Notes under the pieces: model-generated
Databases searched by the model: none
What the model was told of the DNA's origin: nothing
The model's input: the letters and a program-made list of their open reading frames with translations, nothing else
Assembly (NCBI RefSeq): GCF_012489685.1
Contig: NC_080042.1
Coordinates: 19,234,150-19,298,149 of the forward strand
Reading direction: 5' to 3'
Origin: Lotus japonicus
Lineage: Eukaryota; Streptophyta; Magnoliopsida; Fabales; Fabaceae
Length of the DNA: 64,000 bases
Shown: positions 1 through 64,000 of the stretch, piece by piece
How the letters are laid out: each line of letters begins with the position of its first letter
How positions within the stretch are numbered: the stretch's first letter is position 1
Made by a program: the position numbers and the translations under genes

Positions 1-384
1 TGAATTGATGGTGGTCAAGACCTATGGTCATGGGTTTTTGTTGCTAGAGATTATGGTGGATCTTGGACGACAGGGTTCCGACCGTCAGAGGTGGCAGGTG
101 GTGGTGGTTGTGGAGGTTGAGTATGTGCTGTCGTCATGGGCTTCTAGAGAAGAGAGATGGAGAAGGGAGGAGAGAAGGGAATGGATGAGGGCATTTGTGT
201 AAAAGTGAAAAACAAACTAAAATTAAATTACAAATATATATATTACCATTCCACCAGGTTACCAATAAAGCATCTTTATAGTATATTCTATTTCTGTGGC
301 TCATAATGCCTCTTGCACCGGTGCAAGACCTAAGGCATATTGCACCTTAGTCAACACCTTGAACTTTGTACCTGTATCTATTTA
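1..384. other. Intergenic DNA, no gene recognised
   Basis: I see no supportable gene. A short open frame at 5-202 is low-complexity and matches nothing I recognise. A perfect 16-bp palindrome, CTTGCACCGGTGCAAG, lies at 312-327. The stretch ends at the target duplication of the MULE that follows. Confidence 0.5.
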
Positions 385-393
385 TAATTTTAA

Positions 394-610
394 GGCTTAA
401 ATAAGTTTTTGGTCCCTAACCTTTACCAAATACTTGGTTTTCGTCCCTCGCCGGAGCAAAGGTGGGTTTTAGTCTCTATCCTTTGTCAAAAGATTTGGAT
501 TTGGTCCCTCCGGAGCTCTGGGTCAACGCCGGAGCTCCGGTGACCCATGTGGCATGGCCACGTAGGATTAATGAGGTCAGATGGACTTTATTTTCTTTTT
601 ATTTAAATTA
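394..610 (+). repeat. Left terminal inverted repeat of the MULE
   Basis: About 215 bp matches the reverse complement of 1448-1667, including the paired CGTAGGATTAATGAG blocks and the A/T-rich inner ends. There are scattered mismatches, and the inner boundary is approximate. Confidence 0.75.
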
Positions 611-911
611 AAAAAAACCTAATTAATTTTTAAAGAAACCTAATTAATTTTAAAAAATGAAATTATTTAAAATTCTAAAATTCTGAAAACCAAAAAAACT
701 GGAAATGAGGAATTAAACTTCTCGAAAGGAGGAAAAAGTCTGGAAGCAAACTTGGTTTTTCAGATCTGGGAAAGGAGTAATTTTTCAGATCTGGGAAGGA
801 TGTGGGTGCCATTTTTCTTCTTCTTCTACCTCCTCCTCTTCTATCCCACTACCACACCACCAACCCACTTCCCTTCTTCCTTCTCCTCCTCCTCCTCCTC
901 CTCCTCCTACC

Positions 912-1050
912 ACCGTCAAGGAGGAGCTGAGCGAGCTCGAGGCGCTAGCGCAGAAGCTTCAGAGCAGCCACGAGCAGAGCAAGACCTTGCACAACGCGAA
1001 AAGTATGAAGGAGCTTCGTTCTCGCATGGACGACGAAGTTGAAGATGTGT
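912..1050 (+). pseudogene. Captured syntaxin (SYP1 family) N-terminal fragment
   Basis: One frame starting at 912 encodes a helix with motifs VKEELSELE, LQSSHEQSKTLHNAK and KELRSRMD. These match the start of the Habc region in plasma-membrane and cytokinesis syntaxins (SYP12/KNOLLE type). The likeness stops near 1047, where the family continues with a Lys-rich helix. No SNARE motif or membrane anchor follows, so the piece cannot make a working t-SNARE. A different frame (752-1042) is open across the same DNA and starts with a Ser-rich tract, but it does not keep the syntaxin frame. I infer capture of a single exon segment by the surrounding MULE. The family call rests on motif memory, not a search. 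Confidence 0.7.
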
Positions 1051-1447
1051 CAACACACTGCATTTTTGTTCCCCTGTTTGTTCTTGGCTCTTTCCCCTTG
1101 TTATTACTCTAGCTTTGTTTCTTTCTCTTTTTCTTTTGTTCCTATTTCTGAGTTTTGAAACCTTTTACTTCACTCTGCAACTGTAAAGGTGGGGCCTTTA
1201 TAGATGGAATTCCATAGAATTGAAGTTGCAATTTTGGTTTTGCATATAATGTTATGTGAGGAGTGGTGGCTTGATGCGTCTTGTGACCTAATCTGTAGGG
1301 ACCAATTACATAATCAAAGCTGAAGATGATAAGATTTTTTTTAAAAGGAAGATGATAAGATTTATTTTTTGAAAGGAAGATGATAAGATAAAGAAGAAGA
1401 TATTGATTAGGGGTTTTAATTATGGGTTTTGATTATATGTTTTTTTT

Positions 1448-1667
1448 AAATAATTTAAATAAAAAGGAAAAAAATTCCACCTGGTCTCATTAATCCTACG
1501 TGGCCATGCCACATGGGTTACCAGAGCTCCGGCGTTGACCCAGAGCTTCGGAGGGACCAAAACCAAATCTTTTGACAAAGGATAGGGACTAAAACCCACA
1601 TTTGCTCTGGCGAGGGACGAAAACCAAGCATTTGGTAAAGGTTAAGGACCAAAAACTTATTTAAGCC
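1448..1667 (-). repeat. Right terminal inverted repeat of the MULE
   Basis: This is the reverse complement of the 394-610 repeat with a few mismatches. It ends at the second TAATTTTAA copy (1668-1676). Confidence 0.75.
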
Positions 1668-1676
1668 TAATTTTAA

Positions 1677-3399
1677 CACTGTAGATCATTAGGTTTTATA
1701 ATTTTTCCTTCTGTTATCATCAAAAATGAAGGAACGGGATAGAGACTCATTAACCTATTAATCTCTCCCTTTTAATGATGACAAAACCATAAGTTATAAA
1801 CTTTCTAGGTTATGAAAAAGTATTTCGTTTAGATCTAAATAATCCCCCCTTAGTCAGATCAATTTGGTTCCGATTTGGTAAAATTAATTTTATAAAATCC
1901 GAACCAAATCAAAATAATTAAATTTAATCAGTTTGAATTCTATTTTACCTCAAACCAACCCAACATGAAAAAATTAAGTAAACTTAATGTATTTGAATGC
2001 TATTTCACCTCAAACATACATTAAAAAAATATCTCAAACATGAACCAACCCAACCTTTGGTGAAGCATGAGAAGAGAAAAAGTACAATGTAAATTGATAA
2101 ATAGTTGAAAATAGTATTACTTTACGGTATAAGACATTAAAAAATTTAAAAAATAGTAATTGATCATCTGAAATAGAAGAAAAAAGAGTAAAGTGAAGGT
2201 GTCATCTAGGTGGATCAACTAAAATAATGGTGACCGTAAAAAAAATACTAAAATAATGATCCACCCATGGACCACTTACATAAATTTTATAAGAGAAAAA
2301 ATTATCCCCAACGATAAAATTATTTTCAAAATTATTCTTGATCTCATTTTTTCATTTTCTCTAACATAGGGAGTATACGACGGTGGAAGACAGCCAGACA
2401 CGACGGCGGACGACAACCAGGCACGACGACAGCTGGAAGCGACAAACACCAACTTGGCACAATCACGTTTCTTTTCCCTCTGGAATTCCATTCAAGACAC
2501 AATTTTCCCTAAGAGGTTTCCATCAAAATCAAAAAATCACAAAAAGGAGGGGAATGCATGGACGAAGGAGGGGGAATGGTGGAAAGGGTTTTTTCAAAAT
2601 CCAATTTTAAGGGTTTTTTCAAAATCAGAAAAGAAAACCTTATCTAATATGGGGTTCACATCAGATTGGATAATGCATGGAAGAAGAAGGGGGAATGGTG
2701 GAAAGAGAATGTTAGCCCAGAGGTATAAGGGTACTTTTGTGCGTTTTTATTTTATTTGTACTTAGGAAATAAATTGATCAAGAATTTCTACGCCTTAGAC
2801 GTAATGGTAGTGCTAGTTTTTGTTGGCCTGAATTGATGAAGTTGTGCCTTTAATGGCTTGTGAATTATATGAATTTGAAATAAAGATAAAATAAAAACAT
2901 AAAAGTACCTTTATATCCTCGGGTTAAAATGGAAAAAAGGCAAGGGCTTTGACAGAGAAAGCTACCAACTCCACCACAATGGAGGCATATCCTCGCATCC
3001 TCAAGGCCATTAAGACGACGGTCTGTTATTCCGATTCAGACCTCGACTCGCTACCCAAACTGTTTTGAAGCTCATGAAACACGACCACTCTCAAGTACTC
3101 CTTCCTCCTCGGCCGAAAAGAGGAACCAGGGTGGTCGTTTCCACTACCACAAACTGACACTCTCCACTGTCCAGATCACGAAATCACTATATTCAATAAA
3201 AGACCGAGAACCACCATATTCGACATCTGATTGAAAACGCATATTACGAAACCACCATCTTCAACATCATATATAAAACCCTGACCTTTCAACATCGGGT
3301 CGAAAATCCAAATTACAAAACCTCTATATTAACCATCAGATCGAAAACCCTCTTCCATAAGACCTCAACACTCAACAACAGTTCTGCAAATTCGAGTAC
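1677..3399. other. Intergenic, A/T-rich, with degraded repeats
   Basis: No gene is supported. A short imperfect duplication is visible: the block around 2549-2590 (ending GGGGGAATGGTGGAAAG) recurs at 2671-2706. The 16-mer GGGTTTTTTCAAAATC occurs twice, at about 2586 and 2610. A small open stretch beginning ATGGAGGCATATCC at 2979 runs 29 codons and is not recognised. Overlapping frames at 2276-2765 look like chance. Confidence 0.4.
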
Positions 3400-3404
3400 A
3401 ATGA

Positions 3405-3798
3405 TGTGACGCCTGGGGCCGACGAGGGCGGGGAATGATCGCCGGTGCAGTGAGGCACGGACAAGGAGCGACTCCTGGCAGGCTTCTAGGCAGAGAGACA
3501 CATGAATGAACCGATCTCACACCCGAACAAGAGGTATTTCGAGACTGTATAGGGATGGACTATACAGTTGAGGAGGGCATAAAAGATTTGATTGGTACGA
3601 CTCATGACAACAAGTTGCAACTTCTTTTCGGGAGCCCAACTCATAAGAACTCCATGGTTAAGTGTGCTAGCCTTGGAGTAATATTGGGATGCGTGACCTC
3701 TTGGGAAGTTTTCTCGGGAAGTGCGCAAGTGAGGACAAAGTGCGCAGAAAAGACTCGTGTTGTTAGCGTAAGACCAGTCATCGGATCGGGATGTTACA
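3405..3798 (+). repeat. Cassandra LTR 1 with 5S-derived block
   Basis: The 5S-like stretch is about 3590-3725. It includes GGTTAAGTGTGC (3656-3667), matching the 5S box A region, and GATGCGTGACCTCTTGGGAA (from 3688), matching the box C region. Confidence 0.85.
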
Positions 3799-3800
3799 AA

Positions 3801-3812
3801 TGGTATCAGAGC
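3801..3812 (+). other. Primer binding site (initiator tRNA-Met)
   Basis: TGGTATCAGAGC lies two bases after the end of LTR 1. It is complementary to the 3' end of plant initiator tRNA-Met. Confidence 0.9.
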
Positions 3813-3868
3813 CGACCTCTCCCAGTACGGTGTGGTTCGGGGACGAACCAAGCGGAAGCTGGTGGGCC

Positions 3869-4262
3869 TGTGACGCCCGGGGCCGACAAGGGCGGGGAGT
3901 GATCGCCGGTGTAGTGAGGCACGGACAAGGAGCGGCTCCTGGCAGGCTTCTAGGCGGATGGGCACATGAATGAACCGATCTCACACCCGAACAAGCGGTA
4001 TTCCGAGACTGTATAGGGATGGACTATACAGTTGAGGAGGGCATAAAAGATTTGATTGGTACTACTCATGACAACAAGTTGCAACTTCTTTTTGGGAGCC
4101 CAATTCATAAGAACTCCATGGTTAAGTGTGCTAGCCTTGGAGTAATATTGGGATGCGTGACCTCCTGGGAAGTTTTCTCGAGAAATGCGCAAGTGAGGAC
4201 AAAGCGCGCAGAAAAGACTCGTGTTGTTAGCGTAAGACCAGTCGTCAGATCGGGATGTTACA
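3869..4262 (+). repeat. Cassandra LTR 2 with 5S-derived block
   Basis: This copy has the same length and ends as LTR 1. The 5S-like block is about 4054-4189. It keeps the more 5S-like GTGACCTCCTGGGAAG. Confidence 0.85.
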
Positions 4263-4264
4263 AA

Positions 4265-4276
4265 TGGTATCAGAGC
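4265..4276 (+). other. Second primer binding site (tRNA-Met)
   Basis: TGGTATCAGAGC follows LTR 2 by two bases and opens the second internal segment. Confidence 0.9.
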
Positions 4277-4332
4277 CGACCTCTCCCAGTACGGTGTGGT
4301 TCGGGGACGAACCAAGCGGAAGCTGGTGAGCC

Positions 4333-4725
4333 TGTGACGCCCGGGGCCGACAAGGGCGGGGAGTGATCGCCGGTGCAGTGAGGCACGGACAAGGAGCGGC
4401 TCCTGGCAGGCTTCTAGGCGGAGGGGCACATGAATGAACCGATCTCACACCCGAACAAGAGGTATTCCGAGACTGTATAGGGATGGACTATACAGTTGAC
4501 GAGGGCATAAAAGATTTGATTGGTACTACTCATGACAACAAGTTACAACTTCTTTTCGGGAGCCCAACTCATAAGAACTTCATGGTTAAGTGTGTAGCCT
4601 TGGAGTAATATTGAGATGGGTGACCTCCTGGGAAGTTTTCTCGGGAAGTGCGCAAGTGAGGACAAAGCGCGCAAAAAAGACTCGTGTTGTTAGCGTAAGA
4701 CCAGTCGTCAGATCGGGATGTTACA
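4333..4725 (+). repeat. Cassandra LTR 3
   Basis: This is the third copy, one base shorter, with its 5S-like block at about 4518-4652. It is followed directly by the right target duplication AATGA and no primer site, so it is the outer 3' LTR. Confidence 0.85.
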
Positions 4726-4730
4726 AATGA

Positions 4731-5811
4731 CCTCTTTCCCCTTTCTCCAATCCTCTCGAACGCTTAATATGGTTCTATTTGTTATTCCATGGAATGTAAG
4801 CACCACGAGAAAAGAGTAAAGGGCGAGGCTGATCAGGTCGTCGAGCCACTGAGGTCCCAATTGAGCTAGCGATGACGATGACACAAGGGTGAAATAGCTC
4901 GCAAATGCAAAGACGGGGTGGAGTCTTGGTGGTTCTGTTGAAGCGGAGTGAAGCTCGAGTCCAACCAGAGCGGTGTTTGCGATTGCTGGAAGGTGGGGTT
5001 GAACGTGATGATGCTTTGGAAGAGGAGGAAAGATGGAAAAATTCGCAGGATTATTTTTGTATTTTTGCTTTTGATTGTTATTAAATTTTTTATTAATATT
5101 TAATGTGAACCGTTAAAAATATTTTAATAATATACTTAATAGTGAAGAAAATATGGTAGAATATTTTTATCTGATCTACCAATAAACCACTAAGGTCCAT
5201 CATGGACTGGATCCACATTTTCCTGCGCCTAAAGTGAACATTAAAAATAGATATACTATTGTGAGAAATTAATTCACATTATTAAATATAATATAATATT
5301 CATAACCTCAAATAGTTGTAATTAAAGATTAATACTTTTTACGTCAACAAAAATAAAGATGAATTTCTAATTTTTTAGTATATAATTCAACAACTCTAAA
5401 AAGTTTCCAGGTTGTGATCAACAGAGTGAAAGAGCTTATTCCACATAGTTTATTTCCTTTTGGTCAACTCAAGTAGAGTGATACATCCATCCAATAAAGA
5501 ACTGAATTTGAAGACCCAAAAAGACAAAATATGATGCAAGTTGGGGGAGATGAAGCTTTTGTCCTCCTATTACTTTGCCAACTTATTGGTACTCAGTGAG
5601 TGCATTTGCCTGTCTTCCATTCCATACGTCTCTAACTCTTTTGAGTTAGTGGACAATCACTTACCCCTTTCCTCCTCTTTTTCTTGTCTCACTACTTTTG
5701 TTTCTCATCAAGTGGAAAGTGCAGCTGTCCTTGCAATTGCATCATAGTATTATTTATGAAGCCATTGTTGTTGTTGAATCCAACTTTGCCTCTAGTCGAT
5801 TTGCTTCAACC
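4731..5811. other. Intergenic and presumed 5' region of the ABA4-like gene
   Basis: No coding region is supported. The part just upstream of 5812 should hold the promoter and 5' UTR of the next gene, but I see no clear TATA box to place. Overlapping short frames at 5541-5895 read the first exon in wrong frames. Confidence 0.4.
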
Positions 5812-8800
5812 ATGGCTTTCTCTTCTTGCTTCTCCCTTTCTCCATTACCTTTCAAGGTGCACATTTTATGTTTGATCATATATGCTCTTAATTAGCATTT
5901 CCAATTTGATCTAATTTTTCTGTTTTTTTCAGTTCTTCTGGTTTCTTGCTCTTTATTTTTGTCAGTGTTCAAAGTTTTGAACTTGAATGAATGGGCATTT
6001 GTGCATCTTTTGATATTTGTGATAGATGTTTACAAATTATATGGATCTAGACACCAAGGGGCATGTTGGTGTGAAAAATGAATTTATATGTAAAAGAGTT
6101 GACTCTTTGTCTACAGAACCTGTAACTTCATGCAGCATATACAGCCTCTGCCTCATTAAATCACCATAAATTGTTTAATTTAGTAAGTTGTTTGTCTTTT
6201 AAATTAGTCCTAGTCATTGATTACAAAAATTGATGATCAATAATTGTGTAGAGAACATCTGCTGCAGAGGATCCAAACTCCAATTTTTCCTCTTAAGAAG
6301 TACTTTTACTACTTTTACAAAAATTAATGATAAAAAATTAATGTTCTTGTACACATAGAGTATGCATCTTTTCACTGCTTTCTGTGAAACTTTGTTACAT
6401 TTAGTCTGAGATATCAAGTAGGGGTTTTGTTAAGGTGATCCTTGCATACTGAACTGAGTTCATCTGCCATTCAAGAAGAATCTGCATAACTTGATAATAA
6501 TGTAGTTCATCTATTGTGTTGTATAGATAACATGTGTGTGTGTGTGTGTGTGTCTGGTTGGAAAAGGTTGCTTCTTACAATTGAGGTTCTGTTTCTTGTA
6601 GATTGATCACTTGGGGCAGACTATAACACCTTGTGGAAAGGGGCAAACGTTTCCTTTCCCTATCATCAATAATGGATACCAAAGCATTGTGAGAAATAGA
6701 AGAATCAACTTAAAGGGTGATTGGAGTTTCATAGGAGGATCAAGAATGGTTGTGAACCAACAAGTTGTGAGACTGGTTCCTTATCGAAAAGCAAGTCGAG
6801 TATATGCTTCATGTAATCCTTTTATGTGCTACATTTTCTACTTCCATATCTCAAGTTTTATGATGTACCCAGATTCTAATATCTGGTGCTGGTGCAGATT
6901 AATTTAAGCACTTTGATACAGTTTTTTGCGTTTAGCTTTTGCACAAACATGTTGTGTTTTTTCACACTGTCATCAAATCATGTAATTCACACATCTGACA
7001 TCACTCATCATTTAAGATTTTGGCTTTTCAATTAAATTTTACTGTTAAACTCATTTGATAATGTATTTATTATGATAACTTGATAGAGTAAAAAACTTTC
7101 ACATACAGTGGATCAAAATTAGATCCACGATAAAAACTTCATTGGAAGGTATATACAAAAAACCAGATACCATTATTGCCAGCTTCCACAATGGACAATC
7201 GTTACATCTTTTAGGCTAGTTCCTTGTGTCTTGATTCCACAAGGTTGGAAATCCTGATTTTATTGTGTTCTTTTCATTTCCCCTCCTATCAGGTCCAAGG
7301 GAAGTTATTTGAGAGACTAAAGTCCTCAACCATTCTGGTTAAGCGTGTAAAACAATGCTTTTAATGGATGGATTCTTTTTATTTTGATGCAAAGTATGAC
7401 CAATGAGTGTGTGTATCATTACCAGTTATTCTATATAGCTAAGGGCGCTTTTCAATTATCATTAATCATTATCTCTTCTGGCTATTTTATACTCTTTATA
7501 TTAAGCTCACTGAATATTCCTTCCTTTTGCATAGCTGATAGTGCAGGAATCAGGATCTATTTCACATAACATTGTAACATTGTGACATGGAAATTTTGTA
7601 TCTATCTCTCTCTTCATATTTATTCCATATGTGGGACTCTCAGAGAGAGATGACAAAATGTTTTCACTTTACATTATTATGTGACATGAGATGAACCTAA
7701 TCTGATTGTGCAGTTATCAGTTCCCATATTCACTTTTCTACCACCATGTTGCAGGGTTATCAGGAGGACCGGAACTTGCTAGTAGCGTCTTTACACTGGC
7801 AACAACAGCAGTGCTTCCTTTTTACACACTTATGATTGTGGCTCCAAATTCTGAGCTAGTATGTTTCTTCTGATATTTGGGAAACATTAAAAAAATTTCG
7901 TTTCTTGACACATGACAATACCTTCTCACAAGTATAGATAATATGCATAAATTTTCTCTGTTTTATGCAGAAATGCAATGTATGGTATGCTTTTTTCCTT
8001 CTTCTATATCTCTGTATATATTTGTTCTTCAGTACCAAATTGTGTGTTTGGTGAGTTCTGAATCTTCTTATATTCTTCCTCCTCACAATCAAGATCAGAC
8101 GATCCACATTTTAAGTTGTCATAAGTAATTTTGAATAGTAACTCAAAATGTGAGCTCGGATGAATCAAAATGCATGAATGCATAAATACGGGATTCTCCT
8201 GATTGCTGGGAATCCAAATCCCTTCTCATACCATGCACTAGGTGTTTAGTTCTGTGGTTCATATACCTGATTCATTTTCCTTAAATGCAAATTGCAGACT
8301 AAAAAGTCAATGGTAAGTGGTGTACCATATGTAGTGCTTGGCATTCTATATGCATATCTGTTGTACCTTTCCTGGACCCCAGAGACAGTTGAACTGATTT
8401 TTGCAAGTAAATACTTGCTACCAGAGGTGTGTAGTGTACTAATCAAATAAATTTAAGTTTCTCTTTCAAAAACATTTATATATGATTGTGATATATATCT
8501 TCTTTTGTCCTTGGTGCAGCTGACTAGTATAGGAAAAATGTTCTCCAGTGAGATGACTTTAGCCTCTGCCTGGGTTCACCTGTTGGCTATTGATCTCTTT
8601 GCTGCAAGGTTCTGCAACTTTTCTTCCCCGCCTTCTGCAAAAAATCTGAGACTTGTTTGATTCTACTATCAGTTTTCTGAACTTAACATCTAAAACGTTT
8701 TAACGATATGCTTTATGACGATGAAAAACATGTAACTGGAAATCCAAAAACAGAAATAGAAAATATCTTTGAGAAGTCTGAGATTTAAGTTTCTAAAACT

Positions 8801-9135
8801 GAAAAGAAGAACTGTTTTTAAGAATAGCAGTTCACGTCAAATGAGTTTTTCTCTTTTTTCAATCTTTTAAAAATAAGAACTGTATTACAGAACATTAATC
8901 AAATATGTCCCTATTGTTCCTCCTCACTTTTACTACATTGTTTTTTCATTCTTTTTTAGTCTTCTAATTACATATTTGTGTCTATAAATGCAGGCAGGTT
9001 TTTCTAGATGGACTAGAGAATCAGATTGAGACTCGGCATTCAGTTTCTCTTTGCTTGTTCTTTTGTCCTGTTGGGATTCTTACTCATGTCATCACCAAAG
9101 CAATTACTGAAACTACTAGGAAGAAACAAGCATGA
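5812..9135 (+). CDS. ABA4: ABA4-like protein for neoxanthin synthesis, plastid membrane
   Basis: Six exons join in frame to 239 residues: 5812-5856, 6602-6812, 7755-7858, 8298-8426, 8520-8608 and 8994-9135, all with GT/AG borders. The start is the first ATG of a Ser/Leu/Phe-rich leader ([15 protein letters not shown]), typical of a plastid transit peptide. After about residue 85 come four likely membrane spans: [46 protein letters not shown] and [13 protein letters not shown]. Between them are the family blocks [12 protein letters not shown] and [10 protein letters not shown]. In Arabidopsis, ABA4 is needed to make neoxanthin from violaxanthin, feeding abscisic acid synthesis. The length is close to the Arabidopsis protein, with no breaks, so the gene looks functional. 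It is well separated from the convergent gene downstream. The family is recognised from memory of its motifs. Confidence 0.88.
6533..6552 (+). repeat. (TG)10 microsatellite in ABA4 intron 1
   Basis: A perfect dinucleotide run lies about 50 bases before the exon 2 acceptor. Confidence 0.9.
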
Positions 9136-9301
9136 ATGAGAACCTTAATACTTTTTTTTTATCCATCGGAAAACTGAGAACTCTATTACTGAAAATGATT
9201 CACTACCAAATGTAATTGGAATTTTTTTACTCAATCAAATATCACATTATTAATTTCTTCTATCTCAAGTGCATATAATATTCTGACTGGATGCATGGAT
9301 A

Positions 9302-9388
9302 CATTTTTTTTACTCAAGGATCTCGTGCCATAGGACTCTTCATCCCACCCAACCCTTATGTCCCTTAGCTCTTACCACTTGAGCTAAC
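9302..9388 (-). mobile_element. SINE remnant (tRNA-derived)
   Basis: Read on the minus strand, the 5' end has a box A-like GTTAGCTCAAGTGGTAAGAG. About 45 bases on is a box B-like GGCACGAGATCC, then a short A-run tail at the low-coordinate end. This is the layout of plant tRNA-derived SINEs. I could not find a clean target duplication, so the copy may be old. Confidence 0.55.
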
Positions 9389-9733
9389 ATCTCTAACATC
9401 TCGTGCCATATGAATTAACTCAACTGTCCACAGCGCAGTCTGAAAATCATTTTCCTCATTTTCAACTTTCAATGTGCTTAATCATCACAAATAATCCAGA
9501 TTTATCTTAGTGCATGTCTGGATTGGCATAGTGCAAACACAATCGTGATTTCACGTATCTCAATGTATCAACACAGAATTTGTCACATTAAATTTAAGGT
9601 GGATTGGAAAAAACAAGATTGTACCATATTATGTTCAACAAAAATCAAACACACATTTATTGCTTGTTCAAAACCATGTTAGGAAGCCTTCATTTATTTA
9701 GAAGAATGAAGTTATAGCTTCTCGTAAAGACAA
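9389..9733. other. Intergenic, no feature seen
   Basis: This A/T-rich stretch downstream of ABA4 presumably includes flanking DNA only. Nothing coding is recognised. Confidence 0.4.
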
Positions 9734-10584
9734 GGGTCGACACTTAAAAAAACGGTCCACCGGTGGATCAAAGGGCTTTTCAGTAATTTCTATGCCTCAT
9801 CCCCAATCCCTCCCTTTCTCCCCCATCGCATCCTCACCCTTCTTCTCTTCCCCACCAGCCCCCTACCTTCTTCCTCAATAAGCTGCAATCATTAATCTCT
9901 TCTATCTCTAAGTGTAAACCACTACCTCATTACTTGTAAACGTAAATCAATTAGGTTTCTTCTTCGGGTTTTCATTTCAATTCTAATTCCACTTTTAATC
10001 CACGACTTCAAACCCAAATAATCTAATCAGGATTTTCTTAATCTAACCAATCTCATTGAACCTTAAAAAATTTCGTTGCTTTATTGGCAGAAGAGCACAT
10101 AAAAGAGGAAAAGCAACTTCCGGTTCTAACCACACCGCCAAACTCGGGTCCAAGCCCCAACACCAGCCTCCGCACGATCCCAGTGAACCACCGCGATTTG
10201 GACCAGCTGCTCTGGTGATTCAAGTTCTGCGAAGATGACGACCAGAGCCACCAAATCGTCTTTGTGCGAGCAGCTACATCACCACTGTCGTTAGGTCCTC
10301 TAGTCACCATGGCTCTTTCTATCTCACATTCTCTTATCTCCAGCCTCACACAAAGAGCGCAATCATGAACATCTCGATCTTCGACGACGGCAGTGATGTG
10401 GAGGTTGTAGGGCAAGGGTGGTTCTAGGTCTGCTGGGGATGGAAGGTCATTATGGTGGTATTACAATTATACCCTTTTAATAGAAATTCAATCTTTACCA
10501 TCAATCTAAAGAATATTCTTATATTCCAAAATCTAATGGTGGTTAATGATGGTCCACTGGTGAACCGAAAAAAAAATGTCCACC
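9734..10584. mobile_element. Non-autonomous DNA element with imperfect TIRs
   Basis: The left end (AGGGTCGACACTT then CGGTCCACCGGTGGATCA) matches the reverse complement of the right end (GGTCCACTGGTGAACCG then TGTCCACC) with mismatches. No transposase is seen. The interior has C-rich, gene-like composition and a 120-codon minus-strand frame (10053-10415) of unknown origin. I could not confirm a target duplication because a MITE sits against the right end. Similar 'gatccacc...tggacc' pieces near 2205-2275 and 5175-5220 may be relatives. Confidence 0.45.
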
Positions 10585-10587
10585 TTA

Positions 10588-10991
10588 GAGCATCTCCAAT
10601 GCAAGGTTCTTAGTTCTTATTTTTGAGTTAAGAACTAAGAACTGAGTTCTTAACCATTGGAGCTGCTGACATGAAGTTCTTAATTCTTAAAAATAAGAAC
10701 TCACTTCTTATATAAGAAGTTTTACTTTTTAAGTTCTTAGCATAAAAAATTATTTTTTCTCTCTCATCCAAATTACTTTATTACTTTATGAGTTTTGTTT
10801 TATTACTTTATGAAAATAAAAAGTATAAATAATGTGGTTGGTAGGACCAAATGAATAGTGGGAATAACTAAGAACTAAGAACTCATGGTTGGAGCAAAAT
10901 TGCTTGAAAGTTGCTTAAGTACATGTGGCAATGCGAGCCCAGATAAATAGTACTAAGAACTAAGAATTAAAAACTAGCATTGAAGATGTTC
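10588..10991. mobile_element. Tourist-like MITE (PIF/Harbinger type)
   Basis: A 404-bp A/T-rich element with 15-bp inverted ends, GAGCATCTCCAATGC on the left and GCATTGAAGATGTTC on the right. The 3-bp duplication TTA lies at 10585-10587 and 10992-10994, the PIF/Harbinger signature. Subterminal AAGAACTAAGAACT motifs are repeated. It has no coding capacity. Confidence 0.75.
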
Positions 10992-10994
10992 TTA

Positions 10995-12689
10995 GTCTTC
11001 ACCATAGCTTCTACCCAAGTGCATCGGAGTGTGCACAACTCATTACCAAACACAGTATTATAACTAGTTCCTTTTATTAGTATTTTCTGTGGATGCACCT
11101 TTGTTTTATCCACACACAAAAATTCAAAACAACACACACACATACCCCTGTAGCACAAAACAGTGCGAATACATATATCTAATCAAAACATGTAATGGCA
11201 GCTTCTTGCTGCAGAAGTGGAGCAAAAAGGGCCAGCTTCAGTTTATACACTTATTGGAAATCCAGATAATCAAATATATTTTAAGAAAATAATGGAAACA
11301 AAAGAGACAAAAAGGGGAGAAAAGGGTAAAATAAGCAAAAACAAAAAACAAAAAAAACGTGTTTGGCTTTGATAACTTGATTAAAATGTGTAGTAAGCAT
11401 ATGAGTGATTCACTTGTATCCAAACTTAAAGACCTTCTACCCGGACTACAAATAATGGTTTTTTTTTTCTGACAGAAAATTACTCCTAAACTACATAAGG
11501 AACAGCCAGGCTAATGATCCTGTTGGAAGAAAAATAATGAACTTTGTACTATGTAGGTTAATAGTGCATTTCAACCTCCCAAAAGTTCAGATCAGATCGA
11601 TCATCATGAATCTGGTGGGTGCCGGATAACAAGGTTACCGCGTGAAGTCTCCAGAAGTGGTGGATAACACATCTTCACAATGAATAACAGCTTTTCTGCA
11701 CCATATGGCGTGACAGAAGTATAACTCAAGATAGAGCAAGAAGACTATGTGTCAATAGAATCCATGGATTTATGTTCTCCCAAACTCCCTGGCAAAAAGT
11801 ACAGACATTACAAACTTAAGTCTCTCAGATTAAACAAATAGTGTTAATAAAATATTCACATCATCTTCCCATTTGTAAATCTATGTCAAAATATTAAGGT
11901 CGCACTTGCCCACAATCCAGCCAAATTTGCACATATGCAGGACTGAAGTTGGTGAAATTTTGTATATTTTTGAGGGAATAATTTGGTGAAAAAAAATCTT
12001 AACAGTTGAGACAGAACTTGTATAATTTACTAATTTGATAGTGATCTGCGTATACAGAGGATTTTATAGATACAAAGAGTTGTTATAAAATCAGAAAGAG
12101 ATAATAGTCTAAAGTCTAAACTCCAAATCAATTCCTATCTGAAAATTATACAAACTACCTGAAATATATATATGTACAAAAATCAAACAAAATCAGAACC
12201 TATAAAAGTAAATCAGAAACATATCAACAACCCACAATAGACCTTCTCATTTCCCATTTACTTTTAACACGTCATCTATTTACAATTGCAACTCTATCCA
12301 AAAACGACACATGTTTCTATGTGCTCTTTCAATTCATAATATTGCTCCAAATTTATATCCCTATATATTTTTATTTTTTAGATGTTTATGTAATTATTGC
12401 TTACAAAGAATATTAAATGGACATTCAAAAACTGGTAATCAGGCTTAGCATATATCATAATTAGAATTAGTAGTACAGTATTGATACTATTATTAAAGCA
12501 TTGGAGTCAAGTTTCAATTAGGATATCCCATACCTATAAACTGAATTAAACAGAAGCTAAGGGTAGAATTGCATACACACACATCTCCCAAGCAAATAAT
12601 AAAAAACAAATCCACATTTGACAACAAGAACAATAGCAATTGGAAACAAATCCACATTTCATAGAAGTTGAAGGAATAAATTCACATAC
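10995..12689. other. Downstream region of the MTP12-like gene
   Basis: No complete gene is seen. On the minus strand this lies 3' of the stop at 12690. A donor-like GTATGT follows that stop directly, so part of 11,570-11,750 could be a 3' UTR exon. I found no cation-efflux (CDF) coding sequence here in any frame. Confidence 0.4.
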
Positions 12690-15600
12690 TTAAGTAGGTA
12701 GCGACGACATCTGGATTTGATCATCAAATTCTCCATTTGATAAATCAGAATTTCGGGTAGAATCTTTTCTATTGCGCTCCAGTGAAGTTGCTTGATATAT
12801 CCCTACCAAATTCCATTGCAATGAGCATTCAGGATAAACTACTAAAAGGAGAAAAATAGAAACAAGAAAGGAAAGCAAGAACAATGCACACCAAAGTATG
12901 CCAATATGCAGTCGACAGTTTTAAAAATCTTTTCAGATTTCACAAAACCGATTGTGAGAATATGTATGCATCATTGTACTGCATATTTCTGCTGTATTAA
13001 TAACAATAAACTGTCTTCCGCAATGAAAACTCTTTAAAACAGTAAGGCAGAGGGAATCCAATATAATGGATAACTAATATTGGAAAATTGAGTTCAGTGC
13101 ATATATGGTTACAAATTGTTTTCAAGAGCTTAGTTGGAATAGTGATTCCTTCCTCAGAATAAGTTAAATTACATGCACTTATTCTAGTAGTCCTAGAAAA
13201 ATAATCAAACATCAGAAGAGTGGACAAAACAGATGTCCAGTCCTGCAAATTCCACGCTCCAGATGTCCAACTCTAGGCATGACGGGGTGTATTAGAAGTC
13301 CTACACATTGGCTAGAGATAAAGTGGATAGACATTCAATATTTCCAAGAGTCAAGACACCAGTAACAATACTGAACCTCATTCTTATGAAAGACCTAATA
13401 AGAAAAAGCGACAAATGACCAGTGAAACTCAAGAATTCCACATGCATGGTGTTAAAGATCAACTAAGTTTAAAATAGATTTAACCTTTTTTCCAGGAAAT
13501 AAATTCCAGGGGATAAAACCTATGTATATAGAATCTGAGAAGCTAAGTATCACTGTTCACAAAAAGTATTAAGTTAAATTTTCAAGTATTTATATCACTT
13601 CATCCTTTTCTTTCTGAATGAGCAAACTTGTTAGAAAAGCATCTTGGGTGTCATTAAGTTTGATTTTGTGTGATTCTTTCCTAATGTTTACTTTTGACTT
13701 GTGTAATAAAATCTAAGTCAGTAACAGATTATAATAAAATCTGATTTCTGATTATTCTGTCCTTTTTTAGAGCAGATTGGTGATAGAGAATTGAAGATAC
13801 ACCTTAGATTGCAAAGGTTTATCATAGGAGGAATAGTAAGTGAAAGATGTTTGGCGACTTTATGTGGGCCTGAGGTACTAGACCTGTTTGTTAGTTAGAG
13901 ACTTCTCATTGTAATAACAGTCAGTTACTTAGGAGAGAATCTGTAGTAATAAGAGGTTGTTAGTTAGGGGAAAATCGGTTGTAACTGTAGAGTTAGCTCT
14001 CCCTTTAAGAATGGTAAGAACTGTTAGAAGATCCATTCTGGAAATTGGATCAGTTTGGGAGAGTTTTAGACTCTCGAAGGCTAGAGTTGTATTCTACATT
14101 TCATTCTTTTAATAAGAGAAGCATATTCAGTTTCTTTCTGTTCTTTGTATCTACTACCTGTTCAGTTCTTCCCTTTTCTTACCTCAATCTGATTGAGTTT
14201 CTATCAATTGGTTTCCTTATATAGAGCCTATTCGGCCTTTAAATGAGTGATTGTATTTTTCAATCAAAATCAGAGAAATAAAACTTTCTTCTCTGATATA
14301 TTTTCTAACGAAAATTATGTTATAAAAGAGAACGGAAAGAAAGAAAGCAGTCAAAGCACAAGTACAGTTAAGGACATGATATGGTATCCTTAAAAAAAAT
14401 CAAATGAGAAAAACTAGGAATGCAGCTGCCAGCTATCTGCTAGACCTATCTACAAGGCAAAGATTGAAACACCCTTAAGACAATCATCGGCAGAAAATCA
14501 AAGGAAACTAAAAAACAGATGGCTGTAGATGTCAATATGAGTTAGCTTCATTTCGCATCATCAATGAGTTTTACCACCAAAAGTGAGAACTAGAAACAAA
14601 AACTATAAATGAAATCTTAGGATTTAATGAGTCTGACAACTACCAATCATACTTAAGTAGCTACTTTTAACATTTACCCCACTAATTGAATTGCAATCCA
14701 AATGAAAAAAAATAAAATAGAAAAGGCATGATAATGAATTCATGGCTACTTAAGCTCTACCAAAAATCCATTGAAAATAAAATTTGAAGAGAAAATTTAA
14801 TATTCAAAGCTAAGCACTAGACGTACCAAAACCTAATATTAAGCAGCAAATCACAAAGCCTGTAAGAGAAAAATCCATCTTGTACACAATCTCCATGATG
14901 ATGATGCATGCACTAGCCACCATCAAATGCCTTGGTGAGGAGAAAACCATGTGCAATCTACATTATGAAGTATGAATTTTCAGTAATCTACAAAGTGATC
15001 CAAATTATGTGCAATCTCCAAAGTGATCCAAATCATCAAATCTCATGCATTATCTTATCTTGCAACATACAGAACTTTCAAATCCAATTTAGATCTTACT
15101 AGATGAACTTGAATTTAAATTTGACCTATTATAACAAACTTCAAGTCACCAATTTTGAGATAAGTATTTCATAAAACCGATAGTTGAAGCCAATTTCAAA
15201 ATAAGAATGTTATTACTGGGATGAAATTGTTAATAGTTAAAATATAGAACCTCATCTGATAATCTATAGAGCATAAGAAGCCAGCCAAAATGCAAAAGAA
15301 CCTTCCTTTTTCTCACTCAACCATCACTTATGGCAATACTATCATGGCATACCTCTCTTCTGCAATACTGTCAACATAGAATATCAAAATATTTCCAAAG
15401 AGAATAGTGCTAAAGAAGGCCCAGGCAGAGAATGGGAGTTTTCCGTTGCTGTCAGAAGGTGATCCCTGAAGGACCCAAAGGAGGTGGAACATGGTTAGAG
15501 AAATTGTCAAACATAAATCAAGCCAAAACCACAAAACAAGACAAGAAGAATTTTACATCGACATAAATCTATCCTAATATAGACCTTAAAATGAAATGTT

Positions 15601-18178
15601 CTTCGTAATAGAACTCACTATGATTATGTCCCACATGGCAATAGGAAACATAAAACATGTCGCAGAGGCAATAGTTAAAGCATGGAGTCTCTTTTTAAGT
15701 TGATTCTGAAAAGAAAAGATGTCCATGGTTAGTTATTATGGTACACATAACGCACCTCGTACCAAAGAGGAATTACTAACTGCATATTACATGAGTGTTA
15801 CCACCTTGATTGAAACACGCCTCGCAATCACTCTCCTGAGTGCTGATAGGATACCAGCAAAAATAGGAACGAACATTTGCTTCAAGCCCAAAATTTGTTC
15901 AGTCTGAACCTCTGAATCATCTCTATCTTCCCAAGGTAAATTCCAGTTAAGTTCACAGATCTTATGGAATATATGGAAAAGGACAAAGGCCTTGGAAAAC
16001 AAGAAACCGAATATAAGGAGCAAAAGGTACTTTAGCATGCAAAACATATTTTAGCAGTAAACTTTGTCAATTTAAGGAAGAAAATAACCCAGTCTGAATA
16101 AGGATATAGAATGGAGAATATGTTGCCATAGCCCATCCTTCAGATAGCAAGTATAAAGATGCCAGCATGGCAATTAGGCCACCTATCTGGTTCAAAATAA
16201 GAAAGTATCCATCACATTACAGAATATTCTAGACTTCATTCAAACACGCCAATCACAACAAGCAGGGCATACAGCATCACTTAATGTATAATAACACAAA
16301 CTAAACATATAAATCTTTAATGATGAAATAATGTTTTATATCATAGATAAGGATAAAAATACAACTGGGGGATCGTAAGAGATCTGCTAAAACAGCTAAG
16401 ACTAGATACAACAAGAAACAATGTTACTGGTAGAGCTTAAAGACGGGGCAATGAAAAAAAAAATCTACATGAGGCGTAGTAAAACAATTCAGGAAACGAT
16501 TACTAGTTCAGAAGATATTTATTAATGCAGATTAATAAGAAAGGAGAAAATTGCACCCAGGAAAAAATAAACTCTTATAGGATAGGTATTTAATTCAATT
16601 GGAGTATATGGTTTTGTGGTATCAGTCATACACAGTATACCAATGAATGGGAGTATCTGAAAGTGTTACCTTTTTCAACAGATGGCTTCTCCTACCATAC
16701 AACACTGCAGAAAGTACTCCAAGGACAGCACCGGAATACTCAGCCAATAGTGCTCTAAATTTAATAAAAAAGGGTAACTGCATTAAGTTTTAATACCAAT
16801 TGGTTTGAGAAAAAAAAAAAATAGCTCATCAAATCAAGCACCAGTCAACAGTCTGCACATCAATGCTAAGGTAAACAAGAAATAGCTATATAACAGTGGT
16901 GGATGACATCAATGATTCAATTGAAGTATTGAACTAAGCACTTATATAACTGAGCATCAGCGAAGATGCCACATAACTCAAAGGCATTTATATAATTAAA
17001 ACTAAGCACTTGATACAATAAAGTTATGAACTGAAATTTTCTTCAATCATACAAAAACCAACCTAACTGGTCCACATGATTTCAGTCCCTTTCCCCACAA
17101 GACCAGATACAGTGCTGTTATAAAGCCATTTATTATAGATGGCACAATCTGAAAAAACAAATAGTATTCGTTAAGGAATGTGCTCATCATGATAAAATTT
17201 TTGTTGAATTTAATATTTTAAGCTCATTCCTGAATACTCTCAGCAGAAATTAGTAATTAAACTTACCTGCGTATTAGAAAGTGGCCTTCCCTTCCAAGGC
17301 TTTTGCAAAACTAAAAATATGATCGCTGTTGGGGCAAGGCAGGCAAACAGAAATAGAACAACTGAAGCTCCAGTCTGGTATAAGTAGCGGTACATGGAGT
17401 ATATTGACCATATCCTCATGAAATTTGCAGCAGTATGAATTATCTGGAAGGGTGTGTGTCTACAAAGGGTAAATTTTAACCCGTACAATTAGGCAAACCA
17501 AGTCAATACTTCAAATACACAACCTTCATCTACAATAGTTCATCAATCCCTAATCAAGTAATCAGTGTGGTATAGTAGAATGCCACTAATCTAAGAAATT
17601 CTAATGTATAACGACTACTAGTACAACTTATGAACAGTATAACATACATGCCATTGAACTAAATTAAGATACTACTCAATAAAAAAGAATGCTAATAAGG
17701 GTCTTTCAGGTGAACTAGTAAAGTAAGTAAGAGCAAAAAGAGTCTAATGCAAATAATAGACACAATCTCAAGAATTAAACAAATAGATACTAAACAAGAG
17801 AGTAAATGTTACTTGTTTTCATGATTATCCAAAAAGTGATAATGCAAGCCAGTTCCTAAAACAACTGAAACATTACGCCGCGGCGGAATCAAAGAAACAA
17901 CAAAGCATTGGCACGCTTCAATCAATGCAACTCGTCACAGTCCCAATTGAAACAGTAAAGAAGTGGCTTAAGAGAATTAGAAATTAAACCCTTCAAAAGA
18001 TCTTTAAATAAAAATAATATTCACTTTGGTTCCCTTAATCTAATGGGTCATGCTCAGAATTAATTGACTTTGAAAAAACTGGGGGAAAACCAATCAATGA
18101 ATCAACCATTTTTGTTTACCTGAAATGATGATGAGAAGGCCCTCCTCGATCCTCTGACAAATGGTTTGGGGACATCAT
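12690..18178 (-). CDS. ZnT5/MTP12-like N-terminal membrane protein, lacks CDF domain
   Basis: Ten minus-strand exons join in frame to 360 residues: 18178-18120, 17459-17267, 17148-17063, 16754-16670, 16186-16089, 15922-15805, 15705-15619, 15465-15353, 14957-14827 and 12802-12690. All use GT/AG borders; the acceptor at 15922 is the least certain. The protein is mostly membrane helices. Marker blocks are KSCGPVRALLAEYSGAV, GILSALRRVIARR, NILIFYVDSIAEE and VFSSPRHLMVA. CGPxR and FYVDSI also occur in the N-terminal half of human ZnT5, and plant MTP12 shares this layout. In those proteins a C-terminal cation-efflux domain follows. Here the protein ends at MSSLPT with a stop directly before a donor-like GTATGT. 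ZnT5/MTP12 proteins act with a partner as Golgi or secretory zinc transporters. Without the CDF part this product could not transport zinc alone, and a partner or regulatory role is only inference. Confidence 0.7.
13840..14170. repeat. Possible LTR-like insert in the last intron
   Basis: Within the 2-kb last intron, this stretch has the look of a Ty1/copia LTR leader: repeated TTGTTAGTTAG, then GTTTCTTTCTGTTC and GTATCTACTACC. No partner LTR or target duplication was found. Confidence 0.3.
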
Positions 18179-18431
18179 TGTGGGAAATGGAGCAAGCAAA
18201 CTGAGAGGAGAAGAGTGTTGTTAACGGAGCTCAAATCACAAATCCATGCCTGATTTCTTCTTCGTGTTCTCACAATTACACACAACACCACTGCCTTGTT
18301 TTCTCTGTTTTGGTCCAAGAGTCTTGTTTGTGTACTCAAGTTTTCAGTTGCATATATTTTTGTATTCATTGATATGGGCCTAATCTATGCCAAAAATTGT
18401 CGGGCCCTCTTTCCAATTTGTCTCGTTTTAT

Positions 18432-18480
18432 AACTTTCACAATATTTTTTTGACCAAAAAAAAAACTTTCACAATATTTT
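18432..18480 (+). mobile_element. 15-nt poly-A insertion with 17-bp target duplication
   Basis: AACTTTCACAATATTTT occurs at 18432-18448 and again at 18464-18480. Between the copies is only TTTGACCAAAAAAAA. A long duplication around a short A-tailed piece is what target-primed reverse transcription leaves, so this may be an extreme 5'-truncated LINE or SINE. Confidence 0.5.
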
Positions 18481-18593
18481 ATAAAATTTAAAAATAAATT
18501 ACAACTTCTAATAGTTTTTTTTTAGAAGAATAAATCAACTTCATTTATATAACAGACCCAAGGAACTGCAACAGTAAAAGCAATACCAGAACC

Positions 18594-19211
18594 CTAATGG
18601 CAAAATTGAGATACATACTTCCCCATTGGCAAAATTGGCTCAAACCCTGATGGAAAAGATCCATCGTGATTCGAGGTGTCAGAGTCAGAATGCAGGTTCA
18701 CCACAACAGTGTCATGTTTGGGATGTAGGTGACTATTGAGAGCTTTAAGGAACGACAAATTTAGGTCCCATAACTTGTGAAGAAATATGTCATCACCATC
18801 ATATGCATCAATAAAGATCATGTTATATAGATTGATATTATTGACAATAAATTCCTCAGCATCTGCTTCATGTAGGTAAATCCACTCATGGACACCTTTC
18901 CACATAGCTTCTTCGATCATATCAGGTTTTGGAATGGCCCGGTCACCAGATTGTGTCATTTGTGAAAAAGTCGGGAACCCCATAGCTCGAGTTGTGGCTG
19001 CGATAACAAGGGGATCGATTTCAACTACATGGACAATGGCACCTTGGATATTACTTGCTAAAAACAATGGTAAACTTCCCCCGACATGCCCGATGCATAA
19101 GATGTGCATGTTTTTCTTTCCTTGTCGTGCGCTGACAATAGCAGCTATACCATACTCTTCACATATGGAACAACCAAGCAACAAGATCTGGCTTGTTTTG
19201 GCGATAAGCAA
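18594..19211 (-). pseudogene. Spermidine-synthase-fold methyltransferase, gene fragment
   Basis: A single minus-strand frame of 205 residues resembles the central part of a plant SAM-dependent methyltransferase family with the spermidine synthase fold. Visible blocks are an altered glycine motif (HILCIGHVGGSLPLFLAS), the acidic end of strand 2 (VHVVEIDPLV), a DAEEF segment and MIFIDAYDGDDIFLHKLWD. The family glycine motif has more consecutive Gly, so Val here may impair SAM binding (inference). The C-terminus ends just after MGKYVSQ, close to a donor-like GTATGT, and later exons are absent. Upstream, sequence turns into repeat DNA near 19,212, so the first exon is also missing. It looks like an isolated exon of a truncated gene. 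Its true substrate is unknown. Confidence 0.6.
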
Positions 19212-20215
19212 GCATTACTTTAGCGGTGCTCTGGCGAGTATTGCAATTCCTGTTCACCTAGGACGGACGCATTACTCAATGTTCAGGACATTGTGTCGAA
19301 CATACAAACAACAATAAACAAAGTTAAACGTGCTATTGAAACCAACAAAACAACAAAGTAAAATAACACAAGGAATTGGTAACCCAGTTCGGTGCAACGT
19401 CACCTACGTATGGAGGGTTTTCACCCAAGAAAGGAAATCCACTATTAGTAGTTTAGGAACAACCAGTCTTACAATAACACTCCTTGTTCAAAGGCTTACA
19501 ACCTAAACGCTACCCAATGTATTTCTACTTAGTACTCCCTCTAAGTATTAGATCCCCTCTCACTTTCTCTCAATCACTGCCACAGTGATTGCATTACAAA
19601 AAGGTAAATATGTAGAGATTAAAACTCAACTAAACACAACAACTCAGTGCCTTAGTTATCAATGGCGACACAAAGTTGATTACAAATCACAATGATGGAC
19701 ACACAAAGAGAACCCTAATAGCATAAGCAACACAACTAACAATCCACACGCAGCTAGGGTTTCTTGTACAACTTAAATAGATGTTTCCAGGCCTAGTCTT
19801 CAACAAGCTGAACATCACAAAGTCCATGTAATGAACTTGGAACTAATCTTGAAAAGATATTCTTCCAATTATAACAAAACAGAATCAAATCTTCTCAATG
19901 AAATGGTTCTCACGAATTAATCTTATTTCTCCAAATAGATTAATTCTCCCAAATCCACATAAGATATGCACAACTTGCAACGCGTAGAATCACAACAAAT
20001 CTTCACACTAAATGTTTCATGTAAAACAAGCAACGACCACACAGCAACTAGTCGCACAATGTTCTGCCCAATGCTATAACATATGGTTGCACATCAGACA
20101 AACCAAGTTGTTTATCATAAGGATTATGGTTTATACAGTTCACAATAGAGTCTCGATATTTAGAAAAATTAAAGTAAAAGTTAAAACCGATTTGTTTGGA
20201 TTGTGATGTAACCTC
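19212..20215. repeat. Probable LTR-retrotransposon-derived DNA
   Basis: No gene is seen. The stretch has runs such as GGTAACCCAGTTCGGTGCAA and TACGTATGGAGGG, and short related pieces (ATTGTGTCGAACAT near 19290, CACAATGTTCTG near 20056) near both ends, reminiscent of a legume copia LTR. I could not place both ends or a duplication. Confidence 0.35.
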
Positions 20216-21170
20216 ACATAAAAACGGAATAAAAGGGAAACAATTTAGTAGATTAAGAGATTATGATTATGACTAGCACTTAGGTCTTGCTTCACCAATT
20301 CATGTTATGCTCAGGATAACTAAGAAAATATGAAACTATGGAAACTTATCTATGGTGATCAATCCTTTACCTTTTACTTGTTAATTCCTTATCAAAGGAA
20401 AACTTCCAATTCAATTCAATAAGTGTAATTCCTGAGCACTTAGATAAACGAATTGAAGATTAGAGTTCATATAATCAGGTCAACACTACCAAATTCTACT
20501 CTTATTCCTAAGGTGTAGAGAAAATTCAAATCAATATATTCTTAGATCCCTTATTCTAACCAAACTTCCATTTGTGAAAGGAAAAAACACGATACTTGCG
20601 TTAAATCAAGTATAAATAATAACAGGGAATAAATCCACAGATAAAGAAACCATATTCATATAATACATAAAAACTCAAAGCATAACTAGAGAAGGATTTA
20701 CATCCCAAGTGCAAAAAGGAGAAACTAGCAGAGCGCGCATGGCCATAAAACTAACTAATAAAGTTAGAAAATAAAGTTAGAGTGCTCCAAGAGTAGCTCC
20801 AAAACAAATGGAAAAGGTACTAGAAGTCTCCAACTCAGAATGAATATATCAAAATTACAAGTGCTATATTTATAGAGTTCCAACGCAGCAGCGTAGGACA
20901 AAGCTGGCACAGCAGCGTGGAAGGGTAGTGCTCTGGCGCTGTAGTAGTGGTGATTGGTTGCTCTGCAACACTGAAGGTCAGCGTGCTAGTGCTGCAGCAT
21001 AGGGAGATGGGCGCTGCAGCGCTGGCTGCTCTAGAGAACTCCTAGACATCCAGGTTGGTGGTGCTGCAACGTGGGGTTTCTTGGCGCTGCAGCAGTGACA
21101 GACAGGGGCGTGGCGCTGCAGCATGGAACGTCTGATGGTCTTTAATCTTCAATCTCCTCATCACCTTCAT
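20216..21170 (-). repeat. Athila/Ogre-type LTR remnant
   Basis: Read on the minus strand, this resembles the LTR at 39711-41033. It shares a 'cacct-taggaataag' block, a 'gcac-tagataa' block and a leader-like tract after a GCGC-rich segment. The GCGC-rich part (20880-21125) repeats GCGCTGCAGCA-like motifs about every 30 bp. It is heavily diverged and its ends are not defined. Confidence 0.4.
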
Positions 21171-21268
21171 TCATCAAGGCTCATCATTCCATCTTCAACC
21201 ATCAAAGCTCATCATGTCAATAAAACCTGCCTTAAACCACTTGAAACCACTAAAACATTCACCAATCT

Positions 21269-21270
<2 letters not shown>

Positions 21271-21348
<78 letters not shown>
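21271..21348 (+). repeat. (TA)39 microsatellite
   Basis: A perfect TA run of 78 bp. It makes a spurious Ile-Tyr frame at 21123-21395. Confidence 0.95.
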
Positions 21349-21349
<1 letters not shown>

Positions 21350-22923
21350 CGGAGACTTGAACTTTTTTACATTGATTACCTTACATTTGTATTAAATACA
21401 TTAGATAATAAAATACAAAACTAAAAAAATAACTACATCTACTTTATTATTCATTATATTAATTAATAATTGTTAAACTTTTCAATTTCCTAATTTAAAA
21501 TAAAAACTTTTCAATTTCCCATATTTTAAAATAATTTTTAATATTTATTAAGTTTTAACTATTAATTATAACTTCAGAACAAATTTTGAATAATAATAAT
21601 AATAATAATAATTTAAATTGACTACTTTTACATTAATAAAAATATATAGTAAAATAAATTTTACATTTATAACTAATTATAAAAAATTTCAAATTCTTAT
21701 ATATTAAGATTAAAATTATTATTTTAATTTTAATTAATAATCATAAGTTGGTGAATTTTAAAAATTAACCAATAAAACTTATTACTACATTTTCAATATA
21801 AATAAAAATTAAGTACAAAATTTTGATATCATCTTAATAAATTATATATATATAAAAAAGAATATTGGACTTGAGATCTACATTACTGGAATGATTGATT
21901 AAATTTTTATTTTCATTCCAATTAATTATTGACATAAGGTTGAAAAAATGAAAAGATACAAAAATAGCACAAATTAATATCTTTTAAATAAAATAAACAT
22001 GTTAAATATTTAAATTAGTTAATGGTTGAATTCTTTTTGTAATTATATATTTTGGAAATTACTTTTAAAATATGAAATGATTATGCATGTTGTTTAAATT
22101 AACTATAATGAAGTTTTGTATTATTTAAAAAATTATTTTAAATTTCCTTGTGATTTTTCTTAATAATGATAGTAATAAATTATTGATGAATATTTTATGT
22201 TATTAATTTTATTGTTAACTATTAATTTTTAATTTTCATTTTCTTATACAAAAGAATAATTTATTAATGAACAATATTAATAAATATATTATATGTAGAA
22301 AATATTAATAAGTTAAATTAAATAATAGTAAAGATAAAATTTATTAATGAACAATCTAGAAAAATAGTTTCAAAATTAAATAAATGTCTCTATAAGATAT
22401 TTACTATTAAATATATTGTATGTGTGTATTATTTGAAAAATAATTTCAAATATGTTTTTTTATCTATTATATAGTAGTAAAAATATTTTCTAAAGTTTTC
22501 TTATGTTATTAATAATATTTTCCTTTTCAATTTTTTTATTAAATTTCAGTAATATCCTTTATTTACATAAAAGAACTCCAATACAAGTAATTTAATGCAT
22601 CAAAGGAACTCTAATACTATATATTTAGATGTCTAAACACAATAATTTTTTCTATTATATCTATACTGAAGAAATATTTGAATATTTATTATTTATATAA
22701 TTAAACTATAGTAATTTTCATATAATATTACAAAATGTTGTAAATAAACCCGTGCAACGCACGAGTATAATATATATTTTATGCTAATAGGATATATATT
22801 GTGGCTTCATATTACAAAATTACGTAGTACTTAAAAATAGTTAGAATATTAACTATCAATCATAAATTCAGAGAAAAATTAAGAAATATATTTATATGTA
22901 GACAATATTTATAATTTAAATTG
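21349..22923. other. A/T-rich non-coding DNA
   Basis: The composition is extremely A/T-rich, with an (AAT)n run at about 21588-21612 and no gene. A small G/C hairpin stands out at 22751-22763 (CGTGC, loop AAC, GCACG), resembling the subterminal hairpin of plant Helitrons. There is no CTRR end close behind it, so the Helitron call is weak. Confidence 0.4.
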
Positions 22924-23310
22924 TTCTATCCAAGAACATAGAGATGAGGTACGGTACCAATGGTAAGAGGATCGTGAAGTGAGAATCTAAAGAGAGTGAG
23001 AGCGTAACCGCTTAGAGAGAGAAAGTAACTGAATTTCAAGTTGTTATTTCTCAAATGAGCCAAGAGTCCTTTACAATCGGTAACCGCTCCCTATTAATAG
23101 ATTCGAGGATTGGGCTTGGTGCCCTCAACTCCTTCTAATGGGCCAGTTGGGCCTTCAGGGAGAAGGCCCAACTTTCTGGCTCGCGCGTCGTCCTAGGCTG
23201 GCGCGCCTGGGCGAGGGACCCTAGGGTCTCGCCCAGTCCACAAGTCCACAAGACACCGAGCTCGAAGCATGAGAGCTGAGTGTGTCTTTTAAAGAAAAAG
23301 TAAATACAAG
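22924..23310 (-). repeat. Short repeat X, copy 1
   Basis: On the minus strand it begins GGACTGGGCGAGACC and ends ...CCTCATCTCTATGTTC. It is collinear with 57653-57836 plus 62390-62529. Shared blocks include GGCCCAACTGGCCCATTAGA, TTGTAAAGGACTCTT and TCTCTAAGCGGTTACGCTCT. There is no coding capacity. It could be a small solo LTR or TRIM, but its ends lack TG...CA, so I leave it unclassified. Confidence 0.6.
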
Positions 23311-23712
23311 GCGACAATTATGAGTAAGTTACCTAGAGCCAAAACCTAACGACTTGAAATAATTGCCAACATGGCTTGATAACTAGAACCTAAGACTAAT
23401 TCTTTGACTTTCCCGACAAATTCCTTTGATCCCATGAGTCCACAAGTTGGCTTGTGGCGACAACGCTTGGACTCCTCGCCCCGTTCCAGCAATGATCGCC
23501 ATGGACCACGATAAATTGACGCGTGTAAGCCACTTGTAACGCATTAGGATAGCACAAGGTCCAACGGATCTTACAAAATCTTAACCGCTATCCCCGATAT
23601 GTCCCTTCAAATCACAATAAAGCCTGTCAAATTTGAATTTAAACCAATGAACTTCAGCGGTTGCAACTTTCACTTATTGTCGTTCCCATTCCCCCAAAAA
23701 CCGTGTCACGTT
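23311..23712 (-). mobile_element. Tat-type Ty3/gypsy copy 1, end segment (part 1)
   Basis: From about 23520 this matches 41053-41230 at the start of Tat copy 2 (for example CCCTTCAAATC and AACCAATGA blocks). It is therefore the LTR or leader end of the same element family, cut by Sirevirus A at 23712. It ends with the left target duplication ACGTT at 23708-23712. The element continues at 33231. Confidence 0.55.
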
Positions 23713-24926
23713 TGTAAGATCAAGTTTTGATCTAGTAGTACAACTCTATGTTTTGATGATTACAAGTTAACCTTTTGATATGAACAATTATGGTACTCTA
23801 ACGTGTTTTTTCTGAGTGTGCTATTTACAGGCTCTAACCTCTATTTTATCTCACACGAATCAGAAGCACTATGCTTAAAGAGTGACCCAAGCAACGCTTT
23901 CGCATTCTTCATGTTCAGTCTGAACAGTGGAAAAGCTTCAGAAGATCTGAAGTAAATCAAGCTCTGATAAGGACTCAGCTCACTTAAAGCTCTGATGATC
24001 CAGAAGATCTGACAACCAAGAGACTCTGAAGGCTCAGAGGCTCTGATGGTGTAGAAGACTCTGACAATCCAGACTCTGAAGAGTGAAGACTCTGAAGTCC
24101 AGAAGCAACTGGCTCTGAAGACCATGTACTGATCCTCTGAAGTGAAGATCAGAAGGTACAATGGTCAGAGGATCCAAGCTTCCCTTTGACTCTGATCAAT
24201 CAGCTTCACAAGTTCCAATACGAAGCGCTCCTCTGATCAGAAGTCTACGAGGTTAAGGTCAAGTCACTATCCAAAGTACAAAAGCAAAGTGTACTATCCT
24301 GACGACCTACCTAACATCCTCAGCCACAGCAGAAGTTGGAATTTCCAGAACTGCCCTCCAACGGTAGCATTTCCATGCAACGTTCAACCCTAATCCTTGG
24401 AGTATAAATAGAGGCTGAAGATTGAAAGAAGCGGCTAGAAGCATTCACACACGCGCAAGAAATATTCAAATCCTTCTAAGCTTTCTTTCATCTTGAATTT
24501 CATTGTGTTTACTATAAGCTTTTTAGAAGCACTTTCTTTGTAAACAAGAACTTCATATACAGTTGTATAGTTTGCCTTTAGGAGATCAAGGTTGATCGGA
24601 TCCTAGAGAAGACTAAGAGAGTGAATCTTAGTGTGAGCTAAGTCAGTGTATTGTTAGTCACTTGTAGGTTTCAAGTGCAGTTGTAACACATACCTGATTA
24701 GTGGATTGCCTTCATTCTAAGAAGGAAGAAATCACCTTAACGGGTGGACTGGATTAGCTTGAGTGATTTATCAAGTGAACCAGGATAAAATCCTTGTGTG
24801 CTTTTCTATCTCTTATCTTTAGCACTTAGTTTGTTTTGTAAGATTTGCCAAAATCTTTAAGGTGGAAGTTTTATCTTGAAATCGTTATTCAAACCCCCCC
24901 CCTTTCTACCGTTTTTCATACCTTCA
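23713..24926 (+). repeat. Sirevirus A 5' LTR
   Basis: It runs from TGTAAGATCAAG to ACCTTCA, 1214 bp. The body is full of CTCTGA/CAGAAG-like short repeats. A TATA-like TATAAATAGAGG lies near 24411. Confidence 0.92.
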
Positions 24927-24928
24927 AT

Positions 24929-24940
24929 TGGTATCAGAGC
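24929..24940 (+). other. Primer binding site of Sirevirus A
   Basis: TGGTATCAGAGC lies two bases after the 5' LTR and is complementary to initiator tRNA-Met. Confidence 0.92.
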
Positions 24941-24998
24941 GCAAGTTCTGATTACCACACCTAACAGTGTTCAGTGATCCGGGCCGGTGTGAAAAACA

Positions 24999-26907
24999 AT
25001 GGCTACCACCAGTGAAACACAGAAAGATGGATACAATGCAAAGCCTCCCATGTTCGATGGTCAAAGGTTCGAATACTGGAAAGATAGACTCGAAAGTTTC
25101 TTTCTGGGTTTTGATGCAGATCTCTGGGATATTATTGTGGATGGCTATGAGCGTCCCGTTGATGTAGATGGCAAGAAGATCCCAAGGTCAGAGATGACTG
25201 CAGATCAAAAGAAGATGTACTCACAACATCACAAAGCAAGAACAATTCTTCTAAGTGCTATTTCTTATGAAGAGTACCAGAAGATTACAGATCGTGAGTT
25301 TGCAAAAGGCATTTTTGAATCTCTGAAGATGTCTCATGAAGGAAACAAGAAAGTCAAAGAATCAAAGGCATTGTCTTTGATCCAAAAGTATGAATCCTTC
25401 ATCATGGAGCCAAATGAGTCCATTGAAGAAATGTTCTCCAGATTTCAGTTGCTTGTAGCTGGAATACGACCTCTCAACAAGAGCTACACAACAAAAGATC
25501 ATGTCATAAGGGTCATCAGGTGTCTTCCTGAAAGCTGGATGCCTTTAGTGACATCAATAGAGTTCACGAGAGATGTCGAGAGTATGAGTTTAGAAGAACT
25601 CATCAGCATTTTGAAATGCCATGAGCTGAAGCGTTCTGAGATGCAAGATCTGAGGAAAAAGTCTATAGCCTTGAAATCCAAATCTGAAAAGGCTAAGGCT
25701 GAAAAGTCAAAGGCTCTCCAAGCTGAAGCAGAAGAATCTGAAGAAGCATCAGAAGATTCTGATGAAGATGAGCTGACTCTGATCTCCAAGAGACTCAACC
25801 GCATCTGGAAGCACAAGCAAAGCAAGTACAGAGGCTCTGGAAAAGCCAAAGGAAAGCCTGAATCCGCAGGCCAGAAGAAGTCATTAATCAAGGAAGTCAC
25901 ATGTTTTGAGTGCAAAGAATCAGGGCACTACAAAAGTGATTGTCCAAATTTGAAGAAGGACAAGAAGCCAAAGAAGCACTTCAAGACGAAGAAGAGTCTG
26001 ATGGTGACTTTTGATGAATCAGAGTCAGAGGATGTTGACTCTGATGGTGAAGTTCAATGACTCATGGCTATTGTCAAAGACAAAGGAGCAGAGTCAAAGG
26101 ATGCTGTTGACTCTGACTCAGAATCAGAAGGAGATCCCAACTCAGACGATGAAAATGAGGTATTCGCTTCTTTCTCAACCTCTGAACTGAAACATGCTTT
26201 TGTCTGATATCATGGATAAGTATAACTCTTTATTGTCTAAGCATAAAAAGTTGAAAAAGGACTTATCTGCTGCTTCTAAGACTCCTTCTGAACATGAGAA
26301 AATTATTTCTGAGTTGAAAAATGATAATCATGCTTTGATCAATTCTAACTCTGTGCTTAAGAACCAGATTGCTAAGTTAGAAGAAATAGTTGCTTGTGAT
26401 GCCTCTGATTGTAGAAATGAATCCAAGTATGAAAAGTCTTTTCAAAGATTCCTAGCTAAGAGCGTAGATAGAAGCTTAATGGCTTCAATGATCTATGGCG
26501 TAAGCAGAAATGGAATGCATGACATTGGCTATTCTAGACCTGATAGAAATGAGCCTACTGTGTCTAAAGCTAAATCATTGTATGAATGCTTTGTTCCCTC
26601 TGGTCCCATATTGCCTGATCCTTTACCTGCTGAAGTTGCTAAACCCCCTCTCAAAAAGGGATCTTTCTCCATGTCTAAATATCATGCAAAAATTCCTTTA
26701 CATTATCATGTTGAGAAACCCAAGGTGATCAGAACCTCTAGGGTAACTAACAAGAAAGGACCCAGAAAGTGGGTACCTAAGGACAAGATTATCTATGTAG
26801 CAGATATCCTTGATAGCTCCACTGAAACACCAATCATGGTATCTGGACAGTGGATGCTCGCGTCACATGACGGGAGAAAGGAGTATGTTCCAAGAGCTAA
26901 AACTTAA
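24999..26907 (+). pseudogene. gag: Sirevirus A gag, broken
   Basis: The frame starts MATTSETQKDGYN, parallel to Sirevirus B. The capsid-like part ([20 protein letters not shown]) is followed by a CCHC zinc knuckle [14 protein letters not shown] starting at about 25902. At 26058-26060 a TGA replaces the GGA codon of element B. Near 26197-26201 an extra T shifts the frame, and the rest of gag reads 26194-26907. The product would stop after the knuckle at 353 residues. It may still bind RNA but lacks the C-terminal region that leads into pol. Confidence 0.88.
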
Positions 26908-29881
26908 GCCTGGAGGCGAAGTTGGCTTTGGTGGAAACGAAAAGGGTAAAATTGTTGGTACTGGTACTATTTGTGTAGATAGTAGTCCATGCATTGATAA
27001 TGTGTTATTGGTAGACGGCTTAACTCATAACTTATTGTCTATAAGTCAATTAGTTGACAAGGGTTATGATGTTTTCAATCAAAAGTCTTGTAGGGCTGTA
27101 AGTCAGATCGATGGCTCTGTTCTGTTTAACAGCAAGAGGAAGAACAACATTTATAAGATCAAATTATCTGAGTTGGAGGCTCAGAATGTGAAGTGCCTTC
27201 TGTCTGTTAATGAAGAGCAATGGGTATGGCATAGACGGTTAGGGCATGCCAGTATGAGAAATATTTCTCAGCTGAGTAAGCTAAACCTTGTCAGGGGCTT
27301 ACCCACTCTGAAGTTCTCTTCAGACGCTCTTTGTGAAGCATGTCAGAAAGGCAAATTCACTAAAGTCCCTTTCAAGGCAAAGAATGTTGTCTCAACCTCA
27401 AGGCCGTTAGAACTTCTGCATATCGACCTGTTTGGACCAGTGAAAACTGAGTCTATAGGTGGCAAGAGATATGGGATGGTCATCGTTGACGACTATAGCC
27501 GCTGGACATGGGAAAAATTTCTAACCCGCAAGGATGAGTCTCATGCTGTGTTCTCTACCTTCATAGCCCAAGTGCAAAACGAGAAGGCTTGTAGGATTGT
27601 GCGTGTCATAAGTGACCATGGTGGAGAGTTTGAGAATGATAAGTTTGAGAGTCTGTTTGATTCCTATGGAATTGCACATGATTTCTCTTGTCGCAGAACT
27701 CCTCAACAAAATGGTGTTGTTGAGAGGAAGAACAGAACTCTTCAGGAGATGGCTAGAACCATGCTCCAAGAAACTGGCATGGCTAAGCACTTTTGGGCAG
27801 AGGCAGTAAACACAGCGTGTTACATTCAGAACAGAATCTCTGTAAGACCAATTCTGAATAGGACTCCTTATGAATTGTGGAAGAACATTAAACCCAACAT
27901 TTCTTATTTTCATCCTTTTGGTTGTGTTTGTTATGTTCTCAATACTAAGGATAGATTGCATAAATTTGATGCTAAGTCTTCTAAATGTCTGTTACTTGGT
28001 TACTCTGATAGATCTAAAGGTTTTAGATTTTATAATACTGATGCTAAGACTATTGAAGAGTCTATTCATGTTAGATTTGACGATAAGCTTGACTCTGATC
28101 AGTCAAAGCTAGTTGAGAGGTTTGCAGATTTAAGCATTAATGTTTCTGACAAAGGCAAAGCTCCAGAGGAAGATGATCCAGAAGAAGAAGCTGGTCCCTC
28201 TGATTCACAACCTCAGAAGAAAAGCAGAATCATTGCATCACATCCTAAGGAATTGATTCTGGGCAACAAAGATGAACCAGTCAGAACCAGATCAGCCTTC
28301 AAACCCTTTGAAGAGACCCTGCTTAGTCTGAAAGGATTGGTGTCCTTAATTGAACCCAAGTCCATAGATGAAGCTCTTCAGGATAAGGATTGGATTATGG
28401 CTATGGAAGAAGAATTGAATCAATTTTCCAAAAATGATGTTTGGAGCTTAGTGAAGAAACCTCAAAGTGTTCATGTGATTGGAACCAAATGGGTTTTCAG
28501 AAACAAGCTGAATGAGAAAGGAGATGTAGTGAGAAACAAGGCAAGGCTAGTTGCTCAAGGCTACAGTCAGCAAGAAGGAATAGATTACACTGAAACATTT
28601 GCTCCAGTAGTAAGATTAGAAGCAATCCGATTGCTGATCTCTTTCTCAGTGAATCACAACATAGTTCTTCATCAGATGGATGTGAAGAGTGCCTTCCTAA
28701 ATGGTTATATTTCAGAGGAAGTCTATGTTCATCAACCCCCAGGTTTCGAAGATGAGAAGAACCCAGACCATGTGTTCAAACTGAAGAAATCTCTCTAAGG
28801 TCTGAAGCAAGCTCCCAGAGCATGGTATGAGAGACTCAGCTCATTCCTTCTGGAGAATGAGTTTGTAAGGGGTAAAGTAGATACAACTCTCTTTTGCAAA
28901 ACTTACAAAGATGATATCTCAATTGTGCCAATCTATGTTGATGATATAATATTTGGCTCTGCTAATCCATCTCTATGCAAAGAATTTTCTAAGATGATGC
29001 AGGCTGAATTTGAGATGAGTATGATGGGAGAACTCAAGTACTTTCTGGGAATACAAGTAGATCAAACACCAGAAGGAACATATATCCATCAGAGCAAGTA
29101 CACTAAAGAACTTCTGAAGAAGTTCAATATGCTGGAATCAACAGTTGCCAAGACTCCAATGCATCCTACATGCATTCTGGAGAAAGAAGATGCAAGTGGT
29201 AAAGTTTGTCAGAAGCTCTATCGTGGTATGATAGGATCACTTCTATACTTAATTGCATCTAGGCCAGATATATTGTTTAGTGTTCATTTATGTGCTCGTT
29301 TCCAATCAGATCCAAGGGAAACCCACTTAACTGTTGTTAAGAGGATCCTAAGGTATCTGAAAGGCACCACTAACCTTGGCTTGATGTATAAGAAAACATC
29401 AGAGTATAAGCTTTCAGGTTATTGTGATGCTGATTATGCTGGAGATAGAACAGAGAGAAAAAGCACTTCTGGAAATTGTCAATTTCTGGGAAGCAACCTA
29501 GTCTCATGGGCAAGCAAGAGGCAATCAACCATTGCTCTATCTACTGCAGAGGCAGAATATATCTCAGCAGCAATATGTAGCACTCAGATGCTCTAGATGA
29601 AACATCAGCTGGAGGATTATCAAATCCTTGAGAGCAATATCCCAATCTATTGTGATAACACTGCTGCAATATCATTGAGTAAGAATCCTATCTTACATTC
29701 AAAGGCAAAGCACATTGAGGTAAAGTATCACTTTATTAGAGATTATGTACAGAAGGGCGTACTTCTTCTGAAGTTTGTTGATACTGACCATCAATGGGCA
29801 GATATCTTTACAAAGCCCTTAGCAGAGGATAGATTTAATTTTATTCTGAAAAATCTGAATATGGACTTTTGTCCAGCATGA
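26810..29881 (+). pseudogene. pol: Sirevirus A pol with two nonsense codons
   Basis: Read in frame +1 relative to gag, it holds a protease ([11 protein letters not shown]), an integrase zinc finger (HRRLGHAS...CEACQKG), integrase core ([16 protein letters not shown]), reverse transcriptase ([23 protein letters not shown]) and RNase H ([19 protein letters not shown]). TAC became TAA at 28796-28798, just before the second half of RT, and TGG became TAG at 29594-29596 in RNase H. There is no frameshift across pol, only these two stops and a 3-bp loss near 27073. The decay is recent and light. Confidence 0.9.
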
Positions 29882-30318
29882 AGATGGATCAGAACCTCTG
29901 ACTATGAAACTTCTTGATCAGAAGATGTCTAGTCCAGAAGGTAACTCTATCAGAGTGTATGTACCCATTGGTGCTGACTCTGAAACTGAGACAGTAAACG
30001 TGTGTCAGTATCTCTGGTGCATAGTTCCTTGTGCCCGTGTGACAGTCTGTCATAATGAGTGTAGATGTGCTTTTCTCCTGCGTGTGATATGTGTATTTAC
30101 TGTTACTATGATGTCTTTAATTTTTAACCGTTGATTTTAACTTGTTTTTTGATCAACAACGGTTACTTTTAAAAACCCACTATACACACACGTTCTCCTA
30201 CACTTAAGGTTTTACATTCTCTCTCTTCAGTTTTTCAAAACCTCTCACCCACGATCTCTCTCTCTCTCTCTCTATATTCATCATCTTCCTTTCTACCCAT
30301 AACCTTCAACCGCTCAAG

Positions 30319-30693
30319 ATGGCTCTGCATGAACAACAGCAAAGAACTAAGTTACTTGAAGCTGTTGAAGAGGCCAGAAGAAAGAAAGAGCAAGCAGAAG
30401 AAGCTGCACGTCAAGCTGCTGTACAAGCTGAAAATGCAAGATTAGAGGCTGAGAAACTTGAAGCTGAAGCTGAAGCTCTTCGATGTCAAGCACTTGCACC
30501 AGTGGTCTTTACTCCTGCTGCTTCTGACTCCACTCCAGATCATCAATCTGCTCAGAATGTTCCCTCTAACTCTGCACAGCCAAGTTCCTCCAGACTTGAC
30601 ATCATGGAACAACGTCTCAATACTCATGAGACTCTGCTGATGGACATGAAGCAAATTCTTCAAGAACTTCTGCGTCGCTCTGACAAACCTTAG
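30319..30693 (+). CDS. Sirevirus A ORF3 remnant, C-terminal coiled coil only
   Basis: A 124-residue frame begins MALHEQQQRTKLLEA and matches the last ~120 residues of the 949-residue ORF3 of element B (VALHELEQRTKLLEA onward). The rest was deleted, apparently between ATGG at the original start and GTGG at the internal site, so the original start region now feeds directly into the coiled coil in frame. An Ala/Glu-rich heptad-like stretch (residues 5-55) is followed by a Ser/Pro linker and a short C-terminal helix (DIMEQRLNTHETLLMDMKQ). Whether it is expressed is unknown. Confidence 0.65.
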   Translation: MALHEQQQRTKLLEAVEEARRKKEQAEEAARQAAVQAENARLEAEKLEAEAEALRCQALAPVVFTPAASDSTPDHQSAQNVPSNSAQPSSSRLDIMEQRLNTHETLLMDMKQILQELLRRSDKP

Positions 30694-30802
30694 TCTTAGG
30701 ATTTCTTTCGTTTTCCCTCTTAACTTTTTTATTTATTTTACTTCTACTCTATTTTGTTTTATTTGCATTATTTGCTATGCTTTGTTAGTTATAGTTTATC
30801 TT

Positions 30803-30805
<3 letters not shown>

Positions 30806-30837
<32 letters not shown>
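30806..30837 (+). repeat. (AT)n microsatellite in Sirevirus A
   Basis: An AT dinucleotide run sits in the spacer between the ORF3 remnant and the antisense ORF. Confidence 0.85.
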
Positions 30838-30839
<2 letters not shown>

Positions 30840-30913
30840 CATTGTGTTTGCAAATGTTTTTTTTATTCATATCAATTATGCTTTTACATCATACATTTCT
30901 ATTTCCCTATAAT

Positions 30914-31306
30914 CTAGAATGGAGGATCCTTCCTCATTCTTCTGCACTCCCGGCGTTGCTCTGCTCTTTCCTTTTCCAGCCGTTCAAGCGCATACTCTAT
31001 GCTGCTCAACTTGATGCTAAGCTCGGTTCTCTCAAGACTATCTTCTATAGTCTTGAGTCTTCCTTCGACTGAATCTCTTTCTTCTAGAAAATTCAGTTCT
31101 AGCTGGCTGAGTTCCTCCACTTCCTTCACGAAGCCCAGAAATTCTTTCAGATCCTTCTCCAGCTCTGGATGAAGATCTTCCTCAAGCAGTGTCGTCGTCA
31201 GCTCGTGTATTGTTCGTGTACCATCAGGATGCCGAATGTTCAGGAACATGTCTTCCTCGAAGGCTTTCCTTTTGAGCTCTTCCAGTGCAACCATGTATGA
31301 AGCCAT
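30914..31306 (-). CDS. Sirevirus A antisense ORF, 130-aa charged helical protein
   Basis: An intact minus-strand frame runs from MASYMVALEEL to a stop just after RMRKDPPF. It is rich in Glu, Lys, Arg and Leu with likely coiled-coil character (residues 35-120) and has no signal peptide or membrane span. Element B has a frame of exactly the same length and ends in the same place, with about 28 substitutions and no gaps, many conservative (K/R, E/D, I/V, L/M). It lies between ORF3 and the 3' LTR, facing ORF3. A conserved block with a TATA-like CCTATATAAAGG lies about 50 bp upstream of its ATG. No family is recognised. It stays open although gag, pol and ORF3 of this element are all broken. Confidence 0.65.
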   Translation of the reverse strand: MASYMVALEELKRKAFEEDMFLNIRHPDGTRTIHELTTTLLEEDLHPELEKDLKEFLGFVKEVEELSQLELNFLEERDSVEGRLKTIEDSLERTELSIKLSSIEYALERLEKERAEQRRECRRMRKDPPF

Positions 31307-31355
31307 TTCTGATTATGGTATTGATCGAGTTGTGAAGCTTACCCTCTTCTCCATT

Positions 31356-31440
31356 CCTTTATATAGGCTTCATTCTATCTCTCTGAAAGTTAATGCTCCT
31401 ACAGTTTCTCGAGGTTCAGTCCTTGGTAACTGAAGCTTCT
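31356..31440 (-). promoter_or_regulatory. Putative promoter of the Sirevirus A antisense ORF
   Basis: On the minus strand a block with CTCGAGAAACTGT, ATTAACTTTCAGAGAGA and then CCTATATAAAGG (31356-31367) matches 53639-53720 in element B. Spacing from the TATA-like motif to the ATG is about 50 bp in both. The promoter role is inferred. Confidence 0.5.
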
Positions 31441-32057
31441 CTTTACTCCCTTGGCCGGTGGTAAACGTTCTTCTTTTGCATTAACTCCTCTCTTTAATTC
31501 GCCTAACTCTGATTCATGCATCATTATTTTCTTTGAAACTTAGACCTTCTCTAAGGGGGAGTACCTTGTTCTTCAAACTAAGTTTTTCACACCCCAAGCT
31601 TTTTGCTTATGACAAAAAGGGGGAGTACAACCCAGTTTTTGATGTGTAAGATGTGTTAGTGTGATTTATTTTTCTTTTGGAAAATTTAAGAATTCCACCT
31701 TTATGACCATAGATGTGTCACTGGGCAAATACAAGGAATACATTTCACTTCTTCTTAAGTGATTTTAGTTTAACTCTGATACCCAAGACTCTAATACCTT
31801 GTCCGTTGACTCTGAATACTTATGCGCCACTCTGAACTCCTATATTATTTAGCTCAGAATCTAGACTTTACTAACGTTTTCATCAAGTATTAGATTCAGG
31901 GGGAGCTAAGCTCAGAATCAAGCAGTGACTTGAATTCAGAATGAGCAAGATAAACTATTCACATCAGGATAAGTCTTATTCTATATCTCTAAACTCTGAG
32001 TGAATTCAGTTTATTGTTTAAGAATTGTTCATCAAAAATCTTAGTTTTGTCATCATC

Positions 32058-32071
32058 AAAAAGGGGGAGAT
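32058..32071 (+). other. Polypurine tract of Sirevirus A
   Basis: AAAAGGGGGAGAT directly precedes the 3' LTR. Similar G-runs occur upstream (about 31610-31626, 31555 and 31910), as reported for Sireviruses, which carry several tracts. Confidence 0.85.
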
Positions 32072-33225
32072 TGTAAGATCAAGTTTTGATCTAGTAGTAC
32101 AACTCTATGTTTTGATGATTACAAGTTAACCTTTTGATATGAACAATTATGGTACTCTAACGTGTTTTTTTCTGAGTGTGTTATTTACAGGCTCTGACCT
32201 CTATTTTATCTCACACGAATCAGAAGCACTATGCTTAAAGAGTGACCCAAGCAACGCTTTCGCATTCTCCATGTTCAGTCTGAACAGTGGAAAAGCTTCA
32301 CTTAAAGCTCTGATGATCCAGAAGATCTGACAACCAAGAGACTCTGAAGGCTCAGAGGCTCTGATGGTGTAGAAGACTCTGACGATCCAGACTCTGAAGA
32401 GTGAAGACTCTGAAGTCCAGAAGCAACTGGCTCTGAAGACCATGTACTGATCCTCTGAAGTGAAGATCAGAAGGTACAACGGTCAGAGGATCCAAGCTTC
32501 CCTCTGACTCTGATCAATCAGCTTCACAAGTTCCAATACGAAGCGCTCCTCTGATCAGAAGTCTACGAGGTTAAGATCAAGTCACTATCCAAAGTACAAA
32601 AGCAAAGTGTACTATCCTGACGACCTACCTAACATCCTCAGCCACAGCAGAAGCTGGAATTTCCAGAACTGTCCTCCAACGGTAGCATTTCCATGCAACG
32701 TTCAACCCTAATCCTTGGAGTATAAATAGAGGCTGAAGATTGAAAGAAGCGGCTAGAAGCATTCACACACGCGCAAGAAATATTCAAATCCTTCTAAGCT
32801 TTCTTTCATCTTGAATTTCATTGTGTTTACTATAAGCTTTTTAGAAGCACTTTCTTTGTAAACAAGAACTTCATATACAGTTGTATAGTTTGCCTTTAGG
32901 AGATCAAGGTTGATCGGATCCTAGAGAAGGCTAAGAGAGTGAATCTTAGTGTGAGCTAAGTCAGTGTATTGTTAGTCACTTGTAGGTTTCAAGTGCAGTT
33001 GTAACAAATACCTGATTAGTGGATTGCCTTCATTCTAAGAAGGAAGAAATCACCTTAACGGGTGGACTGGATTAGCTTGAGTGATTTATCAAGTGAACCA
33101 GGATAAAATCCTTGTGTGCTTTTCTATCTCTTATCTTTAGCACTTAGTTTGTTTCGTAAGATTTGCCAAAATCTTTAAGGTGGAAGTTTTATCCCCCCCC
33201 CTTTCTACCGTTTTTCATACCTTCA
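32072..33225 (+). repeat. Sirevirus A 3' LTR
   Basis: 1154 bp, same ends as the 5' LTR. It lacks a stretch after 'aaaagcttca' (about 42 bp) and one near the C-run at 33192 (about 18 bp), plus a few base changes. Confidence 0.92.
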
Positions 33226-33469
33226 ACGTTCTCCTAGTGTAATCATTCCACCTTACCACGATGGGACACAATTTCCCAACTGCTACCCACTTTAGCTTTT
33301 AAATCCTCCCTTGCTCCATTATTCACCACTTACTGTCAACTGTGCTCATCCTTGCCTCTGGCTTTCGCACCGACTTCCCTCGACGATTCTGCAGACCTCG
33401 ACCCTTCTTGCTCCCCCTCACACAGCCTTCTTCCGGTTAGTTTTTCGTCCCCTCTCTCGTCATTTTATC

Positions 33470-35604
33470 ATGCCCTTGACAGGAACCCTCCCCTCCATAT
33501 AGGAGATCAAAGCTCATCGCTTGGAAACCTTCGCCAGTCTCCTTCCCCTCGTCCAGGATGCCCCTACCCAGGGAATCCTTGACCAGCCATCGGAGCTTTC
33601 CACCAGCGCTTCTATTTCCGACCTTGCTCGCAGGTCTGGCGGTCTTTGTAGCACCCCATTGTTGGAGAACCTCCTTCGTACTACCGGGTTCTGAGATCAA
33701 GACCGCCCCTAGCAACACCGTGCGCTTAATAACCCCCAGTTTTCCCACTTCTTTTTTGTATACGAATATCTGTTCCTCGATCTCGGCGTTAAACTCCCCT
33801 TCTCCCCGTTTTTCACCCAAGTGCTGCGCAATGTCAACGTTTCCCCTTGTCAACTTCATCCCCACGCTTGGGCCTATATGAGGTGTTTTGAAATCCTCTG
33901 CAGTAGTGTTGATGTAGCGCTTTCCCTTCCCTTTTTTTCCTTTTTCTTTGAAGTTCATTCTCGATCCATGGGGTCCCACGACTGCGTTGCTCTGGCGCCC
34001 CTGCCGGGTCGAGAACGATTTGTTCCATTCCAAGTTGATTCCAACTCCTACTTGGCCCGTCGGTACTTCCGGGCCATTGTTCACCCCTTCTACCCCTCGG
34101 CATTCACGCAGAAATGAGGGAAAGCCCTTTTCTCCTTTTTACTGGACCCAAAGTCCAAAGTCCATGGATGGTCCCCCTAAGTCATTTCCCTCTTCCGGAG
34201 AATTTTTTTCCTTTGGGGTCCTGTCTCAGCTTCCCCGCCTTAGTTGCGCTGAGTTGCTCGGCGCCGCTCTAGGCTTCTAACTATTCCCTCAATTAGGTTT
34301 CCCCTCTAAACGTCACCTTCGAGTTTCCCTCTTAGTATTTTTGGTTACTAACGACTTTTCCCTTTACTCTACAGGAATCATGAAGTTCTCTACCGCCAAT
34401 CTGCTGAAGGCCTTTACTTCAGGGAACGTCAAGGCGCCCTCTCCGGTCCAAGTCGGAGAAAAAAGACAGAGTTCACCGGTGAGCGCCCGCTCACCCAAGA
34501 GGAGTAAAGTGGGCGAGTCGAATTCCCAAACCACTCTCTTGACCGGCACAGGCGAAGGGTTCGTCACGCCTGATTCTGTTGTCACGGACAGCGCTTGCAA
34601 CCCCTCGGCATCAGCCCATATTGGCGAGGTTAATGCTTCCCAGACGCTAGATGCTCCTCTCCCCGTAACTGTGGCGGAAGGTCAGCGGTCGCCCTCTTCC
34701 ACCCGTCCGCCGATTCCTTCGCCTGTCAAGGTGACCATTGGTCCCTCGACCCCTAATTCCCCTAGGGTTGGTGGCAAGGGGAAGAATCTCTCAGCAGCCC
34801 AGCCCGCGGGTTCTTCCAGCAGCTCTCCCCCGGATCCTTTCTCTTTTCTACTATCCCACCCTTATCTTGAAAAATTAAGGGGGCCCCCAGCCAGAACCCG
34901 CAAGACGTTGCCCAGGAAGCTGTGTCCAATCTTCTCCGCGCTGGCTGCCTATTCGCCCAAGTGGCCTGGCAGGCGCGACCTCTTACTGGAATTGCCGGGC
35001 TCCGCCAAGATTTAGAGAAGTTGCGTTCTGACAACCTTCGGGCCAATGACACCTGCTCTAAGCTGTCCAACCAGTTGGTGGCGGAGGAGAGTAAGACAGA
35101 GAAAATGCGCTAGAAGCTCAAGGATGCAAAGCTTGAGATGATAAAGGCAAATGAGAAGGAAGAAAAACTTGAGGCCCAGGTCGAGGATCTCCAGCGGGAA
35201 CTTGATGCAAAGGAGATCGCTGCTACCTCTCAGGAAAAAATCCTCGCTGCCAAAGAAAAGGAGATTGCTGATTTGCGTGAGGAAGTGGCAGGCAAAATGA
35301 GGCGCTTGCTGCGGCCCAATCGGATCTGGAATCCAAGTGTAAACTTTTGGCTGACCACGAGGCCCAAGCCGCCACCCTAGAAGATAAGATAAGGAGTGAA
35401 GCCACCCATACAGCCACCAAGGAGCGTGTTCGCGGCTTCCTGATCGCCAAAGCTCCAGTCAAGCACCTACATCCTACTATCAATCTCGACTCCCTGGGCG
35501 TTTTTAAAAGGGTTACTCCTGCTCGGTTAGAGGGTCCGGAAGACCCCCTAGAAATCGCTGAAGTCGATCTCGGGGATGCTGTGGAACAAGAGAAGAAGAT
35601 ATAA
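33470..35604 (+). pseudogene. Tat copy 1 antisense accessory ORF, broken
   Basis: It is collinear with the ORF of copy 2. It starts MPLTGTLPS and soon hits a stop. The 'putative gypsy-type transposon' region (LPFSPFFTQVL-like) is spread over several frames. An intron with the same borders as copy 2 is visible at 34297-34374 (78 bp). After it, GIMKFSTANLLKAF leads to a Ser/Pro-rich linker and a Glu/Lys-rich coiled coil (35100-35400), with more stops and frame changes. The C-terminus is LGDAVEQEKKI at 35604. The domain is common in plant Ty3/gypsy elements and has no proven function. Confidence 0.7.
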
Positions 35605-36282
35605 TGTGTTAATTTATTTTGAATAATTGTAATGCCGCTTCTTTTACTTTGTTCAATTGTTATCGTCGTACTTTCATCTTTAAATTAACCAGTTAAGTTT
35701 TACTTCCTACGTCTGTTTTAATGTTTCTCACGTTTTTCTCGCTCTCTCCCGCACCCCTTCCTGTTTTAAATTAACCAATTAGGTTTTGTTTCTAAATTAC
35801 GTTCAACGACATTGGTGGTGTGCTGGGTTTAACTAGGACTTTTGCTCAGTTTTTGAACTGAGGCTTTGTTCACACCATATTTCCCGTAAGATCAGGCGTG
35901 GCCTGGCCAGCTTTGCTTGGCGAGGACTTAGCCTAGTTAGGTTCGCTCGCCCATATTTCGGGGAGGTTTTGTGGACACATCGCCGACGAGTGACGACGAG
36001 TTGCGTCGGCTTTTCCGGAGCGATCCCCAGACATCAAAGTCGTGTTGGGATCGCCACCTTCAGGGAATTTTTCCCACCTAGCTCTTGCCGCAATTCAGTG
36101 TGATTGAAATGGCTGGATACAATTTTTGTATTTTCAATCAGACGTTATAGTCAACAAACTCCCGAGATGGAGAACAAGAACGTGTCTTTGTTTTGACTAT
36201 TTAGGCGTTTTTCGCCATTTATTATTTAGGCGTTATTTGCCAACAAACTCCCGAGATGGAGAACAAGAACGTGTCTTTGTTT
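35605..36282. other. Spacer between the convergent Tat reading frames
   Basis: No coding region. It lies between the 3' ends of the accessory ORF (+) and pol (-) and is matched by 55775-56480 in copy 2. Conserved blocks include GGGATCGCCACCTTCAGGGA and CAATTCAGTGTGATTGAAAT. Confidence 0.6.
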
Positions 36283-36290
36283 TTAGTCCA
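36148..36290 (+). repeat. Duplicated motif in the Tat spacer, copy 1
   Basis: CAACAAACTCCCGAGATGGA followed by GAACAAGAACGTGTCTTTG occurs twice, about 88 bp apart. Copy 2 has the same pair at about 56374 and 56433. Confidence 0.75.
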
Positions 36291-38171
36291 TCAGTCTTCG
36301 TGAGCCACACTCAGCTACTCGCCCTTGCGCCAAGCTGGGCTTTCCCTTAAGCTTCAACTGTAATAGTACCTCAGAGTCGCCGCATTCCAAGACCGTGGCA
36401 CCCGCCTCATCTAAGCTTTCTAGGTGATAGGCCCCCTTCCCCAATACCTTCAAAATCCTGTAAGGGCCCTCCCAAATAGAGTTTAGCTTGTTTCCCGTGT
36501 TCCCGGTTCGCTTCTTAAGCACCAAGTCCCCCTCCTGCATCGCCCTTGGGCGAACCTTCGTGTCATATTTCGCTGCAGCTCGCTGCTTCATTGTAGCCTC
36601 TCTGATACGAGCCTCGTTCCGCGTTTCAGACAACAAGTCTAGTTCTACCGCCATGTTGGAAGGGTTCTCGCCTTCAAACTGCGGTGTCGTCCTCCAATAG
36701 CTGTTGTCTATCTCCACGAGTAGCATGGCATCCGCACCATACGTCATCCTGAAAGGGGTCTCTCCTGTTGTCAAATGTTGTGTTGTGTTGTAGGACCAGA
36801 TTACCACCGGAAGTTCGTCCAACCAAGCTCTTTTTGCTTCAAAAAGTCGACGTTTTAAACCGCGCAAAATCACCTTATTAGCCGATTCCGCCTGCCTATT
36901 TGTCTGGGGATGCTCCACTGAAGAGAATCTTCTCTAGATACCCATCTCTTCACAAAATTCCCTCGCCTGATTACTTGCAAACTGTGTTCCATTATCTGAG
37001 ACAATCGCCCTCGGGACCCCAAACCGGCACATGATTTTCTTCCAGTAAAATTTTACGATCTTTCCTGCAGTAATGCTTGCTAGGGGCTCGGCTTCCACCC
37101 ACTTGGTGAAGTAGTCCACCGCCACGAGGATGAACTTCATCTGTGACCTGGCGGTTGGGAAAGGTCCGACGAGGTCAACTCCCCACATGGTGAAAGGCCA
37201 TGGCGAGCTGATCGTGGCTAACTGCTCTGGCGGGGCCTTGGGTAAGTCTGCGAACATTTGACTCTTTTCGCATTTCTTTACAAATTCCGCACAATCTTTC
37301 CTTATCGTGGGCCAGTAAAATTCTGCCCTAAGAACCTTGCTCGCCAGGGATCTTCCTCCTATGTGACTGGCGCAAACCCCCCCGTGAACCTCTGCCATAA
37401 CGCTCTCGTACTTACCGGGTGGGAGACACCTTAAGAGGAGCGAGCTGAATCCCCTTCGGAAAAGTGTTCCATCAAGTAGTGTATAATGCCCGGCTTCTCG
37501 AATTTGCTCTTTTGTGTACCTCATTACCCCGCTTGGCTCTCCCGCCAAGATATCCGCGATGGGGTCCATCCAAGTGTTTTGGCGGTCGACAGAGGCCACC
37601 AGTTCTCCTTCTATGCTTGGATTGGCGAGCGTCTCCTGAATCACACTCCGATTATTTCTGGGTTTTCGAGTGCTCGCCAGTTTCGCTAGGGCATCCGCCC
37701 TTTGATTCTGTGTTCTCGGCACGAACTCGACCACTATCTCCTTCAATCGACTCATCAGGAGCCAAAAGCGCTCTAGATACTTTATCAAGGCCGGCTCTTT
37801 CACCTGGAATACTTCATTCACTTGGTTCGCCACCAACAGCGAATATGTCCTTACCAGCAAACTATCGATCTTAACCTCGATAGCCAACTTCAACCCTGCA
37901 ATTAAAGCTTCATATTCTGCCTGATTATTACTAGCCTTAAACTGAAACCTTAGAGACTGCTCTAGGACTAACTCCCCAGGCCCCTGCAGCTTGACCCCTG
38001 CTCCACTCCCGCTCTCATTCGATGACCCATCAACGAAAAGCGTCCACTGCGTGTTTACCCTTTCGCCGACTTCAGGTGTTAATTCTACCACAAAATCAGC
38101 TAAAGCCTGTGCCCCAACCTTTCCCTTCTTGTCGTACTGCAAACCATACTCTGATAGTTCCACCGACCATA
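36283..38171 (-). pseudogene. pol: Tat copy 1 pol fragment: RNase H and integrase
   Basis: Read on the minus strand, it opens inside the first RNase H (SVELSEYGLQYDKKGKVG). A second, archaeal-like RNase H follows (TLFVDGSSNESGSGAG, NNQAEYEALIAGLKLA, RADALAKLAS). Next come the integrase zinc finger, core (WGVDLVGPFP, VSDNGTQFASN, QAESANK) and a basic C-terminal domain ending at 36283. A TAG replaces the Gln codon of copy 2 near 36931. In the zinc finger the last Cys pair reads KCEKSQMF, so one zinc ligand is lost; copy 2 keeps KCKKCQVF. It is non-functional, cut off at its N-terminal side near 38171. Confidence 0.85.
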
Positions 38172-38394
38172 ATCTAGAAGTGCAATGCACTATGGGGTAA
38201 ACCCCGGATAGAATCTTTAGTCCGGTGAAGTCTAACAAAGACTATAAAATTGTGCTTCTTGGGAGACAACCCAAGCGGTAGTTTTAGTTTTAATTTCATT
38301 TTCATTTTGCTTTCTTAATTTTAATAATTTTTCTTTTTTTTTATTTCCGGTTTCGTAGTGTTAGTTTTGAAAAAAAATGATAGAAAACGTTTCT

Positions 38395-38540
38395 GGAATT
38401 TCCTGCGCGGATTCAGCGCGGTTCCCAGGTATAAGTTCGCGCAAATGCGCAACTGGAAACCATTCTGGAATTTTTTGCGCGAGAATCTCCTCCCTTTCCG
38501 CGCAAATGCGCGACCATACGTGGTTCTGGAAAATTTTGCG
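38395..38540 (+). repeat. GCGC-rich segment of the Athila-like fragment
   Basis: Motifs such as GCGCAAATGCGC recur here and again, rearranged, inside the LTR at 40060-40190. Confidence 0.55.
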
Positions 38541-39710
38541 TGAGTTTTGCCTGGGCTACCGTGTTAAATATGGCGCAATTACGCCAAAAGTTTTTTAAAA
38601 AAAAAAACAAAAAAATATATGCTTTTTAGTTTGAGTCTTTATTTTCTGTTGAGTCTTAGTATTCTCATGAGTTATTTGAGTTATAATTGTGGTAGTTTAA
38701 TTGTGTGTTCATTTTTTCAAGGACTAAGTGATTTACATGATCAGAATTGAGCTGGAGGGTCCAGCTGACAGAGTCCTGGTGCTATCACTGTTTGCACCCA
38801 ATCTGAGTACAGGGAGTTTTACGGAACCACTTATCTCTCATTTAATTTCACGATCATGCATTTAGGATTTAGTTATTTAGATTGCACACACTAGTATGCA
38901 CATGCCTTGGATTCATGGTATTCACACTTTTGTGCTTGAACAATGCTTGTTGTTTTTAATATTTATTCTGAGTTTGATGCTAGTTCTTATAATAAAAAGT
39001 GTTTGTTGCATGAGTGTGAGTGAAACTTGTGGAACATGTGGAGAGTTGGATGATAAAGACTTGAGTGAGTTTTGGAAAAGTGCAGTAAGGTTATTAAGAT
39101 TCCAGGTTAGTGGGAATAATGCATAAAATATGTAGTTTTCCTTTTAATCTTTATATTGAGCCTACACTCTTTTTGGCTGTGAGGTTACAAAAGAGGCACA
39201 CATGTGAAAGTAAAGCTAAAGTGCTAAAAATGAAAAAAAAATAGGGAAAGAATGTGAGTAAGGGAATGGGAAGTATTTGCACCACTGAGCATACCCCCAA
39301 TCATATTCTGACCTTGTTAAATAAAAGAAAAGAATTTCGCCCTGAGTTGGTAATAACTGTGAAGGGTTGGGAAAAAGCTAAATTGAAAAGGAAAGGAAAC
39401 ATGTGTGTGCTCAGAATAAAATAAAACTGTTGGCCATCAATAGTGCATTCTCAATATGAGGTTGGGGAAATAGGAATAAAATGTGAAACCCCACATCTTG
39501 GTATTTTCTATAATTCTTGTTCGCAATTACTGAAGGTTACTTAGTTTTTTTTAAGCTTGATTCTCTGCTTGAACTATTTTGAGGAACTCATCTCATGCAT
39601 CTTTTGTGAAAATATGTATAATAGCATCTTACTTTGAAATGTTTTATTGAGCTTGAGGACAAGCAACCTTAAGTTTACGCTTGAGGACAAGCTGTCGTTG
39701 AGTATAGAGG

Positions 39711-41033
39711 TGTGATGACCCGGGATTTAAGGCTATTTTCCTGGTTTATTTGCATGTAGTTTAATATAGTTTTTAGGATATTTCGGTCATTTTAGGACAC
39801 TTTAGGCTTAGTCCATGCATTTTAATGTTTTCATTTAGTTTTAGTATTTTTCTATATTTTTTATGTTATTTTTATAGATTTCATTAGGATTTAATCAAGT
39901 TATTTGAATTCGGTATCTTACTCTATCTTCTAGTTAATCTCTATTATTGGTTTTTAATTATTTTCCTTTATTATTATTGTTATTTTAGGAGAAAATGTGG
40001 AATCAATGAGCAAATCAAGGGAGAGAGCCAAGAATCTCGAAGTCTGGAGCAATCTGGATTTCTTTGCGCCAGTTCTGCACCAATTTCCTGTTGCGTTTCG
40101 CGCAGACGCGCCAAGGAAGTAGCTGCTGGAAAATTCTGCGCCCGTTTTGCGCGAGTTCCTTCACGAAGTTCGCGCATTTGCGCGAAATATCTGTCAAACT
40201 CTATTTAAGTGCATTTTAAACCTAATTTAGACACTTTTTCACGTTAGAACTTGGAGAGCTACGTTTTTGGGTTTTTGCTTAGAGCTTACTTGGTTCTTTG
40301 TCAAGATTTTGAGGTTTGGCTTGAATTTTGATTTGTTTCCATGACTATGTCAGGCTAAACTCCCTTTGTGTTAGGGTGATTGATCTAGTTTTCCTTTAAA
40401 CTATGTTTTGAACCAAGTTTCAGTTATGATTATGGATTATATTTTATGTCTTGAATTTCTCCTTTGTTTTAATTGAAACTTTCTATTGCAATAGTTTGTC
40501 TTACTATTTTCTATGCAATTGGAAAATTGGTAGAATTTAGGGATTTGGGGAGAAGTTGAGCAAGGGTCTGTGCACCTTAGGAATAAGGGTAACGAATTGC
40601 TTGTGTTTGCCTGAAATTGAATTGAACTTCATCTCTAATTAATTAGGATTAGGTACTAAGGAATTAGCTATCACTAATTAATTGGAAGGGACACTTATGC
40701 AAGGAATTGATAAGTGGACAATTAGGCTTAGCACCTAGATAATTAATTGAATTCATAGTTATAACTGTTTGGGGAGATACATAGGGAGAGGGTTAACGAA
40801 ATCAGGATCCCTAGCGCGCTTTTAAATTGAATTCACTTTAACCATGTTATTTGCTTTATTTTATTTTATTGCAGTGAAGTTTCATACCAACAATCATTCA
40901 TCTCTCTATTTTTATTTTTATTTTCACGTCCTTTCATTCTAAGTTTAGTTAATTTAGAGTATAAACTACGCAATCTCTGTGGTTCGATCTTTTATTACTT
41001 CGAGCAATCTGTACACTTGCAGATTCGCTATCA
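39711..41033 (+). repeat. Athila-like LTR
   Basis: It begins TGTGATGACCCGGG after a purine-rich AGTATAGAGG and ends ...GTACACTTGCAGATTCGCTATCA, about 1.32 kb. A GCGC-rich part (40060-40190) contains palindrome-like pieces such as GCGCATTTGCGCG. No partner LTR or clear target duplication is present. Confidence 0.6.
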
Positions 41034-41489
41034 GAGTCCACGATGCCTTGAGGCGTGTGCACCACATGTAATGTTCTGAAACGATGCAAAGGTCAATGAA
41101 TCTGCAGAATCTCAACTGCTATTCCTGAAATATCCCTTCAAATCTCAATTGAACCTGTCGATTTGATTTTGAACCAATGAGCTTCAACCGTTGTAACCCT
41201 CCGCTTAATGCGTCGTCCCCACTTCCCGAAATTCACATCACACTCCTCCGGGTAATCATTTTATCTTGCCACGTCAAGGCTCGATTTCCCAACCGCTATT
41301 CCCCCTAGCCTTTAAATTCTTCCTCCTTCCATCACTCATTGTCAACACATCTCCAATCCTTGTCAACTGTTCTCACATTGGTTCCTTTCGCTGATCTTGC
41401 AAACTCCAAGCTCCGGTCCTTCTTGCTCCTCTTCTTGCAGTCTCTCCCTGGTTAGTTTCTCATCCCTTCTTTCCTCTTCCATTTTTACG
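41034..41489 (-). mobile_element. Tat copy 2, LTR/leader end
   Basis: From about 41053 this parallels 23520-23712 plus 33231-33469 of copy 1 (for example GATTTCCCAACCGCTA against CAATTTCCCAACTGCTA). It precedes the + strand accessory ORF and should be part of the 3' LTR of an element read on the minus strand. Exact LTR ends are not resolved because no second LTR is in the window. Confidence 0.5.
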
Positions 41490-43484
41490 ATGCCCACTAC
41501 TGGGGCAATTTCCTCTACAGAGGAGATCAAAGCTCATCGCTTGGAAACCTTCGCCTCTCTCCCCTCCCCCATCTCAGAAGCTCCTGAACAGGGGATCCTT
41601 GATCAACCATCAGAGCTTTCTACCAGCGGCTCTATCTCCGACCTTGCCCGCAGGGTTAGCGGGTTTTGCTGTTCCCCGTCGTTAGAGGACCTTCTTCGTA
41701 CCACCGGATGCCGGGGGCAAGACTGCCCTTGGCAACATCGCGTGTTCAATGACCCCAACTACTCCCACTTCTTCTTCGTATATGAATACTTGTTTCTTGA
41801 TCTTGGCGTTAAACTCCCCTTTTCACCCTTTCTTACCCAAGTGCTGTGCGATATCAACGTTTCTCCCTGCCAACTTCACCCCCGCTCCTGGACCTACCTG
41901 AGGTGCTTTGTGATTCTCTGCTGTAGTGTTGATGTGGCGCCTTCCCCTGCCCTCTTTTACTTTTTCTTCGAAACAGACTCTCGATCTCTGAAGACCCACA
42001 ATTGGGTCGTTCTGGTGCCCTGGCCGGGTCGAGAACGACTTGCACCTTATCAGGTTGGCTCCGAATCATACTTGGCCCGCCGGTACTTCCGGGTTGTCGT
42101 TCACCCAGCGTACCCCTCATCATTCACACAGAGGGAAGGGAGAACCCTTTTTCCCTTTTATTGGACACAGTGTCCCAAACCCACATCTGATTCTCTCAAA
42201 ACACCCTCCCTTTCTAGAGAAAGTTTTGCCATTGGGGTCTTATCTCGGCTTCCCCTTTTCAGTTGCGCTGAACTACTTGGCGCTCCTCTGGGCTCCAAGT
42301 TGTCCCCCCGATTAGGTTTTCCCTTTTGAAGTCTTCTTTCATATCTTCCCCTGAATCTCTTCGTTTCTAATGATTTTCCCTTTTGCTTTTCAGGAAATAT
42401 GAAGTTTTCTACAGCCGATCTGCTGGAAACCTTCCTCTATGGAAATGTTAAGGCGCCCTCCCCGGCTCAGGTTGGAGAGAAAAGGCGAAACTCACCGGTG
42501 GGCGATGGTTCTCCCAAGAAGAGGAAGCTAGGCGATCCAGGCTTTCCAGTTGCACCTTTGACCGTCCTGGGCGATGGGTCCACCGCGCCCGACTCCACTG
42601 TTCCGGACAGCGCTCCCGATTCCTTGGAGCCCGATCAGCACGGCGAGGTGAGTGCTCCCCCAGCTGTGGTTACCTCTCACCCTCTGACCTCAACGGTGGG
42701 CCAGCAGCCAGCGTCCTCTGTCCGCCCTCCGTCTCCTCCGCCCGTCAAGACTACTCATGGTTCATCAACCCCTAGCTCTCCTAAGGTTGGTGGCGGGGAG
42801 GAAAATCTTTCCTCGGACCGCCCAAAGACCCTTCCAGCAGCTCTTCTACCGACCCTTTTTCCTTCTTGCTTTCTCACCCTTATCTTGAAAAATTGAGGGA
42901 AGTGCCCAGCCAAAACCCGCAGGATGTTGCCCAAGAAGCCGTGTCAAATCTTCTCCGCGCCGGCTGTCTATTCGCCCCAAGTGGCTTGGCAAGTTCGGCC
43001 CCTTACCGCAATTGCAGAGCTTCGCCGGGAGGTGGAAAAACTGCATGCTATCAACCTTCAGGCCAACAAGACCTGCTCCAGCTTGTCCAACCAGTTGACA
43101 TATGAGGTGGATAAGACAAAGAAGATGCAGAAGAAACTCTCGGAAGCGAAACTTGCTCAGATAACGGCGGATGAGAAAGAGAGGAAGCTTGAAGTCCAGT
43201 TTGAGGAGCTCCGTAAGGACCTTGGCATCAAGGAGGCCATCATTGCTTCTTAGGAGGAAACCCATGCTGCTAAGGACAAGGAGATTGCTAATTTGCGCGA
43301 AAAACTGGCGGACAAAGGTAAGATACTTGCTGAGACCCAGTCAGATTTGGAATCGAAATGCAAACTCTTGGCTGAGAAGGATGCCCAGGCCATCGCCTTG
43401 GAGAAGTAGATAAGGAAGGAGGCTGCTCACGCGGCGGCTAACAAGCGTATCCGCGACTTCCTAATTGCCAAGGCTCAAGTCAAG
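41490..43484 (+). pseudogene. Tat copy 2 antisense accessory ORF, 5' part
   Basis: It starts MPTTGAISSTEEIKAHR. An open stretch to 42315 holds the plant 'putative gypsy-type transposon' domain (VKLPFSPFLTQVL, SPCQLHPRSWTYLRCF, FPFYWTQCPK). A 78-bp intron (42316-42393, GT...CAG) joins in frame to GNMKFSTADLLETF. A basic, Ser/Pro-rich region (PKKRKLG) and a long Lys/Glu coiled coil (LEKLREV, then RREVEKLHAINLQ to about 43420) follow. A frame change near 42836-42890 and stops near 43251 and 43407 break it. Sirevirus B interrupts the coding sequence at 43484; the C-terminus is at 55636-55774. It lies on the strand opposite to pol. Its function is unknown. Confidence 0.72.
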
Positions 43485-44712
43485 TGTAAGATCAAGTTTT
43501 GATCTAGTAGTACAACTCTATGTTTTGATGATTACAAGTTAACCTTTTGATATGAACAATTGTGGTACTCTAACGTGTTTTTCTGAGTGTGCTATTTACA
43601 GGCTCTGACCCTGACTCAATTTCACACAAATCAGAAGCACTGTGTATAAAGGGTAACCCAAGCAACGCTTTCGCATTCACCATGTTCAGTATGAACAGTG
43701 GAAAAGCTTCAGAAGATCTGAAGCTATACAAACTCTGATGAGGACTCAGTCGCTAGAAGCTCTGATGATCCAGAAGTTCTGACAACCAAGAAACACTGAA
43801 GGTTCAGATGTTCCGATGGTGTAGAAGACTCTGAAGATCCAGAAGCTGAATAGTGGAAACTCTGAAGTCCAGAAGCAAGAAACTCTGAAGGCCATGTTCT
43901 TCCCTCTGAGTTCAGAATCAGAAGATACAATGGTCAGAGGATCTGTGCTTTCCCTCTGACTCTGATCAACCGGCTTCACAAGTTCCAATACGAAGCATTC
44001 CTCTGATCAGAAGTCTCCTAGGTTAAAAGGTCAAGTCGCTATCCAAGTACAAAAGCAAGTGTACCTTCCTGACGACCTACCTAACGTTCTCAGCCACAGC
44101 AGAAGCTGGATTTTCCAGAACTGCCCTCCAACGGTAGCATTTCCATGCAACGCTCAACCCTAATCCTTGGAGTATATATAGAGGCTGAAGATTGAAAGAA
44201 GCGGCTAGAATAGAAGAAGAGAAGTGAATAGAAGAAGCAACACACGCGCAAGATATTCAAAATATTCTAAGCTTTCTTTCATCTTGTAATTTATTTTAGT
44301 TTACACTCAGCTTATTCAGAAGCAAACCCTTGTAAACACCAACCTCAAACAGTTGTTTGATTTTTCCTTTAGGAGATCAAGGTTGATCGGATCCTAGAGA
44401 AGACTAAGAGAGTGAATCTTAGTGTGAGCTAAGTCAGTGTAATTGTTAGTCACTTGTAGGTTTCAAGTGCAGTTGTAACTCTTACCTGATTAGTGGATTG
44501 CCTTCATTCTAAGAAGGAAGAAATCACCTTAACGGGTGGACTGGAGTAGCTTGAGTGATTTATCAAGTGAACCAGGATAAAATCCTTGTGTGCTTTTCTA
44601 TCTCTATCTTTTGCACTTAGTTCTCGAAAAGATTTGTTAAAATCTTTAAGGTGGTAGTTTTGTACTGAAAACGTTATTCAAACCCCCCTTTCTACCGTTT
44701 TTCATACCTTCA
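43485..44712 (+). repeat. Sirevirus B 5' LTR
   Basis: TGTAAGATCAAG to ACCTTCA, 1228 bp. A TATA-like GAGTATATATAGAGG lies near 44170. The U3 part is dense in CTCTGA/CAGAAG repeats. Confidence 0.95.
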
Positions 44713-44714
44713 AT

Positions 44715-44726
44715 TGGTATCAGAGC
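44715..44726 (+). other. Primer binding site of Sirevirus B
   Basis: TGGTATCAGAGC lies two bases after the LTR and is complementary to initiator tRNA-Met. Confidence 0.93.
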
Positions 44727-44784
44727 GCAAGTTCTGATTACCACACCTAACAGTGTTCAGTGATCCGGGCCGGTGTGAAAAACA

Positions 44785-46695
44785 ATGGCTGCCACCACCA
44801 GTGAAACTCAAAGAGATGGTTACAACGCAAAGCCTCCTATGTTCGATGGTCAAAGGTTCGAATATTGGAAAGATAGACTGGAAAGTTTCTTTCTGGGTTT
44901 CGATGCAGATCTCTGGGATATTATTGTGGATGGCTATGAGCGTCCAGTTGATGCAGATGGCAAAAAGATCCCAAGGTCAGAGATGTCTGCAGATCAAAAG
45001 AAGCTGTACTCACAACATCATAAAGCAAGAGCAATTCTTCTAAGTGCTATCTCCTATGAGGAGTACCAGAAGATTACAGATCGTGAGTTTGCTAAAGGCA
45101 TATTTGATTCTCTGAAGATGTCTCATGAAGGAAACAAGAAAGTCAAAGAATCAAAGGCATTGTCTTTGATCCAAAAGTATGAATCCTTCATCATGGAGCC
45201 AAATGAGTCCATTGAAGAAATGTTCTCCAGATTTCAACTGCTTGTAGCTGGCATACGTCCTCTCAACAAGAGCTACACAACAAAAGATCACGTCATAAGG
45301 GTCATCAGGTGTCTTCCTGAAAGTTGGATGCCTTTGGTGACTTCAATAGAGCTCACGAGAGATGTTGAGAATATGAGTTTAGAAGAACTCATCAGCATTT
45401 TGAAATGCCATGAGCTGAAGCGCTCAGAGATGCAAGATCTGAGGAAAAAGTCCATAGCCTTGAAATCCAAATCTGAAAAGGCTAAGGTTGAGAAGTCAAA
45501 GGCTCTTCAAGCTGAAGAAGAAGAATCTGAAGAAGCATCAGAAGATTCTGATGAAGATGAGCTGACTCTGATCTCCAAGAGACTCAACCGCATCTGGAAG
45601 CACAGGCAGAGCAAGTTCAAAGGCTCTGGAAAGGCAAGAGGAAAGTCTGAATCCTCAGGTCAGAAGAAGTCATCAATCAAGGAAGTCACTTGCTTTGAGT
45701 GCAAAGAATCAGGGCACTACAAAAGTGACTGTCCAAAATTGAAGAAGGACAAGAAGCCAAAGAAGCACTTCAAGACCAAGAAGAGTCTGATGGTGACATT
45801 CGATGAATCAGAGTCAGAGGATGTTGACTCTGATGGTGAAGTCCAAGGACTCATGGCTATTGTCAAAGACAAAGGAACAGAGTCAAAGGAAGCTGTTGAC
45901 TCTGACTCAGAATCAGAAGGAGATCCAGACTCTGACGATGAAAATGAGGTATTTGCTTCCTTCTCTACCTCTGAACTGAAACATGCTTTGTCTGATATCA
46001 TGGATAAGTATAACTCCTTGTTGTCTAAGCATAAGAAGCTGAAAAAGAACTTATCTGCTGTTTCTAAAACTCCTTCTGAACATGAGAAAATCATATCTGA
46101 TTTGAAAAATGATAACCATGCTTTAGTTAATTCTAACTCTGTGCTTAAGAATCAAATTGCAAAGTTAGAAGAAGTTATTGCCTGCGATGCCTCTGATAGT
46201 AAGCATGAATCTAAGTATGAAAAATCTTTTCAAAGATTTCTGGCTAAAAGCGTAGATAGAAGCTTAATGGCTTCAATGATCTATGGTGTAAGCAGAAATG
46301 GAATGCATGGCATTGGCTATTCTAAACCAATTAGAAATGAGCCTTCTGTGTCTAAAGCTAAATCCTTGTATGAATGCTTTGTTCCCTCTGGTACCATATT
46401 GCCTGATCCTGTACCTGCTGAAGTTGCTAAAAACCCTCTTAAAAAGGGATCTTTCTCTATGACTAAATATCATGCAAATATTCCTTTAAAATATCATGTT
46501 GAGACACCCAAGGTGATCAGAACCTTTGGGGTAACTAACAAAAGAGGACCCAGAAAGTGGGTACCTAAGGACAAGATTATCTATGTTGCAGATATCCTTG
46601 ATAGCTCCACTGAAACACCAATCATGGTATCTGGACAGTGGATGCTCGCGTCACATGACGGGAGAAAAGCGTATGTTCCGAGAGCTGAAACTTAA
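44785..46695 (+). CDS. gag: Sirevirus B Gag polyprotein
   Basis: 636 residues starting [14 protein letters not shown], the first ATG after the primer site. The N-terminal capsid-like part ([17 protein letters not shown], about residues 20-150) matches copia-type gag. One CCHC zinc knuckle, [14 protein letters not shown], lies near residue 303. Acidic Ser/Asp/Glu-rich stretches surround it. A coiled-coil-like region ([33 protein letters not shown]) follows around residues 410-470. The C-terminus ([21 protein letters not shown]) overlaps the pol frame for about 110 bases. Gag should form the particle that packages the element RNA. Intact, unlike the copy in Sirevirus A. Confidence 0.92.
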
Positions 46696-49687
46696 GCCTG
46701 GAGGCGAAGTTGGCTTTGGAGGAAATGAAAAGGGTAAAATTATTGGTACTGGTACTATATGTGTAGATAGTAGTCCATGCATTGATAATGTTTTATTGGT
46801 AGACGGCTTAACACATAACTTATTGTCTATAAGTCAATTAGCTGACAAGGGTTATGATGTTATATTCAATCAAAAGTCCTGCCGGGCTGTAAGTCAGATC
46901 GATGGCTCTGTTCTGTTTAACAGCAAGAGGAAGAACAACATTTATAAGATCAGATTATCTGAGTTGGAGGCTCAGAATGTGAAGTGCCTTCTGTCTGTTA
47001 ATGAAGAGCAGTGGGTATGGCATAGACGGTTAGGGCATGCCAGTATGAGAAAGATTTCTCAGCTGAGCAAGCTAAACCTTGTCAGGGGCTTACCCAATCT
47101 GAAGTTCGCTTCAGACGCTCTTTGTGAAGCATGTCAGAAAGGCAAATTCACAAAAGTCCCTTTCAAGGCAAAGAATGTTGTCTCAACCTCAAGGCCGTTA
47201 GAACTTCTGCATATCGACCTGTTTGGACCAGTGAAAACTGAGTCTATAGGTGGCAAGAGATATGGGATGGTTATCGTTGATGACTATAGCCGCTGGACAT
47301 GGGTAAAGTTTCTAACCCGCAAGGATGAGTCTCATGCTGTGTTCTCTACCTTCATTGCTCAAGTGCAAAACGAGAAGGCTTGTAGAATTGTGCGTGTCAG
47401 AAGTGACCATGGTGGAGAGTTTGAGAATGACAAGTTTGAGAGTCTGTTTGATTCCTATGGAATTACACATGATTTCTCTTGTCCCAGAACTCCTCAACAA
47501 AATGGTGTTGTTGAGAGGAAGAATAGAACTCTTCAGGAGATGGCTAGAACCATGCTCCAAGAAACTGGCATGGCTAAGCACTTTTGGGCAGAGGCAGTAA
47601 ATACAGCATGTTACATTCAGAACAGAATCTCTGTGAGACCAATTCTGAATAAGACTCCTTATGAATTGTGGAAGAACATAAAACCCAACATTTCTTATTT
47701 TCATCCTTTTGGCTGTGTTTGTTATGTTCTCAATACTAAGGATAGATTGCATAAATTTGATGCTAAATCTTCTAAGTGTCTATTACTTGGTTATTCTGAT
47801 AGATCTAAAGGTTTTAGATTTTATAATACTGATGCTAAGACTATTGAAGAATCTATTCATGTTAGATTTGATGATAAGCTTGACTCTGACCAGTCAAAGC
47901 TAGTTGAAAAGTTTGCAGATTTAAGCATTAATGTTTCTGACAAAGGCAAAGCTCCAGAGGAAGTTGAGCCAGAGGAAGATGAACCAGAGGAAGAAGCTGG
48001 TCCCTCTAACTCACAAACTCTGAAGAAGAGCAGAATCACTGCAGCTCATCCTAAGGAATTGATTCTGGGCAACAAAGATGAACCAGTCAGAACCAGATCT
48101 GCCTTCAGACCCTCTGAAGAGACCTTGCTGAGTCTGAAAGGATTGGTGTCCTTAATTGAACCCAAGTCCATAGATGAAGCTCTTCAGGACAAGGATTGGA
48201 TTCTGGCCATGGAAGAAGAATTGAATCAATTCTCCAAGAACGATGTTTGGAGCTTAGTGAAGAAGCCTGAGAATGTCCATGTTATTGGAACGAAATGGGT
48301 ATTCAGAAACAAGCTAAATGAGAAAGGAGATGTAGTCAGAAACAAGGCAAGGCTAGTTGCTCAAGGCTACAGCCAGCAGGAAGGAATAGACTACACTGAA
48401 ACATTTGCTCCAGTAGCAAGACTGGAAGCAATCAGACTATTGATTTCTTTCTCAGTAAATCACAACATAGTTCTACATCAGATGGACGTAAAGAGTGCCT
48501 TCCTAAATGGTTATATCTCAGAGGAAGTCTATGTTCATCAACCCCCAGGTTTTGAAGATGAAAAGAAACCAGACCATGTGTTCAAATTGAAGAAATCACT
48601 CTACGGTCTGAAGCAAGCTCCCAGAGCATGGTATGAGAGACTTAGCTCATTCCTTCTGGAGAATGAGTTTGTAAGGGGTAAAGTAGATACAACTCTCTTT
48701 TGCAAGACTTATAAAGATGATATCTTAATTGTGCAAATTTATGTTGATGATATTATATTTGGTTCTGCTAATCAATCTCTATGCAAAGAATTTTCTGAGA
48801 TGATGCAGGCTGAATTTGAGATGAGTATGATGGGAGAATTAAAGTACTTTCTGGGAATACAAGTTGATCAAACACCAGAAGGAACATATATCCATCAGAG
48901 CAAGTACACTAAGGAACTTCTGAAGAAGTTCAATATGCTGGAATCTACAGTGGCCAAGACTCCAATGCATCCAACATGCATTCTGGAAAAAGAAGATATA
49001 AGTGGTAAAGTATGTCAGAAGCTCTATCGTGGCATGATAGGTTCACTTCTGTACTTAACTGCATCTAGGCCAGACATACTATTTAGTGTTCATTTATGTG
49101 CTCGTTTCCAATCAGATCCAAGGGAAACCCACTTAACTGCTGTTAAGAGGATCCTAAGGTATCTGAAAGGCACCACTAACCTTGGCTTGATGTATAAGAA
49201 AACATCAGAGTATAAGCTTTCAGGTTATTGTGATGCTGATTATGCTGGAGATAGAACAGAGAGAAAAAGTACTTCTGGAAATTGTCAATTTCTGGGAAGC
49301 AATCTAGTCTCATGGGCAAGCAAGAGGCAATCAACCATTGCTCTATCAACTGCAGAGGCAGAATATATCTCAGCAGCAATATGCAGCACTCAGATGCTCT
49401 GGATGAAACATCAGCTGGAGGATTATCAGATCCTTGAGAGCAATATCCCAATCTATTGTGATAACACTGCTGCAATTTCGTTGAGCAAGAATCCTATCTT
49501 GCATTCAAGGGCAAAGCACATTGAGGTAAAGTATCACTTCATTAGAGATTATGTGCAGAAGGGCGTACTTCTTCTGAAGTTTGTTGATACTGACCATCAA
49601 TGGGCAGATATCTTTACAAAGCCCTTAGCTGAAGATAGATTTAATTTTATTCTGAAAAATCTAAACATGGACTTTTGTCCAGAGTGA
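46583..49687 (+). CDS. pol: Sirevirus B Pol: protease, integrase, RT, RNase H
   Basis: A 1034-residue open frame in the +1 frame relative to gag. Its first ATG need not be a true start, since the usual route is fusion to Gag by a frameshift. Domains in order: protease [14 protein letters not shown] (about 12-25); zinc finger HRRLGHAS...CEACQKGK (about 140-175); integrase core [22 protein letters not shown] and [15 protein letters not shown] from about 545 ([25 protein letters not shown]); RNase H ([34 protein letters not shown]). It ends MDFCPE. All catalytic motifs I looked for are present, so the enzymes are probably active. Domain order is that of Ty1/copia. Confidence 0.95.
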
Positions 49688-50132
49688 AGATAGATCAGAA
49701 CCTCTGACTATGATACTTCTTGATCAGAAGATGTCTAGTCCAGAAGGTAACTCAATCAGAGTGTGTGTGTGCCCACTGGTACTGACTCTGAAGCTGAGAC
49801 AACAACACGTGCGTCAGAATTTCTGATGCATAGTTCCTTGTGCCCGTGTGACAGTCTGTTGTGATTGCGTGTAGATATGCTTATCTTCTGTGTGTGATTG
49901 TGTATTTTACTGTTACTGTCTATCTTTAATTTTCAACCGTTGATCTTAAAGTGCTTTTTGAATCAACAACGGTTATTTGATAAAACCCACTATACACACA
50001 CGTTCTCTCTCACTTCCGGTTTTCACTCTCGCACTCCCTGCTTTTCAAAACCGCTTCCTTCGTGATTTCTCTCTCGATCTCTCTTCATCCTTCAAACTTC
50101 ATCTTCTACCTCAAACCTTCAACCTCTTCAAA

Positions 50133-52982
50133 ATGGTGAGACAAACCAGAAGATCTACTGCAGATGCACCTCAGTTCCCTCACATGGTAGTCGGGTTGGC
50201 AACGGGTCAACGGGGCTCTGAGAACCCAGCACAAGAACAAGCTCAAGCTCAAGAGAAGATTGTTCCTATTGCAGAACGGGGCTGTGCCGTTCACTGTGTA
50301 TTTCCTCCTGAGGAACTCCAAGTCCTTGCAGAATGGAGATTCAACCTCGACAACTTGGCTGCAAATGGGTTTGATCTCCGTCCTGAAGTCCAAGCTCAAG
50401 GTTGGGGAAACTACTTCAATCGACTTCGAGGACCGGTGTATGAGAAGCTAGTAAAGGAATTCTGGAAGCACGCTGATTGTGATGACACTCAGGTGGTCTC
50501 TTACATACTGGGTAGGAAGATCATCATCACGGAGAAGTCATTCGTGAATCTGCTAGGTGCAGAAACTGCTCATGGGTATCGGTTCTCACTGACGGAATCG
50601 AAGCTGAAACCCAGAACCAAGGACATCGTCAACAAGGCCCTGTACACCACTTTCAAACCGGGCAAGACGAGCTACAAAGTGATGGACCTTCACCCCAAAC
50701 TGAGAATCTGGCACAAGATCCTGCTCAACTGCATCAATCAACGACCAAAGGGCAGTTCTCCAGACTACATCAACTTCAATCAGAAGGCGATGCTGTTCTT
50801 CATTCAAGACAAGGAGAAGATCTGCCTTCCCTACTTCCTGTTCTCCTATTTGAAGGAATGCATCCGGAAGTCTCGCACCACCTCCTCCATCAAGTCAGCC
50901 ATCAAATATATTCCTTTTGGGAGGCTGATCTCAGACTTTCTCATTGAAAGCAACTTGGTGCAAGATTTGATCAATGCTGGTTGCACAGAGGATTTGAGCA
51001 CAATTGTTAGCGATGTCTTCACTGCCAACTCTCTGAAGAAGATGGGTTTGGTCCAGAAGAAGATTGCTCCTGCTCATGAGGACACATCTTCTGAGATCAG
51101 AGGAAGAAGAATGCCTCTGAATGACTACCCTCTGTGGACTCAAGCAGACCATCCTGAAGCCATCAGATGCTATGTTGAAGACCTCAGGGCTCAAGGATTC
51201 GAGATTGACCTTGATGATTTCGTCAGCAGACTTCCACCAGCTCCAGAGTTTCCTTCTCCTCCCAAGAAGAAAACCAAGAGGAAGATGGTTCTGGACGAAT
51301 CCTCAGAGGAATCTGATGTCCCTCTGGTCAAGAAGGCGAAGAGCAAGCCTGCTGATGATGATGGTGATGATAGTGAGGATGGTCCTCCAAAGAAGAAGCA
51401 GAAGAAAGTCAGAATTGTGGTGAAGCCTACTCGGGTGGAACCAGCTGCTGCAGAGGTCAGAAGGACTGAACCTCCTGCCAGAGTGACTCGATCATCAGCA
51501 CATACAAGTAAGCCTGCACTTACCTCTGATGATGATTTGAATTTATTTGATGCACTCCCAATTTCTGCCTTACTCCAACACTCTTCAAATCCCCTCACTC
51601 CTATTCATGAATCCCAGCCAGCCGCACAAACCACCTCTCCACCACATTCCCCAAGATCTTCATTCTTTCAACCTTCTCCTACTGAAGCACCACTCTGGAA
51701 TTTGCTTCAGAACCAACCCTCTAGGTCAGAAGATCCAACCTCTCTCCTTACCATTCCATACGACCCATTAACTTCTGAACCCATCATCCCCAACCAACCA
51801 GAACCCAAACCAACAGAACCACAACCCAGAACGTCTGATCACTCTGCTCCCAGAGCATCAGCACGTCCTGCTGTCAGAACCACGGATACAGACTCTTCAT
51901 CAGCCTTCACACCTGTATCCTTCCCCATCAATGTCTTTGACTCTCCTCCCTCCAATACCTCTGAATCACTTAGAAAATTCATGGAGGTTAGGAAAGAGAA
52001 GGTATCTGCCTTGGAAGAATATTACCTTACCTGTCCAAGCCCTAGGCAATATCCTGGCCCTAGACCTGAACGTCTAGTTGACCCAGATGAACCTATCTTG
52101 GCCAATCCTATCCAAGAGGCAGACCCCTTAGTCCAACAGGCTCACCCTGTCCCTGACCAACAAGAGCCAATTCAACCAGACCCTGAACCTGCACAATCAG
52201 TATCTAACCAATCCTCGGTTAGATCACCTCACCCTCTGGTTGAAACTTCAGACCCTCACCGTGGAACCTCTGAACCCAATGCTCCCATAATTAACATTGG
52301 TTCTCCACAAGGTGCCTCTGAAGCTCATAGCAGCAATCACCCAGCCTCTCCTGCACCCCACCTCTCCATCATTCCCTATACTCACCTTCAACCCACATCT
52401 CTCTCTGAGTGCATCAATATTTTCAATCATGAAGCCTCCTTGAGGCTCCGCAATGTGCACGGTCAGACTGACCTCAGTGAGAATGCTGAAAATGTGGCTG
52501 ATGAGTGGAACAATTTGAGCACTTGGCTGGTGGCTCAGTTTCCCGTTATGCTGCAGCTCCTGCATGCAGAGGGAAGTCAGAGCATTGAGGCTGCAAAGCA
52601 AAGGTTTGCTAGGAGGGTGGCTCTTCATGAACTCGAACAGAGAACCAAGCTTCTTGAAGCCATTGAAGAAGCCAAGAGACAGAAAGAACAAGAAGAAGAA
52701 GCTGCCCGTCAAGCCGCAGCTCAGGCTGAACAAGCCAGACTTGAGGCAGAACGTCTTGAAGCTGAAGCTGAGGCAGAGCGACTTGCACCAGTTCTGTTTA
52801 CTCCTGCTGCTTCTGCTTCCATTCCAGAACCTCAAGCTGCTCAGAACGTTCCTTCCAGCTCTACTCCGACAAGCTCATCCAGACTCGACATCATGGAACA
52901 ACGTCTTGACACTCATGAATCCATGCTGATTGAGATGAAGCACATGATGATGGAACTTCTGCGCCGTTCTGACAAATCTTAG
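50133..52982 (+). CDS. Sirevirus B ORF3 (env-like position), 949 aa
   Basis: The frame is open from 49977, but the first ATG is at 50133 (MVRQTRRSTADAPQ), preceded by a 5'-leader-like tract. This start fits the deletion junction in Sirevirus A. The N-terminal third (YILGRKIIITEKSFVNLLG, MLFFIQDKEKICLPYFLF) resembles the DNA/RNA-associated domain seen in many plant retroelement ORFs. The middle is Pro/Ser/Thr-rich with basic nuclear-signal-like runs (PPKKKTKRK, PPKKKQKKVR). The C-terminus is an Ala/Glu/Arg coiled coil (about residues 828-885) and a short terminal helix. I see no signal peptide or membrane span, so an envelope role is not supported here. Sireviruses typically carry an extra ORF at this place; its role is unknown. 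Confidence 0.8.
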   Translation: MVRQTRRSTADAPQFPHMVVGLATGQRGSENPAQEQAQAQEKIVPIAERGCAVHCVFPPEELQVLAEWRFNLDNLAANGFDLRPEVQAQGWGNYFNRLRGPVYEKLVKEFWKHADCDDTQVVSYILGRKIIITEKSFVNLLGAETAHGYRFSLTESKLKPRTKDIVNKALYTTFKPGKTSYKVMDLHPKLRIWHKILLNCINQRPKGSSPDYINFNQKAMLFFIQDKEKICLPYFLFSYLKECIRKSRTTSSIKSAIKYIPFGRLISDFLIESNLVQDLINAGCTEDLSTIVSDVFTANSLKKMGLVQKKIAPAHEDTSSEIRGRRMPLNDYPLWTQADHPEAIRCYVEDLRAQGFEIDLDDFVSRLPPAPEFPSPPKKKTKRKMVLDESSEESDVPLVKKAKSKPADDDGDDSEDGPPKKKQKKVRIVVKPTRVEPAAAEVRRTEPPARVTRSSAHTSKPALTSDDDLNLFDALPISALLQHSSNPLTPIHESQPAAQTTSPPHSPRSSFFQPSPTEAPLWNLLQNQPSRSEDPTSLLTIPYDPLTSEPIIPNQPEPKPTEPQPRTSDHSAPRASARPAVRTTDTDSSSAFTPVSFPINVFDSPPSNTSESLRKFMEVRKEKVSALEEYYLTCPSPRQYPGPRPERLVDPDEPILANPIQEADPLVQQAHPVPDQQEPIQPDPEPAQSVSNQSSVRSPHPLVETSDPHRGTSEPNAPIINIGSPQGASEAHSSNHPASPAPHLSIIPYTHLQPTSLSECINIFNHEASLRLRNVHGQTDLSENAENVADEWNNLSTWLVAQFPVMLQLLHAEGSQSIEAAKQRFARRVALHELEQRTKLLEAIEEAKRQKEQEEEAARQAAAQAEQARLEAERLEAEAEAERLAPVLFTPAASASIPEPQAAQNVPSSSTPTSSSRLDIMEQRLDTHESMLIEMKHMMMELLRRSDKS

Positions 52983-53195
52983 TTTTTAGGATCTCTTCTT
53001 TTTCTTCCTTTTTCTTTTTATTTAACGTTGTTTTATTTAAACTCTGCTTATTTACTTACTTTAATTTGTTCATTTGTGATTCTATATGCATATATCTATA
53101 TATATTTGTGTCACATATGTTTGCAAAACCTGTTTTATTCATAATTGTTCTATGTTTACATCATAATTCTTTCCATCATACATTATTCCCTATAT

Positions 53196-53588
53196 CTAGA
53201 ATGGAGGATCCTTCCTCATTCTTCTGCATTCTTGGCGCTGCTCCACTCTTTCCTTCTCCAGACGATCCAATGCATACTCTATGTTGCCAAGTTTGATGCT
53301 CAGATCATCTTTTTCTAGACTATCTTCTGTCGTCTTGAGTCTCTTTTCCACAGTCTCCTTCTCTTCCAGCAGATTCAGCTCCCGCTGGCAAAGCTCCTGA
53401 ATCTCTTCCACGAAGCAGAGGAACTCCTTCAGATCTTTCTCCATCTCTGGACCAAGATCTTCTTCCAGCAGTGTCTTCGTCAGCTCTTGTATGGTCTTTG
53501 TACCATCGGGATGCCTAATATTGAGGAACATATCTTCCTCAAACGCCTTCCTTCTGAGCTCTTCTAATGCCATTCTGTATGATGCCAT
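53196..53588 (-). CDS. Sirevirus B antisense ORF, 130-aa charged helical protein
   Basis: A minus-strand frame from MASYRMALEELRRKAF to RMRKDPPF, the same length and end points as in Sirevirus A (30914-31306). The most constant parts are KAFEEDMFLNIRHPDGT (residues 14-30), TLLEEDL, EKDLKEFL and the C-terminal ECRRMRKDPPF. The sequence is Glu/Lys/Leu-rich with likely coiled coils. It lies in the 1.4-kb gap between ORF3 and the 3' LTR, tail to tail with ORF3. An upstream block with a TATA-like motif is shared with element A. It does not overlap any sense ORF, so constraint cannot be a shadow of one. No family is recognised; it may act on RNA or particles, but that is a guess. Confidence 0.7.
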   Translation of the reverse strand: MASYRMALEELRRKAFEEDMFLNIRHPDGTKTIQELTKTLLEEDLGPEMEKDLKEFLCFVEEIQELCQRELNLLEEKETVEKRLKTTEDSLEKDDLSIKLGNIEYALDRLEKERVEQRQECRRMRKDPPF

Positions 53589-53638
53589 TTTTCTTACTGA
53601 AAATTATTCGAGCTGTGAAGCTTACCTTTCTCTCCAAC

Positions 53639-53720
53639 GCTTTATATAGGCTTCACTTTCTCTCTGAAAGTTAATGCTCTTACAGTTTCTCGAGGTTAAG
53701 TACTTGGTAACTGACCCTTC
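53639..53720 (-). promoter_or_regulatory. Putative promoter of the Sirevirus B antisense ORF
   Basis: On the minus strand: CTCGAGAAACTGTAAGAGC, ATTAACTTTCAGAGAGA, then CCTATATAAAGC (53639-53650), about 50 bp before the ATG. It aligns almost base for base with 31356-31440. Confidence 0.5.
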
Positions 53721-54388
53721 TATTTACTCACTTGACCGGTGGTAAACGTTCATCCCTTGCATTAACTCTTCTATTTATTATCGCCTCACTCTGATTCTTA
53801 CATCGTCTTCATTTTCTTTCAACTTAGACCTTCTCTAAGGGGGAGTACCTTGTACTTCAAGCTAAGTTTTTCACACCCCGAGCTTTTTGCTTATGACAAA
53901 AAGGGGGAGTAAACCCAGTTTTTGATGTGTAAGATGATGTGTAAGATGTGTTAGTGTGACTTATTTTTCTTTTGGAGATTTTAAGAGTTCCACCTTCATG
54001 ACCATAGATGTGTCACTGGGCAAATACAAGGAATACATTTCACTTCTTCTGAAGTGATTCTAAGTTGACTCTGATACCCAAGACTCTGATACCTTGTCCA
54101 TGACTCTGATCACTTATGCGCTCTGATTATTCGTTTTTCATCTATGTCATAAGCTTTTCACTCTGAACTCTTATATGATTTAGCTCAGAATCTAGACTTT
54201 ACTAACGTTTTCATCAAGTATTAGATTCAGGGGGAGCTAAGCTCAGAATCAAGCAGTGACTTGAATTCAGAATGAGCAAGATAAACTATTCACATCAGGA
54301 TAAGTCTTATTCTATATCTCTAAACTCTGAGTGAATTCAGTTTAATGTTTAAGAATTGTTCATCAAAAATCTTAGTTTTGTCATCATC

Positions 54389-54402
54389 AAAAAGGGGGAG
54401 AT
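54389..54402 (+). other. Polypurine tract of Sirevirus B
   Basis: AAAAAGGGGGAGAT abuts the 3' LTR. Further G-runs lie upstream, near 53838, 53900 and 54229. Confidence 0.85.
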
Positions 54403-55630
54403 TGTAAGATCAAGTTTTGATCTAGTAGTACAACTCTATGTTTTGATGATTACAAGTTAACCTTTTGATATGAACAATTGTGGTACTCTAACGTGTTTTT
54501 CTGAGTGTGCTATTTACAGGCTCTGACCCTGACTCAATTTCACACAAATCAGAAGCACTGTGTATAAAGGGTAACCCAAGCAACGCTTTCGCATTCACCA
54601 TGTTCAGTATGAACAGTGGAAAAGCTTCAGAAGATCTGAAGCTATACAAACTCTGATGAGGACTCAGTCGCTAGAAGCTCTGATGATCCAGAAGTTCTGA
54701 CAACCAAGAAACACTGAAGGTTCAGATGTTCCGATGGTGTAGAAGACTCTGAAGATCCAGAAGCTGAATAGTGGAAACTCTGAAGTCCAGAAGCAAGAAA
54801 CTCTGAAGGCCATGTTCTTCCCTCTGAGTTCAGAATCAGAAGATACAATGGTCAGAGGATCTGTGCTTTCCCTCTGACTCTGATCAACCGGCTTCACAAG
54901 TTCCAATACGAAGCATTCCTCTGATCAGAAGTCTCCTAGGTTAAAAGGTCAAGTCGCTATCCAAGTACAAAAGCAAGTGTACCTTCCTGACGACCTACCT
55001 AACGTTCTCAGCCACAGCAGAAGCTGGATTTTCCAGAACTGCCCTCCAACGGTAGCATTTCCATGCAACGCTCAACCCTAATCCTTGGAGTATATATAGA
55101 GGCTGAAGATTGAAAGAAGCGGCTAGAATAGAAGAAGAGAAGTGAATAGAAGAAGCAACACACGCGCAAGATATTCAAAATATTCTAAGCTTTCTTTCAT
55201 CTTGTAATTTATTTTAGTTTACACTCAGCTTATTCAGAAGCAAACCCTTGTAAACACCAACCTCAAACAGTTGTTTGATTTTTCCTTTAGGAGATCAAGG
55301 TTGATCGGATCCTAGAGAAGACTAAGAGAGTGAATCTTAGTGTGAGCTAAGTCAGTGTAATTGTTAGTCACTTGTAGGTTTCAAGTGCAGTTGTAACTCT
55401 TACCTGATTAGTGGATTGCCTTCATTCTAAGAAGGAAGAAATCACCTTAACGGGTGGACTGGAGTAGCTTGAGTGATTTATCAAGTGAACCAGGATAAAA
55501 TCCTTGTGTGCTTTTCTATCTCTATCTTTTGCACTTAGTTCTCGAAAAGATTTGTTAAAATCTTTAAGGTGGTAGTTTTGTACTGAAAACGTTATTCAAA
55601 CCCCCCTTTCTACCGTTTTTCATACCTTCA
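54403..55630 (+). repeat. Sirevirus B 3' LTR
   Basis: 1228 bp. I found no difference from the 5' LTR in the stretches compared, and the short frames inside both LTRs translate identically. Confidence 0.95.
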
Positions 55631-55635
55631 TCAAG

Positions 55636-55774
55636 TACCTCCATCCTACTATTAACCTTGACCGCCTTGGGGCTTTCAAGAAGGTTACCCCCACAGGACT
55701 GGTGGGTCCAGAAGATCCGCAGGAAGTTGCTTGCGTTGACCTTGGAGACGCTGTGGAACAATAGAAAAAGATAT
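55636..55774 (+). pseudogene. Tat copy 2 accessory ORF, C-terminal part
   Basis: It resumes the coding sequence cut at 43484: YLHPTINLDRLGAFKKVTP, then GPEDPQEVACVDLGDAVEQ, a TAG where copy 1 has Glu, and a final stop. It matches 35466-35604 of copy 1. Confidence 0.75.
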
Positions 55775-56480
55775 AATGTTAACCCATTTCGAGTTATTGT
55801 AACGCTTAATACTTCTTTTCTTCATTTAAACTTTTTGTTTGTATTTTACTTTCAAGTTATTCGATTTCATCTTTACTTATTTATGTTTTATGCTTGTTTT
55901 AGCGCTTTTTAGAGTTTTTCTCTCTCGCGCCCCCATAGTTCCCTTGTTCCTGAATTACGTCTGACGACATTGATGGTGTGCCATGTTTAACTAGGACTTT
56001 TGCTCAGTTTTTGAACCGAGGCTTTGTCCACACCATATTTCCCGTAAGAGCTGGTGCGGCCTCGCCAGTTTGTCCTGTCGAGGACTTATTGCTGCAAGGG
56101 ACCCAATGGTCATATAGGTTTACCAAGACTTATGCCTATTTAGGTTTGCTCACCCATATTTCGGGGATGTTTTTAGGATAAGAAGCTTATCCGCACACAT
56201 CGCCAACGAGTGACGGCGAGCTGCGTCGGCTTTTCCGGAGAGATCCCCAAACATCAAGGTCATGTTGGGATCGCCACCTTCAGGGAATTTTTCCCACCTA
56301 GCTCTCGCCGCAATTCAGTGTGATTGAAATTGCTGGATACAATTTTTATATTTTCAATCAGACGTGATAGTCAACAAACTCCCGAGATGGAGAACAAGAA
56401 CGTGTCTTTGTTTTTACCATTTAGGCGCTTTGGCCAACAAACTCTCGAAATGGAGAACAAGAACATGTCTTTCTTTTTAC
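55775..56480. other. Spacer between Tat copy 2 accessory ORF and pol
   Basis: Non-coding and matched by 35605-36282. It includes the duplicated motif at about 56374 and 56433 and T-rich stretches that could hold polyadenylation signals for both convergent transcripts. Confidence 0.6.
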
Positions 56481-57652
56481 ACCTTCAATCTTCGCGAGAC
56501 GCAACTAGCCGATCATCCTTGTGCCAAAACTAGCTCCCTGTCAATCCTTTAGCTGTAATAATATTTCAAGCTTGCCGTGTTCCAGGAACGTGGCATCGCC
56601 TTCCATCTAAGCTCTCTAGGTGATAAGCCCTCTTCCCTAAGGCCTTCAAAATCCTGTAGGGGCCTTCCCAGATTGGACTCAACTTATTTCCAGTGCTCCC
56701 GGTTCATTTCTTTAGCACCTGGTCCCCCTCCTACATCGCCCTCAGTCGCACTTGCGAGTCATACTTCGCCGCAGCTCGCTGCTTCATCACAGCCTCTCTG
56801 ATGCGAGCCTCATCGTGTGTTTCCGACAACAAATCTAACTCCGCCGCCATGTTGGAAGAATTCTCGCCCTCAAACCGCGGCGCTGTTCGCCAAGAACTAT
56901 TGTCTATTTCTACGGGCAGCATAGCGTCCGCCCCATAGGCCATCCTGAATGGAGTTTCCCCAGTGGTTAAGTGTTGCGTTGTGTTGTAGGACCAGATTAC
57001 AACTGGGAGTTCATCCAACCAGACTCCCTTCGCCTCCGAGAGCCGTCACTTCAAACCCCGCAGGATTATCTTATTCGCCGACTCTGCTTGCCCGTTGGTT
57101 TGAGGATGTTCCATTAAATAGAACCTTCTCTGAATACTCATCTCTTCGTAGAATTCTCTTGTTTGGTTACTTGCAAACTGCGTCCCATTATCTGAAACGA
57201 TCGCCCTTGATACCCCAAATCGGCATACGATTCTTTTCAAGAAAAACTTACGATCTTGGCCGCAGTGATGCTGGCGAGGGGCTCGACTTCCACCCATTTG
57301 GTGAAGTAATCTATCGCGACGAGGATGAACTTCATCTGTGACCTGGCGGTGGGGAAAGGCCCGACGAGGTCAACTCCCCACATGGCGAAGGGCCATGGGG
57401 AGCTAATCGTGGCCAATTGTTCCGGCGGGGCCCTAGGCAAGTTTGCAAATACCTGACACTTTTTGCATTTCTTCACAAACTCTACACAGTCTTTTCTTAT
57501 TGTGGGCCAATAAAAACCTGCCCTGAGGACTTTTCTTGCCAAAGACCTTCCTCCGATGTGACTAGCGCAACCCCCCCCCCCCCCGTGAACCTCTGCCATA
57601 ACAGCTTTATATTTCCCAGATGGAAGACACCTCAGGAGGGGCGAACTAAATT
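56480..57652 (-). pseudogene. pol: Tat copy 2 integrase, broken
   Basis: On the minus strand: the integrase zinc finger (HGGGGGCASHIGGRSLARK with an expanded Gly run from a C-homopolymer, then KKCKKCQVFAN), core (WGVDLVGPFPTARSQ, VSDNGTQFASN, EHPQTNGQAESANK) and C-terminal domain (WSYNTTQHLTTGETPFRMAYG, EARIREAVMKQRAAAKYDS). It is spread over at least three frames with breaks near 57040, 57240 and 56730. The RNase H side is cut at 57652 by insertion X and continues at 62530. Confidence 0.82.
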
Positions 57653-57836
57653 GGACTGGGCGAGACCCCAGGGTCCCTCGCGCAGGAGCGCTGGCCTGGG
57701 GCGATGAGCAGGCAGGGGACTTGGGCCTTCCACCTGGAGGCCCAACTGGCCCATTAGAAAGATTTAGAGGCGCTAAGCCCAACTCCCCCAACTATAAATA
57801 GGGGAGGGAAACTAATTGTAAAGGACTCTTAGGCAT
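57653..57836 (+). repeat. Short repeat X, copy 2, left part
   Basis: It begins GGACTGGGCGAGACCCC after AAATT (57648-57652), has a TATA-like CTATAAATAGGGG near 57791 and is interrupted by element Y after AGGACTCTTAGGCAT. It pairs with 62390-62529; the second AAATT is at 62530-62534. Confidence 0.65.
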
Positions 57837-57875
57837 GGTAGTTAAATCGTGTATCGTATCGTGTATCGAAAGACC

Positions 57876-60800
57876 TGTAAGGCCCAACTTTTTCAGTTTG
57901 TACCAAGTGAATAAATTCTTATTCACCAGTAGGTTTGATGCATGGCGAAGGGAAACCTGAACAAGAGTTTAGTAAATGAAATAAATGTATGAAGGAGAAA
58001 GTTCAGGAAAAGTCTGAGGTTCGTATTGAAGTCGATAAAAGTTATAGCACGATCGTTTTACGCTTAAACCTAGGTCAGAAACCCTAGTATATAGCTAATT
58101 TTCACTTTTAGGCACGAAGGAAGTTAATTCCAAAAATCTTCAGAGAAATGTTAGAACTTCTCTTTTTCCATATATCACAATCGTTTCGAGGCGAAACTCT
58201 AGGATCTACGAACGTCCGATTCCAATCATCGGAAGTTTGCCGAAACTGAATCCTTGGTATTTCAAAACCCTAGAATTTCTCGACGATGAAGACTTTTTCT
58301 ATTCAGAGCTTCAAATGAATATTCTACACGCGTACACCCATTTCTCTTGATGATTTCAATCTTTCTTCAGAAGGAAGTTTTCCATTCCGACATCCAATGC
58401 AAAAAGCAACTTGTCGGGTAAAATAGTTTTATACCGACTATGCTTTAGTTGCCAAAAATACAAAGAGACCTCATTTTAGTTTTGGAATTCTTTCGCCAAA
58501 ACATATCTATTAATTCACGGAGAATGACGCCGGAAAAATCAGATTCGCGAAACTTTCATTTTCCCGCGAATTTCCAACCTTTATATATAGCAAAGAAAGG
58601 AAGAAAAACTCAAATTTTCCTCCATTTTCTTCATCAAGGCCGCGAGTTCTACAAGGGAGGGAGAAGAGAAGATTTTCTTCATCGTTTGCTTGATCGTCGA
58701 TCAATCAGTCGCTACTTCAAGGCTTCGAGGTATAGTCGCTAATCCTTACCTCTGATCGCTTTTTCCATAGCTTTTTTGTAGAGTTTTCTGAGCGGATAGT
58801 TTATGGGTTTTTGCAAAACTATACTGAATCTTTCATTTCTGATTCTAAACCTCTTCCTTATGCGCCCAAGATCACTTCTGCCGGGTTAGATTTTCCGTTA
58901 TGTCGCCGGAATTCCGCCGGAATCAATTTGAGCCTAAAATACCCATTTTTGGAGGTTTTGGTGTAAAGCTTCAACCTTTAGGCTGAAAACTATCGCCTTA
59001 GCTTAGTGCTAGTAGGATTAGTTGTCATAAACGCCGTTGGTGACGTCCCTGCAAAATTTTATTTTTGGGATTTCAGTTTTGAAAAATCCAAATTTAAAAA
59101 TCAGGACCAAAATACCCCTGCGACAGTTTTTGATCCGATAATTTTTCCGAGTTCAGAATACCTTTAGTTACGGCTTATGAAAGCATAGGAACCAAGTTTG
59201 ATCGAAGAAAAATGGAGCCCCATAATTGCACAAAGTGGCCGAGCCCTATTAGGGGGGAGGAGGAAAATTTCCTTTTCCGAAAACTTGTCTTTTCGCGCTA
59301 GATTATCGTACCTTAGAGTATAGATTACTTCGAGTAACCTTAGTAAGTATCGATAGCTTAGTTTTCGATAGATTCTGATAGTATTTCTGTGGTTTTGCTC
59401 TAAAGGTGATTTTGAGGAATTCCCAGAGGAGCAAGCCTTTGATTGTGAACAAGTGTTAGGAGATCGTCCTGGAGAATCTACAGGTGAGGGTTTCTCACTG
59501 AATCTCTAGTTAATGCTTAGGGTCGATGTTTTCGACATTGTTTATTGTTTATGCACTGGATTGTGTGTGATTGGAAAATGTTTTCTGAGGCTTCGGCTGA
59601 CAATGTAGATGATTCATCTACTGAATGTTTTTGAGATTGACTTACATGCTATGTGCTATGTGGGTAATCTAGGATGTGTGGTGCATGCTTTATACGCTAA
59701 GTGTTAAGTGTTTATGATGAGATTTATGGATATATGACATGTTGTTGATTGTGATGATTTAAATATGCTCTGTACTGGAATCTGAGATTCTGAATGGTGA
59801 GGATAGCGGGCAGGTCATGCCGATTTTATTTTGAGAGTTTTGGAGGAAGCTTGATAGGACGAATGAGATTCGGGCCTTGTTATGATGTTTATGGATCGAG
59901 ACATTCTCTGGAGTCATTTGGGGATTTGGAGATCCCGAGAACTTATAGGATTTGCGATAAGACTAAAAGGATATTATTTTGAAAAGAAAACTCATAAGAC
60001 ATTAAACAACCTCTAAATCTTTAAATACAGATAATAAACTCGAAAGGAAGCTTCGGATGCAAACCTTAGTTTTTGGAAAACAAGAAGTGTCGTCGGATCC
60101 AAGTGTTGAGGAGTTTGGTAAGTTCTGAGTATGTTGGTACTCCTTCGCTCGTTGAGCAGTTTGTTAGCCATCCAAGGGATGAGCCGAGAAGCTTCACTGA
60201 GGCGTGAGACCTTGTGAATGCGGGATACTCCACTGAGGCGTGAGACCTTGTGGAAAGCATGGAACTCCACTGAGGCGTGAGACCTTGTGAGAGCATGAAA
60301 CTTCACTGAAGCGTGAGACTTCGTGCAAGTGTGTAAATTCACTGAGGCGTGAGACCTTGTGAAAGCATAAAACTTCACTGAAGCGTGAGACTTTGTGAAT
60401 GTGTGAGACTCCACTGAAGCGGGAGACTTCGTGAGAGCATTGATGACTCGAAGAGTTATCGTGAGTGGTTGCACTCATTTTATGATTATTGTATTTTGTC
60501 GCAGAATCGACTTTACCTTAGGGTAAGCTTCTAGAGACATTAATTTAGCTAGAACACGTGGCGACGTGTCGAGTGAGGTCGGAGACGTTGTTTGGCTAAT
60601 CAGTGCATTGCATGCACTCATTAAGTGGTTTAAACACGGCGAGATACCGGACCACGGTGGATTCCAAAATTGGTTATAAGACCAGGATTTCCGCGTAAGA
60701 GCGCTGCTAGGTGACTCTTAGTAGCAGACCGAAATGGCAGACCTACGGGTTTACTGCTGATCTGACTACCTTTGTGTGGTGTAAGAGGCACGCGGGCCGA

Positions 60801-61792
60801 AATGGTCCCACCGTGGCTGGTGTTAGGGCTGATCCGTTTGATGTCCATCCGTTCCGGATTGCATATTGGTTGACTGGGTTAACCTGCATATCATTTCATG
60901 CAACATGCATACTGACTTAGTGATGAGTGTGTTTGATACTTGTTAGTTCTACTTGATGCATGTTAACTGTGTTTTACTGTCGTTATATTCTTTGTGGAAT
61001 AATGCAACCCTAGGATGTTATCCCTAGTTATAAGCCTAAGTGGCTAATCCTTTAATGGTATCTATTGGTGGTATTATTTATATAATTCTTTGGAGTTGAC
61101 CCTCGCGTCTTCTGTGTGTGCTTTGGCGAACAAACGCCCTTTGTCAGATCTCTTTGGCGGGCTGATTCATGATGGTTCATCCTTCGGGAGGAACTAGGGT
61201 TGAGATGCAGGAACTGGAGCGTATCGCGGTTGCGAGAGGAGGACGGATGGTGTATGTAGACTAGGTCGTTCTGGATTTCGAATTCGGACGACGATCATGC
61301 TAGCATGTAGGATTGAGTGTTAGTGTGAGCTCCTCGAGATGGGATTAGTGTAGGAGTAGAGTCCTAGCTCTGAACATCATTTTTTCCTTTGGGAACAGGG
61401 TAGTTTCCCACCTATAGCTTTTTGTGTGGTTTCTTTACGGGAATCACAGAGAAATGGTTGGACTTAGGAGGTCTTGCTTCAGGCCGATGGGCCAGCTTAT
61501 TCTCAGTTTTGAGGAATGGTGTTGCGGACACTTGACCTTTCTTGTGGATTGTACCTTTTGCCTTCGGGCGTTACACTTTTCTTTCCGTCACTGGAGGTTT
61601 ACTCGTGACGAGGTTACTACTACAGCGGGGCTGTTTATATATTGTATATTAGTTTTGATTATTGTTATTGTTGGGTTTTATTTAATTCAGTCTTGTCTTA
61701 GTTATTATCAAAAAAAAAAAAATATTTACGTTTTTCCGCATTAAGTTTACTTTTGGTTACTAAAGTGACGCCACCGAAATCGGGGTGTTACA
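57876..61792 (+). mobile_element. Solo LTR Z, 3.9 kb, Ty3/gypsy (Tekay-like)
   Basis: It runs from TGTAAGGCCCAAC to GAAATCGGGGTGTTACA and is flanked by perfect AGACC duplications (57871-57875 and 61793-61797). There is no primer site, coding domain or second LTR, so it reads as one large solo LTR. The terminal GTGACGCCACCGAAATCGGG block is like that of chromovirus LTRs. Lineage is inferred from the ends only. Confidence 0.7.
60192..60447 (+). repeat. 36-37-bp minisatellite inside LTR Z
   Basis: Seven units of CACTGAGGCGTGAGACCTTG type, starting near 60195, 60231, 60268, 60304, 60340, 60375 and 60412. Because most units are 36 bp, all frames stay open on the minus strand and give a repetitive 153-codon frame that I do not regard as a gene. 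Confidence 0.85.
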
Positions 61793-62389
61793 AGACCTAT
61801 TTTTCGTCTCGTGTATCGTATCGTATTATGTATCGTACGATACAAACACACACAAAAATAAGTCATAAATGAAAAATATACGATATATCTAATATAATTA
61901 ATCAAAATATGACAAATGCAAGTCTTCATCTCCTTCAAAATCATCAATAACATGACAAATGCAAAGCACTTCCATACTTGCTAAACTATGCTTTAAACCA
62001 TACTGCAGTAAAGGTGAACAACGTTGAAGTTGAACCCGTAAGCGTTGAAGTTGAACCCTTGTCAAGAGTTGAAATCAGGGATTTAGGGTAATTTCAATCC
62101 CTAAATGCATTGAGTCGACCCACTTTGGCCCAAATTCATAAAAAAAACCCGTAAAAAAAGGCTAAAAAAATTAAAATATCCGAACTGGGTCGCGAGCCTG
62201 ATCCGGTTTGCCCAGTTTCTGTATCGTGCGATACAACTTCGTATCGCGATACAACGATACATGATACAATACAGCCGATACGGACGCGATACATGGACAA
62301 TTCGATACACAGGTACGATACGTATCATTTACCTAAAAAAACGTACCGTATCGCGTATCGTATCGGTGTGTCGGTCGATACTTACTACC

Positions 62390-62529
62390 ATCATTTGCGA
62401 AATAACAAGCTTTAAATTCAGTTACTTTCTCTCTCTAAGCGGTTACGCTCTCATTCTCTCTAGGAATCTCACATCACGTTCCTTACATTCTAGGTACTAT
62501 ACCTCATCTCAATGTTCATGATGGAACAT
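62390..62529 (+). repeat. Short repeat X, copy 2, right part
   Basis: It resumes with TCATTTGCGAAATAACAAGC, TCTCTAAGCGGTTACGCTCT and CCTCATCTCAATGTTC, matching the reverse complement of 22924-23060. Confidence 0.65.
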
Positions 62530-64000
62530 AAATTCTCGTCGAAAGAGTATCCCATCGAGTAATGTGTAGTGTCCCGCCTCTCTCCTTTGTTCCTTTGAGT
62601 ACTTCACTACCTCACTTGGTTCTCCCGCCAAAATGTCTATGATGGGGTCCATCCAAGTTTCTTGGCGGTCAACTGAGGCCACCGACTCTCCTTCTATGCT
62701 AGGATTGGCCAGCGTCTCTTGGATCACACTTCGATTATTTCCAGGCTTCCGAGTGCTTGCCAATTTTTCCAGGGCGTCTGCCCTTTGATTCTGTGCCCTT
62801 GGCACGAACTCAACTACGACCTCTTGCAATCGACTCATCAATAGCCGTACTCGTTCAAGATATTTTATCAAGGCCGGTTCCTTCACCTGGAATTCCCCAT
62901 TTACTTGGCTTGCTACTAACAGCGAGTCCGTTCTAACCAGCAAACTATCAATTTGCACCTCAATTGCTAGCTTCAGACCTGCGATCAGAGCCTCATACTC
63001 TGCCTGATTATTGTTGGCTTTTAAATTGGAATCTAAGGGACTGCTCTAACACTAGCTCCCCAGGCCCTTGTAGAGTGACCCCTACTCCACTTCCGTTGTC
63101 GTTCGATGACCCATCAACAAACAACGTCCATTGCGTGCTTACCTTCTCACCGTCCTCGGGCGTTAGCTCTACCACAAAATCAGCTAAAGTCCGCGCACCG
63201 ACCTTCCCCCTTTTGTCATATTGCAAACCGTATTCCGATAACTCAACCGACCACGCGACGAGTCTTCCTAACAAATCTGGCTTCTGCAACACCTGTCTCA
63301 GAGGAAGATCAGTCCTTACTTTTACCTGAAAGCTTTGAAAGTAAGGTCTTAAGCGTGGGGCGGTAACGAGGATGGCGAGCGCCGCCTTCTCTATCTTCTG
63401 ATACCTGATTTCCGCCCCTTGGAGTGTATGGCTTACAAAGTAAACTATTTTTTGTTCTCCGTCTACCTCCTGAAGGATTACCGAGCTGATCGCACGATCG
63501 CTGACGGAAAAATACAAGTGCAAAGGAAGACCCTAGACAGGCTTCGATAGAACGGGCGGTGCGGACAACATTTCTTTAAGGCGGTTAAAGGCCTCTTCAC
63601 ACTCCGAACTCCATTTAAACGCCGCGTTCTTCTTGAGGCATTTGAAGAACGGAGCCGATTTGTCGCCCGAATGAGGGAGAAACCTAGATAGGGCTGCAAT
63701 CTGCCCCGTCAGGCGCTGCACCTCCTTCACGCTACTTGGGCTCTTCATTTCCTGGATCGCCTTACACTTATCTGGGTTGATCTCAATTCCTCTCGTCGTC
63801 ATCATGAAGCCTAGGAACTTCCCGCCCTATATACCAAAAGAACATTTCTCCGGATTGAGCCTCATGTTATGCTTTCGGAGCCTGCCAAAAGCTTCTGTTA
63901 AATCCTCGTGATGGCTTGATCCCAAAACTGACTTTACGATCATATCATCAACGTAGACCTCCATGTTCCTTCCCACATGGCCCTCGAATACGCTATCCAT
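62530..64000 (-). pseudogene. pol: Tat copy 2 pol: RT and dual RNase H, runs off the window
   Basis: Minus strand from the window end: RT palm with MEVYVDDMIVKS (near 63950), a TAG in the FGI-GGKFLG stretch near 63824, then LTGQIAALSRFLPHSGDKS and CEEAFNRLKEML. The first RNase H (LHLYFSVSDRAISSVILQE, FVSHTLQGAEIRYQ) is followed by the archaeal-like second one (TLFVDGSSNDNGSGVG). A frameshift near 63010-63020 splits NNNQAEYEALIAGLK. The end (LLDGILFRRE) is where insertion X cuts in. RT, RNase H, second RNase H, integrase is the Tat order. Gag and the 5' LTR lie beyond 64000. Confidence 0.85.

What the first reader, a model, noticed from the sequence alone, without database searches (positions are those of the whole stretch)
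53196..53720. Conserved antisense gene with its own promoter in two Sireviruses
Both Sireviruses carry an intact 130-codon ORF opposite to gag-pol, between ORF3 and the 3' LTR. The copies differ at about 28 residues (my count) with no indel, many changes are conservative, and both start and stop at the same places. No sense ORF overlaps it, so the constraint cannot be borrowed. The DNA upstream of both ATGs is near-identical and has a TATA-like CCTATATAAAG about 50 bp away. Antisense extra ORFs are known in Tat-type Ty3/gypsy elements; I do not know of one described for Sireviruses. It could be a regulator or a particle partner.
Basis: partly seen in the sequence, partly recalled or inferred. 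Interest (0 to 1): 0.88.

Follow-up and report, generated by a model that had tools for sequence, protein, structure and literature searches.

The report
Hidden reverse-strand gene in plant retrotransposons
Sireviruses, a common kind of plant jumping element, here carry a small extra gene written on the opposite strand, which evolution has kept about as strictly as the element's own core genes, so it probably makes a protein the element needs.

Summary
Confirmed. Both Sireviruses in the window carry an intact 130-codon antisense ORF between ORF3 and the 3' LTR. The copies differ at 28 residues without an indel; 53 of 85 base changes are at third codon positions; omega = 0.097 (bootstrap 0.043-0.178; other estimators 0.14 and 0.25), similar to gag and pol. 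A phantom antisense ORF inside pol, the control, shows the opposite pattern. Seven database relatives were found (five full length, 47-74% identical). In the window's genome (554 Mb; by size probably Lotus japonicus) the 150 best of 4,387 candidates were scored; none has a stop. A 250-kb stretch read whole held four copies: two intact, two from divergent subfamilies with a frameshift each. These four and the window's two have a TATA box 58-62 nt before the ATG; four subfamilies share invariant upstream blocks and a CTTCACA initiator-like site about 32 nt after the TATA. The protein is acidic, predicted to be a helical hairpin, and matches no family clearly. Antisense accessory genes are known from Ty3/gypsy Tat/Retand elements; I found none described for Sireviruses, and the large survey counted only ORFs of 250 codons or more. 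Best reading: a real accessory gene with its own minus-strand promoter, probably a trans-acting coiled-coil adaptor or regulator. Transcription, translation and function are untested.

The parts
53196..53588 (-). antisense ORF (aORF), element B, 130 codons
30914..31306 (-). antisense ORF (aORF), element A, 130 codons
53641..53648 (-). TATA box of the aORF, element B (TATATAAA; first T 60 nt before the ATG)
31358..31365 (-). TATA box of the aORF, element A (TATATAAA; 59 nt before the ATG)
53614..53620 (-). CTTCACA block, the same in the five aligned sequences; predicted start site at the A at 53616, 32 nt after the first T of the TATA (prediction only)
53683..53695 (-). CCTCGAGAAACTG, 13-bp block upstream of the TATA, the same in the five aligned sequences of four subfamilies
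53737..53746 (-). TTTACCACCG, upstream block, the same in the five aligned sequences
53134..53139 (-). AATAAA 57-62 nt after the aORF stop (possible antisense poly(A) signal), element B
   Evidence: kept in A and L015, lost at this place in L010, none in the 200 nt after L026
30862..30867 (-). AATAAA after the aORF stop, element A
43485..44712 (+). element B 5' LTR
   Evidence: 100% identical to the 3' LTR; TCAAG target duplication
54403..55630 (+). element B 3' LTR
44785..46695 (+). element B gag ORF (PF14223, zinc knuckle)
46583..49687 (+). element B pol ORF (integrase before RT, Ty1/copia order)
49977..52982 (+). element B ORF3 (env-like position; start is the list's first start codon, a TTG; PF20167 match at 44.1 bits, just under its cut-off of 45)
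53838..54400 (+). four Sirevirus polypurine octamers AGGGGGAG (53838, 53902, 54229, 54393), the last 2 bp before the 3' LTR
23712..33193 (+). element A: LTRs about 23712-24926 and 32071-33193 (98-99% identical where matched), gag and pol interrupted, ORF3 reduced to 30319-30693

Best explanation
The ORF is a genuine protein-coding accessory gene of this Sirevirus lineage, convergent to gag-pol-ORF3. Shown by computation: its protein has been under purifying selection about as strong as that on gag and pol over a deep divergence, and at least four Sirevirus subfamilies of the same genome carry it at the same place. Inferred: it is transcribed from its own minus-strand RNA polymerase II promoter (TATA, initiator-like CTTCACA about 32 nt downstream, invariant upstream blocks), independently of the LTR, giving a short mRNA with a leader of about 28 nt. 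Inferred and least certain: the roughly 15.5-kDa acidic helical-hairpin protein acts in trans as a coiled-coil adaptor, most likely as a regulator of element expression made before or apart from the gag-pol RNA, less likely as a partner of Gag or ORF3 protein in the particle.
For: A-B omega 0.096-0.097 (NG86, ML) against gag 0.10, pol 0.095-0.112, RT/RH 0.093 and ORF3 C-terminus 0.21. Control antisense ORF in pol: changes 10/3/1 by codon position, dN above dS. Subfamily C over codons 1-112: omega 0.098 to A, 0.238 to B. Seven database relatives, five full length, these five starting MA and ending PPF. 150 of 150 scored genome copies open (see caveat). Copies in subfamilies C and D lie beside Sirevirus linker and LTR sequence. 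TATA 58-62 nt upstream in A, B, L010, L015, L026 and L032, and in the form TATAAAAA in L001-L008. Upstream footprint. Helical hairpin model, mean pLDDT 78; pI 4.7-5.1 in the seven full-length members.
Against: No RNA, Ribo-seq or protein evidence was available. YN00 gives omega 0.25. Two of the four copies in the 250-kb stretch have a frameshift; they look old but were not dated. That stretch was chosen where the ranked list showed hits, and one of its two intact copies was on that list, so it is not a random sample. The top-150 list is picked by score, includes the window's copy, and reflects a recent burst, so its openness is not by itself evidence of selection. The conserved upstream blocks could also serve the sense RNA (they adjoin the polypurine cluster). 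The AATAAA is lost at its place in L010 and absent after L026. The database relatives sit on contigs of at most 483-1102 bases with unknown context. Against the most distant copy (D, L032) the comparisons gave dN 0.46-0.52 with dS 1.0, 2.4 or saturated, so constraint there is weak or unmeasurable.
Confidence: 0.75

Rival explanations
1. It is a real antisense gene, but its protein is a structural or assembly partner of Gag or of the ORF3 protein (whose C-terminus also looks like a coiled coil by eye) and is made in step with particle formation, not a regulator.
For: Helical-hairpin, acidic protein with no clear nucleic-acid-binding family match; ORF3 C-terminus is charged and heptad-like by eye (sequence shown); gene kept next to ORF3 in the same divergent module.
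Against: Element A keeps the aORF although most of ORF3 is gone, though A may be a recent internal deletion. A separate conserved promoter would be odd for a protein needed in step with Gag.
Confidence: 0.25
2. The conserved stretch acts as an antisense RNA or DNA element (silencing trigger or reverse-transcription signal); the reading frame is incidental.
For: Upstream DNA is as conserved as or more conserved than the ORF; antisense transcripts that may act as RNA are known in other elements (PMC7264820, parts 1-2 of 3).
Against: The ORF's changes fall by codon position in one open frame (18/14/53), omega about 0.1; an RNA element gives no such pattern.
Confidence: 0.04
3. A host gene fragment was captured by one ancestor and hitchhikes without use to the element.
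For: Short, compact gene with a promoter-like site of its own, as a transduced gene might have; origin unknown.
Against: It sits at the same place in four subfamilies that are about 43-78% identical in protein and, between A, B and C, shows gag-pol-like constraint; no clear Pfam family.
Confidence: 0.06
4. Chance ORF kept open because the copies are young.
For: The 150 top genome copies are identical in protein, a sign of a recent burst.
Against: A and B differ at 85 of 393 bases, dS about 1.2 by ML, with 28 residue changes where at least 36 appeared in every one of 20,000 random trials.
Confidence: 0.02

Closest known systems
Antisense additional ORFs (aORF-3R) of Ty3/gypsy elements: Grande gene23, RIRE2, Retand ORF4, PvRetro13 ORF2
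   Same: Antisense, between pol and 3' LTR, present in many copies; Grande gene23 is reported to be transcribed from its own upstream promoter and its protein to be nuclear (PMC7264820).
   Different: Here the element is Ty1/copia (Sirevirus), the ORF is 130 codons against 211-939 aa in the 15 bean families (Gao 2014, PMC4093653, passages), and Transposase_28 (PF04195) is not among the Pfam matches of 9 members.
Sirevirus env-like ORF3 (eORF-3'F of SIRE elements)
   Same: Extra gene of the same lineage, downstream of pol; B has one at 49977-52982.
   Different: Sense strand and much longer; tblastn of the aORF protein over the window finds no credible match there. In the survey 74% of SIRE elements have it (PMC6317226, passages).
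HTLV-1 HBZ and HTLV-2 APH-2 type antisense retroviral genes
   Same: Antisense accessory gene in the 3' part with a nuclear protein (PMC11963269, passages); HBZ as a coiled-coil regulator is recalled.
   Different: HBZ is transcribed from the 3' LTR (PMC7264820, for the promoter; splicing recalled); here the promoter-like site is internal, next to the ATG. No homology was tested or is claimed.

Membership tests
Sirevirus (SIRE lineage, Ty1/copia) | gag, then integrase before reverse transcriptase | tested here: met
   both elements
Sirevirus (SIRE lineage, Ty1/copia) | several AGGGGGAG polypurine octamers in the linker, the last followed by AT then the 3' LTR's TG | tested here: met
   four octamers in each element; definition from PMC2829016 passages
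Sirevirus (SIRE lineage, Ty1/copia) | position in a reverse transcriptase tree | not tested
   no reference RT set was gathered
Ty3/gypsy antisense aORF-3R (Tat/Retand) | antisense ORF between pol and 3' LTR | tested here: met
Ty3/gypsy antisense aORF-3R (Tat/Retand) | carried by a Ty3/gypsy element | tested here: not met
   copia order
Ty3/gypsy antisense aORF-3R (Tat/Retand) | Transposase_28 domain (PF04195), in 97% of Retand clusters by PMC11963269 (passages) | tested here: not met
   not among the 14 families matched at E up to 1 by any of 9 members (weak matches may be filtered out)
Ty3/gypsy antisense aORF-3R (Tat/Retand) | transcribed from its own promoter, as reported for Grande gene23 | not testable with these tools
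   no RNA data; only a promoter-like footprint
Known protein fold family | clear structural relative in the PDB | tested here: inconclusive

The most novel reading that the evidence does not exclude
Sireviruses of legumes, and perhaps more widely, carry an ancient, unrecognised antisense accessory gene with its own promoter: a new protein family and a Ty1/copia counterpart, arisen independently, of the antisense genes of gypsy elements and deltaretroviruses. Because it can be expressed without the LTR promoter, it would let the element act in the cell before or without gag-pol expression, for example on silencing or on LTR activity.
Probability: 0.55. Interest if true: 0.75.

Novelty: new variant of a known kind. 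Interest (0 to 1): 0.64.

Why it matters
Sireviruses are an abundant lineage of plant mobile elements (about 21% of the maize genome by the abstract of PMC3599292), and a large survey of extra ORFs in plant LTR retrotransposons counted only ORFs of 250 codons or more (PMC6317226, passages), so a class of short antisense genes may have been missed. A constrained minus-strand gene in Ty1/copia would suggest that antisense accessory genes arose at least twice in plant retrotransposons. It would also make the question of what they do testable in a model legume with many candidate copies and public RNA data, if the host is Lotus.

Tried and rejected
Homology by family: Pfam gave 14 families at E up to 1, the best at 0.014, mostly coiled-coil matches and none seen as credible; among them Cucumovirus 2b for one member at E 0.11, not credited since the protein is acidic. 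Solved structures by sequence: only GpsB at E 0.69. Structure searches gave generic helical hairpins. An LC8-binding motif was considered from memory and dropped, because the TIQE of B is TIHE in A and TISE in P0003 and P0004.

Other Sireviruses in the viral and bacterial genome collections: none found with the aORF alignment or with B's RT/RH piece.

A first dN/dS of the ORF3 C-terminus compared two different frames and was discarded; it was redone in register.

Paper searches for an earlier description: 20 of 131, 9 of 9, 4 of 4, 1 of 1, 0, 20 of 373 and 7 of 7 papers were listed; none by its listing describes an antisense gene in a Sirevirus. Nine papers on elements, hosts or isolates were opened, as passages or, for PMC7264820, parts 1-2 of 3; a tenth, PMC3036077 on AtCOPIA4, proved to use 'antisense' for knock-down lines (passages). 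Most subscription papers are not in that library; Steinbauerova 2011 (Ty3/gypsy extra ORFs) was seen only as a reference.

Full report
What is there. Two Ty1/copia elements lie in the window. Element B (43485-55630) has identical LTRs, a TCAAG target duplication, TGGTATCAGAGC after the 5' LTR (a usual plant primer site, recalled), gag, pol with integrase before reverse transcriptase, a 1001-codon ORF3, and four AGGGGGAG octamers of which the last stands 2 bp before the 3' LTR. These fit the published Sirevirus marks (PMC2829016, passages). Element A (about 23712-33193) is a relative with 98-99% identical LTRs, interrupted gag and pol, and only the last 124 codons of ORF3. Both carry an intact antisense ORF of 130 codons after ORF3.

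Is it coding? The two copies differ at 85 of 393 bases without an indel; changes fall 18/14/53 on codon positions 1/2/3 and alter 28 residues. Of the six frames, only this one is open in both copies. Random placement of the same substitutions never gave fewer than 36 residue changes in 20,000 trials. A codon-model estimate gives omega 0.097, bootstrap 0.043-0.178, 2dlnL 67 against omega 1. By other estimators the ratio is 0.096 (NG86), 0.14 (LWL85) and 0.25 (YN00) from the values. gag, pol and RT/RH pieces give 0.10, 0.095 and 0.093 by NG86 and pol 0.112 by ML; these pieces are what aligns of A's interrupted frames. The ORF3 C-terminus gives 0.21. The test discriminates: a 146-codon antisense ORF inside pol, open in both elements, shows 10/3/1 and dN above dS, as expected for the back of a sense gene.

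The comparison is deep. Synonymous divergence is about 1.2 in the aORF but 0.16-0.24 in gag-pol. Identity along the elements is about 89-97% in gag-pol, 61-83% from ORF3 to the aORF's promoter region, 88-95% in the next 340 bp, and 98-99% in the last linker stretch before the LTR. A and B therefore seem to be mosaics whose ORF3-aORF module separated long before the rest; recombination between subfamilies is the simplest reading (inference), faster evolution of the module the alternative.

Relatives. Three searches of 5.8 billion proteins found seven relatives in all, five of full length (129-130 aa, 47-74% identical to B) and two partial ones; the five full-length ones start MA and end PPF. 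Only ORFs that were called are in such a database, so broken copies are not counted there. Two of the seven come from a Bradyrhizobium draft genome and are probably plant contamination (inference); the paper on those isolates says that the strains were tested on legumes and some were trapped on soybean (PMC7104290, passages). Pfam gave only weak matches.

The window's own genome. G000 has 553.7 Mb in 65 contigs, several of 68-137 Mb; this fits the 554-Mb, six-chromosome Lotus japonicus assembly (PMC7508351, passages; identity inferred, not shown). A search with B's protein gave 4,387 candidates, of which 150 were scored; all 150, the window's own copy B among them, encode the identical protein without a stop. 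That shows a large recent burst, and since the list is ranked it says little about selection. Eight fetched copies are about 98-99% identical to B over 3.1 kb, into the 3' LTR. Searches for more divergent copies with other queries never got an answer.

To see copies whatever their score I read 250 kb in one stretch (C6:27.00-27.25 Mb). It was chosen because the ranked list showed hits there, so it is not a random place. It held four aORF copies. Two are intact members of B's family: L010, which is on the ranked list, and L015, with 2 residue changes. One (L026) is a third subfamily, 75% identical over residues 1-115, with a frameshift near codon 115. One (L032) is a fourth, 73-75% identical to database protein P0007 in two pieces, with a frameshift near codon 34. 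So 2 of 4 are open, or 1 of 3 without the copy already listed; the broken ones look old but were not dated. L026 lies in what looks like one Sirevirus, about 90% like A and B from the LTR through much of pol and interrupted by another insertion; L032 is next to a Sirevirus linker and partial LTR 82% like B's. Over codons 1-112, A-C gives omega 0.098 and B-C 0.238. Against D (L032), A-D gave dN 0.515 with saturated dS, B-D dN 0.479 and dS 2.44, and C-D over 77 codons dN 0.463 and dS 1.0; these are not evidence of strong constraint.

Promoter. CTATATAAAG occurs twice in 64 kb, both times upstream of the two ATGs (0.20 expected). A TATA box stands 58-62 nt before the ATG in A, B and the four tile copies, and L001-L008 have it in the form TATAAAAA. 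An alignment of A, B, L010, L026 and L032 (four subfamilies) shows CCTCGAGAAACTG, TTTACCACCG and CTTCACA the same in all five and the TATA box kept with one variable base. The stretch between the two convergent stop codons is the least conserved (0.61-0.75). An AATAAA follows the stop in A, B and L015 but is lost at that place in L010 and absent in the 200 nt after L026. No transcript was examined.

Compared with what is known. [quoted passage not shown] PMC11963269, passages). In common bean the 15 families with an antisense ORF2 are Ty3/gypsy, while the two extra-ORF Ty1/copia families, and the related LjRetro3 of Lotus, are described with an env-like ORF in the passages seen (PMC4093653). 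The large survey counted extra ORFs of at least 250 codons and gives the sense eORF-3'F as characteristic of SIRE (PMC6317226, passages). The listings of seven searches of the held library showed no antisense gene in a Sirevirus. It works like the gypsy antisense genes in place and strand but is not a member: other superfamily, no Transposase_28.

Verdict. A real, constrained antisense gene: about 0.95. Own promoter: about 0.75, from footprint alone. Trans-acting regulator or adaptor rather than particle partner: about 0.5. New variant of a known kind.

Noticed in passing
23712-33193 against 43485-55630: The two elements look mosaic: gag-pol about 89-97% identical, ORF3-aORF module 61-83%, last linker stretch before the 3' LTR 98-99%, suggesting recombination between Sirevirus subfamilies.
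   Followed up: partly
27521-27961 and 47312-47752, minus strand: A 146-codon antisense ORF inside pol is open in both elements but shows the constraint of the sense frame; a good example of a phantom antisense ORF.
   Followed up: yes
L001-L008: Eight copies of B's family elsewhere in the genome have a TATAAAAA promoter variant and a run of A before the ATG, unlike the window copy.
   Followed up: no
3405-4729: Direct repeat with a unit of about 464 bp; ORFs of 159 and 115 aa are open in two successive units.
   Followed up: no
60188-60440: Short tandem repeat with a unit of about 36 bp; similar sequence recurs in L031.
   Followed up: no
database proteins P0004 and P0009: A Bradyrhizobium draft genome (TM233) holds two different copies of this plant retrotransposon protein, probably plant DNA contamination.
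   Followed up: partly
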